Below the pieces are notes generated by a model, which was given only the letters and a program-made list of their open reading frames with translations, ran no database searches and was not told the origin of the DNA. Below, piece by piece: positions 1-44,899 of a stretch of 44,899 nt of DNA. The DNA comes from Gammaproteobacteria bacterium (GTDB lineage Bacteria > Pseudomonadota > Gammaproteobacteria > SZUA-152), in the NCBI GenBank assembly GCA_011321815.1, contig DROS01000101.1:1-44899 (forward strand), read 5' to 3'. Position 1 is the stretch's first letter, and every line of letters begins with the position of its first letter. The position numbers and the translations under genes were made by a program.

Positions 1-1705
1 CTTCACCTTTGAGGGAGTACAGGCCTTTCTCATGGCCAATGCCTTTTTTGAGGCTGGCCTGGGCTTCTTCAATCAACCATTTGCTGATGACACCACCATC
101 CAGGGGTTTGGCGAGGACGGGCAGTATGTCCACTTCCACACCAAGACCAAAAAACGGGGCGGCGCTGATGCCGAAGTCGAAATCAATGGTGCGGTAGTGA
201 TCCCGGCCTTCGGCGAGTGCAGTTTTCAGGTTGAGTTTGAGATTGGGCCAGGTGACGGTGACTTTGGGGTTTTTGCCTTCGTCAAAGCGGCTGATAACGC
301 CGTCAACAAGGTGGGTGACGGCTTCAATTTGTTGGGTGGTACTTTCGACGGCCTTTTTAAATTGGCTGCTGAGTTCGAAAGTTTCGTTGTCCTGGGTGAG
401 TTTTATGTGGCCATCGATGTTGAAGCGTTTTTGGCTGAGCGCTTTTTTGTATGTGCCTTTGCTGTTTTCATTTTCTTCCAGGCTGTGCTGATCTTTGCCG
501 TAACCGAGGGCAATGTCCCAGTCCCAGACAACTTTGGGGTAGACGTTGAGTTGGATGCCTTTGCCGGCATCTTTGAGCTTGCTGTTGTCACAGGTGGCGC
601 CTGGGTAGATGGGGTAGGTTTTGGGTTTAATGCGAGGTAACCAGGCATATTTGACCGGGTTGCTGCGTATGTTGAGGGTTTCTGCGTAGACGTTGATTGT
701 GCTGGTTTTGCCTGGCTCTGTGTGATTTACCTGGATCATTTCACCGCCAATGCTGATGTGATTTGGGGTGTGGCCGGGGCAGATGTCGGTGATGTCTGAT
801 TCTATTGTGATGGTGTCGGCTTGTTTGCCTGCTTTGCTGCTGGCAACGATGTCGAGGCCGGGCATGTGTTTGGTGTCGGGATTGAGGGTGATGCTTTGGC
901 CATGCTGGCAGCTGACGGTGAGGCTGTTGCGCTGACAGCGTGGCGGAGCGTCGGTGTCTTGACGGGGAATGGTGGCAATAGCCGCTCCTGCTGCTTCGTT
1001 GCTTCCACGCAAATACGCGCTATCCGGCTCGTCATGCGGGCCGAGGCTTGGGGGCTGATCCGGCACGCTCTCAGTGGGCGCATTATCCATGTCACCATTC
1101 GGGCGCGGAGTTATCTGCGGTGGTTCGACGATAACCACAAGTTGATTCTCCAGCAAGGCCAGTGCCATTGCGGCTATTTCGGTGTCCGGGGGCTGGTTTT
1201 TGTTTGTGGCGGGGACATCCAGTGCAGCGGCAAGCCCGGTGCGCTGCGCGTCATCCATCTCCAGTTCTGTCAGGAAATTTATGGCTTGTTCTTTGTCGGT
1301 AAATATTTTGGCTTTGGATGCAGGCTCTACCAGCAATACGCTGGCGGGCGCCAGCTTGTAGCTTGTTCCTTTTGCTGTGGATATTACTGGCAACGGTTTT
1401 GGGGCTGAGGCTTCCCCATGTTGTTGATCCAGGTGTTTTATGGGGTAAAGTTTGAGTGTGCCCCGGATCAATAATTGACCAATACGCGCTTCTTCGCTCG
1501 CTCTGGCTTTAAAACCTGTGGCGGCGGTACGGGATAAAATTCGCTGCCAAAACCCCAGGGGAACACGCAGTCCTCGAACAAAGTGCTCAGCGAATATTGA
1601 GTCTGAAAATCGTTTTGCTTCCAGAAGATGGTTAACGGGTGTATCACCCCGCACATAAAGGCGGTAATGGCGTCGAAAACGATCCTGAATGATATTGGCG
1701 TGCAT
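1..1705 (-). CDS. Large hypothetical protein, 3' truncated by window edge (possible T6SS-associated protein)
   Basis: An uninterrupted frame of 568 codons runs off the left edge. The ATG at 1705 has an AAGGA-type ribosome binding site about 10 bases upstream and starts MHANIIQDRFRRHYRLYVRG. Residues ~190-260 are Pro/Asp-rich and linker-like. After that comes a Cys/His-containing beta-rich stretch (CQRNSLTVSCQHGQ, then ICPGHTPNHISIGGE) and a segment with Trp/Tyr/Pro-rich strands (YAWLPRIKPKTYPIYPG). The last ~150 visible residues include an amphipathic helix and the strand TVTWPNLKLNLKTA. There is no signal peptide or membrane span in the visible part. The Cys-His beta segment recalls proteins encoded beside VgrG/PAAR in type VI secretion islands; that is a memory-based resemblance and weak. 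Several plus-strand frames here are shadows of this gene. Confidence 0.55.
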   Translation of the reverse strand, partial: MHANIIQDRFRRHYRLYVRGDTPVNHLLEAKRFSDSIFAEHFVRGLRVPLGFWQRILSRTAATGFKARASEEARIGQLLIRGTLKLYPIKHLDQQHGEASAPKPLPVISTAKGTSYKLAPASVLLVEPASKAKIFTDKEQAINFLTELEMDDAQRTGLAAALDVPATNKNQPPDTEIAAMALALLENQLVVIVEPPQITPRPNGDMDNAPTESVPDQPPSLGPHDEPDSAYLRGSNEAAGAAIATIPRQDTDAPPRCQRNSLTVSCQHGQSITLNPDTKHMPGLDIVASSKAGKQADTITIESDITDICPGHTPNHISIGGEMIQVNHTEPGKTSTINVYAETLNIRSNPVKYAWLPRIKPKTYPIYPGATCDNSKLKDAGKGIQLNVYPKVVWDWDIALGYGKDQHSLEENENSKGTYKKALSQKRFNIDGHIKLTQDNETFELSSQFKKAVESTTQQIEAVTHLVDGVISRFDEGKNPKVTVTWPNLKLNLKTALAEGRDHYRTIDFDFGISAAPFFGLGVEVDILPVLAKPLDGGVISKWLIEEAQASLKKGIGHEKGLYSLKGE

Positions 1706-1992
1706 GCACGTATCTTTCCTTATTATCCGATGCCCGCAATATTAACCAATAATTGTATTAATCGCTAACATGGACTATGGACACTTGCGGCGGCATATCC
1801 TGCCAGGCTTCCGGCAGTCGGGGTGATAAGTTTTTTGAATATCCCGGCCCGGAACTAAACGCCCGGTAACGGTCTATACTGGGTGAAGTCCCTTTAATTC
1901 GGGCAAATTTTCTGTGCGGATGCGGTGTGAGTGTCAGGGGGGTGTTAACACCTCCTAACAACCCAACGCATGGCGCAGCTGCCGAGGTGATC

Positions 1993-2922
1993 ATGCCCCC
2001 TTTTCTCCGTTGGCCCCTTGTTGCATTAGCCCTCTTATTTATGATGCCGGTTCAGGCACTTAGTGTTTACGATGTAATTCAGCTCAGCCAGAAAAACTAC
2101 AGTGATCAAGATATTCAGGCCCTGATTCAGGCCACAAATTCCGCATTTAAATTGCAGGCAGAGGACGTTGTGCAGCTCAAGGAAATGGGGCTGGGTGAGC
2201 CGCTGATTCAGGCCATGTTGAAGGCCGCGCCCGTGGAGGCCGAGAATCATCCAGCCGCTTCTGTCATTGATGAGCAGACACATTCTGAACCCCCGGTACC
2301 TGTCGCTCAAAAAACCATTGCCGGGGGACGCTTTGATTTTGAGGCATTTCAGGAAGCTGAATCCGGTAGCCACCATCATAATGCAGTGATTTTGGCGGGG
2401 GTTCAGTTGCTGGTGTTGCGCGCCACTGGCGAGTTCACTTCAGTGGCAGCGCGCGCGGATGCCGTAGTGAAGCGACTGGAGCGGGCCGTGTCGATGGGCG
2501 CAGGAACTTTCCACGCAACGGCGGCCGGGGGAAATCATGCGGTGATGTTTTACGCGCGTTCTGCGGACAAACCCGTCAGTATTTTGCAGGTCTCGCACCG
2601 GGAGGCGCACGCTTATCAGAAGCGCAGCGGTCGCAAGGTGACGCCGGTATTGCTTGCCGCCTATTGGAGTGATTTGTTGTCCGACTATTGGTCTATTGCC
2701 ATCAATAAAACCGCGCCAAACCGGCTTGCGGATGTTCACGACGGTGAGGTGCTGACCGCTCTGCATCAGCAGTGGCAAACATCGCGTGAGACAACGTCGG
2801 CGCAACTAGCCGATGCCGCCCAGTTGTTACCACGCCGACAACAGCAACACTTGCTGCGTTTGGCGAGCACGGTACCGCACGACTTTTTGATTAACCGCAC
2901 GCATTTGGTGAAGCCGCCATGA
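1993..2922 (+). CDS. Exported hypothetical protein with N-terminal helical repeat module
   Basis: This encodes 309 residues. The start at 1993 is preferred over an in-frame ATG at 1927 because it is preceded by a GAGGTG ribosome binding site and opens a signal peptide (MPPFLRWPLVALALLF, cleavage after VQA). The mature N-terminus carries a short helical module (YDVIQLSQKNYSDQDIQALI, then FKLQAEDVVQLKEMGLGEPL). This pattern of valine-isoleucine helices followed by 'G-singly-spaced' turns is common in small bacterial lipoproteins, and it recurs in the next gene. The rest, about residues 120-309, resembles no family I can name. The stop overlaps the next start (ATGA at 2919), so the two are translationally coupled and probably act together in the envelope. 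Confidence 0.75.
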   Translation: MPPFLRWPLVALALLFMMPVQALSVYDVIQLSQKNYSDQDIQALIQATNSAFKLQAEDVVQLKEMGLGEPLIQAMLKAAPVEAENHPAASVIDEQTHSEPPVPVAQKTIAGGRFDFEAFQEAESGSHHHNAVILAGVQLLVLRATGEFTSVAARADAVVKRLERAVSMGAGTFHATAAGGNHAVMFYARSADKPVSILQVSHREAHAYQKRSGRKVTPVLLAAYWSDLLSDYWSIAINKTAPNRLADVHDGEVLTALHQQWQTSRETTSAQLADAAQLLPRRQQQHLLRLASTVPHDFLINRTHLVKPP

Positions 2923-3797
2923 AACATCAATCTCTCATCATTTCGTTTGCATTAATCCTGTTGTCTTTGACCCTGGTTGGCGCGGTGCAGGCCAATAACC
3001 AACAAGTCAGCTTTGATGACATTGTGTTACTGAATCAACGGGGTTTGTCGGAGCAGACCATTTTGTTATTTTTGCAGGGGCGCGAATTGGCGTTCACCCT
3101 GGATGCCAAGACCATTGATGGGCTGCTTTCCAAGGGGGTCAGCGAAGAGATAATCCGCTATTTATTGTCACAGACATCGGATGAAGACATCGTCGCAGAC
3201 ACTACCGTGGTCGTTGCTGCGCCCGTCTATCCACGGAGAGTTTACCCCAGCTACTATTACACACCGTATTTTTATGGCGCGTCTTTTGGTTTCGACAACT
3301 ACCCGCATAGCTGGTTTGGGTATTACGCCGGGGCGGGGTTACATCAGGCGAACGTGCATTACGGCGGGTATGTTTCACATGAGTTTTATCCCGGCAAACA
3401 CGTTAATCAATATGATCACAGCATCACACATGCCGTGCAACACGCTGGAGGTCACAACAGCGGTGTGACTCACGGGATAGCCGGGGGTCAGCATGGGTCA
3501 GGATTCTCCGACAACAACCATCCTGGCAGTGCCCGCCCACATGGCGGATCAACGGGCGGCAAACATGCGGTAGCGCACAACGGACAAAGTGCTGCTCATG
3601 GAGCAAACAGCTTGGGACACGCGGTGTCAGCAATTGGGAGGCCGCATGCCGGGAGTGGGAATGGGCCATCTCACGTGAGCGGTGGACATAGCAGGGGAAG
3701 CGGCGGACACAGTAGTGGCGGCAAGGGGCATTCCGGTGGTGGCGGTCATAGTGGTGGTTTTAGTGGAGGTGGACACGGCGGTGGGCGTGGCCATTAG
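2919..3797 (+). CDS. Exported protein with helical module and Gly/His/Ser-rich tail
   Basis: This encodes 292 residues with a signal peptide (MKHQSLIISFALILLSLTLV, cleavage near VQA-NN). Mature residues ~30-85 repeat the helical module of the upstream gene (FDDIVLLNQRGLSEQTILLF, then TLDAKTIDGLLSKGVSEEII). A Tyr/Pro-rich middle (YPSYYYTPYFYG) leads into a C-terminal ~130 residues dominated by His, Gly and Ser, ending in GGHSGG-type repeats. The His-rich tail could bind metal ions or be an extended, flexible surface segment; that is inference. It overlaps the upstream gene by four bases and forms a two-gene unit with it. No family name can be given. Confidence 0.75.
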   Translation: MKHQSLIISFALILLSLTLVGAVQANNQQVSFDDIVLLNQRGLSEQTILLFLQGRELAFTLDAKTIDGLLSKGVSEEIIRYLLSQTSDEDIVADTTVVVAAPVYPRRVYPSYYYTPYFYGASFGFDNYPHSWFGYYAGAGLHQANVHYGGYVSHEFYPGKHVNQYDHSITHAVQHAGGHNSGVTHGIAGGQHGSGFSDNNHPGSARPHGGSTGGKHAVAHNGQSAAHGANSLGHAVSAIGRPHAGSGNGPSHVSGGHSRGSGGHSSGGKGHSGGGGHSGGFSGGGHGGGRGH

Positions 3798-3867
3798 TAC
3801 GTTGCCCAGATAACCTCAACAGCCCCCAAGGCGTACGACAAAAAAACCGGATGAGCATGAAAAAAGG

Positions 3868-4455
3868 CTATTTTTCTGCGGCCAAACGCCGTTTGGCCGT
3901 GGCCACAATCCCGGTGTCTTCCACAGCCCGCCTGATTTCGTCAAAGTCCAGCACAAAGGGGCGGTTTGTATTTTCGCTGCCCAGGCCGCCAAACAGGCTT
4001 TTGGCTTTGCTCAATGCGCTACGGCAGGCCCGGTGGCCGGGCGTTTTTTTATTTTTCGGGCATGCAAAAGAACCATCTGTCCGGCTAAAAACCAATGGTT
4101 CAGTGCCAAAATACACGACGACATTAATACCATCCGTCCACAGCACTTCGCTGTCGGCAGGAACTTCGCGCACATTGCCTGCCGCCGGTTTGGCAAAGGC
4201 CTTTGCATCGAAGGAGTCATACAACACTTGCCAGCGCCCATTGGTTTTTTCAAGCAGGTAGGCATAACCAGAACCTGCAACCCCCACCGTTTCTGTAATA
4301 TTGTAAGCTGGGTTTGCGGTACTGGCGGTCACCGCAACATGAATACCGTTGGAATAATCCCGCAACCCGGTGGATTCGGTGGTCTTGCAGGCAGGTAATA
4401 ACAGAATGGCCAACAAGATGAAATACACCGGTTTTTTGAATGCCGGCCTCAACAT
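3868..4455 (-). CDS. Hypothetical lipoprotein downstream of ruvA
   Basis: This encodes 195 residues. A perfect AGGAGG ribosome binding site lies at 4461-4466, six bases before the ATG. The N-terminus is a lipoprotein signal (FILLAILLLPAC) with the acylated Cys near residue 23, followed by KTTE. The mature protein has a beta-rich middle (GSGYAYLLEKTNGRWQVLYD, then INVVVYFGTEPLVFSRTDG) and two Cys residues near SFACP and HRACRS that could form a disulfide. It follows ruvA by 33 bases on the same strand, in the position where ruvB is usually found. I do not recognise the family. Its own strong ribosome binding site argues for independent translation. Confidence 0.75.
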   Translation of the reverse strand: MLRPAFKKPVYFILLAILLLPACKTTESTGLRDYSNGIHVAVTASTANPAYNITETVGVAGSGYAYLLEKTNGRWQVLYDSFDAKAFAKPAAGNVREVPADSEVLWTDGINVVVYFGTEPLVFSRTDGSFACPKNKKTPGHRACRSALSKAKSLFGGLGSENTNRPFVLDFDEIRRAVEDTGIVATAKRRLAAEK

Positions 4456-4488
4456 AACGTCCTCCTGTCCTTGAACGAAGATTAAAAA

Positions 4489-5091
4489 TTATTGTGCCGC
4501 AGCCTTCAAAGCCAGGCGAATCAATTCCTCACTGGCCAGATTGTCATTTTCCAACTGGCCCACCATACGGCTTGCTTCCTGCGGTTTGTAACCCAGGGAC
4601 ACCAATGCGCTGATGGCGTCTTTCAGTGCATCACTGGCGGGCGTTATGCGGTTTGTAGAAGCCTCTGTTGTCAACACCACCCCCTGCCAGTCTTTGAGCC
4701 GGTCCTTCAATTCCACCACCAGACGCTCTGCGGTCTTTTTGCCGACACCCGGCAAACGGGTAAGCAAGGTTGAGTCGCCATTTTGCACACACCCTGCAAA
4801 CTCATCCGCAGACATGCCGGAGAGAATGGCCAGCGCCAGTTTGGGGCCAACACCGGAAATCTTGATCAGGGTGCGAAACAGCAGACGGTCCTGTTCACGC
4901 AGAAAACCGTACAATACATGGGCATCTTCGCGTACGGCAAGATGCGTGTGTAAAGTGATTTGGTCGCCCGTTTCGGGCAATTCATAAAACGTGGTCATGG
5001 GGGCGGAAATTTCGTAACCCACACCATTTACATCTAACAGTAATTGGGGGGGCTGTTTTTCCAACAGAATACCGTGCAATCGACCAATCAT
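4489..5091 (-). CDS. ruvA: Holliday junction branch migration protein RuvA
   Basis: RuvA binds the four-way junction as a tetramer and loads the RuvB helicase in recombinational repair. The 200 residues match the family length. The N-terminal OB-fold begins [20 protein letters not shown]. Two helix-hairpin-helix motifs follow ([15 protein letters not shown] and [16 protein letters not shown], residues ~80-130), and a C-terminal RuvB-binding domain contains [12 protein letters not shown]. It lies 28 bases downstream of ruvC in the same direction, as in other gammaproteobacteria. No ruvB follows; the next gene is an unrelated lipoprotein. Confidence 0.97.
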
Positions 5092-5119
5092 ATTTTTTCC
5101 ATTTTTTTACAACACAGGG

Positions 5120-5632
5120 TTATTTTTTGTCTAGTTGTGCTTTAAGCGATGTTGCCAGTTGTTTTGAAACATGCCGGGTATTGCCATGACACAGCGCTGC
5201 CGCCAATGCATCTGCGGCATCGGCCTGCGGGTTTCCCGGCAGGTTAAGTAACACCCGCACCATATGCTGTACCTGTTCTTTGGCGGCGTTGCCTTTGCCC
5301 ACCACAGATTGTTTTATTTCAGCAGGAGTATACTCATGCACGGGCACATCACGGGTAACCACTGCGCAAATGGCCGCACCACGTGCCTGTCCCAATTTAA
5401 GGGCCGAATCCGCATTGCGATGCATAAACACTTTTTCGATGGACATTTCGTGGGGCTGATGAATCTGCACCAGCTCACTCACTCCTTCAAAAATCACTCC
5501 GAGGCGTTCAGCCCAGGTTTCACCCGTCACACGAATGAACCCGCTGGTGACGTAGCGTGCGCTGCGTCCATCGCTTTCAATGACACCAAAACCAGTGAAC
5601 CGTGAGCCGGGATCAATGCCAAGAATACGCAT
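5120..5632 (-). CDS. ruvC: Crossover junction endodeoxyribonuclease RuvC
   Basis: RuvC is the resolvase that cuts Holliday junctions symmetrically. The 170-residue product starts MRILGIDPGS, placing the first catalytic Asp at residue 7 as in E. coli. The catalytic Glu is in MSIEKVFMHRN and the C-terminal acidic pair is in PQADAADALAAAL. An alternative GTG start sits one codon upstream at 5635. No good ribosome binding site is visible before either start, so translation may depend on coupling with upstream yebC, which ends 54 bases away. It is the middle gene of a yebC-ruvC-ruvA run. Confidence 0.96.
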   Translation of the reverse strand: MRILGIDPGSRFTGFGVIESDGRSARYVTSGFIRVTGETWAERLGVIFEGVSELVQIHQPHEMSIEKVFMHRNADSALKLGQARGAAICAVVTRDVPVHEYTPAEIKQSVVGKGNAAKEQVQHMVRVLLNLPGNPQADAADALAAALCHGNTRHVSKQLATSLKAQLDKK

Positions 5633-5689
5633 CACTGTTAAGGAGAGAGAAAAGCGAAAAAATAAAAAAAGCGGAAACCGGTTCTCATT

Positions 5690-6439
5690 TTACCCTGCCA
5701 GTTTCTGCATCACTTCTTCAGAAAAATCAGCATTGGTAAACACATTTTGCACGTCATCGAGATCTTCCAGCATGTCAATGAGACGCATCACTTTTTCTGC
5801 ATCTTCCAGTTCCAGGTCCACCGAAGTGGCGGCCTGCTGGGTAATATCAGCGGTGTCGGGTGCGTAACCGGCAGCAATCATTGCCTCTTTTACCGACACC
5901 AGCTCTTCCCAAGGGGTAAGCACGTCAATGCTGCCATCATCGTTGGTAACGATATCATCAGCCCCTGCTTCCAGTGCAGCTTCCATAATGGCGTCTTCAT
6001 CCACCCCGGGGGCATAGCTGATAATGCCCACTTTGCTGAACAGGTACGCTACAGAACCATCAGTGCCCAGATTGCCTCCGCTTTTGGTGAAGGCATGGCG
6101 CACTTCTGAGACGGTGCGATTGCGGTTATCCGTAAGACAATCCACCATCACTGCCACCCCGCTGGGGCCATATCCCTCGTAACGAATCTCATCGTAATTT
6201 TCACCTTCACCAGCACCGGCACCCCGTTTAATGGCATTTTCCACGGTGTCCTTTTTCATGTTGGCACTCAGCGCTTTGGAAACCGCGTCACGCAGACGTG
6301 GATTGCTGTCTGAGTCCGGGCCACCTGTACGGGCCGCGACCACGATTTCACGAATCAGCTTGGTGAAAATTTTGCCACGCTTGGCATCCTGGGCGGCCTT
6401 GCGGTGTTTAATATTGGCCCATTTACTGTGTCCGGCCAT
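5690..6439 (-). CDS. yebC: YebC/PmpR family protein
   Basis: This encodes 249 residues beginning with the family signature [26 protein letters not shown] ribosome binding site precedes the ATG. Further conserved segments are [20 protein letters not shown] and [20 protein letters not shown]. Members are cytosolic proteins described both as transcriptional regulators (PmpR) and, more recently, as translation factors relieving stalling at proline stretches. Which applies here cannot be told from sequence. It is immediately upstream of ruvC, the classical gammaproteobacterial order. Confidence 0.96.
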
Positions 6440-6516
6440 GATTACCTCGATTTGCAGTGATGAATGCCAGCTAGTTTACCACCACCATCAGGCACCGCGA
6501 AGGCCGATAATACCCA

Positions 6517-7407
6517 TCACTCACTGTCGTCGCTGGCCTTTGGAGGATGAATAACATCATTGATTGCAGAATAATCCATATCCGCCAATCCTTTGGCCAA
6601 GGCAATGGCCACTGTATCACGCACACCTTGCAGGCATGCCGCAGTGAGTCCGTGTTCATCCGCTGCATCCAGAAACAAGTCGGTATCTTTCAACAAATGA
6701 CGGGTGGGGAAATTGGGATTTGCGTAATCCCGCTCCAGCATACGCAACAGTTTTTTGTCGAACGTGGGGGCGTACAGGGCCGAATCACGCAACATGTCCA
6801 TGAACAGCTCAACACGCACACCTTCTTTCTGGATAAGCCCGAGGCTGAGACTGAAACTGGCAGTAAGCCCCGCAATGAGTTGATTAAATGCCAGTTTCAT
6901 CGCTGCGGCCTGACCCACCGGCCCCACATGCAACGGATTTTCACCAAATACCGACAACAGAGGCTGAAAGCGCTCAAACTGCGCCCGTGTCGCACCTACC
7001 ATTAACAACAGGCCGCCTTTTTTCGCCTCGGGAATACTCCCCAATACCGGTGCTTCCAGATACTCTGCGCCATGAGCGATAGCAGCATCTTCCAGTCCGC
7101 GACTGTGTGATGGACCAATCGTCGCCATTTGCAAAATGGTTTTTCCTTCCAGCAAACTGGCCCGCTCAGCAGGAAACAATACGTCCTGAATCGCACGCTG
7201 GTCCGCCAGCCAGGTAATAAGTATTTCGGCAGACCGCACTGCCTGTGCAGGTGCTTCTGCCACCAACGCGCCTTTAGCCAGTAGTGGTTCCAGTTTCTCC
7301 GGACTTCGATTCCATACCACCACTTTGTAACCGGCATCCAGCAAGCGCCCAGCGAGCGGCGCACCCATGAGACCAGTGCCAAACAGGGCAATTGTTTTCG
7401 CTTTCAT
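6517..7407 (-). CDS. NAD(P)-dependent beta-hydroxyacid dehydrogenase
   Basis: This encodes 296 residues of the 3-hydroxyisobutyrate/glyoxylate-reductase (GLYR) family. The N-terminal Rossmann fold has the glycine motif FGTGLMGAPLAGRLL (residues ~9-23) followed by the cofactor-selecting loop VWNRSPEKL. The Arg at that position fits NADPH. The substrate-binding loop is QMATIGPSHSR, and the catalytic Lys is about residue 171 in GQAAAMKLAFNQLIAG. Likely activity is reduction of small 2- or 3-oxo acids such as glyoxylate or succinic semialdehyde; the exact substrate is unresolved. It ends 77 bases before yebC on the same strand and may head that transcript. Confidence 0.88.
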   Translation of the reverse strand: MKAKTIALFGTGLMGAPLAGRLLDAGYKVVVWNRSPEKLEPLLAKGALVAEAPAQAVRSAEILITWLADQRAIQDVLFPAERASLLEGKTILQMATIGPSHSRGLEDAAIAHGAEYLEAPVLGSIPEAKKGGLLLMVGATRAQFERFQPLLSVFGENPLHVGPVGQAAAMKLAFNQLIAGLTASFSLSLGLIQKEGVRVELFMDMLRDSALYAPTFDKKLLRMLERDYANPNFPTRHLLKDTDLFLDAADEHGLTAACLQGVRDTVAIALAKGLADMDYSAINDVIHPPKASDDSE

Positions 7408-7716
7408 TTATTTTTCAGCCTTTGCCTGTTAACCCAGCCTCCCATTGTACTTTTTACAGACGTATTTTTTAACATGTCTGTTACCAAAGAAAGTTTCACG
7501 GTTTTTCTGAGGCTGGGTCATTATATTCGGCAGAATTGGGTAGACCGCAATAAAAGTATTGTAAAAAAACAGACGTGAACAACGTACTGCTATTAAAGAA
7601 ACGACGGGCGGCGAAACACTTAGGGGGCGCGCAATAACGTCCGTGTTTGACCATCAGGTTTAGCGGGTGATTTTTCGTTCTTCTTCTTGATTCTTTGATT
7701 CCCTCTTTTCGCTGAA
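7408..7716. other. Non-coding gap between dehydrogenase and lectin genes
   Basis: No convincing gene is present. The sequence holds two spaced inverted repeats: a perfect 10-bp pair (7432-7441 with 7509-7518) separated by 67 bases, and a 6-bp pair ACAGAC/GTCTGT (7456-7461 with 7476-7481). The first could close a long stem-loop and may be the edge of a degenerate mobile repeat. An 83-codon minus-strand frame covers much of it, but it lacks any recognisable feature and runs into the hairpin described next. Confidence 0.4.
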
Positions 7717-7745
7717 GCGGGGAAAGCAATAAATGCTTTCCCCGC
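7717..7745 (-). terminator. Perfect 12-bp hairpin after the lectin gene
   Basis: GCGGGGAAAGCA (7717-7728) pairs exactly with 7734-7745 around a five-base loop, starting six bases past the lectin stop codon. It is very GC-rich at the base. No clear U tract follows on the minus strand, so it may stabilise the mRNA 3' end or terminate inefficiently rather than be a classical intrinsic terminator. Confidence 0.6.
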
Positions 7746-7750
7746 AATCA

Positions 7751-8596
7751 TCAGGCGACAGCTTCAGTTTTTTCTTCCGTGGATGTGGCGGATAAGTTTA
7801 ACGCCCCCTTGAAACCAATCGGCCCCTCTCCGTTATAAGTCATTTCACCCGCCAGTGTTTGTCCATTGTCAGTGGACGTAACGTTAAGGGAAACAACGTT
7901 TTGACCGACACGGTAACCGAGAACCCATAGACCGCCAGGATGCCAGGGCGCACTGCTTCCACCCCACTGATTTTCCACTTGATAGTTGTTGCTGCTCGTC
8001 AACCGTCCTCGAAAACCGATAGGCCCTTCTCCGTTATAGGTCATTGTTCCCGTCAGGGTTTTTCCGCCGTCATCTGAACTGATATCAACAGCAACCACCT
8101 TCTGCTCAAGCCGAGCACCCAGCGCCCATTGACCACCCATGTGCCAAGGTTCGCTATTGCCGCCCCATTGGTTTTCAACCGAATACACATCCCCGGCCGA
8201 TAAACTCGCCGTAAAGCCGATAGGGCCTTCTCCGGCGTAGGTCATGGTCCCGGTAAATGTGTTACCGTTGTCGCTGGATTTAATGTTTAATGACACCACA
8301 TTCTGGCCTGTTCGGTAACCGATAATCCATTGACCGCCAGGATGCCAAGGGGCACTACTGCCACCCCACTGGTTTTCCACGCTGTAGTTGTTGGCGCCAT
8401 TGCGAGTGGCTCTAAAACCAATAGGGCCTTCCCCCTCGTAAGTCATTGTTCCAACCAACGTTTCTCCACCATCATACGACTCAACATTAAGCTCAACAAC
8501 GGCTTGTCCCGCCCGGCCACCAAGTATCCATTTTCCACCTTGATGCCAAGGGGCAGAGCTACCGCCCCACTGATTTTCAACCTGATATAAAGCCAT
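7751..8596 (-). CDS. OAA-family high-mannose lectin with four tandem repeats
   Basis: This encodes 281 residues. The start at 8596 (MALYQVENQWGGSSAPW) is chosen because an AGGAG site lies about 10 bases upstream and it matches the family N-terminus; a longer in-frame start at 8686 adds an unrelated leader. Four ~67-residue repeats each contain ENQWGG-S-PWH, a central Gly-Gln/Val strand and MTYxGEGPIGF. They begin at about residues 4, 71, 138 and 205. Oscillatoria agardhii agglutinin has two such repeats and the myxobacterial hemagglutinin MBHA has four; both fold as a 10-strand barrel per repeat pair and bind Man-alpha branched glycans. There is no signal peptide, as in those relatives, so export is by an unknown route or lysis. 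The short tail is SATSTEEKTEAVA. Repeat 3 differs most (NSEPWHMGG, LEQK). Confidence 0.95.
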   Translation of the reverse strand: MALYQVENQWGGSSAPWHQGGKWILGGRAGQAVVELNVESYDGGETLVGTMTYEGEGPIGFRATRNGANNYSVENQWGGSSAPWHPGGQWIIGYRTGQNVVSLNIKSSDNGNTFTGTMTYAGEGPIGFTASLSAGDVYSVENQWGGNSEPWHMGGQWALGARLEQKVVAVDISSDDGGKTLTGTMTYNGEGPIGFRGRLTSSNNYQVENQWGGSSAPWHPGGLWVLGYRVGQNVVSLNVTSTDNGQTLAGEMTYNGEGPIGFKGALNLSATSTEEKTEAVA

Positions 8597-8996
8597 AATA
8601 AGCTTCTCCTGTTTTAGTTTTATCCGTCCATGAACAACCATCAGATGCACAGATGTTGAGACGGTTACACCTGAATGACCAAACAAACGTAGTCGAAAAA
8701 AACAAGAAAATCCATATCAAGTAAACAATTGAAACTTTAACCTAACACATCAGATGACGGTCACGTTTGGTAATGGCAACGATACTTGCAGCGATTGGGA
8801 TTTGAGCTTTTATTTACAAACAACGGGCTTTAGGATAATGGTTATTCCAAAATTTAATGCCATATTTATGACTGGGTATTTATTAACCCGGCTAAGCGGT
8901 TACCCTGATTCTAAATCACATGGGTAAATGGGTGGCTGTGGTGCAAGGTATAAAATCGGCCCTGGGTGGCGCCGGACTTAATCTTCAGATATGCCT
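8597..8996. other. Upstream region of the lectin gene, no gene seen
   Basis: This 400-bp AT-rich stretch separates the lectin gene from the upstream c-di-GMP-type gene, both on the minus strand. It should hold the lectin promoter. The small palindrome CATCAGATG occurs twice, at 8639-8647 and 8748-8756, and a third CAGATG half lies between them. They could be regulator sites, but nothing proves this. No clean -35/-10 pair or known riboswitch core was found. Confidence 0.35.
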
Positions 8997-11900
8997 TTAA
9001 CCTAAATTATTCAGATCCGACAAGAGACAGGGCTTTTCAATGCCGTAACCCTGGGCGTAATCCACCCCCAGTTCCTTCAGCAAAGTCAGTATTTCATCAT
9101 TCTCAACAAACTCGGCAATGACTTTTTTACCCATGAAATGACCGATTTCACAAATGGATTTAACCACAGCATAATCACTGGGGTTGTTCACTATATCTTT
9201 GACAAAGGCACCATCTATTTTCAGATAATCGACCGGCAGATTTTTAAGATAGGCATAAGACGACATGCCTGTGCCAAAATCATCCAGAGAAAACGAGCAG
9301 CCGGTTTCCTTTATAGTCTCGATAAATTCAATTGCATCGGAAATATTAGCCACACCTGTAGTCTCGGTTACCTCGAAGCTGATTTTATCCACAGGCACTG
9401 CGAATTCACGAATTTTCTCCAGCAAAAAGGCCAGGAAGCTTTCATCATTCAACGAACGCCCTGAGAGATTGATGGAAAACATGTCGATACTCTCTGCCAA
9501 AGAATGATGATGATCAACAATCCAACGGAAAGCATTTTTAATCACCCAGCGGTCAACATCAGGCATGCGCTTGTAACGCTCGGCAGCCTCAATAAATTCC
9601 GGCGTGGAAATATCACCACCATTCAGGTCCCACACACCTAATAAAATTTCATAATGATTTTTTTCGCCACGGTTTGTGTCAATAGGCATAATGCGCTGAC
9701 AACGCAAATACAGGGTATCCTCATCCAGAATACGGTCAATCTCCGCTGCCCACTTCATTGCCTTGCTACGCCGCAATAATCCCGTATGACTCGCATTATA
9801 AAGTTGTATGCGGTTACCACCCATTTCTTTGGCTACACCACAACTGGATTCCGCAGCCTGCAACAATTCGCTGGCAGCACCACTGCGTTGGGAGATGGGT
9901 ACCAGTCCCATGCTAAAGCCAATGGACAATCGCTTGTTTTCCCACTGCAAGCGGTAGTCTTGAATTAATTCCATTATTTCTTCAACAAAATCCAGCGCAT
10001 CATCCAATGCACACTCTTCCAGCAGCAAACCAAACTCATCACTGCCAAGCCGTGCCAGTAACCAATTTTCCTTGAGCCGCCCGGACAATAAGTCTGAAAC
10101 CTCTTTCAGCAGTTTGTCTCCGCCTTCATATCCACAGGCATTGTTGATTACATTGAATTGATCCAGATCAATAAAGCACACCACATGCCGTGATTTATTT
10201 TCTTTTGCCAAACACAATACATCACCCAACCGCTTTTCAAATTCGCGTCGGCTGATCAGTCCCGTCAACTGGTCATGTGTTGATTGATGTAAAAGCTGTT
10301 GATGCAAGTTCTGCAACATGGCGTATTGCGCCCTGTCCATAGCCGGCTCATTGACACCGCTCAATACCACAATTGAGCCTGCACGCAAATCCTTCGCCAA
10401 CTCTGTCAGATGCAGCACAAGGTCTTTCGCGCCTAACACGTTAGCAAAGACAATACGCTGTGTTTTATGTGCTTTCCATGCGATACGTAAACGCTTTGGC
10501 TCAGCGGTATCAGCGTCAAATACCACCCAATCACCTTCCTGCAACCGATCAGCACGTTTAATCCACATTGACTGTTCTTCGTTGCTTACTTCATCCCAGG
10601 AAACATCCGGCATTACTACGTTGGCATCACCGGCACACAGCAAAGCCTCTTCTTCCTGCTGGAAATTTTCTATCAGCTTTTGCAGGTTGGCATTGTATGA
10701 CTTGTCTTGTACGTTAAGCAGCACATCAAGCTGGTGCATTGCCCGCACAAACACATCTGTAGAACCATCAAACTCTTCATTGACCAGGCTGACAATCCAG
10801 TCCAGTGCCTTTTTTACTGCGGGCTGATCCGTTTTTTCGGATTCACCTACCAGCATCTCCAGCTGCGCCACCTTATTGATAACCTGCCGCACCAAATGTG
10901 AGCGATTGGTAAATAAGGCGTCATCATTTACCGCAATTTTTAATACCGGCAGTTCAAGCTGCGCAATCCAGTTACGAATCTTTTCTGATACCTGCAAATC
11001 CGTAGACATCCAGTGAAAAACATTACTGGCCACATCAATGATGCGGCTCTCACGAATGCCAATATGTTTATCATTACCCTCCGCACGCTTACCTAATACC
11101 TTCATGACTTCTGATTTAAAATCACGAATCTCGTTTTTACCGGCAACCGTGTTTAATACGGGCTCAAGCAAGGCCAGTGCAGCCTGTACTTCATCACGAC
11201 TGTAATCTTTGTCAACATTTTCATTGGCGAGGGCAGCACGCTCATCCGATTGCGTAAAAAATTCTGCTGCTGATACTTTTCCTGCTACAAGCTTGTCTGC
11301 CGTTTTATCGCCGAATTGCTGGCTTAACTGTTGCTGCAGGGTCTTAAGTTCGCCCACCAGCTGATATAAATCATGACCACGCCCCGGGTCACCTTTTTCC
11401 ACCACCTCTGTCGTTCGTTCATCTGCTGATGGTTTATCGGTTTCATCCGGCTCTGCTTCAACAGGAACCATTCCGGTTTCCACTGGTTCTTCTGCCACTG
11501 CCGGGGATGCCTGCATCGAGTACCGGATAACCGGCATCACATCATTGTCGATAAAATGCTGGTTTATTTTTCTATACAAATCATGCAGGGATTCCAACAG
11601 CACATTTCTGAACACTTTGTAACACGCCAGATTAATCTGGTGGCGTAAACCCAGACGCTTCAATGCATTGTGAAACAAGCGGGAAAACAATGCGGGACCA
11701 TAGGGGTTGTTAACACGCTTGATCTCTGCGGCATATAATAAGCTCAAGCGTTTTTCCATTTCCGTCAACACCTCCTTGTTGCGTGATTCAACGGAATCCA
11801 CTGTGGCAGTATCAGCCAACCAGTCATCAAACACTTCATCATCCACAATAGACAAGGAGTTGGCTGTTACCGTACTGTCACCACTGTCCACAAACTGGGG

Positions 11901-12635
11901 GATCGCCGGTGAATAACACGCCAGTTGCTTTTCAAGTGACGCCAGAAAATTTTTACCCAGCGTGCCTTTGGCGCTATTGAGAACTTTTAAGGCATCAAAG
12001 TAGGCGTTCTGTTCGGTAACATCCCGCGATGCTTTGGAAACCTCAATCAGATAATCCACAACATCTTCATAAAAACGGTATACCAGACTGTCCGCAGTAT
12101 GATTGACCATCTGATTGCAATACCCGATGATCTCACTCGCATGCTTGCCATTAAAGATTTCACTGTTCAGCGATACCGGGCAAACCCTGTCACTGTGTTG
12201 CTCATCATTTTTTTTGTGCAGGGATTTGGCATAATCCAGGAGCACTTGTAATGCGTGCAGATCAGGGTTTATAAAACGCAGGGCAAGACCATCTCCCTGT
12301 TTGCGCACTACCTGTGCAGAGAATTTCAAAAGACTGTTGTTATCACTGCCCGGTATTACGCATTCGACACTGACCCGGCCATTTTTTACCGGTGAACACA
12401 GGTGCGCCACTTTGGCATCTGCTTCGGCACGCTCAAACACCAGATACATGCCCCCAACACAAAAATCCCGCATCACACAGTCCCGCGCCACCATTCCCTG
12501 GGAATTAACCCGCGCACGCAGATTGACCGGGTAACGCTCGTAAGCACGCCGCTCCCTGCCGTTGACCGCCGGGCGCTGTATCAAATCAGCCCCTTCGCCA
12601 CACTCTTGCGTTTCTTTATTTTCAATCGGATTCAT
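8997..12635 (-). CDS. PilZ-DUF1631-GGDEF-EAL protein with altered catalytic motifs
   Basis: This encodes 1212 residues. An N-terminal PilZ-like domain (ERRAYERYPVNLRARV, then DFCVGGMYLVF; residues ~27-125) is followed by a long helical DUF1631 region (FSRLFHNALKRLGLRHQINL; LELPVLKIAVNDDALFTNRS) that ends in a second beta segment like those closing DUF1631 (PKRLRIAWKAHKTQRIVFAN). A GGDEF domain spans ~787-955, with its signature written GSDEF (864-868). An EAL domain spans ~960-1205. EAL keeps FEVTETT, SLDDFGTG, YLKIDG and AEFVEN, but the first motif reads EILLG, replacing the substrate-contacting Arg of ExLxR. The protein is therefore probably a c-di-GMP sensor or weak phosphodiesterase rather than a robust cyclase; this is inference. 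It is cytosolic with no membrane spans. It stands alone, facing away from the DUF2892 gene. Confidence 0.9.
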   Translation of the reverse strand: MNPIENKETQECGEGADLIQRPAVNGRERRAYERYPVNLRARVNSQGMVARDCVMRDFCVGGMYLVFERAEADAKVAHLCSPVKNGRVSVECVIPGSDNNSLLKFSAQVVRKQGDGLALRFINPDLHALQVLLDYAKSLHKKNDEQHSDRVCPVSLNSEIFNGKHASEIIGYCNQMVNHTADSLVYRFYEDVVDYLIEVSKASRDVTEQNAYFDALKVLNSAKGTLGKNFLASLEKQLACYSPAIPQFVDSGDSTVTANSLSIVDDEVFDDWLADTATVDSVESRNKEVLTEMEKRLSLLYAAEIKRVNNPYGPALFSRLFHNALKRLGLRHQINLACYKVFRNVLLESLHDLYRKINQHFIDNDVMPVIRYSMQASPAVAEEPVETGMVPVEAEPDETDKPSADERTTEVVEKGDPGRGHDLYQLVGELKTLQQQLSQQFGDKTADKLVAGKVSAAEFFTQSDERAALANENVDKDYSRDEVQAALALLEPVLNTVAGKNEIRDFKSEVMKVLGKRAEGNDKHIGIRESRIIDVASNVFHWMSTDLQVSEKIRNWIAQLELPVLKIAVNDDALFTNRSHLVRQVINKVAQLEMLVGESEKTDQPAVKKALDWIVSLVNEEFDGSTDVFVRAMHQLDVLLNVQDKSYNANLQKLIENFQQEEEALLCAGDANVVMPDVSWDEVSNEEQSMWIKRADRLQEGDWVVFDADTAEPKRLRIAWKAHKTQRIVFANVLGAKDLVLHLTELAKDLRAGSIVVLSGVNEPAMDRAQYAMLQNLHQQLLHQSTHDQLTGLISRREFEKRLGDVLCLAKENKSRHVVCFIDLDQFNVINNACGYEGGDKLLKEVSDLLSGRLKENWLLARLGSDEFGLLLEECALDDALDFVEEIMELIQDYRLQWENKRLSIGFSMGLVPISQRSGAASELLQAAESSCGVAKEMGGNRIQLYNASHTGLLRRSKAMKWAAEIDRILDEDTLYLRCQRIMPIDTNRGEKNHYEILLGVWDLNGGDISTPEFIEAAERYKRMPDVDRWVIKNAFRWIVDHHHSLAESIDMFSINLSGRSLNDESFLAFLLEKIREFAVPVDKISFEVTETTGVANISDAIEFIETIKETGCSFSLDDFGTGMSSYAYLKNLPVDYLKIDGAFVKDIVNNPSDYAVVKSICEIGHFMGKKVIAEFVENDEILTLLKELGVDYAQGYGIEKPCLLSDLNNLG

Positions 12636-12794
12636 TTTTACAATAAATACAACACGTTATAGACCTCCCCCAAAGACATCACAGTGATTCAGGGAATCTC
12701 TTTCCACCTATCGGCAAGCAACCGGTAATCTTTGGCCCTGGTGCCGCCCCACACCCTGAACCTGAAAAAGTTTCCTGCCAGCATCGCCAAACGC

Positions 12795-12810
12795 ATTAGA
12801 GTTTGCTAAT
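12795..12810. promoter_or_regulatory. Small inverted repeat in the divergent promoter region
   Basis: ATTAG (12795-12799) and CTAAT (12806-12810) form a 5-bp inverted repeat with a six-base spacer, in an AT-rich tract about 60 bases before the DUF2892 start and between two divergent genes. It may be an operator for a small regulator, but with only five bases per arm chance is a real alternative. Confidence 0.25.
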
Positions 12811-12868
12811 ATTCAAATAGCGCATTCAGGTGGATAAGAAACACATTGCTATTAAACAGGAGGTTATT

Positions 12869-13072
12869 ATGAGCATCGATAAAATCGTTTTTGCCTTTGC
12901 GGGCATTGTCATCATGGGCAGTCTGGCATTGTCACAGCTGCATTCCGTCAACTGGCTGTGGCTTACCGCTTTTGTGGGCGCCAATATGTTTCAGTCAGCA
13001 TTTACCGGATTTTGCCCACTGGCCTCCATCCTGAAAAAGACAGGTGCAAAACCCGGTCAGGCCTTTAATTAA
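12869..13072 (+). CDS. DUF2892 (YgaP-like) small inner-membrane protein
   Basis: This encodes 67 residues. The start at 12869 is set by an AGGAGG ribosome binding site at 12858-12863; an in-frame ATG at 12830 has none. Two transmembrane helices ([20 protein letters not shown] and [18 protein letters not shown]) are followed by the family ending [15 protein letters not shown] with its single Cys. Homologues are membrane domains fused to or encoded with rhodaneses (YgaP) and often associated with sulfur or thiol stress, but no rhodanese gene is adjacent here. A strong bidirectional terminator follows. Confidence 0.88.
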
Positions 13073-13096
13073 AAGTGCGGCGTTTTTAAGGCACAA

Positions 13097-13137
13097 AAAA
13101 AATACCACCTCTGTAAACATTCAAGGTGGTATTTTTT
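13097..13137. terminator. Bidirectional intrinsic terminator
   Basis: A 14-bp stem (13097-13110 with 13124-13137) closes a 13-base loop. The core is ATACCACCT/AGGTGGTAT, flanked by A6 on the left and T6 on the right, so both strands give a hairpin followed by a U tract. It lies between the convergent DUF2892 gene and the NYN-LOTUS gene and can end both transcripts. Confidence 0.92.
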
Positions 13138-13212
13138 GTCTGGCCACCCTTAGTTTGGGTGGCACGGGAATGACACAGAACCCTGCGTTAACTCAATCCA
13201 TTCGTTATAGCT

Positions 13213-13941
13213 TTATTTTCGCACATCCCTGATGCACATGGCCCTTCCATCTTTCCGCATTTCGACATCAAATAATTCACTGGCCCGTATCAGGTCACCA
13301 AGCTTCTTGTAACCATAGTTAATGGATGAAAAAGAACTATTGTTGGATATGTAAGAACCAACCCTGCTCATATCAGCCCAGCCATCGTCATCTGACGTTT
13401 GTTCCACTGCGGTTCTCAGCAATCTGACAAGCGCCGTATCCTTCCTGAGATCTTTTTTGCTTTTCTTTACCGGCTGTTGAGGATCGTCTGTTTTCTCTTC
13501 TTCTGCGGAAGCAAGATTTTCTGTGTAGATAAATGGTGAGCAGGCATCAACAAATGGCCTGGGTGTTTTCTTTTCTCCAAACCCATAAACAGGCAATCCG
13601 CTTTCAAGTATTCTCAATACAAGAGGGGTAAAATCACTGTCGCTTGTCATTAATGCAAATGCATCCACATTTTTGCTGTAAAGCAAGTCCATCGCATCAA
13701 TAATCATTGCAGCATCTGTCGCATTCTTTCCTTTTGTATACGCAAATTGCTGCATGGGCCTGATTGCATGAGGATGTAACCTGTCTATCCAGCCGGACAA
13801 TGATGGATTATTCCAGTCTCCATGCGCATGACGAATATTAACCATTCCATATTTTGCGAGTTCTTCGAGAACGCCCTCAATTGAATTATGGCTCACATTG
13901 TCGCAATCAATAAGAAGCGCTATCCGTTTTCGTTCTGTCAC
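13213..13941 (-). CDS. NYN-domain ribonuclease with C-terminal LOTUS (OST-HTH) domain
   Basis: This encodes 242 residues. A GTG start at 13941 is used (MTERKRIALLIDCDN). The NYN/PIN-like domain, residues 1-~145, carries the acidic metal-binding residues in LLIDCDN, GKNATDAAMIIDAMDLL and LMTSDSDFTPL, consistent with a Mg-dependent RNA nuclease of the LabA/DUF88 group. After a Lys-rich linker (QPVKKSKKDLRKD), residues ~170-240 form a winged-helix LOTUS domain (WADMSRVGSYISNN, then YGYKKLGDLIRASELFDVEM). LOTUS domains bind RNA or G-quadruplexes in other proteins. Its target is unknown. It lies 45 bases downstream of nadA on the same strand. Confidence 0.88.
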   Translation of the reverse strand: MTERKRIALLIDCDNVSHNSIEGVLEELAKYGMVNIRHAHGDWNNPSLSGWIDRLHPHAIRPMQQFAYTKGKNATDAAMIIDAMDLLYSKNVDAFALMTSDSDFTPLVLRILESGLPVYGFGEKKTPRPFVDACSPFIYTENLASAEEEKTDDPQQPVKKSKKDLRKDTALVRLLRTAVEQTSDDDGWADMSRVGSYISNNSSFSSINYGYKKLGDLIRASELFDVEMRKDGRAMCIRDVRK

Positions 13942-13986
13942 AAGGCCCGCCTGAATTTATAACCGGTTAAAAAAAGGTCGAATGAA

Positions 13987-15099
13987 TTACGGTGACACAT
14001 CAAGCATACGATCCAATGCCAGCAAAGCATGCTCGGCCTCAGTCTGTGATACAGAAATCCGGTTCACTACCCTGCCCTCCCGCAAATTTTCCAGAACCCA
14101 CAACAGGCTCGATGGCCCGATGCGGTACATCGTGGAGCACATGCTCACGGTGTCAGACATAAAGTGTACATTTTTACCTTCGTGTTTAAACTGTTCGTGC
14201 AGGCGGTTGACCAGATTCAGCTCGGTACCCACCAGCCAGCGGGTGCCAGGCCCGGCATCACGGATAGTATTGATGATGTATTCAGTGGAACCCACATAAT
14301 CCGATTTCTGACACACTTCAAAGGAGGATTCCGGGTGGGAGATCACCATTGTTTCAGGATACTTTTCTTTGAACTCGTCGATGTATTCGGGTTTGAACAA
14401 TTGATGCACTGAACAAAAACCTTTCCACAAAATGATTCTGGCTTTTTTGATCTGCGCTGGAGTCAAGCCGCCTAACGGTAAGCTGTAGTCCCAAACCACC
14501 ATTTCATCCAATGGGATATCCATGCTGAAGCCGGTATTGCGCCCCAGATGCTGATCCGGGAAAAACAGCACTTTTTCACGCTGTTCAAAGGCCCACTCCA
14601 GCACATGACGTGCATTGGTGGAAGTACAGACAATGCCGCCGTGACGGCCGCAGAAGGCCTTTAAATCTGCCGCCGAATTGATATAGGTCATGGGGGTAAT
14701 CTGTTCGGTCGGTTCCAATACCGTGGATAACTCACGCCAGGCACGCTCCACATTGGCCAGGTTGGCCATGTCAGCCATGGAACAACCGGCAGCCAGATCG
14801 GGCAGGATGGCAATCTGTTCGGGGCGGGAGACGATGTCCGCCACCTCTGCCATAAAATGCACACCACAGAATACAATGTATTCGGCCTTGGAATTCGCGG
14901 CGCTGCGTGACAATTTCAGCGAATCACCGCTGACATCGGCATGCCGGAAGGTTTCTTCACGCTGATAATGATGGCCAAGGATAATCAGCCGATCACCCAA
15001 CGCCGCCTTGGCAGCAATGATGCGTTCCTGGGTTTCATCTTCACTCATGGCCGTGAAGTTTTGCATTTCTACTTTCAGCAATGTGGAATTTGCAGACAT
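13987..15099 (-). CDS. nadA: Quinolinate synthase NadA (long, B. subtilis-like class)
   Basis: NadA condenses iminoaspartate with dihydroxyacetone phosphate to quinolinate in de novo NAD synthesis, using a [4Fe-4S] cluster. The product has 370 residues. Cysteines at about 106 (AAGCSMADM), 229 (WKGFCSVHQ) and 321 (SMCSTMYRIG) align with the three cluster ligands of the long Bacillus-type enzymes (Cys110/230/320). The usual motifs GHHYQ, FCGVHFMAE, CTSTNA, HPE and DYVGSTEYI are present. No nadB or nadC is in the window. A GAGAAA sequence precedes the ATG. Gammaproteobacteria usually carry the shorter class, but long forms occur. Confidence 0.96.
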   Translation of the reverse strand: MSANSTLLKVEMQNFTAMSEDETQERIIAAKAALGDRLIILGHHYQREETFRHADVSGDSLKLSRSAANSKAEYIVFCGVHFMAEVADIVSRPEQIAILPDLAAGCSMADMANLANVERAWRELSTVLEPTEQITPMTYINSAADLKAFCGRHGGIVCTSTNARHVLEWAFEQREKVLFFPDQHLGRNTGFSMDIPLDEMVVWDYSLPLGGLTPAQIKKARIILWKGFCSVHQLFKPEYIDEFKEKYPETMVISHPESSFEVCQKSDYVGSTEYIINTIRDAGPGTRWLVGTELNLVNRLHEQFKHEGKNVHFMSDTVSMCSTMYRIGPSSLLWVLENLREGRVVNRISVSQTEAEHALLALDRMLDVSP

Positions 15100-15234
15100 C
15101 TGACAATTTCTCGGTTACGTCGGTAAGACGATGGTATCACTTTGTATTTGAAGTACAACTCAAGAAGGGAAAACTACATGTATTTCGGCCCCGGCAGGGG
15201 TACGAAATAAGGGATTTGGGATCTTTTGGCGGGC

Positions 15235-15318
15235 TTATTTCTGGTGCGCAGCGTCATATGCAATAAATGCAAAAACACTGACAACAGCCAATAAAACCAG
15301 GATAGATAATAATTCCAT
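15235..15318 (-). CDS. 27-residue single-span membrane peptide
   Basis: MELLSILVLLAVVSVFAFIA followed by YDAAHQK is a single hydrophobic helix with a polar tail. Its ATG overlaps the stop of the preceding frameshifted gene (TAATG at 15316-15320), the usual arrangement of a coupled two-gene unit. The small size makes this tentative, but the overlap and the typical membrane-peptide composition support translation. Function is unknown. I recall similar mini-pairs in other gammaproteobacteria but cannot name a family. Confidence 0.5.
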   Translation of the reverse strand: MELLSILVLLAVVSVFAFIAYDAAHQK

Positions 15319-15549
15319 TACGATAACTCTTTCAGGGTTGAAATCATGTATTCAATGCGTTTATGTACAAAATACGCCGATGCAGTAATGACACCTATAC
15401 CAATGATAGCACCATATATCTTAAAATCAGCCTTGATGCCCGCATTGGAAATGCACCCAGCCTACCAGACTGATGTCTGAGACAACCATAACGCCCAACC
15501 AAAATTTGAGGTAAGCGATTGTTTCTTTTACAACATCGGTCTGGGACAT
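15318..15549 (-). pseudogene. Frameshifted two-span mini membrane protein
   Basis: From ATG 15549 the frame reads MSQTDVVKETIAYLKFWLGV MVVSDISLVGW and then stops at 15427 after a run of unrelated residues. One frame over, translation continues SNAGIKADFKIYGAIIGIGV ITASAYFVHKRIEYMISTLK to TAA at 15318. Each half has one transmembrane helix, and together they give a typical ~75-residue two-helix protein. Removing one G from the GGG near 15458 would restore the frame. Either a real frameshift, a sequencing error or programmed frameshifting would explain it. It is directly coupled to the 27-residue peptide downstream. It lies between aspS and nadA. Confidence 0.7.
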
Positions 15550-15602
15550 ACCCCATGTTAGGAAATCAACAAGTAAACCATTGTAACGAATAATGACTGT
15601 AT

Positions 15603-17408
15603 TCAGGCAACCTCACCCTGCCCATCAACCTCGGTGTTGCTCCTGGGTTTGCGCAATTTAATGCCCAACTCGCGCAGTTGCATATCGCTCACATCGGAGG
15701 GCGCATTGGTGAGCAGGCAGGCTGCGGTCTGGGTTTTCGGGAAGGCCATCACTTCGCGAATGCTGGCCGCACCGGTCATTAGCATCACCAGCCGGTCGAG
15801 GCCGAAGGCGATACCCCCGTGGGGTGGGCAGCCGTATTTCAGCGCATCCAGCAGGAAACCGAATTTCTCCCGCGCCTCTTCGTCGGAAATACCCAACTGA
15901 CGGAACACCGCAGCCTGCACTTCGGCACGGTAAATACGCTGCGAGCCACCCCCCAGTTCAGTGCCGTTAAGCACCATGTCGTAGGCACGGGACAGGCAGT
16001 TGCCAGGATCGGACTCGATCTTGTCGATGTCGCTCTCTTTCGGTGCAGTGAAGGGGTGATGTAATGCCGCCCAACGCTTGCCGTCGTACTCAAACATGGG
16101 GAAATCCACCACCCACAACGGCTTCCAGCCGTGCTCCACCAGACCACGGTCATGACCCAGTTTGACGCGCAGGGCACCCAGTGCCTCACTGACAATATTG
16201 GCCTTGTCGGCGCCAAAAAACACCAGGTCACCGTCTTCCGCACCGGTGCGCTGCATGATGCCGTCGACAGTTTCGTCCGGCAGGAATTTCAAAATCGGGG
16301 ATTGCAGACCATCGCGCCCTTTGGCCAGCTCATTGACCTTGATATAGGCCAAGCCCTTGGCGCCGTAAATGCCCACGTACTTGGTGTAATCGTCAATTTC
16401 CTTGCGGCTCAGCTCGTTGCCTTTGGGCAAACGCAGCGCGGTAACACGGCCATTGGGGTCTTTGGCCGGGCCAGCGAACACCTTAAAATCCACGTTCTGC
16501 ATCAAGTCGGCAACATCCACCAATTCCAGCGGAATGCGCAGGTCCGGCTTGTCGGAACCAAAACGTTGCATGGCTTCGGCGTACGACATGCGCGGAAAAG
16601 GCTTGGGTAGCGGTGCTTCCAGCACATGCGCAAAGATATCGCGCATCACCTCCTCCATTAGCAACATGAGCGCTTCCTCGTCCATGAACGAGGCCTCGAT
16701 ATCGAGTTGGGTAAATTCAGGCTGGCGGTCAGCACGCAGATCCTCATCGCGGAAACAACGCACAATCTGGTAATAACGGTCCATACCAGACATCATCAGC
16801 AATTGTTTGAACAACTGCGGTGACTGCGGCAGCGCAAAAAACTGTCCGGGGTGGGTGCGGCTGGGCACCAGGTAATCGCGCGCGCCTTCCGGGGTGGCAG
16901 CGGTAAGCATGGGGGTTTCGATATCAAGAAAACCCTTTTTATCCAGCGAGCTACGCAATATGCGGACAATTTCAGACCGCAGTTTGAGGCGTCGAAACAT
17001 GGCTGGGCGGCGCAGATCAATGTAGCGATAACGCAAGCGGTGTTCTTCAGAGACTTCGTCGTCCTCAATGTCCAGCATAAACGGTGGCGTTTCGGCACGG
17101 TTGAAAATTTCCAGCTCTTTACCCAACACTTCCACCATGCCTGTGGGCATATCCGGGTTTTCGGTGCCTTCGGGACGCTTGCGCACGCGCCCCACTACTT
17201 TCAGTACAAATTCATTGCGCACGCTCTCAGCCAGGGCGAAGGCTTCCACCGTATCCGGGTCGAATACTATCTGACTGATGCCCTCACGGTCACGCAGGTC
17301 AATGAAAATCACCCCACCATGGTCGCGGCGGCGATGCGCCCAACCACAAAGGGTGACGGTTTCATCAATATTGGATTCGTTAATCTGGCCGCAATAATGG
17401 CTGCGCAT
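15603..17408 (-). CDS. aspS: Aspartate--tRNA ligase
   Basis: AspRS charges tRNA-Asp with aspartate. The 601-residue product starts [20 protein letters not shown] at 17408; an in-frame upstream start at 17504 adds 32 unrelated residues and is not supported. The OB-fold anticodon domain is residues 1-~105 ([20 protein letters not shown]). The class II core carries motif 2 ([19 protein letters not shown]) and motif 3 ([12 protein letters not shown]). The bacterial GAD insertion sits between them (about residues 280-430). Length and motifs are normal for bacterial AspRS. It is downstream of the DUF502 and FmdB genes, a common gammaproteobacterial order, but is separated from yebC by about 9 kb of unrelated genes. 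Confidence 0.98.
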
Positions 17409-17522
17409 GGTGATTCTGTCCTGTCGATGGTGGCTTATATTTGAGAAAGGCGGGAATGGTACGGATTGGACCACCTCCTTGCAACCTAAGCTTGCCTTCT
17501 TCACTCACATTTAAACCTGGAA

Positions 17523-17545
17523 AACCCGGCTGAGCTTTCCGGGTT
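17523..17545 (-). terminator. Weak candidate terminator between DUF502 and aspS
   Basis: AACCCGG (17523-17529) pairs with CCGGGTT (17539-17545) around a nine-base loop. On the minus strand the stem is followed by TTTTCC, so it could end the FmdB-DUF502 transcript before aspS. The stem is short and read-through is likely. Confidence 0.4.
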
Positions 17546-17595
17546 AAATGATTTTTCTTTGCGTTGGTTTTTCTGAAGCATTTTCAGTCACTCAT

Positions 17596-18216
17596 TCACA
17601 CTTTGGCTCCATCACCATCGGGGGCTTTCTTCCACTCCGGCACCATCACTCCGGCAGAAATAATCATCTTCAAGCCATCATCCACACTCATGTCCAATTC
17701 CACCACATCACTGCGCGGTACCATGATAAAAAAACCGGAGGTGGGATTTGGCGTGGTGGGGATGAACACGTTAATCACCTCCTGCCCCGTCCTGATCTGG
17801 GCTTCACCCTGGTTGGTGCTGGACTGAAAGGCCAAAGTCCACAAGCCCTTGCGCGGATATTCCACCAACAGCACTTTGCGGAAAGACTGCCCGGAGGAAA
17901 ATACGGTTTCCAGAATCTGTTTGACACTGGCATAAATCGTACGTACCAGGGGAATGCGGGCAAGGATGTTTTCCCACACTTCCACCAGTTTGCGGCCAAA
18001 CAGGTTGGCAACAATCACGCCGGTACCCAGCACAATGATCACCGACAGCACTACGCCCAGGCCCGGCACATGAAAACCCAGCAGCGTTTCCGGCCGATAA
18101 GGCTCGGGCAGCCACAGCAGGGTCTGATCCATGACGCCCACCAACAGCTTGACAACCATCACGGTCACCCCCAGGGGCACCCATATCAACAAACCTGCAA
18201 TGAGGTAACGTTTCAT
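17596..18216 (-). CDS. DUF502 membrane protein
   Basis: This encodes 206 residues. Two transmembrane helices are visible: the N-terminal LIAGLLIWVPLGVTVMVVKL and VLSVIIVLGTGVIVANLFG at residues ~55-75. The family signature follows: ENILARIPLVRTIYASVKQI, then GQEVINVFIPTTPNPTSGFF and RSDVVELDMSVDDGLKMIIS. DUF502 proteins are widely conserved in proteobacteria and plants (COV family) and have no settled biochemical role. It starts 13 bases after the FmdB stop and precedes aspS, a recurrent neighbourhood. Confidence 0.93.
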   Translation of the reverse strand: MKRYLIAGLLIWVPLGVTVMVVKLLVGVMDQTLLWLPEPYRPETLLGFHVPGLGVVLSVIIVLGTGVIVANLFGRKLVEVWENILARIPLVRTIYASVKQILETVFSSGQSFRKVLLVEYPRKGLWTLAFQSSTNQGEAQIRTGQEVINVFIPTTPNPTSGFFIMVPRSDVVELDMSVDDGLKMIISAGVMVPEWKKAPDGDGAKV

Positions 18217-18229
18217 CTATGTGTATTAT

Positions 18230-18532
18230 TCAATGACAGCCGCAACCACCGGAGCCACAGCCGCCAGCGGGCTTGGCTTTAGCTTTAGCCGTAGCCGTGC
18301 TATCTCCGGATTTTCCAGCGGATTCATTCTTGGCGACATTTTTTTTATTACCGCCTTTAAAGTCGGTCTCATACCAACCACCGCCTTTAAGACGAAACGC
18401 CGCAGCTGAAACCAGCTTTTTCAATTCCGGTTTATTGCAGACAGGACAATCCACCAAAGGATCATCACTCATTTTCTGAATGGCCTCCTGGCGATGGCCA
18501 CAAGCCTTGCACTCGTATTCGTAAATTGGCAT
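18230..18532 (-). CDS. FmdB-type zinc ribbon protein
   Basis: This encodes 100 residues, start at 18532 (MPIYEYECKACGHRQE), with GAGGAT upstream. A longer in-frame start at 18784 is rejected because the family begins exactly at MPIYEY. Two CxxC knuckles (CKACGH and CPVCNK) form the zinc ribbon, followed by the conserved RLKGGGWYETDFK. The tail is rich in Ala/Lys, then Gly/Cys (GGCGSGGCGCH). The family is assumed to be regulatory or to handle amide/formamide metabolism by its name, but no function is demonstrated. It begins the FmdB-DUF502-aspS run. Confidence 0.94.
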   Translation of the reverse strand: MPIYEYECKACGHRQEAIQKMSDDPLVDCPVCNKPELKKLVSAAAFRLKGGGWYETDFKGGNKKNVAKNESAGKSGDSTATAKAKAKPAGGCGSGGCGCH

Positions 18533-18701
18533 TACTGCATCCTCAAACAGATCGTCAAAAAATATCAGCCTATTATACCTGCCCGTTGGGCCTCGTCGCC
18601 AATCTGCCCACAAATGTGGAATACTGATAAACTGCGCACCGTCGGCCTGTTGCTGCATCACTGGCAAGTAAAACCCAATAATATCAAGCACGAGCGATTC
18701 C

Positions 18702-19130
18702 ATGTCCTCAAAAACCACCTTCAACGGCATCAAGATCACCGCAGAAAACAAATGCGGTTTCTGTGACGGTGCCAAATGCTGCACCTACATCACCGAACAA
18801 CTGGAGACCCCGCGCTCCATGCACGACTTTGACCATCTGTTGTGGCAGATTTCTCACGAAAATATTCGTATCTACAAAGATGATGACGGCTGGTATCTGC
18901 TCGTGGAAAGCACCTGCCTGCACCTGCAAAAAGATGGCCGCTGCGGTATCTACGACGACCGCCCGCACGTCTGCCGCCAGCATGATAACGATTACTGTGA
19001 ATTCGATGCCCCGGCCGAAGAAGGCTTCGACCTGTATTTCCGCGATTTTGATCAGCTTACAAAATACTGCAAAAAACGTTTCAAGGGCTGGAAAAAGCGC
19101 TTTGCCAGATTTGAAAAAGAGTATGAATAA
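18702..19130 (+). CDS. YkgJ-family cysteine-cluster protein
   Basis: This encodes 142 residues with the family pattern of Cys residues: CGFCDGAKCC near residue 18, then CLHLQKDGRCGIYDDRPHVC at ~72-91 and a later YC. These cysteines are thought to bind zinc or an iron-sulfur centre. The C-terminus is Lys/Arg-rich (KKRFKGWKKRFARFEKEYE). No function is established. It diverges from the FmdB gene and converges on the YrfG-type gene with a 22-base gap. Confidence 0.88.
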   Translation: MSSKTTFNGIKITAENKCGFCDGAKCCTYITEQLETPRSMHDFDHLLWQISHENIRIYKDDDGWYLLVESTCLHLQKDGRCGIYDDRPHVCRQHDNDYCEFDAPAEEGFDLYFRDFDQLTKYCKKRFKGWKKRFARFEKEYE

Positions 19131-19152
19131 CCTGAGGGGGTATTAACACCCC

Positions 19153-19851
19153 TCAGCGTTCGACTGCGGGCGGCGGCTGATCAGCAGACGGCATAATATC
19201 GGCAAAACTGCGAATTGCTGCAAATTCGCCCACATCCTTGTCCGGCGCCCGGCTGTCCGGCTGATACACACACAGCAGATTACCCATGCCGTACTCCTGC
19301 GCCGAACGCAGCACTGGCAGGCTGTCATCCACCAGCAGCGTCGCCTCCCGCTTGAATAGCTCCACAGTTTGCAGCCTGTTCCAAAAACCCGGATCTTCCT
19401 TCGGCACGCCTATATCATGAGCGCAAATAATGGCATCCAAGTGCCCGGCCAAACGGGTACGCTCCATTTTCAGCTTGAGGCTCTTCATGTGCGCGTTGGT
19501 CACCAGCACCACGCGGCGGCCACTGGCGCGCACCACATCGAGAAAAGTCACCACATTGGGATGCACAGCGATAAGGTGATCCACTTCTTCCTTGAGTGCC
19601 GCCACATCCATATCCAGTTTGGCGGACCAATAATCGAGACAATACCAGTCCATGGTGCCGGCCACCGCACGGTAGAGTCGTAATAATTCGCTGCGAGCCT
19701 CCTCCAGTGGCACTTCCCGCTCCTCAGCATAACGACGAGGCATGTGCTCCAACCAGAAATGGTTATCAAAATGCAGGTCCAGCAGCGTGCCGTCCATGTC
19801 CAGCAGCACGGTGCGAATATCGCTCCATTGGATCAAGGCCGTCTCTCCCAC
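19153..19851 (-). CDS. yrfG: HAD-family GMP/IMP nucleotidase (YrfG-like)
   Basis: This encodes 232 residues from a GTG start at 19851. Motif I is LLDMDGTLLDLHFDN, motif II is VLVTNAH, and the motif III/IV region has GVPKEDPGFW and LLVDDSLPVL. WYCLDYWSAKL in the cap matches E. coli YrfG, which removes phosphate from purine 5'-nucleotides. The C-terminal PPPAVER tail extends beyond E. coli. An alternative TTG start a few codons in would also fit. It is transcribed toward the YkgJ gene, and is divergent from the cyclic-nucleotide-binding gene. Confidence 0.88.
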   Translation of the reverse strand: MGETALIQWSDIRTVLLDMDGTLLDLHFDNHFWLEHMPRRYAEEREVPLEEARSELLRLYRAVAGTMDWYCLDYWSAKLDMDVAALKEEVDHLIAVHPNVVTFLDVVRASGRRVVLVTNAHMKSLKLKMERTRLAGHLDAIICAHDIGVPKEDPGFWNRLQTVELFKREATLLVDDSLPVLRSAQEYGMGNLLCVYQPDSRAPDKDVGEFAAIRSFADIMPSADQPPPAVER

Positions 19852-20027
19852 AGTCTGTTACTCCTATAACGCATGTCATTCTTACATTCCCCATACAAAG
19901 TGTACATGAACTTGGGGGCTAAATACGATGCCAGTCCATTTTGGACTAAACCCTGACCGCATAAATGCCGACGTTACAGTATCAGCCCCTTTTCCGCAGC
20001 CGGAAACCCACGAAAACAGACTGTATT

Positions 20028-20495
20028 ATGCCAACGGAAAACGACAATATTTCGGCTATTCTGCAAAAACTGCCGGTATTTGCCGGACTGACAGCCGACG
20101 AATACAGCCATATCCAGAAAATCTGCCAGCCCGCCCGCTTTGATGACGGCGAAACCCTGTTTGTAGAGGGCGACAGCAGCCCCTGCATGTATGTGCTGTT
20201 GTCCGGTGATGTGCAACTGCGCACCCACAATCAGGGGCCAATTCACTCACTGAACCCTGGTGAATTATTTGGTGAAATCGGCTTTATCAGTCAGCAAAAC
20301 CGCACTGCCACCGCCATTGCACGCGCACCGGCCGTACTATTACAAATCAACTACGATGTTTTTCAGGATCTGGTGCTGCACGAACCACGCATCAGTTTTA
20401 CCATCATGCGCAACATTATCATGAATCTTTCCAACCACATCACACGCATGAACAAAGGTAACGTACTGGACTTTATTTCCATGGACAACCCTTGA
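20028..20495 (+). CDS. Cyclic nucleotide-binding domain protein
   Basis: This encodes 155 residues; start at 20028 (MPTENDNISAILQKLPVFAG). A longer in-frame start at 19965 adds an unlikely leader. A single cNMP-binding beta-roll runs from ~15 to 130, with DDGETLFVEGDSSPCMYVLL and the phosphate-binding cassette GELFGEIGFISQQNRTATAI. The C-terminus is helical (IMRNIIMNLSNHITRMNK) and there is no DNA-binding helix-turn-helix, so it is not a CRP-type regulator but probably a stand-alone sensor. Its stop abuts the stop of the convergent protease gene (20495/20496). Confidence 0.85.
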   Translation: MPTENDNISAILQKLPVFAGLTADEYSHIQKICQPARFDDGETLFVEGDSSPCMYVLLSGDVQLRTHNQGPIHSLNPGELFGEIGFISQQNRTATAIARAPAVLLQINYDVFQDLVLHEPRISFTIMRNIIMNLSNHITRMNKGNVLDFISMDNP

Positions 20496-21014
20496 TTAGT
20501 TTTGTGTCGCCACCAGCTGCTCATCGGCGATTTTCGACACCACTGGCAGACAACTGGAGAGAACCAGTTGTGGTGGTTCAAAAGAAAAAGTGAAGTTACC
20601 GGCCTTGCGTAACCCGCTAAGCCCCAAAATGTGCCGTGTGCGACCGGGAAATACAGCGGCCTCTACATCATGCAGCTCACACTCATCACCCAGGCGAATA
20701 ACATCAATACGATACACTGCAACCTGCTTACGCTGGCCATTGGCAAGAATACCTGTGAGATCTTTGACAAAACTGGCCCGACCCTGCGTCTGTAATATTG
20801 CCAGACTGTGCTCGTCAATGGTGTTGTAGCTGGAACCTGTATCCACGAGGAAATCGACCACACCAACCCCGACAATCTGGCCCCGCACATAAAAAGTCCT
20901 GGCGGCCTTTTCCACCATGGGCACAACATACCCCGGTGATGCAGCCAGGGCGCCGGAGATTCCGCCCGCGCCAAACAACAATAGCCCGCAGAGCAGTTGT
21001 TTCGTAGAACCCAC
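20496..21014 (-). CDS. Exported retropepsin-like aspartic protease
   Basis: This encodes 172 residues. A signal peptide (KQLLCGLLLFGAGGISGALA) precedes a single clan AA aspartic protease domain with the catalytic motif VDFLVDTGSSYNTID (Asp about residue 57) and a downstream hydrophobic-hydrophobic-Gly element (ILGLSGLRKAG). Single-domain enzymes of this kind must dimerise as retroviral proteases do. Similar periplasmic or membrane-anchored bacterial proteins (TIGR02281-like) exist, with substrates unknown. It converges tail to tail with the cyclic-nucleotide-binding gene with no gap. Confidence 0.83.
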   Translation of the reverse strand: MGSTKQLLCGLLLFGAGGISGALAASPGYVVPMVEKAARTFYVRGQIVGVGVVDFLVDTGSSYNTIDEHSLAILQTQGRASFVKDLTGILANGQRKQVAVYRIDVIRLGDECELHDVEAAVFPGRTRHILGLSGLRKAGNFTFSFEPPQLVLSSCLPVVSKIADEQLVATQN

Positions 21015-21276
21015 CCGTCACACCCCGTTTTGTTGCATACCACCGCAAGCAAAAAGCGGTGACTCTTACCACAATCATAACGACCTGTTCTGCGTAAATC
21101 TGAAGGAACAGGTTTCATCGTAAGAGCATGTGCAAGAAACACAATATACCCGCAACATTGGAGGTTTGGGTTTGAAGGCTACAGTAAACAGCCACAGGTC
21201 AATTACCGGGATAGCAATCAAGGAACAGGCACAGAATAATCTGAACCGTTATTTCCCGCACGCTCTCCGACGAGAG

Positions 21277-23541
21277 CTACCGCCCTGCCCGTACCAATCC
21301 ACCCAGCCCTGCATCCTCCAGCGCTGCATTAAGAAAATGACGCACCAGGTGCGCATACTCAAAGGTCAGCGCTTCTTTTAATAACATACGTGCTTTACGC
21401 TGGGTGAACGTACGAATCACCCATTTAACCCGCGGCAGATTGGCAGCACTCATGCTGAGGTTATCAACCCCCATGCCTAACAACAAAATCGCGGCTGCGG
21501 GATCACCAGCCATTTCACCACAAACACCTATCGGGGTTTTTTCATCTTTTGCGCCATCGACAATTTGCTGTAAGGCACGCAGCACGGCGGGGTGCAATGA
21601 GTCGTACAAATCGGCCACACGGGCATTATTACGATCCACAGCCAACAGGTATTGGGTCAGGTCGTTGGTGCCCACGGAAATAAAATTAACCCGCCGCGCC
21701 AGCTCGCGCACTTGGTACACTGCCGACGGTATCTCAATCATGACACCAACATGTGGCATGCTGATACTCACACCGGAATCAATCAGTTCGTAATGGGCGC
21801 GACGCAGCAGAGCCAGGGCATCATCCACTTCGGCAACACTGTTGATCATGGGAAATAACAAATTCATGTTACTCAAACCCGCGCTGGCGCGCAGCATGGC
21901 GCGCAATTGCACCAGAAAAATTTCCGGGTGGTCAAGACTGATGCGGATACCACGCCAACCCAGAAACGGGTTGTCTTCTTCGATGGGAAAATAAGGCAAC
22001 ATTTTATCACCACCAATATCCAGGGTGCGCAATGTCACCGGTGCAGGTGAAAATGATTTCAGCACTTGCCGGTAAATTTTGCATTGTTCATCTTCACCAG
22101 GAAAACGGTCACGCACCATAAACGGAAATTCAGTACGGTACAGCCCAAGGCCTTCCGCACCACTTTTCAACGAAGGTGTTATATCCGCCAACAGGCCGCT
22201 ATTGATGTACAGCGGAATGCCTACGTTATCAGGGGTGATGGCTGGTTTTTCACGCAATTCCCGCAGTTCTTTTGAAAGCTCCGCCTCTTCGCGCAACAGG
22301 TGTTTGAATTCATCCCGCACCGTAGGCGGCGGGTTGATAAAAATACGCCCGGTGTAACCATCCACAATAATACTTCGCCCGTCGATATGACTCACCGGCA
22401 ACTCGTCCACACCCATAACTGCCGATATCCCCATGGCTCGCGCCAATATTGCCACATGCGAAGTTTGTGAACCTCGCCGGGATACAACACCTGCCAAGCG
22501 TTTAACCGGTACTTCGGCCAACATGGATGCCGTAATTTCATCGCCCACCAATACCGTGCGGATTGGAAATTTTTTCGGTTTTGGCGGCTCCTGGGAACGC
22601 AGCTTTTCCAGAATGCGCCGTCCCAGGTCACGCACATCCTCTGCGCGTTCACGCAGGTAATCATCCTCCATGGCATCAAAGGCACTCATATGTTCGGCAA
22701 TGGTTTCGCGCAAGGCGCCGGCAGCCCAATTGCCTTGTTTTATACGGCGAACCACTTCACCGGAAATACCATCGCCTTCCAGCATCAATAAATAGGCATC
22801 AAACAATGCGCGCTCTTCAGCAGGTAATATTTCCGTCATACGCTTCAACATGGACTGGATGTCCTTGCGCACATCTTTGACGGCCTTCTTGAACAAACTG
22901 ACTTCGGCTTTCACATCCCCCGCCACACGGTCGGGGATCACTTCCAGATTTGTCGCCGTAAAATTGACCACGGCCGTTCCAATTGCCACGCCAGGTGCGC
23001 CGGGCTGCCCTTGCAGCGGCGCGGCACCTCGCGCCTTGGAATGCAGGCCATCAATACCCCCACTGGCTTCAGCGTGAGCAATAGCGCCGGCCAACTGCGC
23101 CGCGATAGTCACCAGAAAGGTCACCTTGTCTTCACTGAAATGTCGTTTGCTATGGCGTTGTACTACAAGCACACCCTGTAACTCGCGATGGTGAATAATC
23201 GGCACACCCAAAAAGGCGTGGTAACGCTCTTCACCGGACTCGGGAAAATATTGATAACGTGGATGCATGGGGGCATCATCAAGATTCACTGGCTCTTCCC
23301 GCTCACCCACCAGGCCAATGAGCCCTTGGTCTTTTTTCAAGCGCACCATGCCCACGGCTTCATCATTCAAGCCATCGGTGGCCATCAACACATTTTCGCC
23401 CTGCACTTTGTCTGTCATGTATACCGAGCATACGTCGACATCCATGGCTTTTTTAACGCGCAGCACGATAACTTCCAGTGCCTGATCCAGGTCTTTGGCG
23501 ACAGTGACTTCCTGGATAATGCGCCGTAACGTACTCAGCAT
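21277..23541 (-). CDS. ptsP: PtsP, GAF-domain PEP-protein phosphotransferase (EI-Ntr)
   Basis: PtsP is the enzyme I of the nitrogen PTS; it autophosphorylates from PEP and passes phosphate to NPr and IIA-Ntr. The product has 754 residues. An N-terminal GAF domain spans ~1-160 (MLSTLRRIIQEVTVAKDLDQ). The HPr-binding helical part and the phospho-His domain follow, with the active-site His in GSQTSHVAILARAMGISAVM (~residue 355). The PEP-binding TIM barrel spans ~450-750, with YRTEFPFM, FVxVGTNDLTQY-type ISVGTNDLTQYLLAVDR and the catalytic Cys in GVCGEMAGDP. It is 94 bases downstream of rppH, the classical rppH-ptsP pair. Glutamine and alpha-ketoglutarate sensing by GAF is known in E. coli; not testable here. 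Confidence 0.96.
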   Translation of the reverse strand: MLSTLRRIIQEVTVAKDLDQALEVIVLRVKKAMDVDVCSVYMTDKVQGENVLMATDGLNDEAVGMVRLKKDQGLIGLVGEREEPVNLDDAPMHPRYQYFPESGEERYHAFLGVPIIHHRELQGVLVVQRHSKRHFSEDKVTFLVTIAAQLAGAIAHAEASGGIDGLHSKARGAAPLQGQPGAPGVAIGTAVVNFTATNLEVIPDRVAGDVKAEVSLFKKAVKDVRKDIQSMLKRMTEILPAEERALFDAYLLMLEGDGISGEVVRRIKQGNWAAGALRETIAEHMSAFDAMEDDYLRERAEDVRDLGRRILEKLRSQEPPKPKKFPIRTVLVGDEITASMLAEVPVKRLAGVVSRRGSQTSHVAILARAMGISAVMGVDELPVSHIDGRSIIVDGYTGRIFINPPPTVRDEFKHLLREEAELSKELRELREKPAITPDNVGIPLYINSGLLADITPSLKSGAEGLGLYRTEFPFMVRDRFPGEDEQCKIYRQVLKSFSPAPVTLRTLDIGGDKMLPYFPIEEDNPFLGWRGIRISLDHPEIFLVQLRAMLRASAGLSNMNLLFPMINSVAEVDDALALLRRAHYELIDSGVSISMPHVGVMIEIPSAVYQVRELARRVNFISVGTNDLTQYLLAVDRNNARVADLYDSLHPAVLRALQQIVDGAKDEKTPIGVCGEMAGDPAAAILLLGMGVDNLSMSAANLPRVKWVIRTFTQRKARMLLKEALTFEYAHLVRHFLNAALEDAGLGGLVRAGR

Positions 23542-23635
23542 AATGGACCCTCGAAGAATGCTATTTCAGGTTAAACAAAATAAGCTGATCGGCCTGCAAA
23601 GGGATGCAATGCCAAGAGGAATATGTCAACAGACG

Positions 23636-24166
23636 CTAATGTTCAATTGCTCCGGGTATTTTTTTTAATGTCCGCTGCACGGTATTCCGCTTTAAGGACA
23701 AAAGAAAAGGCTCAAGCTCTTTCAATGCTTCGCGATAAACATCACGTTTGAATGACACCACTTCCTCCAGCGGAAGCCAATAATCCACCCAACGCCAGCC
23801 ATCAAACTCCGGCTGCTCACCAACATCCAGTCGCACATCGTCATCCTTGCCGGTGAGGCGTAACAGATACCACATTTGTTTTTGACCGATACACAACGGC
23901 TTGCTGCCGTGGCGTAAAAATCGTTTTGGCAAATCATAGCGCAGCCACTTCCGGGTCGAACCCACCAGCTCAACATGCTCAGACGTCAGCCCCACTTCTT
24001 CGCGCAATTCACGGAACAGCGCCTCCTTGCGTGTTTCGTTGGCTTTGATCCCTCCCTGCGGAAACTGCCAGGCATCCTGCCCAATGCGCCGCGCCCACAG
24101 CAAACGGCCCTGCGCATTGCACAGGATAATACCCACATTTGCCCGGTAACCTTCAGAATCAATCAT
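23636..24166 (-). CDS. rppH: RNA pyrophosphohydrolase RppH
   Basis: RppH removes pyrophosphate from 5'-triphosphorylated mRNA, starting 5'-end-dependent decay. The 176-residue product begins [20 protein letters not shown], as in other gammaproteobacteria, and has a full Nudix box ([23 protein letters not shown], around residues 38-60). Additional family markers are [13 protein letters not shown] and [10 protein letters not shown]. It heads the rppH-ptsP unit. Confidence 0.97.
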
Positions 24167-24316
24167 CGGCCAATCAACAACTTAAGTTCGAAACAGACTT
24201 GATTGTTCCACATCCTCCACTTGCCGCGCAAGCGGTGTGAGTTTCCCGCCGTGACGCGCATTCGTTATTATGGCACCCCGTTACAACACACACGCTCAAT
24301 CAGGGAGATTCACACC

Positions 24317-24997
24317 ATGAGCCTGGCTATTTTTGACCTGGACAATACTCTGCTGGGGGATGACAGTGACTACCTTTGGGGCCAGTTTCTGGTGCAACAA
24401 GGGCTGGTAGATGGCGGATTTTACACCCGTGAGAACCAGCGCTTTTATAAAGACTACCAAACAGGCAGACTCGACATTCTCGAATTTCTGGCCTTTAGTC
24501 TGAAACCGCTCAGCGAGCATCCCCGTGAAAAACTCAATGCCCTGCACCGGCAGTTTATGCAGGAAATAATCGCCCCGGTGATGTTGCCCGCCGCCCGTTT
24601 ACTGCTGGAAAAACACCGCGTCCAGGGCGATATTTTGCTGATTATCACGGCCACCAACAGCTTCATCACCGGCCCCATTGCCGCAGCATTGGGTGTGGAA
24701 AACCTGCTGGCCACAGAACCGGAGATTGTGGATGACCACTACACCGGGCGGGTCAGCGGCATTCCCTGTTTTCAGACAGGCAAAGTGGAACGACTGAAAA
24801 CCTGGCTGCGCCACAATCAGCAAAATCTGGCCGATAGCTGGTTTTACAGCGACTCGCATAATGATTTACCGCTGTTGGAGCTGGTCACACATCCTGTCGC
24901 CGTGGACCCGGACGAAACGTTGGCAGACCACGCCAACGCCAAGGGCTGGCCGATTATCAGTTTGCGGGGCGACATTCCTGCCCCCATTGAAATATGA
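24317..24997 (+). CDS. HAD-IB phosphatase (SerB-like hydrolase)
   Basis: This encodes 226 residues from 24317 (MSLAIFDLDNTLLGDDSDYL), preceded by CAGGGAG; a longer in-frame start at 24203 is not supported. Motif I is FDLDNTLL with catalytic Asp9 and Asp11, motif II is LLIITATNSFITGP, the Lys is near GKVERLKTW, and motif III is YSDSHNDLPLL. This matches the HAD-SF-IB group (CicA/SerB-like) which hydrolyses small phosphomonoesters; the substrate is unknown. It stands ahead of btuCD separated by a palindromic repeat, and so probably is not part of that operon. It diverges from rppH. Confidence 0.88.
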   Translation: MSLAIFDLDNTLLGDDSDYLWGQFLVQQGLVDGGFYTRENQRFYKDYQTGRLDILEFLAFSLKPLSEHPREKLNALHRQFMQEIIAPVMLPAARLLLEKHRVQGDILLIITATNSFITGPIAAALGVENLLATEPEIVDDHYTGRVSGIPCFQTGKVERLKTWLRHNQQNLADSWFYSDSHNDLPLLELVTHPVAVDPDETLADHANAKGWPIISLRGDIPAPIEI

Positions 24998-25007
24998 GTA
25001 CCGAAGA

Positions 25008-25081
25008 TTGGGGTGAGGCACGAACCCCCACAGCAGAGGTGCGTTTGACTCCGGATTGTTGGGGTTCGTACCTCACCCCAA
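25008..25081. repeat. Palindromic (REP-like) element between HAD gene and btuC
   Basis: A 21-bp arm (25008-25028, starting TTGGGGTGAGG) and its inverted copy (25061-25081, ending CCTCACCCCAA) match at 20 of 21 positions around a 32-base loop. It begins 10 bases after the HAD stop and ends 13 bases before btuC. The flanking CCTACG after the right arm recalls dispersed repeats in other gammaproteobacterial genomes. It would fold as a strong hairpin in RNA from either strand and may attenuate or separate transcription. Confidence 0.85.
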
Positions 25082-25094
25082 CCTACGTGTTGAA

Positions 25095-26057
25095 ATGAAT
25101 CCCCGACTCATCCTCCCCCTGCTGATCCTGCTCACCCCTCTGAGCCTGCTGCTGGCGCTATCCATCGGCAGTGTATCTGTGGAGCTGGGTGCGCTCATCA
25201 ACGGTAGCGATGCACTGGGCCGCAGCCTGATTGTGGAACTGCGCCTGCCTCGCGCGCTCTCCGCCTTCGTCGTGGGCGGCCTGCTGGCACTGGCGGGCGC
25301 ATTGATGCAAGTGCTGTTACGCAATCCGCTGGCCGATCCATACATCCTCGGCATTTCCGGCGGCGCAGCGGTGGGCGCACTGTTATCCATGCTACTGGGG
25401 CTTGGCGTCGGCTGGACTACCGGCAATGCTTTTGTGGGTGCCCTGCTGTCCATGTTGCTGGTATTCAGCCTGGCCCACCGCCATGGCAACTGGAGCGCCA
25501 TGCGCCTGCTGCTCACCGGAGTGGTGGTGGCCGCAGGCTGGGGAGCGGTCATCAGTTTTATTCTCGCCATTTCCCCGGAACGCGGTCTGCACGGTATGTT
25601 GTTCTGGCTCATGGGCGATCTCAGCCACGCCCCACCACCGCTATGGGGACTGATCATCATCAGCGCGGGCCTGCTCTTCTGCCTGCCCTTTGCCCGCGAT
25701 CTCAACATACTGGCGCGCGGCGAACTGACCGCTGCTGCGCTGGGCGTTTCGGTGCAACGCCTACGCCTGACGCTTTATGTCGTGGCCAGCCTGCTCACCG
25801 CCACGGCGGTCGTTATTGCGGGCAGTGTCGGCTTTGTGGGATTGGTGATCCCTCACTTATTGCGCTTGTTGGGCCTCAGCGACCACCGTCGTCTGCTGCC
25901 CGCCGCAGTGCTGGCCGGTGGCTGCCTGCTGGTGTTGGCCGACACCGTGGCGCGCAGTGCGCTGGCTCCGCAGCAATTGCCAGTGGGGGTAATCACCGCC
26001 CTGCTGGGTGTGCCGGTATTTCTGTATTTATTGCACCAGCGGGGAAACCATCCATGA
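25095..26057 (+). CDS. btuC: Vitamin B12 ABC transporter permease BtuC
   Basis: This encodes 320 residues of a FecCD/BtuC-type permease with about ten transmembrane helices. The start at 25095 (MNPRLILPLLILLTPLSLLL) opens the first helix; a longer in-frame start at 25056 reads into the palindromic repeat. The family motif RLPRALSAFVVGGLLALAGA LMQVLLRNPLADPYILGISG spans ~50-90. The C-terminal half holds the BtuD-coupling region (ARGELTAAALGV) and GLVIPHLLRLLGLSDHRRLL. The substrate is assigned from the adjacent B12 genes and riboswitch; FecCD permeases for siderophores are similar. It overlaps btuD by four bases (ATGA). Confidence 0.88.
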   Translation: MNPRLILPLLILLTPLSLLLALSIGSVSVELGALINGSDALGRSLIVELRLPRALSAFVVGGLLALAGALMQVLLRNPLADPYILGISGGAAVGALLSMLLGLGVGWTTGNAFVGALLSMLLVFSLAHRHGNWSAMRLLLTGVVVAAGWGAVISFILAISPERGLHGMLFWLMGDLSHAPPPLWGLIIISAGLLFCLPFARDLNILARGELTAAALGVSVQRLRLTLYVVASLLTATAVVIAGSVGFVGLVIPHLLRLLGLSDHRRLLPAAVLAGGCLLVLADTVARSALAPQQLPVGVITALLGVPVFLYLLHQRGNHP

Positions 26058-26833
26058 GCCAGGCCCTTTTGCAAACAAAGGCATTGACCGTGGAAATTGG
26101 TGGAAAAACGGTGTGCCGGCAATGGGATGTGAGCATCAACATCGGCCAGCGCTGGGGCTTGCTGGGCATCAATGGTAGCGGTAAAACCACGCTGCTGCAC
26201 ACCTTGGCGGGGCTGCGCGAACCGGCACAGGGGGAAATCAGGCTGGGTGAAACATTGCTCACCGAACTGCCACGCCGCACCATCGCGCAAAAAATTGGCG
26301 TGTTATTACAGGCCGATGACGACGCTTTTCCCGGTACAGTGATGGAAACCACGCTCAGTGGCCGCCACCCCTGGCTAGGCCAATGGCAATGGGAGGGCGA
26401 AAATGACCGAATGCTGGCACTGGCCGCACTCAATGACGTGGGGCTGAATGGTGTTGAACAACGACAAGTCACCACCCTCTCCGGCGGTGAGCGCCGCCGT
26501 CTGGCGCTAGCCACCCTGCTCACCCAGAACCCGCAACTGTTCCTGCTGGACGAACCCACCAACCACCTCGACCCTCATCACCAGATCAGCCTGCTGGACC
26601 AGCTGAGTCAGCGCGTGGCTGATGCAACAACCGAACGGGCATCACTGATGATTCTGCACGACATCAACCTGGCCACACGCTTTTGCAGCCACCTGATCCT
26701 GTTATTCGGCCAAGGAGAAGTGCTGTGCGGGCCCGCAAAAGATATCCTGACCACCGCAATACTCACGCGCCTCTACGGGCACCCGGTAATTGCCGTGGAA
26801 GGGCCAAATGGGCCGGTGTTTTTACCGGGATGA
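26054..26833 (+). CDS. btuD: Vitamin B12 ABC transporter ATPase BtuD
   Basis: This encodes 259 residues from 26054 (MSQALLQTKALTVEIGGKTV). ABC motifs in order: Walker A GINGSGKT (~38), Q-loop LLQADDDAF, signature LSGGERRRLALA (~145), Walker B LFLLDEPTNHLDPHH, and switch His in LMILHDINLATRF. With BtuC it forms the inner-membrane B12 importer fed by BtuF, which is encoded 3 kb downstream. The start overlaps the btuC stop (ATGA). Substrate assignment rests on context. It converges on the ParA gene. Confidence 0.88.
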   Translation: MSQALLQTKALTVEIGGKTVCRQWDVSINIGQRWGLLGINGSGKTTLLHTLAGLREPAQGEIRLGETLLTELPRRTIAQKIGVLLQADDDAFPGTVMETTLSGRHPWLGQWQWEGENDRMLALAALNDVGLNGVEQRQVTTLSGGERRRLALATLLTQNPQLFLLDEPTNHLDPHHQISLLDQLSQRVADATTERASLMILHDINLATRFCSHLILLFGQGEVLCGPAKDILTTAILTRLYGHPVIAVEGPNGPVFLPG

Positions 26834-26851
26834 ATATTGCGGAATGACGAA

Positions 26852-27571
26852 CTACCGGGCCACACCACCAATCGGCACTATTCCGGCAAGCTGATTCGAA
26901 AACTGCCGGCCCGGCAGTGTATCGGCCACCTCATCCAGCCATTTCACCAGTGGCTCCCAGCGCTCACGATCCAGAGCCGCACGACGGCCTTCCAACTCAT
27001 GAATCCCCAGCCCCTGCTCAGCGGCACGGATGTAATTTTGACTGTCCCGCAAGGTAGCCACCAACGGCAATTTCAGGCTGGACAGAAATCGCTCCAAGTC
27101 TTTGAAAATCAGTGTATTTTCCCGCACCCGGTTAGCCACCACAGCAAGCCGGGTACCGGCGGTACGGATTTTTCCCACCAGCAACAAATCCTGAATAAAA
27201 TGTGCCGCCGCATGAATATCAATGGGTGACGCCAGCACCGGCAATAAAATGGTATCAACACGCTGCACATACTCCACCAGCCCCAATCCCGTTACCCCGG
27301 CGGGCACATCCATAACCACCCGTTCCGCCTCCACTGGCAGACGCATCTGAAAGGCGCGGGTCACATCACGACGGCGCTGAAAAGCAGCTATACCGTGAAT
27401 TGCAGAACGTTCAGCATCACGCAGACTCAGCCAACGCATGCTGGAACCTTGTGGATCGTAATCCAGCAGTGCCGTCACGCGCCCCTGTTGCGCATAATAA
27501 CTGGCCAAATTGGTCGCCAACGTAGTCTTGCCGCAGCCACCCTTGGCATTGAGAATTAAAATACGGTGCAT
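26852..27571 (-). CDS. Orphan ParA/MinD-family ATPase
   Basis: This encodes 239 residues. The deviant Walker A is NAKGGCGKTTLATNLASYYA (Lys11 and Lys16 region), with switch I DYDPQGSSMRWL and switch II VMDVPAGVTG. The family positions proteins, plasmids or chromosomes on the nucleoid or membrane. No parB partner, centromere-like repeat or chemotaxis/flagellar gene lies nearby. It sits between btuD and the btuB riboswitch, convergent with btuD and divergent from btuB. There is no indication that it takes part in B12 handling. A small CobQ/CbiA-type ATPase is an alternative, but the Walker motifs are ParA-like. Confidence 0.88.
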   Translation of the reverse strand: MHRILILNAKGGCGKTTLATNLASYYAQQGRVTALLDYDPQGSSMRWLSLRDAERSAIHGIAAFQRRRDVTRAFQMRLPVEAERVVMDVPAGVTGLGLVEYVQRVDTILLPVLASPIDIHAAAHFIQDLLLVGKIRTAGTRLAVVANRVRENTLIFKDLERFLSSLKLPLVATLRDSQNYIRAAEQGLGIHELEGRRAALDRERWEPLVKWLDEVADTLPGRQFSNQLAGIVPIGGVAR

Positions 27572-27650
27572 ATCTTTATTTTACGGCCATTTACCTCCAG
27601 AACCTGAGACCACTCTCTCACTACGCACTACCGAAGTCCATTTGCAAAAC

Positions 27651-27679
27651 TTGACGTCCACCGGTTCAATCCATACAGT
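27651..27679 (+). promoter_or_regulatory. Sigma-70 promoter of the btuB transcript
   Basis: TTGACG (27651-27656) and TACAGT (27674-27679) are separated by exactly 17 bases. The expected transcription start, about 27686, falls right at the start of the cobalamin riboswitch, which is the independent support for this call. Confidence 0.7.
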
Positions 27680-27687
27680 ACGCGCCA

Positions 27688-27898
27688 GTTTCAGGTGTCC
27701 TAAGAACTTTCGTTTACAGGATGAAACGGGAAGCTGGTGCATCTCTATCAACCACTGATAGAAAGATTATTCCAGCGCTGCCCCCGCAACGGTAATTGAG
27801 TACGCGGCAGATAACACGCCACTGTGTCCTGCATAACACGGGAAGGCATCTGCCGGATCGGCACGATCACTCATAAGCCCGGAGACCGGCCTGATGCA
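27688..27898 (+). promoter_or_regulatory. Cobalamin riboswitch upstream of btuB
   Basis: The conserved elements appear in order: CAGGTG near 27691, ACGGGAAGCTGGTGC at ~27726-27740, CCAGCGCTGCCCCCGCAACG GTAA at ~27772-27795, a GGGAAGGC segment at ~27840-27847, and the B12 box AAGCCCGGAGACCGGCC at 27875-27891 followed by TGATGCA. This is a typical adenosylcobalamin-class aptamer in the 5' leader of btuB. When B12 is bound, expression of the receptor is expected to fall. The leader from the B12 box to the btuB start is about 135 bases. Confidence 0.97.
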
Positions 27899-27956
27899 AT
27901 CGTTAACAGTTGCGGCGGGCGACGGTGGCGGGTACTGGCGCGCACCAAAACTGCCC

Positions 27957-28024
27957 ATTCCCCCTCAAAACCTCCCCCTGCAAGAATAAATACGCGCGCG
28001 GGTGTGCGCATAACTTTGGGGAAT
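27957..28024 (+). promoter_or_regulatory. Candidate Shine-Dalgarno-sequestering pair in btuB leader
   Basis: ATTCCCC at 27957-27963 is perfectly complementary to GGGGAAT at 28018-28024, which contains the btuB ribosome binding site (GGGGA, about 6-7 bases before ATG 28028). Pairing would hide the site. No U-tract terminator was seen in the leader, so translational control of this kind is the more likely output of the riboswitch. The 7-bp match is suggestive only. Confidence 0.45.
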
Positions 28025-28027
28025 TTT

Positions 28028-29869
28028 ATGAAGTGCTTCAACCTTGTTCCATTAAGCCTTTTGGCAACTGTCGGATTTTCACACAACGCCTTTTCACAAA
28101 CGCAGGTCTACACCACACCCCCTGTGGTAGTCACCGCCACACGAAATGAGCAAACCATTGATGACGCCCTGGCCTCCGTCAGCGTCATTACCCGGGAAGA
28201 AATTGAACGTACCCAGGCCGCAGACCTGCAAGAGCTGTTAACAGGAAAGCTGGGGATTGATATTGTTAACAACGGTGGCAGAGGGAAAAACAACAGCCTT
28301 TACCTGCGTGGCACAAACAGTGGACACGTACTGGTACTCATTGATGGCGCAAAAATAGGCTCGGCAACACTAGGCTCTGTCGCCTTTCAACACCTTCCCG
28401 TTTCACAAATCGACCGTATCGAAGTCGTGCGTGGACCACGCTCCAGCCTTTATGGCTCCGAAGCCATTGGTGGCGTCATTCAGATATTCACCCGAAAGGC
28501 TAAAAAAGGCTTTAGTGCCAACGAAAGCGTCACCATTGGCCGCTATCGTTCAACACAAATCACCACAGGCGCATCCATGAGCAACATGGATACCACACTG
28601 AGTGTGCAGCTCGGCTATGATGAAACCGGCGGATTCAATGCACAAAAAGGCAATGACCCGGATGATGATGGCTACCAAAACACATCGCTCAGCGCCACAT
28701 TCGGCCATAAATTCAGCAACCGGGTTTCGCTGGATACAAGCTTCATCCGGGCAGAAACAAAAACAGAATATGACAGCTGGGTGCCCACGACAGACTATGA
28801 AAGCAAAGGTATCCAACAAGCCGCAGCTGCCAAGCTGAAATATACCCCGGCCCCGAAATGGGAAATGACTTTTGGCCTGGACCAGGGGCGTGATGAAAGC
28901 CAGGAAATGGCAAATGGCCTGAACACAGACCGTTTTGACACCACCCGGGACCGAATCTATCTGCAAAATGATATAACATTAAATGATACCGCATTACTCG
29001 TGCTCGGCTTCGATCGACAAACAGACACCATAAGCAGCAATATCAATTACGCAGAAACGTCACGCGATAACACAGGAGTTTTTGTGCAGCATCAATGGTT
29101 TATGCAAAATACAGATATCCTATTTGCATTCAGAAACGACAACAACGAAGCCTTTGGCAATAAGACAACCGGCAACATTGCATGGGGTTATCGTCTTGGC
29201 AAAACGATGAGGCTCCTTGCCTCCTACGGCACTGCATTCAGAGCGCCAACTTTTAACGACCTCTATTATCCCGTATCCGGTAATTCTGGCCTGTCACCGG
29301 AAGAATCCACCTCTTCCGAAATCGGCATCTCAGGCAATCAACACTGGGGAAACTGGAATCTCAATTTTTATCACACCGACATCAATAACCTGATCAACTG
29401 GGCATGCGCGATCAATTGTGATGATGCTGATTTCTTCAACGATATCTGGCAACCCTTCAATATCGGCAAAGCACGTATTCGTGGGCTGGAAGCTGGCATG
29501 ATGACTCGCGTTCAAGAATGGACAATTGCATCCACGTTAAGTCTGGTCGACCCGAAAGACGTCAATACCGGAAACAAACTTCAACAACGTGCATTCCGTA
29601 CGGCACGCATCGACATTGACAGAAACAGTAAAAAACTGTCCGCTGGCGCCACCATCATGGGGCAAGGTTTCCGTTATACCAACACCTCAAACTCGGACAG
29701 GCTGGACAGCTATTACCTGATCAACCTGCGCGCCAGCTATTCTGTTTCAAAACAATGGATGCTCCGCTTGAAACTCAACAACGCACTTAATAAAGATTAT
29801 GAACGCCAAAAAAGCTATAACACGGCAGGACGCAGCATCTTTGTAACCATATCTTATTCAACGTCATAA
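28028..29869 (+). CDS. btuB: TonB-dependent vitamin B12 receptor BtuB
   Basis: This encodes 613 residues from ATG 28028, where the signal peptide begins (MKCFNLVPLSLLATVGFSHN, cleavage near AFS-QT). A longer in-frame start at 27824 would overlap the riboswitch and is rejected. The TonB box region is VVVTATRNEQTID, the plug is ~40-150 (LQELLTGKLGIDIVNNGGRG, LVLIDGAKIGSATLGSVAF, VVRGPRSSLYGSEAIGGVIQ), and the rest is a 22-strand barrel ending in the aromatic-terminated RSIFVTISYSTS. Length matches E. coli BtuB (~614). B12 specificity follows from the riboswitch and the flanking btu genes. Confidence 0.94.
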   Translation: MKCFNLVPLSLLATVGFSHNAFSQTQVYTTPPVVVTATRNEQTIDDALASVSVITREEIERTQAADLQELLTGKLGIDIVNNGGRGKNNSLYLRGTNSGHVLVLIDGAKIGSATLGSVAFQHLPVSQIDRIEVVRGPRSSLYGSEAIGGVIQIFTRKAKKGFSANESVTIGRYRSTQITTGASMSNMDTTLSVQLGYDETGGFNAQKGNDPDDDGYQNTSLSATFGHKFSNRVSLDTSFIRAETKTEYDSWVPTTDYESKGIQQAAAAKLKYTPAPKWEMTFGLDQGRDESQEMANGLNTDRFDTTRDRIYLQNDITLNDTALLVLGFDRQTDTISSNINYAETSRDNTGVFVQHQWFMQNTDILFAFRNDNNEAFGNKTTGNIAWGYRLGKTMRLLASYGTAFRAPTFNDLYYPVSGNSGLSPEESTSSEIGISGNQHWGNWNLNFYHTDINNLINWACAINCDDADFFNDIWQPFNIGKARIRGLEAGMMTRVQEWTIASTLSLVDPKDVNTGNKLQQRAFRTARIDIDRNSKKLSAGATIMGQGFRYTNTSNSDRLDSYYLINLRASYSVSKQWMLRLKLNNALNKDYERQKSYNTAGRSIFVTISYSTS

Positions 29870-29886
29870 AATGGCGCCGGGTGGAT

Positions 29887-29938
29887 GCGGCCATGAAAGA
29901 CAAACCGGAAAGGCTGCTTTCAATGGCCGCATACACTT
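29887..29938. terminator. Terminator hairpin between convergent btuB and btuF
   Basis: GCGGCCATGAAAG (29887-29899) pairs with CTTTCAATGGCCGC (29917-29930) apart from one bulged base, with a 17-base loop. On the plus strand the stem is soon followed by CTTTTTT, giving an intrinsic terminator for btuB. On the minus strand no U tract of equal quality follows, so btuF termination is less certain. Confidence 0.7.
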
Positions 29939-29950
29939 TTTTACAACAAC

Positions 29951-30841
29951 TCATCGCGCCGTTTCAATTTGTTTACACAATGCCTCTGCCCCCTGCAAAA
30001 TACGCGGCGTGTGGCGCTGGATAATATCCGGATTAACGTAAAACAAATGATTATTTTTCACCGCCTGCAAAGCAGGCCAACGTCGCCAGTCATCTTTCCA
30101 GCCGGGATGATTGAGTGCCGAATTGCCTGCCACAATCACCTCGGGATCTTCGCGCAACACCGCTTCGAGACTGATTTTAGGTGCCAGTACCGGCAAACCC
30201 GCAAACACATTACGCCCGCCACACAGCTCGATCACCTGGCTGATAATATGCTCACCATTGACCGTCATCAAAGGCCGGTGCCAGACCTGATAAAACACCG
30301 ACACTGCACGGACCGCACGATAGCGATTACGCAATTCGAGCAACTTGTGCCGAAACATCATGCTGGCTGCATTGGCAATGGCTTCGCTTGCCGTCAGTTT
30401 GCCAAGACGTTCAAGATTACCGGCCACATCCTCCAATTGCCGGGGCTCACTAAAAAACACCGGAATAGACAGGGCTTGCAATTTTTCCAGCGCAGCAGCC
30501 GGGTTTGCACTTTGCCAGGCTACAATCAAATCCGGCCGCAAAGCCACAATGGCTTCCAGGTCAAAGGCATTGTAACTGCCAACTCTTGGCAGTTTTTTTG
30601 CCGCCGCCGGATAATCACTATAAGACACCGCACCGACAATGTACTCCCCAGCTCCTGCGGCATACAACAGCTCGGTAACGTGGGGGGAAAGGCTGATAAT
30701 GCGTTTCGCAGGCGCAGCCAATGTCACCCTGTGGCCAGCATCATCCACCACACTGATAGCAGCATAACCATGATTAGTAATAATGCTCAGAAGCAACACA
30801 CTCAGATGCAAAAAAATCAACCGACGCCGAAACACGTACAT
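29951..30841 (-). CDS. btuF: Periplasmic cobalamin-binding protein BtuF
   Basis: This encodes 296 residues with a signal peptide (LIFLHLSVLLLSIITNHGYA). The helical-backbone type III periplasmic binding protein fold is evident: RIISLSPHVTELLYAAGAGE, YSDYPAAAKKLPRVGSYNAF, ALRPDLIVAWQSANP, and the C-terminal lobe SLEAVLREDPEVIVAGNS. It delivers B12 to BtuCD. It is not in an operon with btuCD but 3 kb away on the opposite strand, and diverges from cobU with only 41 bases between starts, so the two may share a promoter region. Confidence 0.92.
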   Translation of the reverse strand: MYVFRRRLIFLHLSVLLLSIITNHGYAAISVVDDAGHRVTLAAPAKRIISLSPHVTELLYAAGAGEYIVGAVSYSDYPAAAKKLPRVGSYNAFDLEAIVALRPDLIVAWQSANPAAALEKLQALSIPVFFSEPRQLEDVAGNLERLGKLTASEAIANAASMMFRHKLLELRNRYRAVRAVSVFYQVWHRPLMTVNGEHIISQVIELCGGRNVFAGLPVLAPKISLEAVLREDPEVIVAGNSALNHPGWKDDWRRWPALQAVKNNHLFYVNPDIIQRHTPRILQGAEALCKQIETAR

Positions 30842-30882
30842 ACCCCTTTTTCAATACAAAAAACCACTGGTAGTATAACCCG

Positions 30883-31431
30883 ATGAGCACAGAACTCATT
30901 CTTGGCGGAGCCCGCTCGGGCAAAAGCACGCTGGCCCTGCAACGCGCCCAGGCAAGCGGCAAAGCGGTAACGTTTATCGCCACAGCCCATGCGGGAGACG
31001 CAGAAATGGCCGCGCGTATTGAACAGCACCGCGCCGAGCGCCCAACGCATTGGGCGCTGGTGGAAGAGCCTGTTGCGCTGGCGGAAGCCCTCCTGCAACA
31101 TGCCGCACCGCAGCGCTGTCTGCTGGTGGACTGCCTCACTCTGTGGCTGAGCAACCTGCTAAGCGATGAGCATTTTGACAATCAACGATTTGTCAGCCAG
31201 CGCGACGCCCTGCTCCAAACCCTGCCACAATTACCAGGACAACTCATTATGGTCAGCAACGAAGTCGGCCTGGGTATTACCCCACTGGGGGAAGTCTCGC
31301 GCCGTTTTGTAGACGAAGCCGGCCGACTGCATCAGCAACTGGCCACCCTCTGCCACCGGGTCACCTTCATCGCTGCCGGCCTGCCTCTCACCCTCAAACC
31401 TCAATGCCCGGAAGGCACGGATTCAGGTTAA
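30883..31431 (+). CDS. cobU: Adenosylcobinamide kinase / guanylyltransferase CobU
   Basis: CobU phosphorylates adenosylcobinamide and adds GMP, the nucleotide-loop salvage step of B12 assembly. The 182-residue product starts MSTELILGGARSGKSTLALQ, with the P-loop at residues 8-16. Further conserved segments are FIATAHAGDAEMAARIEQHR, with the His that carries the GMP near residue 48, LLVDCLTLWLSNLL, and MVSNEVGLGITPL. It stands alone: no cobS, cobT, cobC or cbiB follows in the window. The divergent arrangement with btuF fits a small salvage module. Confidence 0.95.
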   Translation: MSTELILGGARSGKSTLALQRAQASGKAVTFIATAHAGDAEMAARIEQHRAERPTHWALVEEPVALAEALLQHAAPQRCLLVDCLTLWLSNLLSDEHFDNQRFVSQRDALLQTLPQLPGQLIMVSNEVGLGITPLGEVSRRFVDEAGRLHQQLATLCHRVTFIAAGLPLTLKPQCPEGTDSG

Positions 31432-31509
31432 ACTGATACCTTTCAGATAGATAATCGATGATGTGTGAATTTGCGGCAACACAGAACTTCCCAGCCCTTA
31501 GTCCCACAT

Positions 31510-31536
31510 TAAAGCCAAAAAAACAGTGTACGATAC
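31510..31536 (+). promoter_or_regulatory. Candidate sigma-28 (FliA) promoter
   Basis: TAAAGCCA (31510-31517), an 11-base spacer, and TACGATAC (31529-31536) resemble the flagellar consensus TAAAGTTT-N11-GCCGATAA, with the TAAAG and CGATA cores intact. It lies 81 bases before the start of the flagellar-axial-like gene at 31618. The match is partial, and the family resemblance of the gene is what makes it credible. Confidence 0.45.
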
Positions 31537-31617
31537 AGAGATTAACGATTCCTGTTTTTTTAGTCTGTTGCGACTGACCAGAATCAAACAAATACGCAAC
31601 AGCATGAGGTACAGACA

Positions 31618-31866
31618 ATGAACATTTCTGCCCTGAACACGGGTATTAACGGTATAAATCAAGGTCTGGGCAATATGCGCCGCGATGCGTCCGCCATTGC
31701 ACAGGCGGTCAACAACAGCATGGGTGACAATGCTGCGACACAGCCCACGGAAGTAACCTCCGCGCTAGTCAATCTGAAACTGGACACCTTGCAAATACAG
31801 GCCTCCACTAAAGTGGTCGAAACCGTGAATGAAATTATTGGCAGCCTGCTGGATGTCACAGCATGA
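31618..31866 (+). CDS. Small flagellar-axial-protein-like protein
   Basis: This encodes 82 residues. The N-terminus (MNISALNTGINGINQGLGNM RRDASAIAQAVN) resembles the N-terminal helix of flagellar rod/hook proteins, and the C-terminus (LVNLKLDTLQIQASTKVVET VNEIIGSLLDV) resembles their C-terminal helix, with a short linker in place of the usual middle domains. In rod, hook and hook-associated proteins these two helices pair in the axial core. A mini-protein of this form may assemble with or regulate the flagellar axis; that is inference. No flagellar genes are nearby. A candidate sigma-28 promoter precedes it. Confidence 0.7.
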   Translation: MNISALNTGINGINQGLGNMRRDASAIAQAVNNSMGDNAATQPTEVTSALVNLKLDTLQIQASTKVVETVNEIIGSLLDVTA

Positions 31867-31954
31867 AAGTCGAACACAGTACTGCGGCCAGCGGCCAGCA
31901 TCAACAGATGGGTATCTCAGGACCCCACCGTGGTTTCAACCGTTGATCAACTGA

Positions 31955-32914
31955 TTACGTCGGCAAGAAATCTATGGGATATGTCACTACCATTTCTTCG
32001 ACATCCCGCGCACCAAAATTCATCATTTTTACCCGTGAAACCAGCTTACGCTCCAACTGTTTGTTGTTCAATTCACTGGAAATCACTTTACAGGATGTTA
32101 CACGACCAGAGGCTGCGATGGTGATCTCCAACACCACCTTGCCTTGCAGGGTAGGGTCTTTACGCAAAGCACGGCTGTACAGCGAATAAATCGCACCTTT
32201 ATTTTTATCAAGCACCAACGAAATTTCTTCGTAACTCCGTGAGGGCTTGCCAGAGCCACCACCACCTGTCACTTGCGGCCCCGCCTTGGCAACCATGGCT
32301 ACAGGACTTTCCACCTGTGTCGTTTCCCGTCCGGCGAGCGCGCTACGACCCACACCACTGCTTAGCCGTGATGTATCAATACCTCCACTACCTGCCGTAC
32401 CTGAAGTCAGAATATTGCGCTTCATAACCTTTGCGGCAGTCGCGCCTTTTGCCAGGGGTTTGCTTTTATTCAAAGCCTGAGTAACCGGCTTCTCGCGCAA
32501 ATCGGCCAAATCATCCGCGAATGCCAGCAAGCCCGAGGAGGCAGCCTTTTTCCGCGCCTCTGCAACCCGATCAACCTTTGGCTTTTCGACTTTCTTTTTT
32601 GGTTCTTCTTTTTTCTTTTCCTTCTTTTTTTCTTTCGGCTTTTCTTTTTTCTTCTCTTTTTTCTTTTCTACTTTTTTGGGTACCGGTTTCGGCTTGGGTT
32701 TGGGCTTCTGTTGTTCCAACAGCAACTGCGCCAGACGTGGCGGTAATTCTTCGACTTTATCCTTATCAACTTCAGGCACGGGAATCCACGGGATGACAAC
32801 ACTGAAAACAAACGCCACCGCCAAAACAATCGTGACGATTTTTTTGAGCCGCCCATCGTCCTCTTCCAGACGAGTCCAGGGCAATATAAATGAACGATAC
32901 ATCAATACAGACAC
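31955..32914 (-). CDS. AgmX/PglI-type TonB-like energy transducer
   Basis: This encodes 319 residues from a GTG at 32914, three bases after the stop of the upstream ExbD gene. One transmembrane helix (IVTIVLAVAFVFSVVIPWIP, residues ~26-45) is followed by a long Lys/Glu/Pro linker (KPKPKPVPKKVEKKKEKKKE and more, to ~115), as in TonB and TolA. A Gly/Ser-rich middle precedes the C-terminal AgmX/PglI domain (KNKGAIYSLYSRALRKDPTL then GKVVLEITIAASGRVTSCKV ISSELNN) of ~90 residues, which resembles TonB C-termini. It should span the periplasm and transmit force or energy from the TolQ/ExbD motor. In Myxococcus, AgmX-type proteins belong to the gliding/Glt machinery. Confidence 0.88.
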   Translation of the reverse strand: MSVLMYRSFILPWTRLEEDDGRLKKIVTIVLAVAFVFSVVIPWIPVPEVDKDKVEELPPRLAQLLLEQQKPKPKPKPVPKKVEKKKEKKKEKPKEKKKEKKKEEPKKKVEKPKVDRVAEARKKAASSGLLAFADDLADLREKPVTQALNKSKPLAKGATAAKVMKRNILTSGTAGSGGIDTSRLSSGVGRSALAGRETTQVESPVAMVAKAGPQVTGGGGSGKPSRSYEEISLVLDKNKGAIYSLYSRALRKDPTLQGKVVLEITIAASGRVTSCKVISSELNNKQLERKLVSRVKMMNFGARDVEEMVVTYPIDFLPT

Positions 32915-32917
32915 GAG

Positions 32918-33424
32918 TTAACCTTTATCCCGTTTGCGTAAAACAGCCAGCGAAATATTGCTGTAACTCGCTTTTGTGCAAGTCAGCATAATTTTTTTCA
33001 ACAAAGCGAAAGGAATTTTTTTATCGCCCATTATGGTGACTTCACGTAAAACAGGCTTTCCGTCCACTGTTTGAGTACGCACTTTACGCGCGGTTAAACG
33101 TAACAATTCATCTTTCAATGACTTTATTTCAGTACTTTTGGAGCGCATCACATCTGCGACCAAAGCAATTTTTCTGCCCTGCACCACAATATTCTCAGCG
33201 CCCACAACGATAACCACGGTCTCCTTTGGCAGTTGGTCAGACACAGATTCAGGAAGCTTGATTTGCTTGGCGTTAGGTAAATCCTGCACAGATGAAGAGC
33301 TTACCAACAGAAAAAACACCAAAATTGTAAAAATGTCCATCAGGGACACCATGTTCAGCGAAGCGCTACGCTTGGTACGCGCATGGTGGCGCGACATGCG
33401 CTTGGCGCGGCGCGACGCACTCAT
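32918..33424 (-). CDS. ExbD/TolR-family protein (second copy)
   Basis: This encodes 168 residues. The N-terminal cytosolic stretch is basic (SRRAKRMSRHHARTKRSA). The single transmembrane helix carries the conserved acidic residue in LNMVSLMDIFTILVFFLLVS, the proton-carrying Asp of ExbD/TolR. The periplasmic part follows (QDLPNAKQIKLPESVSDQL, then VVIVVGAENIVVQGRKIA). It overlaps the first ExbD gene by four bases, and the AgmX gene starts three bases after its stop, so the four motor genes are one translational unit. Confidence 0.93.
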   Translation of the reverse strand: MSASRRAKRMSRHHARTKRSASLNMVSLMDIFTILVFFLLVSSSSVQDLPNAKQIKLPESVSDQLPKETVVIVVGAENIVVQGRKIALVADVMRSKSTEIKSLKDELLRLTARKVRTQTVDGKPVLREVTIMGDKKIPFALLKKIMLTCTKASYSNISLAVLRKRDKG

Positions 33425-33915
33425 GGCGCATCACCAATGGCAATTTGTGGAAACAATTCTTTTTTCACAACGGATGCCGCTTCCACCACCTCAACTTCAC
33501 GCACCGTATCCATGGCTTTGACCAAAAGCTCATATTCAGTATCCGGCTCAAGTAAAATACTGATGTTTTGCTTCTCTGGAAATCGCATTTTTATTTTTAT
33601 AAGAAATTCAGAAAGTGCTGCAAAATCGTGTTTGCCTTCCGTGTTTTCGATCACCTTCAACACACCACCGATGGTATCCGCGACAACCAGTTTGTCCTTG
33701 CGCACAATCACTTCAAAATTGCGCACTTTTTTCTGGTCTTTGTTCGCTTGTGACTGCGAGTCCGGCGGAAGATTGAGTTCCAGAATACTGAGTTGGGAAA
33801 ACACCGCAGAAAGTAACAGGAACGGGATCAATACCACCATCAAGTTCATAAAGGCGGTAATATTAAGTTCCGGCGCTTCACGATGCGCGCGCCTGACACG
33901 GGCTCTTACGGACAT
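33421..33915 (-). CDS. ExbD/TolR-family protein (first copy) lacking the membrane Asp
   Basis: This encodes 164 residues of the same family. The transmembrane helix is ELNITAFMNLMVVLIPFLLL. At the position of the essential Asp (LIDxLL in ExbD, LMDIF in the sister gene) it has Asn (FMNLM). The periplasmic domain follows (ILELNLPPDSQSQANKDQKK, then VIVRKDKLVVADTIGGVLKV). Two ExbD-type proteins with one TolQ occur in known motor systems, usually with both Asp kept. Loss here suggests a structural or regulatory subunit. It starts 15 bases after the TolQ stop and overlaps the next gene by four bases. Confidence 0.92.
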   Translation of the reverse strand: MSVRARVRRAHREAPELNITAFMNLMVVLIPFLLLSAVFSQLSILELNLPPDSQSQANKDQKKVRNFEVIVRKDKLVVADTIGGVLKVIENTEGKHDFAALSEFLIKIKMRFPEKQNISILLEPDTEYELLVKAMDTVREVEVVEAASVVKKELFPQIAIGDAP

Positions 33916-33930
33916 ACGAAATCGTTCCGC

Positions 33931-34590
33931 TTAATTTGCGCTACGCGGCGCAGTTTTTTTGCTGTGTTCAGTGATTGAATTCAGAAACTTTACCGTCGCC
34001 ATTTCCATGCTGTCGACTATCTCAGTTGTCTTGGTTTGCAGCACAGTAAACATCAACAATAAAGGAATTGCCGCAATCAAACCAAAAGCCGTGGTATTCA
34101 TGGCCACAGAGATACTGGCGGAAAGTAAATCTGCCTTGTCTGCAGGGTTGGCATTTGCCACTGCGGTAAATGCCTGGATCAGACCGATGATTGTGCCTAA
34201 CAAACCCAACAATGTAGCAATATTGGCGTAGGTAGCCAGGTAGTGAGTACGTTTTTCGAGACGTGGAATAACCTCCATCAACCCCTCTTCCATGGCAATT
34301 TCTATATCATCACGACTTCTGGTCACCTGCAAACGACTCAGGCCATACGCCATAATTTTACCCACCTCGGACTTTGAGCGGCTGCTTAGCGCCATGGCCT
34401 GCTGATAATTGTTGGCCTTCATCAACGGGGTCAATTTATCCCACATGCTGCGATTGGTCTGTTTTGCAATCGTCAGATACAAATACCGTTCAATTGCAAT
34501 TGCCACGCCCAACGCAAACACCAACAAGATGATGTACATAAATACCCCACCATCCTGGAAAAATTTTACGGCCACGTTAAAGACATCCAT
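33931..34590 (-). CDS. MotA/TolQ/ExbB-family proton channel protein
   Basis: This encodes 219 residues with three transmembrane helices. The first is GGVFMYIILLVFALGVAIAI ERYLYL near residue 14. After a cytosolic loop, the second and third are THYLATYANIATLLGLLGTI IGLIQAFTAV and SISVAMNTTAFGLIAAIPLL LMF, the family core with GTI-GLI and TxxGLxxAIP motifs. Such proteins form pentamers around an ExbD/TolR dimer and convert proton flux into work. It heads the four-gene motor block and follows a 439-base gap from the upstream TPR genes of the same strand. Its 5' neighbourhood carries the palindromic element. Confidence 0.93.
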   Translation of the reverse strand: MDVFNVAVKFFQDGGVFMYIILLVFALGVAIAIERYLYLTIAKQTNRSMWDKLTPLMKANNYQQAMALSSRSKSEVGKIMAYGLSRLQVTRSRDDIEIAMEEGLMEVIPRLEKRTHYLATYANIATLLGLLGTIIGLIQAFTAVANANPADKADLLSASISVAMNTTAFGLIAAIPLLLMFTVLQTKTTEIVDSMEMATVKFLNSITEHSKKTAPRSAN

Positions 34591-34679
34591 ACTTTTCTCC
34601 TCGCATCACATAATTCGATTTTTTATGCCGCCCACCGGTGTCACACACCAATACTGTACGTTTATTGCACAAACAGTGT

Positions 34680-34845
34680 CTAGGAGCCTGTCGGACTTGG
34701 GATGAATCCACGGCGGCGGGAAATGGGCCCATTTTTCCAATCATTTTCGTTAAATAGTCACCACTATTCGCCTCAAATGATCGAAAAACTGCCCGCCATT
34801 TCCCTTTCGCCTCGCGACGATCACCTAAATCCGACAGGCACCTAG
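34680..34845. mobile_element. MITE-like palindromic element
   Basis: Terminal inverted repeats of 19 bases (34680-34698, and 34827-34845; 17 of 19 match) bound a nearly symmetrical interior: the left GGGAAATGGGCCCATTTTT and the right arm ending GCCCGCCATTTCCC pair around the loop TCACCA at 34758-34763. The whole folds into one long imperfect hairpin. No transposase is present and no clear target-site duplication is seen. It resembles short non-autonomous repeats found dispersed in other gammaproteobacteria. It lies in the 439-base gap inside the envelope-motor cluster, on the 5' side of the TolQ gene. Confidence 0.8.
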
Positions 34846-35029
34846 CGTGCCACAAAATGCACCTGCATTAACTGATTCAGCTCACAAAACCATGCACACA
34901 AAAACACACTGCACGTAACGGCATTTTAACGATATTCTTAAGTTTCTGATAGCAAACCGGGAAGGTTAAATCCAAAACCTGTACCGCATCTGTATTCACA
35001 TTATCAAACCACTATTTTTCGCTAGCTGC

Positions 35030-35335
35030 TTACCTGGCATTTCCACTGGTGACTGCCTGCGCCCCGGCGCCATATAATCTGTCATAGTATTCAACCTGAC
35101 GCTGAAACACGTCTCTGTCCAGCGCTTCGAAAGCAGTGTCAAAAGAACTGCTGCCCACACCACCTTGCAACAAGCCCAAACGCGCGCTCTTCCAGGGAAC
35201 AACATACAAAATTTTAGGCAGTTCACGACTGCCCTGGATCGCAGTTTCATCCAGTTCAATTCTATCAGCGGCGAATGCATTAAGTGGCAACAACGCAAAT
35301 AACAACAGGCAAACAAGGAAGAAAAAACGGATCAT
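35030..35335 (-). CDS. Small secreted protein of the envelope-motor cluster
   Basis: This encodes 101 residues with a signal peptide (MIRFFFLVCLLLFALLPLNA). The mature start ADRIELDETAIQGSRELPKI LYVVPWK is compact and Pro/Trp-bearing; I recall the ELPK-xLYxVPWK pattern in small proteins beside TolQ/ExbD clusters elsewhere, but no named family. The rest is helical (FDTAFEALDRDVFQRQVEYY DRLYG). It overlaps the TPR lipoprotein gene upstream by four bases (ATGA), so it is coupled to it. It is the last gene before the 439-base gap with the palindromic element. Confidence 0.75.
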   Translation of the reverse strand: MIRFFFLVCLLLFALLPLNAFAADRIELDETAIQGSRELPKILYVVPWKSARLGLLQGGVGSSSFDTAFEALDRDVFQRQVEYYDRLYGAGAQAVTSGNAR

Positions 35336-35940
35336 TTTTCAGCTCTGCGACTTTTCGCTCTGCGGCTCAGATCGACTATCCATTTTTTAACTTCGATATC
35401 CTCTTCTGGTGTCAGCTTTTGATATCGTTGATAGTGCTCCAGCGCTTCCGGTAATTTACCCATGTACAATTCCAGTAAAATACCAAAATTGAGATGAGCA
35501 TAAGCGTAATCAGGATCAATCTGCAAGGCCTTTTCATAGTAAGCCTGGGCTTGTTTAAATTCACCAGCACCACGGCTGATGATCCCCAGGTGATTCAGGC
35601 TCACTACATTTTTCGGATTGATTTTCAATGATGCCTGAAAAGCGGCCTTTGCCTTTTCCAGTTTGTTCTGGTGAAAATACAAAATACCCAGATTTGCCTG
35701 CGGTCCGGAATAATTCGGGTATTGAACCGTTAACTGCTGCAATGCCTTTTCAGCTTCCGCAGTTTTTCCTGCCCGCATTGCTGCCAGGGCAGCTTCATAA
35801 GAAGCTGCAACCTTGGGATCAATTTTTGGCAATTCTTTTTTGGGGGGAGCCGCCACATCGCGGGGCGGCTCGGTGGTTACGGCACAAGCTGCCAGCAACA
35901 AAACCGCAGCCACAAAAAACAAGTGGCCGGCACGCCTCAT
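35332..35940 (-). CDS. TPR-repeat lipoprotein
   Basis: This encodes 202 residues from 35940, where a lipoprotein signal begins (MRRAGHLFFVAAVLLLAAC, acylated Cys near residue 19); longer in-frame starts up to 36036 lack this logic. About four TPR units follow: AMRAGKTAEAEKALQQLTVQ YP, ANLGILYFHQNKLEKAKAAF, LNHLGIISRGAGEFKQAQAY YEKALQIDP, and LNFGILLELYMGKLPEALEH YQRY. It probably resides in the outer membrane, tethered to partners in the periplasm. In Myxococcus the TPR lipoprotein GltE is a motor component; equivalence here is inference. Confidence 0.85.
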   Translation of the reverse strand: MRRAGHLFFVAAVLLLAACAVTTEPPRDVAAPPKKELPKIDPKVAASYEAALAAMRAGKTAEAEKALQQLTVQYPNYSGPQANLGILYFHQNKLEKAKAAFQASLKINPKNVVSLNHLGIISRGAGEFKQAQAYYEKALQIDPDYAYAHLNFGILLELYMGKLPEALEHYQRYQKLTPEEDIEVKKWIVDLSRRAKSRRAEK

Positions 35941-36007
35941 GATTTTTTTCCAGGAACAGGAAACAAATGAATATCGCATTATAAATAGCTTTTTAATCAA
36001 AATCTTT

Positions 36008-38833
36008 TTAATAAAGATACAGGGCTGTCGATTCACTCTTTTCAGATTTTGCGTATCGCACAGGACTCAGCTTACGCAACTCCACAAAGCTCTTTTTTAC
36101 CCATTCATCAAACATACCTTCACTAACACGGCCAACATTTGACTCGTGAATGTTAATCGACTTCTCTTCAAAGGGATAGGCTTGCTCTTCCAATAAGATG
36201 TCGTATTGCTCAATTTCCTCTTGGGACAAGCCTTCCGGTCGTTCCGATTGCATTAATTCCCGTCCAAATTCATTATAAATTTCTGCAAGCCAGTAAACGG
36301 AAGCCGTGGTCACCTCGGCAATCCCGTAATCTGCCGCCAGAGTAAAGGCATCAACAGCTTCTTTCATTTTCTGTTTTTTGCGTTGCAGATTTTGCTTCAG
36401 CGGCCGTACCAGCTTGACCTGCTGGAAAGACTGGAGCGCCGGCTCGGCCAGCTCAAAAGCTGCTTTCGCTGCCAGATACCGCGTACGCGGCGTACTGCCG
36501 CTACCGGCATTCTTATCACTCCTGACAATTTCATTTAACCAGTAACGCTGCTCACCCCATTGACCTGCCTTACTGTAAATAACGGCCAATTTATGGCGTG
36601 CTTCAGTCGCCTGTTCCACGGGTTGTGGAAACATCTCCACATAACGCTTATAAGTTGCGATAACTTGTTGCTTGCTGCCCGTTTCTTCATACAACTCCGC
36701 AGCCTGCCACAAGGCAGCGCGCCTGACTTCCGGGTCTGACTTGTTTTTTGCCATATTTTCCAACTCAGCTGCTGCTTTAAGCGGCTGTTTGTTTTTCAGG
36801 TAGGCCTTGATCAGATTTTCGGATACCCGCACTGCCAATGGATGTGCAGGGTTCTTGTCACGAAACGCCAAAAATTTGTTAATCGCATCACGCCAGCTTC
36901 CGGATTCCATCAGGCTTGCTGCAATATCAAATTCCGCCGACTGAATAACACTGGAATCCGGTGACACCTGTTCGACACGGGAAAACTGGGCAATCGCACC
37001 TTGCAGATTGCCCTTTGATTTCATGTACTCACCTTGTTTGTAGACCGATGCGGCCAGCCCGTCTTTTAATGCCTTACGGCTGACATCGTTCATGCCCGTC
37101 AAGCTCAACGCGACCTTGTAAGCCACTTCAGCCCGCGCATAGTCGCCTTTTTCAAACTCTGCGCGTGCAATGATCTTCCATGCTGTGCGCCGCGTTTCGG
37201 GATTAGGTGCATGGGTCAATTCCAGAATTTGCCGCGCTGCCACAGCTGCCTGATTGTATTTTTTCAGCGCAAACATATCCTCCGCAGCCCTGGTCAATAC
37301 CTGAGCAGAACGTTTGTCGCCAGGAAAGGTTTTGCCAAAGCGCATGGCGCTACCCACTGCTAGACGGCTCCAGGTTGCTTTTTGTTTCCCTTTTGCCTTT
37401 TTTTCTGCCGCACCATAGGCCAGCAACGCGGCATAACCGGCCTCGGCGCTCTTACCAAAACGCACATAACGGTAAGCGGTTTTTTCATATTCGCTGGCTG
37501 CTTTTTCAAAATTGCCAGACTCAAACAAAAGCTCTGCATAAAGGAAGTTCAGTTTTTGCGCATTTTTGCTTTGGCCAAACCACTTCAAGTGCTGCCGGTA
37601 CCAGATAAAAGCCGTTTGATAGGCAATGGCTGTTTTGTTTTTTTGGGCTTCTGCATGAAGGTGGCGCACTACATCTTCCGAATTTTCCCTTACTGCCGTC
37701 TTCAGCTGCGCAAGAATGGTATCTTCCTGTTCCTCATAACGTTTCCAGTATGCGCCATTAATGCGGTAGCGTTTAATGAAGGTACGTTTCTCTTCGATCA
37801 GCACACTGGCAAAACCAGCCTGGGTATAGGTCTCGATTGCTTTCAAATCAAATTCAAAGGCCTTCTCATGCATGGGGTAGGCTTCTGCAAAGGCGTGATA
37901 GGTTTCCGCCGCATCCCGCACACGATTCTTTTTTACATAAAATTCTGCCAAATTACGGTAAACCCGGATTTCATAATCCCGATGCCCGTTTTTGTCAAAA
38001 TAGGGCTTGATTGATTTCCCACCGCCCAATTCATTGAACGTGAGCGTCACAATACGAAAGACATCATCGACTAATTCTTTGTCGCCACGACTCAGTTTGC
38101 GGGGCCCCACCAAGCCGACAGCCGGTTTTAGTTTCCGGTCTGCGAGAGCAAAAAAAGCTTTCAATGCCTGCTGGTAACGCTCCTGTTTGAACAGGGCCCA
38201 ACCCAGCTTTGTCGCTGCCTTTTCGTAATAACGCGAAGAAGTACCCATGGTGACTACCTGGGTATAAGCCTGCTCCGCCGATTTGAACTTGCGCCAGTCA
38301 AACAATAATTCACCACGCCGGAATTGCAGTTCGTCACGGTTGCTGGCGCGCGGATTCAAAGCCAGCAGGCGATCCAATGCACCCAATGCCTTTTTTTGCA
38401 GGCCGGCTTGTTCGTAGGCCCTGGAAAGCTGATACAGCAAGCCCGCAGAGTGCGGACCACCCGCCGATAATTTCAGGGCGTCTTCATACAGCTTGATTGC
38501 GCCACGAAAACTTGTTTCACGCAACGCCTGTGCATCGGCATCGTCACTGGCATCATTCTGCGCAAATATTTCCATTTTCTTCTGAAAACGCTCTTCACTG
38601 CGCTCCATTTCCAAATCCGCCAGCCGTCGCATGGCTTCAATCTTTTGTGAGTCCTGTTTGGTTCCGGACATGAACTCCCAATAATTATCCATCGCCTTGT
38701 TACGACTGCCTGCGACGGGGGATTCAGTATCAATCTTGATATCCAGCTCACCGAGATCATCAAGGGTTTGCTGCTGTTGTGCGCAACCCGTCAGAATCAG
38801 AACAAAAAACAACCAGGCCAACCGTACGATCAT
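36008..38833 (-). CDS. Large TPR-repeat lipoprotein of the envelope-motor cluster
   Basis: This encodes 941 residues with a lipoprotein signal (MIVRLAWLFFVLILTGC, Cys near residue 17, then QQQQ). The sequence is almost all alpha-helical repeats of the TPR/SEL1 type, for example AGLLYQLSRAYEQAGLQKKA LGALDRLLALNP, KAATKLGWALFKQERYQQAL KAF, and AEFDIAASLMESGSWRDAIN KFLAF. It overlaps the preceding 499-residue gene by four bases (38830-38833). It is the largest component and likely a periplasmic scaffold anchored to the outer membrane. Its place in the cluster recalls GltD-type proteins of myxobacteria; a direct homology claim needs a profile search. Confidence 0.85.
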   Translation of the reverse strand: MIVRLAWLFFVLILTGCAQQQQTLDDLGELDIKIDTESPVAGSRNKAMDNYWEFMSGTKQDSQKIEAMRRLADLEMERSEERFQKKMEIFAQNDASDDADAQALRETSFRGAIKLYEDALKLSAGGPHSAGLLYQLSRAYEQAGLQKKALGALDRLLALNPRASNRDELQFRRGELLFDWRKFKSAEQAYTQVVTMGTSSRYYEKAATKLGWALFKQERYQQALKAFFALADRKLKPAVGLVGPRKLSRGDKELVDDVFRIVTLTFNELGGGKSIKPYFDKNGHRDYEIRVYRNLAEFYVKKNRVRDAAETYHAFAEAYPMHEKAFEFDLKAIETYTQAGFASVLIEEKRTFIKRYRINGAYWKRYEEQEDTILAQLKTAVRENSEDVVRHLHAEAQKNKTAIAYQTAFIWYRQHLKWFGQSKNAQKLNFLYAELLFESGNFEKAASEYEKTAYRYVRFGKSAEAGYAALLAYGAAEKKAKGKQKATWSRLAVGSAMRFGKTFPGDKRSAQVLTRAAEDMFALKKYNQAAVAARQILELTHAPNPETRRTAWKIIARAEFEKGDYARAEVAYKVALSLTGMNDVSRKALKDGLAASVYKQGEYMKSKGNLQGAIAQFSRVEQVSPDSSVIQSAEFDIAASLMESGSWRDAINKFLAFRDKNPAHPLAVRVSENLIKAYLKNKQPLKAAAELENMAKNKSDPEVRRAALWQAAELYEETGSKQQVIATYKRYVEMFPQPVEQATEARHKLAVIYSKAGQWGEQRYWLNEIVRSDKNAGSGSTPRTRYLAAKAAFELAEPALQSFQQVKLVRPLKQNLQRKKQKMKEAVDAFTLAADYGIAEVTTASVYWLAEIYNEFGRELMQSERPEGLSQEEIEQYDILLEEQAYPFEEKSINIHESNVGRVSEGMFDEWVKKSFVELRKLSPVRYAKSEKSESTALYLY

Positions 38834-40329
38834 TGCTCACTACCCCAGCGCTTGGATGCATAATCATAAGTCTGCGCCATGGAAAAGCGGGTTTCACTGG
38901 CATACCCCAGCAAGCGTTGTTCGTAGCGTTTCAGGGTTTCCTGCGCCAGTGTTTTGAGATGTGTTTGTATGCGTTCCTGTACCGACAGCAGCTTGTTCTG
39001 CAAATCCACCACCTTTTGTTCCAACGTACGCCGGTGTGTCGGCGCCAGACCTTTAGCATCATCAATTTGTGACGACCACTGTTTCAGGCGCCTTTGTGAC
39101 AGGCGCAACCGGGTATAGTTTTGCAGGGTTTCCTGAAATTCGTTCGTCGCAAACAGCTGCCACAAATAACGCCCGCCGGGGATATTGGGCAGCTCTTGCG
39201 CCAGCCATCGTTGATCCGCGGGCTGATTGCCCGTGGCGCCTGCCAGCCTGTCCAGCAACACACCGCTATTCACTGCCTCTCCTGCCTGACGCACCTGTTC
39301 CATCTCCATTTTGAATTTTTCCAATGCCAGCTGGTAATGCTCCAGCGCCTGTTTAAATGCCTCCAACTGACCAAAGGCAAAAGGTACGGCCAACAAGCCA
39401 TCCTGTACCGCTGGGTCGCTCGCATCCATCTTGCTCAGCCTCAACCAAGGCACCAGGGATTTTTTGTGTAGCGCCTTGGCGGAGTAAACGCGCCCCAGGC
39501 CCAACAATGCCCGACTGGACATTGGTCCCTGCAAACGTGTTTTCACGAAATACTGCTGCGCCTTGTCCAGTTCGTTTTTACCTAAAAAGTGGTACGCCAG
39601 CATCAAATTGGCCTTATCACGCAAAGCCCGGCTTTCTTCTGTATTGGCCTTCTCAGAACCCAGTTCTTCCAATAACTCAAGGCCCTCCTCTTCGTTCCCC
39701 TGCCGGAATAACGCCACGGCCAGGTTGAAACGGCCATACGTCGCCCACACGGATTTTTCACCAAGCTGCCGTCGCAGGGATTTCTGTTCTAACTGGCGCA
39801 GTCTGGCCACTGCCTGGTCGAAACGTTGTTGTTGCATCAGCGCCATGGCGCTCAACAACAAGCGTTCCTGCTGTGCCTGGGCAGGCAAATCCTCGCTGAT
39901 GCGTTGCAGCGCTGCCAGCGCCTCGTCCGTTTGCCCGCGCTGGTACTGCACTTGCGCCAGATTCAGCCAGGCCAGATTTTGCACCCGCTGAGGCTGGCCG
40001 CTGTTCCCCAGAGACTCAAAAATTGATGCGGCCTTGTAATGCGCACCGCTGGCAAGGTACATACCCCCCAGCACCAACTGCGCCTGGGCTGGCCGGTATT
40101 TGATGCGCCCCTGGGCCAGATCGGCCTCCAGCCGGATGGTGGCCTCAAAAGGCTCGCCCATCAGCAAATCGAATTGTGCGGCACGCACCAGCGGGTCTTC
40201 AATACGCTCCCACGCCACCGGCGGCGCAGCCATGGCCTGCACGCCCCACAGCAGACAGGCCACGCCAGTCAGCATCCCTTTTAGCGCAGATCTCCGCATA
40301 TGGTTTTGTCGATTCATACGGAACAACAC
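38830..40329 (-). CDS. Exported TPR-repeat protein of the envelope-motor cluster
   Basis: This encodes 499 residues. The start is probably the GTG at 40329, directly after the TAA of the upstream gene, with GGAGTGG about 8 bases back; ATG codons at 40317 and 40299 are alternatives. The N-terminal signal peptide (RRSALKGMLTGVACLLWGVQ AMA) is followed by helical repeats (AQLVLGGMYLASGAHYKAAS IFESLG, NLAWLNLAQVQYQRGQTDEA LAALQRI). The C-terminal ~120 residues are coiled-coil-like (YTRLRLSQRRLKQWSSQIDD, EQKVVDLQNKLLSVQERIQT). It overlaps the next gene by four bases. Confidence 0.82.
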   Translation of the reverse strand: MLFRMNRQNHMRRSALKGMLTGVACLLWGVQAMAAPPVAWERIEDPLVRAAQFDLLMGEPFEATIRLEADLAQGRIKYRPAQAQLVLGGMYLASGAHYKAASIFESLGNSGQPQRVQNLAWLNLAQVQYQRGQTDEALAALQRISEDLPAQAQQERLLLSAMALMQQQRFDQAVARLRQLEQKSLRRQLGEKSVWATYGRFNLAVALFRQGNEEEGLELLEELGSEKANTEESRALRDKANLMLAYHFLGKNELDKAQQYFVKTRLQGPMSSRALLGLGRVYSAKALHKKSLVPWLRLSKMDASDPAVQDGLLAVPFAFGQLEAFKQALEHYQLALEKFKMEMEQVRQAGEAVNSGVLLDRLAGATGNQPADQRWLAQELPNIPGGRYLWQLFATNEFQETLQNYTRLRLSQRRLKQWSSQIDDAKGLAPTHRRTLEQKVVDLQNKLLSVQERIQTHLKTLAQETLKRYEQRLLGYASETRFSMAQTYDYASKRWGSEQ

Positions 40330-40905
40330 TTATTTCCACTCCTTGAGTGACACTTCAGGCAGGGGTTGATCTTTATTTGGTGTAATCCGCAGCTCGACCA
40401 CACTCCGGTTTTCGCCAGAAACAGTAACCAATACCGATGCGCGTTGAATGTCGGAGTCTTTGGACTCATGCCCCATCATCGAAAATGTAAGTTGATGCTG
40501 GCCGCCGGGTACATTACCCCAAAACAACCGGTGACTGCCCCCCTGTCGCAGTGCGGCCAATTCAGTTTTGGTGTACTGGTGAAAAGCAATCATACGTTTA
40601 TCGATTTGCAGTTGAATAGCGCTTAACCGGGAAAATGAACCAGGGTCCACTGTCACCAGCACCAACAACTGGTTTTCAGGCGATAATGCCTGCGCCTCTT
40701 TCAGCGCTGCCATTTGCGCGCCCAGCGCTGTCACTTCATTGAGTACCTGTTCGGTGGCGGCATCCAGTTGCACAAAACCTGCGGCTTCAGCGGTGCCTTC
40801 AGCAGCACCAGCTGTGTACGCCATACCAGACGCCAACAGTCCCAAGCCCATAAGACTTGCACCAAAAAATGCAGCCCCCCATCGCACCACACTCGCTTTT
40901 TTCAT
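40330..40905 (-). CDS. First gene of the envelope-motor cluster, exported, unknown
   Basis: This encodes 191 residues starting MKKASVVRWGAAFFGASLMG with a signal peptide or anchor helix to ~30. A coiled-coil-like part (QVLNEVTALGAQMAALKEAQ) is followed by a beta-rich domain (LLVLVTVDPGSFSRLSAIQL QID, then GGQHQLTFSMMGHESKDSDI) that looks like a PEGA/immunoglobulin-like ~100 residues; I give no family name. Its GGAG site precedes the ATG. It starts the run of genes ending at 31955 and is separated from the divergent GGDEF gene by 418 bases. Confidence 0.8.
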   Translation of the reverse strand: MKKASVVRWGAAFFGASLMGLGLLASGMAYTAGAAEGTAEAAGFVQLDAATEQVLNEVTALGAQMAALKEAQALSPENQLLVLVTVDPGSFSRLSAIQLQIDKRMIAFHQYTKTELAALRQGGSHRLFWGNVPGGQHQLTFSMMGHESKDSDIQRASVLVTVSGENRSVVELRITPNKDQPLPEVSLKEWK

Positions 40906-40934
40906 ACCACTCCGCTCAACATATTATGTGCACG

Positions 40935-40963
40935 AGCATACCTCATCAGCCCAAACAACCCAA
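40935..40963 (-). promoter_or_regulatory. Candidate sigma-70 promoter of the envelope-motor cluster
   Basis: On the minus strand TTGGGT (40963-40958) and TATGCT (40940-40935) are 17 bases apart, about 30 bases before the first ATG. Both hexamers are imperfect. The rest of 40906-41323, 418 bases, shows no gene; the promoter of the divergent GGDEF gene must lie in it. Confidence 0.4.
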
Positions 40964-41323
40964 TGCCAGTCTTAAATTACCGGGAATAACACATGGTAAG
41001 GCGTCGATTGAAACCCAACAAAAGATGTCCGTTTTCGTGCCCAAATCCGGTTTTTTTTCTTGCGCAGCTTATCGTAAAATATCCGCTTGCGGGCAAGATT
41101 CAACATCTTTACAGATATGCCGACAAGGTCTCCAGTTTGCGGAAAAATAAAAGCAACCTTCGAGATCGGACAAACGTTTACCCCTATCGGCAATGGCAAC
41201 TCACCCGAACAACGACACCGAAAATTTATATACAGCTTCGGGCTGCTATATCGGCGCGCACACGCTATTTTTAACATGTTTCGCCAGACCCGGAACAAGA
41301 CAGAAAGGAAAAAACCCCGTCCG

Positions 41324-42916
41324 ATGTTTCAAACCAACGAGCACAGCAGTCCGGTTGTCTACATGACAAAACAACGACACGACACAGCACAGCGTGCTGT
41401 TTCCGACACAAAAACAGAGCCTCGGGCGAACGGCAAACGTAAACCGCTGTTTGGCGATTTTTCGATGAAATTTATTGCCTACACCAGCGCCATGGTGATC
41501 ATTGTCCTGTTTTTATCCGTCACCATCACCAACCTGTTGCTGACCAAAACCTATTACCAGGATTCGGAAAATAACGAATTCAACCAGCGGCTGGCCGACA
41601 AAGCCCGTACCCTGGAATCCCAACTGGCTTTTTTTCAACAAATTGTCGACCATGTGGCCACTCAACCTACCACCCAGGATATTCTCGAAAACAAGGATGA
41701 CACCAGCGCCCAGACCTGGGCCCTGCAAATGCGCCGTTTTCTGCCTCAGGCTATGGGTGTGGCCCTGCTCAGCAACTCCGGGGAGGTGATGGGGGCGCCC
41801 GCCGATATGCAGCTGGGCCCACAAAGCCTTACTGATCTCGCCAAGCTCAGCCAGGGCGAACCCATTAAAATGCCGCCCGTACACAGACTTACCGCCAGCA
41901 CCAGCCATTTTGACCTGGTTGCCCCGGTGCGGGATGAAACCGGCGCTCCATTGGGGATGGTATTCGTCAACTTCGGACTGACAACCCTGCAACCCCTGCT
42001 GCAAAGCAACACCAACAACGGGCAAAAGCTGGTGTTGCGCGATGGCAACAACAACGCTATCGCCCAACACGACCGGCTCGGCAACCCTGACGAAATACGC
42101 CAGCAGAAAACAGCCCTTGCCAACAGTGACTGGCAACTCAGTCTCACTGAAAGTGCTGAACGTCCGGTACTCAGTTTTTTAAGTCTGGCGATATTTAACA
42201 TCTCCGCCCTGCTGCTCACGGTCGGCATCATCGCCTTCATGGTGCGCTACGTACTATGCGCCCTGAGCACCGATTTTTCACAAATAAAAACCCTGCTCAA
42301 CGACCTGGCAAAAGGTGAATCGCTGACAAAAAAAATCGATGCGCCGCAACTACGCGAAACGGCTGAAATTCTGCCCACCATCAACCATATTCAACGCGGT
42401 CTCGACAAAAAACAACGGCTGCTGAAAACCCGGCAACTCACTGACGAGATCACTGGCCTCCCCAACCGACGCCAGTTTAATCACGAATTTGCCCGGGCCT
42501 ACGATTTTGCCCGCCGCGGTACACCAGTCTGCATAGTGCGGTTACACGTACAGGGATTGAACAATTTCAACAGCAAACAAACCACCCTGCTGCTCACATT
42601 ACTGAGCAAAACCCTCAAAGCACATGTACGCAAGGTGGACCACATAGCCCACCTCGATAAAGATCAATTTGCATTACTGATGTTTGGCATGACGGCCGAC
42701 GGCGCCACTCCCTGCCTGGAACGATTACACAAATCCTTCTTCGAGCAGCAGATGCAGCATCCAAAAATACCCGACACACTGAGTTGCCGCCTTTTTTGCG
42801 GCTATACGCTGATCCACCCCCTCCGCGACAACAGCGCTGCCGACGTGCTCAACCGCACTGAACAGGCTCTGGCCGATGCGCAAATGTCTGCCAAACACTG
42901 TATCATTGCCGCATGA
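41324..42916 (+). CDS. Membrane sensor with extracytoplasmic domain and degenerate GGDEF
   Basis: This encodes 530 residues. The start at 41324 has AGAAAGGA about 14 bases upstream; an in-frame start at 41087 has none. Helix one ([25 protein letters not shown], ~50-75) and helix two ([20 protein letters not shown], ~290-310) bracket a periplasmic CACHE-like domain ([40 protein letters not shown]). A HAMP-like linker and a GGDEF domain follow ([17 protein letters not shown]), but the active-site motif reads [11 protein letters not shown] in place of GGDEF. The domain is therefore unlikely to make c-di-GMP and may serve as a receptor. It overlaps the pentapeptide gene by four bases. Confidence 0.85.
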
Positions 42917-43197
42917 TAGTCATTCATGATCGTAAGGGCCTTTGTACCTTGTTAACACTGGATCTCAGCAGCCTGCATGGCGTTGATTTGCGCAACGCCA
43001 ATCTGGAGAACGCCAATCTGGTGCAATACGACCTGCAAGGCGCTGATTTACGAGGGGCCAAACTTGTTGGCGCTGATTTGCGCCTGGCCAACCTGAGTGG
43101 AGCTGATTTACGCGGTGCTGATCTCACGGCCGCCGAGTTGATGGGGGCTAATCTGGATGGGGTAAAAGCCGATGGTCCGTTGTTTCCGGTTACCTAA
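42913..43197 (+). CDS. Pentapeptide-repeat protein
   Basis: This encodes 94 residues with about ten A(D/N)LxG-type pentapeptides from [20 protein letters not shown] to [11 protein letters not shown]. Such proteins form a right-handed quadrilateral beta-helix; some (Qnr, MfpA) mimic DNA and protect gyrase, others have unknown roles. The start ATGA overlaps the stop of the degenerate GGDEF gene, so it is co-expressed and may be a partner of that sensor. Its stop overlaps that of the convergent fructokinase gene (43194-43197). The small size allows only ~2.5 coils. Confidence 0.85.
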
Positions 43198-44120
43198 TCA
43201 CTTTCAGCGCATTCCCATAACCACGCTGCCCCACGCACACCACTGGAATCACCATGTTTAGGAGGCACCAGCTGCGTACGCACCGGCCCACCCTCCATTC
43301 CGGCTGAAAACACAAACTCCCCCCACAACGCAGGCACCGTTTGGTACAAACGCGCAATATTCGACAATCCACCACCTAGTACAATAACCTCCGGGTCCAG
43401 CAAGTTGATCACCGCTGCCAGTGCCCGCGCCATGCGCTGCTCGTAGCGTTGCAGGCTTGCCTCGGCTGCCGCATTTCCCACCTCTGCCAGTGCCACGATC
43501 TGCGCCGCATCCTGTGATTCATTGGCCGTTGTTGCAAAATCCCGAACCAGGCCCGGCCCGGAGAGAAACGTTTCAATACAGCCCCGCTTGCCACAATAAC
43601 ATTCCGGCCCTGGCAACTCTCTCGCCTGTGGCCATGGCAGTGGATTGTGCCCCCATTCTCCGGCAATGGCATTGGCGCCCTGTAACAACCGGCCGTTAAC
43701 CACGATTCCGCCTCCGGTGCCGGTGCCAACAATCACCCCGAATACCACCGAGGCCCCTGCGGCCGCGCCATCCGTGGCTTCAGACAGGGCAAAACAATCG
43801 GCATCATTGGCCAAGCGCACGGAACGCTGCAAAGCGGTTCCCAGATCCGCCAGTAAAGACTGTCCATTGAGGCATACGGAATTGGCGTTTTTCAGCCTGC
43901 CTGTATCCGGCACAATAGCACCCGGTGTAGCGATACCTATGCTGCCGCTTCGTCCCAACGCTTTTTCCACAGACAAAACCAGATCCGTGATCGTCCGCAG
44001 CGTCGCCGTGTAGTCACCGGCGGGCGTTGCCACCCGCTGTCGCGCCAGTACATCCCCTTGCTTGTCCAGCGCGATGGCTTCGATTTTTGTGCCGCCGAGA
44101 TCAATGCCAATACGCATCAA
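43194..44120 (-). CDS. mak: ROK-family fructokinase (Mak-type)
   Basis: This encodes 308 residues, starting [20 protein letters not shown] (ATP-binding motif DLGGTK). It strongly resembles the E. coli Mak fructokinase: [42 protein letters not shown], the catalytic GTGTGGG loop, [13 protein letters not shown] with Asn/Asp sugar contacts, the zinc ligands [16 protein letters not shown], and the ending [14 protein letters not shown]. It converts fructose to fructose-6-phosphate; activity on other hexoses is possible. It overlaps the upstream DUF2835 gene by four bases (44117-44120) and is the third gene of a small run. Confidence 0.92.
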
Positions 44121-44341
44121 TCACCCACCCGCTCAATACTCTGCAACTTGTTGTTATCATCCACACGCAACACGAACTCACCGTATACTCCTTCTCGCAA
44201 AACAAACGGCCGCAGAGATTCTGCCGGAAATTGCAGGTGCTGCCCATTGGCCAAGGTCACCACCACTGCGTGTACAGCACCCTCGTAATACGCCAGATAT
44301 TTTTGTGCCGAAATGGCCAGACGAAACCGGTACTCAGGCAT
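44117..44341 (-). CDS. DUF2835 family protein
   Basis: This encodes 74 residues: MPEYRFRLAISAQKYLAYYE GAVHAVVVTLANGQHLQFPA and then LRPFVLREGVYGEFVLRVDD NNKLQSIERV. This is the typical compact beta-sheet sequence of DUF2835, a small cytosolic gammaproteobacterial family without known function. It sits between the glutaredoxin-like gene and mak, sharing a base with the former (44341) and four with the latter. Confidence 0.88.
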   Translation of the reverse strand: MPEYRFRLAISAQKYLAYYEGAVHAVVVTLANGQHLQFPAESLRPFVLREGVYGEFVLRVDDNNKLQSIERVGD

Positions 44342-44688
44342 CAGCGACGTAACGCCTCCTGAATAGCTGTCGGATCAAACCCCCTTACCACGTTATTTTT
44401 CACCAGCAACAAGGGTACCCCGGTGCCCTGCAATGCCTTGAACTGGCGTTGGCCCTCGGGTGATTTATCCACATCATACTCGTAAAAAGGGATATTATTT
44501 TCACGCAGGTAAGTGCGCGTCATTTTGCAGTTGCCGCACCAGTCGGTGCCGTACATTACCACCGGCTCCACATGCTGTGCCGCAAAATCAGGGCGCGCTA
44601 CCAGCAACCCATGCACCGAACCCCAATTCAGCACTAATACGCCGACGAGCACGCCCACGGCGACAAAACCCACTATGATTTTTTTCAT
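44341..44688 (-). CDS. Membrane-anchored glutaredoxin-like protein
   Basis: This encodes 115 residues. An N-terminal hydrophobic helix (KIIVGFVAVGVLVGVLVLNW) is followed by a glutaredoxin/thioredoxin-fold domain with the active site TDWCGNCKMTRTYLRENNIP (CGNC) and the cis-Pro loop TGVPLLLVKNN. If the helix is an anchor, the domain would be periplasmic, where CGNC could shuttle disulfides. It is the first gene of the glutaredoxin-DUF2835-mak run. Exact substrate unknown. Confidence 0.85.
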   Translation of the reverse strand: MKKIIVGFVAVGVLVGVLVLNWGSVHGLLVARPDFAAQHVEPVVMYGTDWCGNCKMTRTYLRENNIPFYEYDVDKSPEGQRQFKALQGTGVPLLLVKNNVVRGFDPTAIQEALRR

Positions 44689-44788
44689 ATTCGCTTCACC
44701 GGACGCCGTGCCCCGTCACACGTACCCCGTCACATAAGGAAAGATGGGTTTATACTAGTACTCTTTCAAGGTAATAAATTGGGATTCA

Positions 44789-44885
44789 GCGTTCCTGTGG
44801 TGTTTCGCGGCAAGGCGCAGTGCGCAGGCAATGGTTGTTCCCTTGTCAAGCACTGCAACGCCGCAGCGGAACACCACAGGAGCGC
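44789..44885. repeat. Palindromic repeat element at right edge
   Basis: A 20-base outer arm at 44789-44808 and its inverted copy at 44866-44885 match at 18 positions (core CCTGTGGTGTT). Inner arms GCGCAGTGC near 44815-44823 and GCACTGC near 44850-44856 add a second stem. The whole gives a cruciform-like element of ~97 bases without coding potential. It resembles REP/MITE-type repeats of other gammaproteobacteria. It extends close to the edge, so its true right boundary may lie outside. Confidence 0.75.
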
Positions 44886-44899
44886 CCGAAGGGTTGGCC

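Follow-up and report, generated by a model that had tools for sequence, protein, structure and literature searches.

Nine consecutive genes lie on the minus strand at positions 31955-40905 of the window, the 44,899-nucleotide stretch of DNA analysed here. The list of open reading frames confirmed the place and order proposed for them in the initial annotation, and matches to Pfam and NCBIfam profiles bore out the grouping of motor and TPR genes on one strand. The nine genes, two codons discussed below and a divergent neighbour are as follows:

40330-40905, minus strand: P191, an exported protein of 191 aa (66 of 81 loci)
38830-40329, minus strand: GltC-like exported TPR protein, 499 aa (Pfam TPR, family model; 72 of 81 loci)
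36008-38833, minus strand: GltD-like large TPR lipoprotein, 941 aa (family model; 63 of 274 genomes of the class)
35332-36036, minus strand: GltE-like TPR lipoprotein, 234 aa (NCBIfam GltE below its cut-off, family model; 71 of 81 loci)
35030-35335, minus strand: S101, a small exported protein in the GltF position (77 of 81 loci)
33931-34590, minus strand: AglR-like proton-channel subunit of the TolQ/ExbB family, 219 aa (Pfam MotA_ExbB, tree)
33421-33915, minus strand: first ExbD/TolR-like protein, in the AglQ position, 168 aa (Pfam ExbD)
33844-33846, minus strand: codon for Asn24 of the first ExbD
32918-33424, minus strand: second ExbD/TolR-like protein, in the AglS position, 164 aa (Pfam ExbD)
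33335-33337, minus strand: codon for Asp30 of the second ExbD
31955-32914, minus strand: GltG-like transducer, 319 aa (NCBIfam AgmX/PglI tail)
41087-42916, plus strand: divergently encoded membrane protein whose GGDEF-like region seems degenerate (open reading frame; GGDEF by eye)

Organization and conservation of the cluster

The distances from gene to gene are 0, -4, -29, -4, 439, 15, -4 and 3 bases, the single break of 439 bases falling between the 101-residue gene and the TolQ-family gene. Pfam identifies TPRs in the 234-, 499- and 941-residue proteins. By eye, and not with a program, we assign lipoboxes to the 941- and 234-residue proteins and signal peptides to the 499-, 191- and 101-residue proteins; the names mglB, YbgC, BtuB, BtuF, CobU and GGDEF are likewise our own provisional assignments. 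Scans for promoters and terminators yielded fewer matches than in shuffled sequences. The divergent gene at 41087-42916 is possibly regulatory. Similar genes, again on the opposite strand, accompany 12 loci, and 10 of these loci are of the window type.

We compared the cluster with 80 further loci, chosen by hand from a subset of the profile matches with long matches favoured, and scored the presence of each gene by score limits of our own. All nine genes are found in 45 of these 81 loci, and in all 45 they keep one order on one strand, so the grouping is more than chance. The other 36 loci lack one or more of the nine, which the end of a contig explains in some. The initial annotation had proposed co-occurrence of the nine genes as a check and had allowed that the TPR genes might be unrelated to the motor genes elsewhere; instead, both sets travel together across genomes.

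Relationship to known envelope motors

The 219-residue protein contains a MotA_ExbB domain (3.2e-29), and the 168- and 164-residue proteins each contain an ExbD domain (2.7e-18 and 4.1e-14, respectively; Pfam). The 319-residue protein has a GltG-like layout, with one transmembrane helix (recognised by eye), a Lys/Pro-rich linker and a TonB-like C-terminal domain of the AgmX/PglI type (NF033768, 1.7e-21, 76.2 bits against a cut-off of 40; NCBIfam). The cluster thus shares its motor superfamily and TonB-like C-terminal domain with Tol-Pal and TonB-ExbBD, and it could be an ordinary extra copy of one of these, for example energising the receptor encoded by the adjacent gene at 27824-29869, which by eye we take to be BtuB-like. 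TolQ and ExbB are also the solved structures closest by sequence to the channel subunit, while the GltG-like protein has no relative among PDB sequences at E<=1. However, none of the cluster proteins reaches the NCBIfam equivalog cut-offs for TolQ, ExbB, TolR, ExbD or TonB, and AglR-type rows separate from five TolQ/ExbB rows, the whole of the outgroup, with a support of 0.988 (FastTree). The genome already has four other TolQ/ExbB-family genes (L002-L005, which we call TolQ and ExbB by eye, L005 being presumably TolQ judging from its neighbours), and the AglR-like subunit stands apart from them in the tree. Unlike Tol-Pal and TonB-ExbBD, the cluster has two dissimilar ExbDs and fixed TPR and lipoprotein partners, and the transmembrane segment of its GltG-like protein has no His, as in 58 of 64 rows overall; TonB/TolA-like proteins have a His in this helix, within the SHLS motif (PMC12204202). 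An ordinary copy, which the initial annotation had kept in view, is in our judgement extremely improbable.

A related reading is that the system tethers or stabilises the outer membrane in the manner of Tol-Pal, moving no cargo. Two TPR lipoproteins and a TolR-type ExbD pair would suit such a role, but the cluster has no Pal or TolB match in Pfam or NCBIfam, the genome has what we take from its neighbours to be TolQ elsewhere (L005), and the distribution is patchy (63 of 274 genomes). We regard tethering as unlikely.

The resemblance to the AglRQS-Glt gliding machine of Myxococcus was proposed initially from the list of parts, and it extends to homology of motor and scaffold as judged by NCBIfam, our family models and the tree. 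In L253, the GltC-like model recovers the TPR gene that precedes GltD in Myxococcus (9e-20), and the GltD- and GltE-like models recover the GltD-type (2e-88) and GltE-type (9e-40) genes. We take L253 to be an nfs-like Myxococcus cluster, a name given by eye and an assignment made from gene order only (OMP-OMP-GltC-GltD-GltE-small gene-GltG). Homologous motor, GltC, GltD, GltE and GltG, together with the nfs-type barrels described below, would be compatible with gliding. The specific gliding models are far from satisfied, however: NCBIfam GltE gives the 234-residue protein 47.5 bits (E 1.2e-12) against a cut-off of 225, and GltG gives the 319-residue protein 49.9 bits (1.8e-13) against 650, whereas the myxobacterial controls score 747 and 1072 bits. 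Pfam finds no FHA domain on the GltG-like protein, and the genome, which is 99% complete, has no MglA match at E<=1e-15, making gliding of the Myxococcus kind unlikely. Luciano et al. (2011; PMC3169522) also argue that motility is unlikely to be powered by the core by itself. A gliding interpretation is thus not sustained, and we rate it as very unlikely.

The same paper describes a stand-alone core complex, composed of the AglRQS motor with GltC, GltD, GltE and GltG, in gammaproteobacteria, Geobacter, one betaproteobacterium and Fibrobacter, and leaves its function unassigned. The same seven gene types are found in one cluster here; as judged from these genes, the core of the cluster is the complex of Luciano et al., and the earlier view of it as the best candidate for an undescribed system was mistaken as regards the core. 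We found no functional study of the gammaproteobacterial core complex since 2011 and no experiment in any gammaproteobacterium.

The two ExbDs differ at the residue expected to carry protons. The first has Asn24 at the site of the Asp, and Asn is found there in 64 of 65 loci, the exception (L099) having Asp; in the second, all 65 loci have Asp (Asp30 in the cluster). In contrast, the AglQ and AglS rows from Myxococcus both have Asp in our alignment, in agreement with PMC9389320.

Accessory proteins, outer-membrane barrels and a second locus

Two further genes are conserved in the cluster. For the core complex, Luciano et al. mention a single additional gene, which has no homologues in myxobacteria or Bdellovibrio, and they limit GltA, GltB and GltF to those two groups. 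P191 does have homologues in Myxococcota: against three Myxococcota rows hhalign gave a probability of 95.6 and a score of 57.1, whereas none of 100 shuffles scored above 19.6. At the level of sequence profiles, P191 is thereby homologous to the gene that immediately precedes GltC in the Myxococcus, Hyalangium and Enhygromyxa clusters. It is not universal, since 15 of the 81 loci lack it. Its predicted fold is one long helix followed by a transthyretin/Ig-like beta-sandwich (AlphaFold, pLDDT 88). Residues 76-191 gave structural matches with Z of 8-10 (VIA-align), and Foldseek gave none at E<=0.001; the transthyretin/PepT-like match was set aside as a clue to function, this arrangement being common and uninformative. 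S101, with the consensus GN.ELPK.LYIVPW, occupies the slot of GltF. Its match to GltF had a probability of 84 with signal peptides included, and once these were removed the score dropped to 16.5, below the 16.9 reached by the best shuffle; with the mature parts of 75 rows the score was 16.0, exceeded in 4 of 300 shuffles. Position and motif are therefore only suggestive of homology to GltF.

GltD is present in 63 of 274 genomes of the class, spanning 40 families, and in 24 of 24 genomes of the family by profile search; up to three candidates were scored per genome, making copy numbers lower bounds. No match to GltD was found on plasmids. The GltD tree was built with FastTree, which warned of long branches. 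Among the GltD-positive genomes, 60 of 63 have an AglR-type motor; among the 211 others, none has. The three GltD-positive genomes with no AglR-type match (G089, G098 and G209) are in about 440 to 780 contigs.

Beyond what is described for the core complex, NfsA/NfsB-type barrels (TIGR04565, OMP_myx_plus) accompany the system: they exceed the cut-off in 42 of 274 genomes, from 27 families, all of which are GltD-positive, and in 0 of the 211 GltD-negative genomes, the Fisher tests of these co-occurrences taking no account of kinship. A barrel and a GltD share a contig, no more than 25 kb apart, in 31 of the 42. Both barrels of the nfs-like Myxococcus cluster are above the cut-off of the same model, and the gammaproteobacterial barrels align to those of myxobacteria far above shuffles; a search of PDB sequences with the barrel gave a chance match only. 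The barrels are not universal, being absent above cut-off from 21 of the 63 GltD-positive genomes.

The window has no such barrel, but the same genome has them at a second locus, on contig C23, which encodes SH3-OMP, OMP, TlpA, a DUF3570-like protein, P191, GltC, GltD and S101. No motor, GltG or GltE was found in the 20 kb of C23 that was read. The Nfs spore-coat system of Myxococcus is a scaffold that borrows the AglRQS motor (PMC3858216), as the C23 scaffold may do, and the binding of AglR to both GltG and NfsG is a precedent for motor sharing; Nfs differs in having kept NfsG and NfsE, whereas C23 has neither GltG nor GltE.

The gene content of C23 also raises the possibility that the motor energises redox or metal handling at the outer membrane, through the barrels, a TlpA-like thioredoxin, a DUF3570-like barrel and, in some genomes, the flavin transferase ApbE. 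Of the 81 loci, 18 have a TlpA-like gene no farther than 7 kb from GltD, and at the same distance 18 have a DUF3570-like gene, 17 OMP, 15 SH3-OMP and 11 ApbE; DUF3570 is an ApbE substrate according to PMC8238504. Of 274 genomes, 42 have a low-scoring DUF3570 variant (80-160 bits); 41 of these are GltD-positive and 39 have the barrels. The association is weaker when the variant is not split off (53 of 71 DUF3570 genomes GltD-positive). These links fit a redox role as well as a role in handling surface cargo, and count against the latter. However, the [ST]GA[ST] site is present in only 6 of 18 proteins of the variant and absent from the C23 copy, one third of the GltD-positive genomes have no barrel above cut-off, and the 31955-40905 locus has no member of the cassette. 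Some type VI secretion loci also contain the module, and elsewhere it adjoins genes for giant proteins, which in one subclade lie directly downstream of GltG; the barrels are not linked to either kind of locus. The giant-protein loci form a different subclade from the window-type loci, which have no linked cargo. A redox or metal role appears doubtful, although less so than tethering.

Proposed mechanism and implications

We favour, with some reservation, a stand-alone proton-driven motor that spans the envelope, is homologous to AglRQS-Glt/Nfs, and moves or assembles surface cargo by way of its scaffold and the C23 barrels. Homology, gene order, co-occurrence, the Asn/Asp asymmetry and the second locus are observed; the pairing of the ExbDs, the stoichiometry, the path of force, the sharing of the motor and the cargo are what we infer here. 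If the motor resembles known 5:2 motors, its pair of ExbD-like proteins would sit inside a ring of five AglR-like subunits. As one ExbD keeps the proton-binding Asp and the other has Asn, the pair would most naturally be obligately mixed, with a single proton-binding Asp. Proton flow would then move the GltG-like arm, which would contact a scaffold in the periplasm and outer membrane made up of GltC, the GltD and GltE lipoproteins, S101 and P191. This scaffold may end at the nfs-type barrels encoded at the motor-less C23 locus, and the motor of the cluster may serve both scaffolds, as AglRQS serves Glt and Nfs. Most likely, the motor would move or assemble a polymer or large protein at the cell surface, and would not drive gliding.

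More tentatively, AglRQS-GltG with GltC, GltD, GltE and S101 could be a general plug-in force generator driven by protons and coupled, in different bacteria, to barrels of the outer membrane together with the redox cassette, to giant surface proteins and their OmpA-domain partner, or to entire type VI secretion systems. The motor would be an asymmetric 5:2 assembly with an obligate Asp/Asn pair and one protonatable Asp per rotor. We consider this wider proposal possible, though it is the less probable of the two.

What is new here, relative to the known core complex, are the homologues of P191, the association with nfs-type barrels, the Asn/Asp asymmetry and the type VI and giant-protein contexts. 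PMC9389320 leaves open whether each ExbD-like subunit pairs with its own kind or with the other, a question on which the conserved Asn/Asp asymmetry has a bearing. With nfs-type barrels tightly linked to the system and a second copy that has no motor, motor sharing can be put to a concrete test in an organism other than Myxococcus, and the type VI variant may give that secretion system a new source of power or a new anchor.

The cluster and its published relatives

The initial annotation had placed nine same-strand genes in this region, and this is confirmed by an open reading frame (ORF) reading of the window, in which nearly all of the genes touch or overlap and the single 439-base gap lies between the 101-aa gene and TolQ. 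The labels are backed by Pfam and NCBIfam, which match one MotA/TolQ/ExbB protein, two ExbD/TolR proteins, one AgmX/PglI-tail protein and three TPR proteins; the 191-aa and 101-aa exported proteins (P191 and S101) have no family match in either at E<=0.1. The cluster and its neighbours are:

31955-40905, minus strand: P191, GltC-like, GltD, GltE-like, S101, AglR-like TolQ, ExbD1, ExbD2, GltG-like
27824-31431, adjoining: BtuB-like receptor, BtuF-like binding protein and CobU-like gene (names by eye)
31618-31866, plus strand: ORF of 82 aa immediately 3' of GltG, on the other strand
41087-42916, plus strand: divergent membrane protein beside the cluster, its GGDEF-like region degenerate-looking in signature by eye; similar genes accompany 12 loci on the opposite strand, 10 of these loci being window-type

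The cluster had been put forward as a candidate for an undescribed system, but the same gene set is already in print: Luciano et al. 2011 (PMC3169522) describe AglR, Q and S with GltC, D, E and G as one cluster, named the core complex, in several gammaproteobacteria, one betaproteobacterium, a Fibrobacteres member and Geobacter, and give its function as unknown. The same statement recurs in Wartel et al. 2013 (PMC3858216). The window cluster belongs to this known kind. No functional study of the gammaproteobacterial system was apparent among titles and abstracts of openly licensed papers. Related background is a 2015 review by Agrebi et al.

Profile searches found GltD in all 24 genomes of the family and in 63 of the 274 genomes of a class sample; an AglR-type motor (called at E<=1e-40) accompanied GltD in 60 of the 63 and was found in none of the 211 without it. 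We then compared 81 loci, namely the window and 80 picked by hand among GltD matches of both samples. P191 was present in 66, the GltC-like gene in 72, GltD in 81, GltE in 71, S101 in 77, TolQ in 67, ExbD1 and ExbD2 in 65 each and GltG in 64. All nine genes occurred in 45 loci, with identical order on one strand in 45/45. This genome has four additional TolQ/ExbB-family genes, by eye one TolQ and three ExbBs, and in a FastTree phylogeny of 81 rows a split with 0.988 support separates these and one other TolQ (locus L093) from the AglR-type group. Neither outcome that the initial annotation named as refuting, TPR genes unrelated to the motor genes in other genomes or an ordinary Tol or Ton motor by phylogeny, was observed: the cluster is one system, and it is neither Tol nor Ton.

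Comparison with the Myxococcus machinery

The suggested likeness to AglRQS-Glt is also borne out, as models from the gammaproteobacterial loci detect the Myxococcus AglRQS genes (L255; TolQ 9e-51, ExbD 9e-20 and 8e-26) and a syntenic Myxococcus cluster, OMP-OMP-GltC-GltD-GltE-small gene-GltG (L253). On the window proteins, the gliding GltE model scores 47.5 (cut-off 225) and the gliding GltG model 49.9 (cut-off 650). The corresponding scores are 747 and 1072 for the myxobacterial L252 and L260 genes, and 122 and 336 for those of the nfs-like L253. MglA-type regulators, noted earlier as absent nearby, have no match in the whole genome; MglA occurs in 8 of the 274 sample genomes, three of them with GltD. 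The window cluster is unlikely to be the equivalent of the Myxococcus gliding machine.

In Hyalangium (L257:4011-15081), mglB (by eye) and mglA precede P191-GltC-GltD-GltE-GltF-GltG, and the 20 kb read contain no motor genes. The Myxococcus P191 cluster and mglA share one 15-kb contig, with P191, GltC and GltD visible before the contig end (L251).

P191, with a predicted structure (pLDDT 88) of signal helix, long helix and beta-sandwich, is shown by profile alignment to be a homologue of the gene that immediately precedes GltC in Myxococcus, Hyalangium and Enhygromyxa (hhalign probability 95.6, score 57.1; maximum of 100 shuffles 19.6). S101 matches GltF in place, size and export signal, with a motif in the same register; mature S101 scores no higher against GltF sequences than the best shuffles, and its homology to GltF is unproven.

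The first ExbD has Asn at the expected proton-carrying Asp site in 64 of 65 loci (the exception is L099), and the second has Asp in all 65. Both ExbD-like rows have Asp in Myxococcus, Hyalangium, Anaeromyxobacter, Sorangium and a Nitrospirota genome; Nannocystis and Enhygromyxa have Asn in the first. The window system differs from Myxococcus, where AglQ and AglS each have the Asp according to PMC9389320, which states that mixed versus like pairing is unknown. The simplest account of a conserved Asn partner would be an obligate mixed ExbD pair, giving a rotor with one Asp, as we infer.

Probable outer-membrane partners and a second locus

Within 7 kb of GltD, TlpA-like thioredoxins and DUF3570-like barrels are each found in 18 of the 81 loci, OMP_myx_plus barrels (TIGR04565) in 17 and SH3-domain barrels in 15; at least one of the four is present in 24 loci and all four in 9. 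In the nfs-like Myxococcus cluster both barrels exceed the TIGR04565 cut-off, and the gammaproteobacterial barrels group with myxobacterial ones in profile comparison (scores 91.7 and 47.8; shuffle maxima 20.3 and 18.3, 60 shuffles each). TIGR04565 exceeds its cut-off in 42 of the 274 genomes, all 42 with GltD (Fisher p 4e-34, kinship ignored), and in 27 of 40 GltD families. The barrel lies within 7 kb of GltD in 22 of the 42, within 25 kb on the same contig in 9 more and on other contigs in 11. In this genome the cassette lies on contig C23:

C23:87212-90610 (L045:14213-17611): SH3 barrel, OMP_myx_plus barrel, TlpA and DUF3570-like genes
C23:90924-92999 (L045:17925-20000), upstream of the cassette: protein of 691 aa or more carrying PF18582, a hydrazine-synthase-alpha-like domain

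The cassette is followed by a second P191, GltC, GltD and S101; no GltE, motor or GltG was found in the 20 kb read. GltDs of the window type (12 rows) and of the motor-less C23 type (4 rows) form separate clades, each with support 100, and by our reading of the family search 21 of 24 genomes encode a second GltD scoring 500 bits or more. A parallel is offered by Myxococcus, where, according to PMC3858216, Glt and Nfs share a single AglRQS motor; the window motor may likewise serve the C23 copy.

In view of the TlpA/DUF3570 cassette, the system may alternatively have a redox role, which we consider less likely. DUF3570 falls into two score classes, the low-scoring one occurring in 42 genomes, 41 with GltD. 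However, a flavinylation-type motif is present in only 6 of 18 DUF3570-like proteins and is absent from the C23 one, which argues against such a role.

Giant proteins, type VI loci and the proposed function

Other loci suggest that the module may have further outputs. In seven of them GltG is directly followed by a gene for a long secreted protein. Those of L269, L270, L271, L272, L273 (686-18949) and L274 are 1610 to 4729 aa long, two being cut by the stretch; the L273 protein (4376 aa), the only giant scanned, has DUF11 domains. A protein of ~1700 aa comes next in L269, L272 and L273, with an OmpA domain confirmed in the latter two, and one 5192-aa frame in L274 spans both proteins. L087 and L266, of the same subclade, have no giant.

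In three other genomes, AglR-Q-S-GltG follow a kinase gene and GltC-D-E-S101 follow a ClpV-type gene within type VI secretion loci:

L280 and L281: G150:C23
L282 and L111: G222:C69
L283 and L284: G099:C5

Pfam confirms VipB, TssF, VasE, DotU, IcmF, TagF and the kinase in G099, TssG in G222 and a ClpV-type AAA protein in G150, the remaining type VI genes being assigned by resemblance. These stretches yielded no P191, and a search of openly licensed literature gave no apparent published description of such loci. L278/L279 (G007:C27) likewise combine a kinase gene with motor and Glt genes, but no type VI genes were recognised in the stretch read.

The comparisons demonstrate the homology, gene order, co-occurrence and Asn/Asp pattern; the ExbD pairing, the path of force, sharing of the motor and the cargo are deduced from them. 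The best-supported reading of the cluster is an Agl-type, proton-driven trans-envelope motor, which would act through lipoprotein scaffolds and nfs-type barrels to move or assemble a surface cargo.
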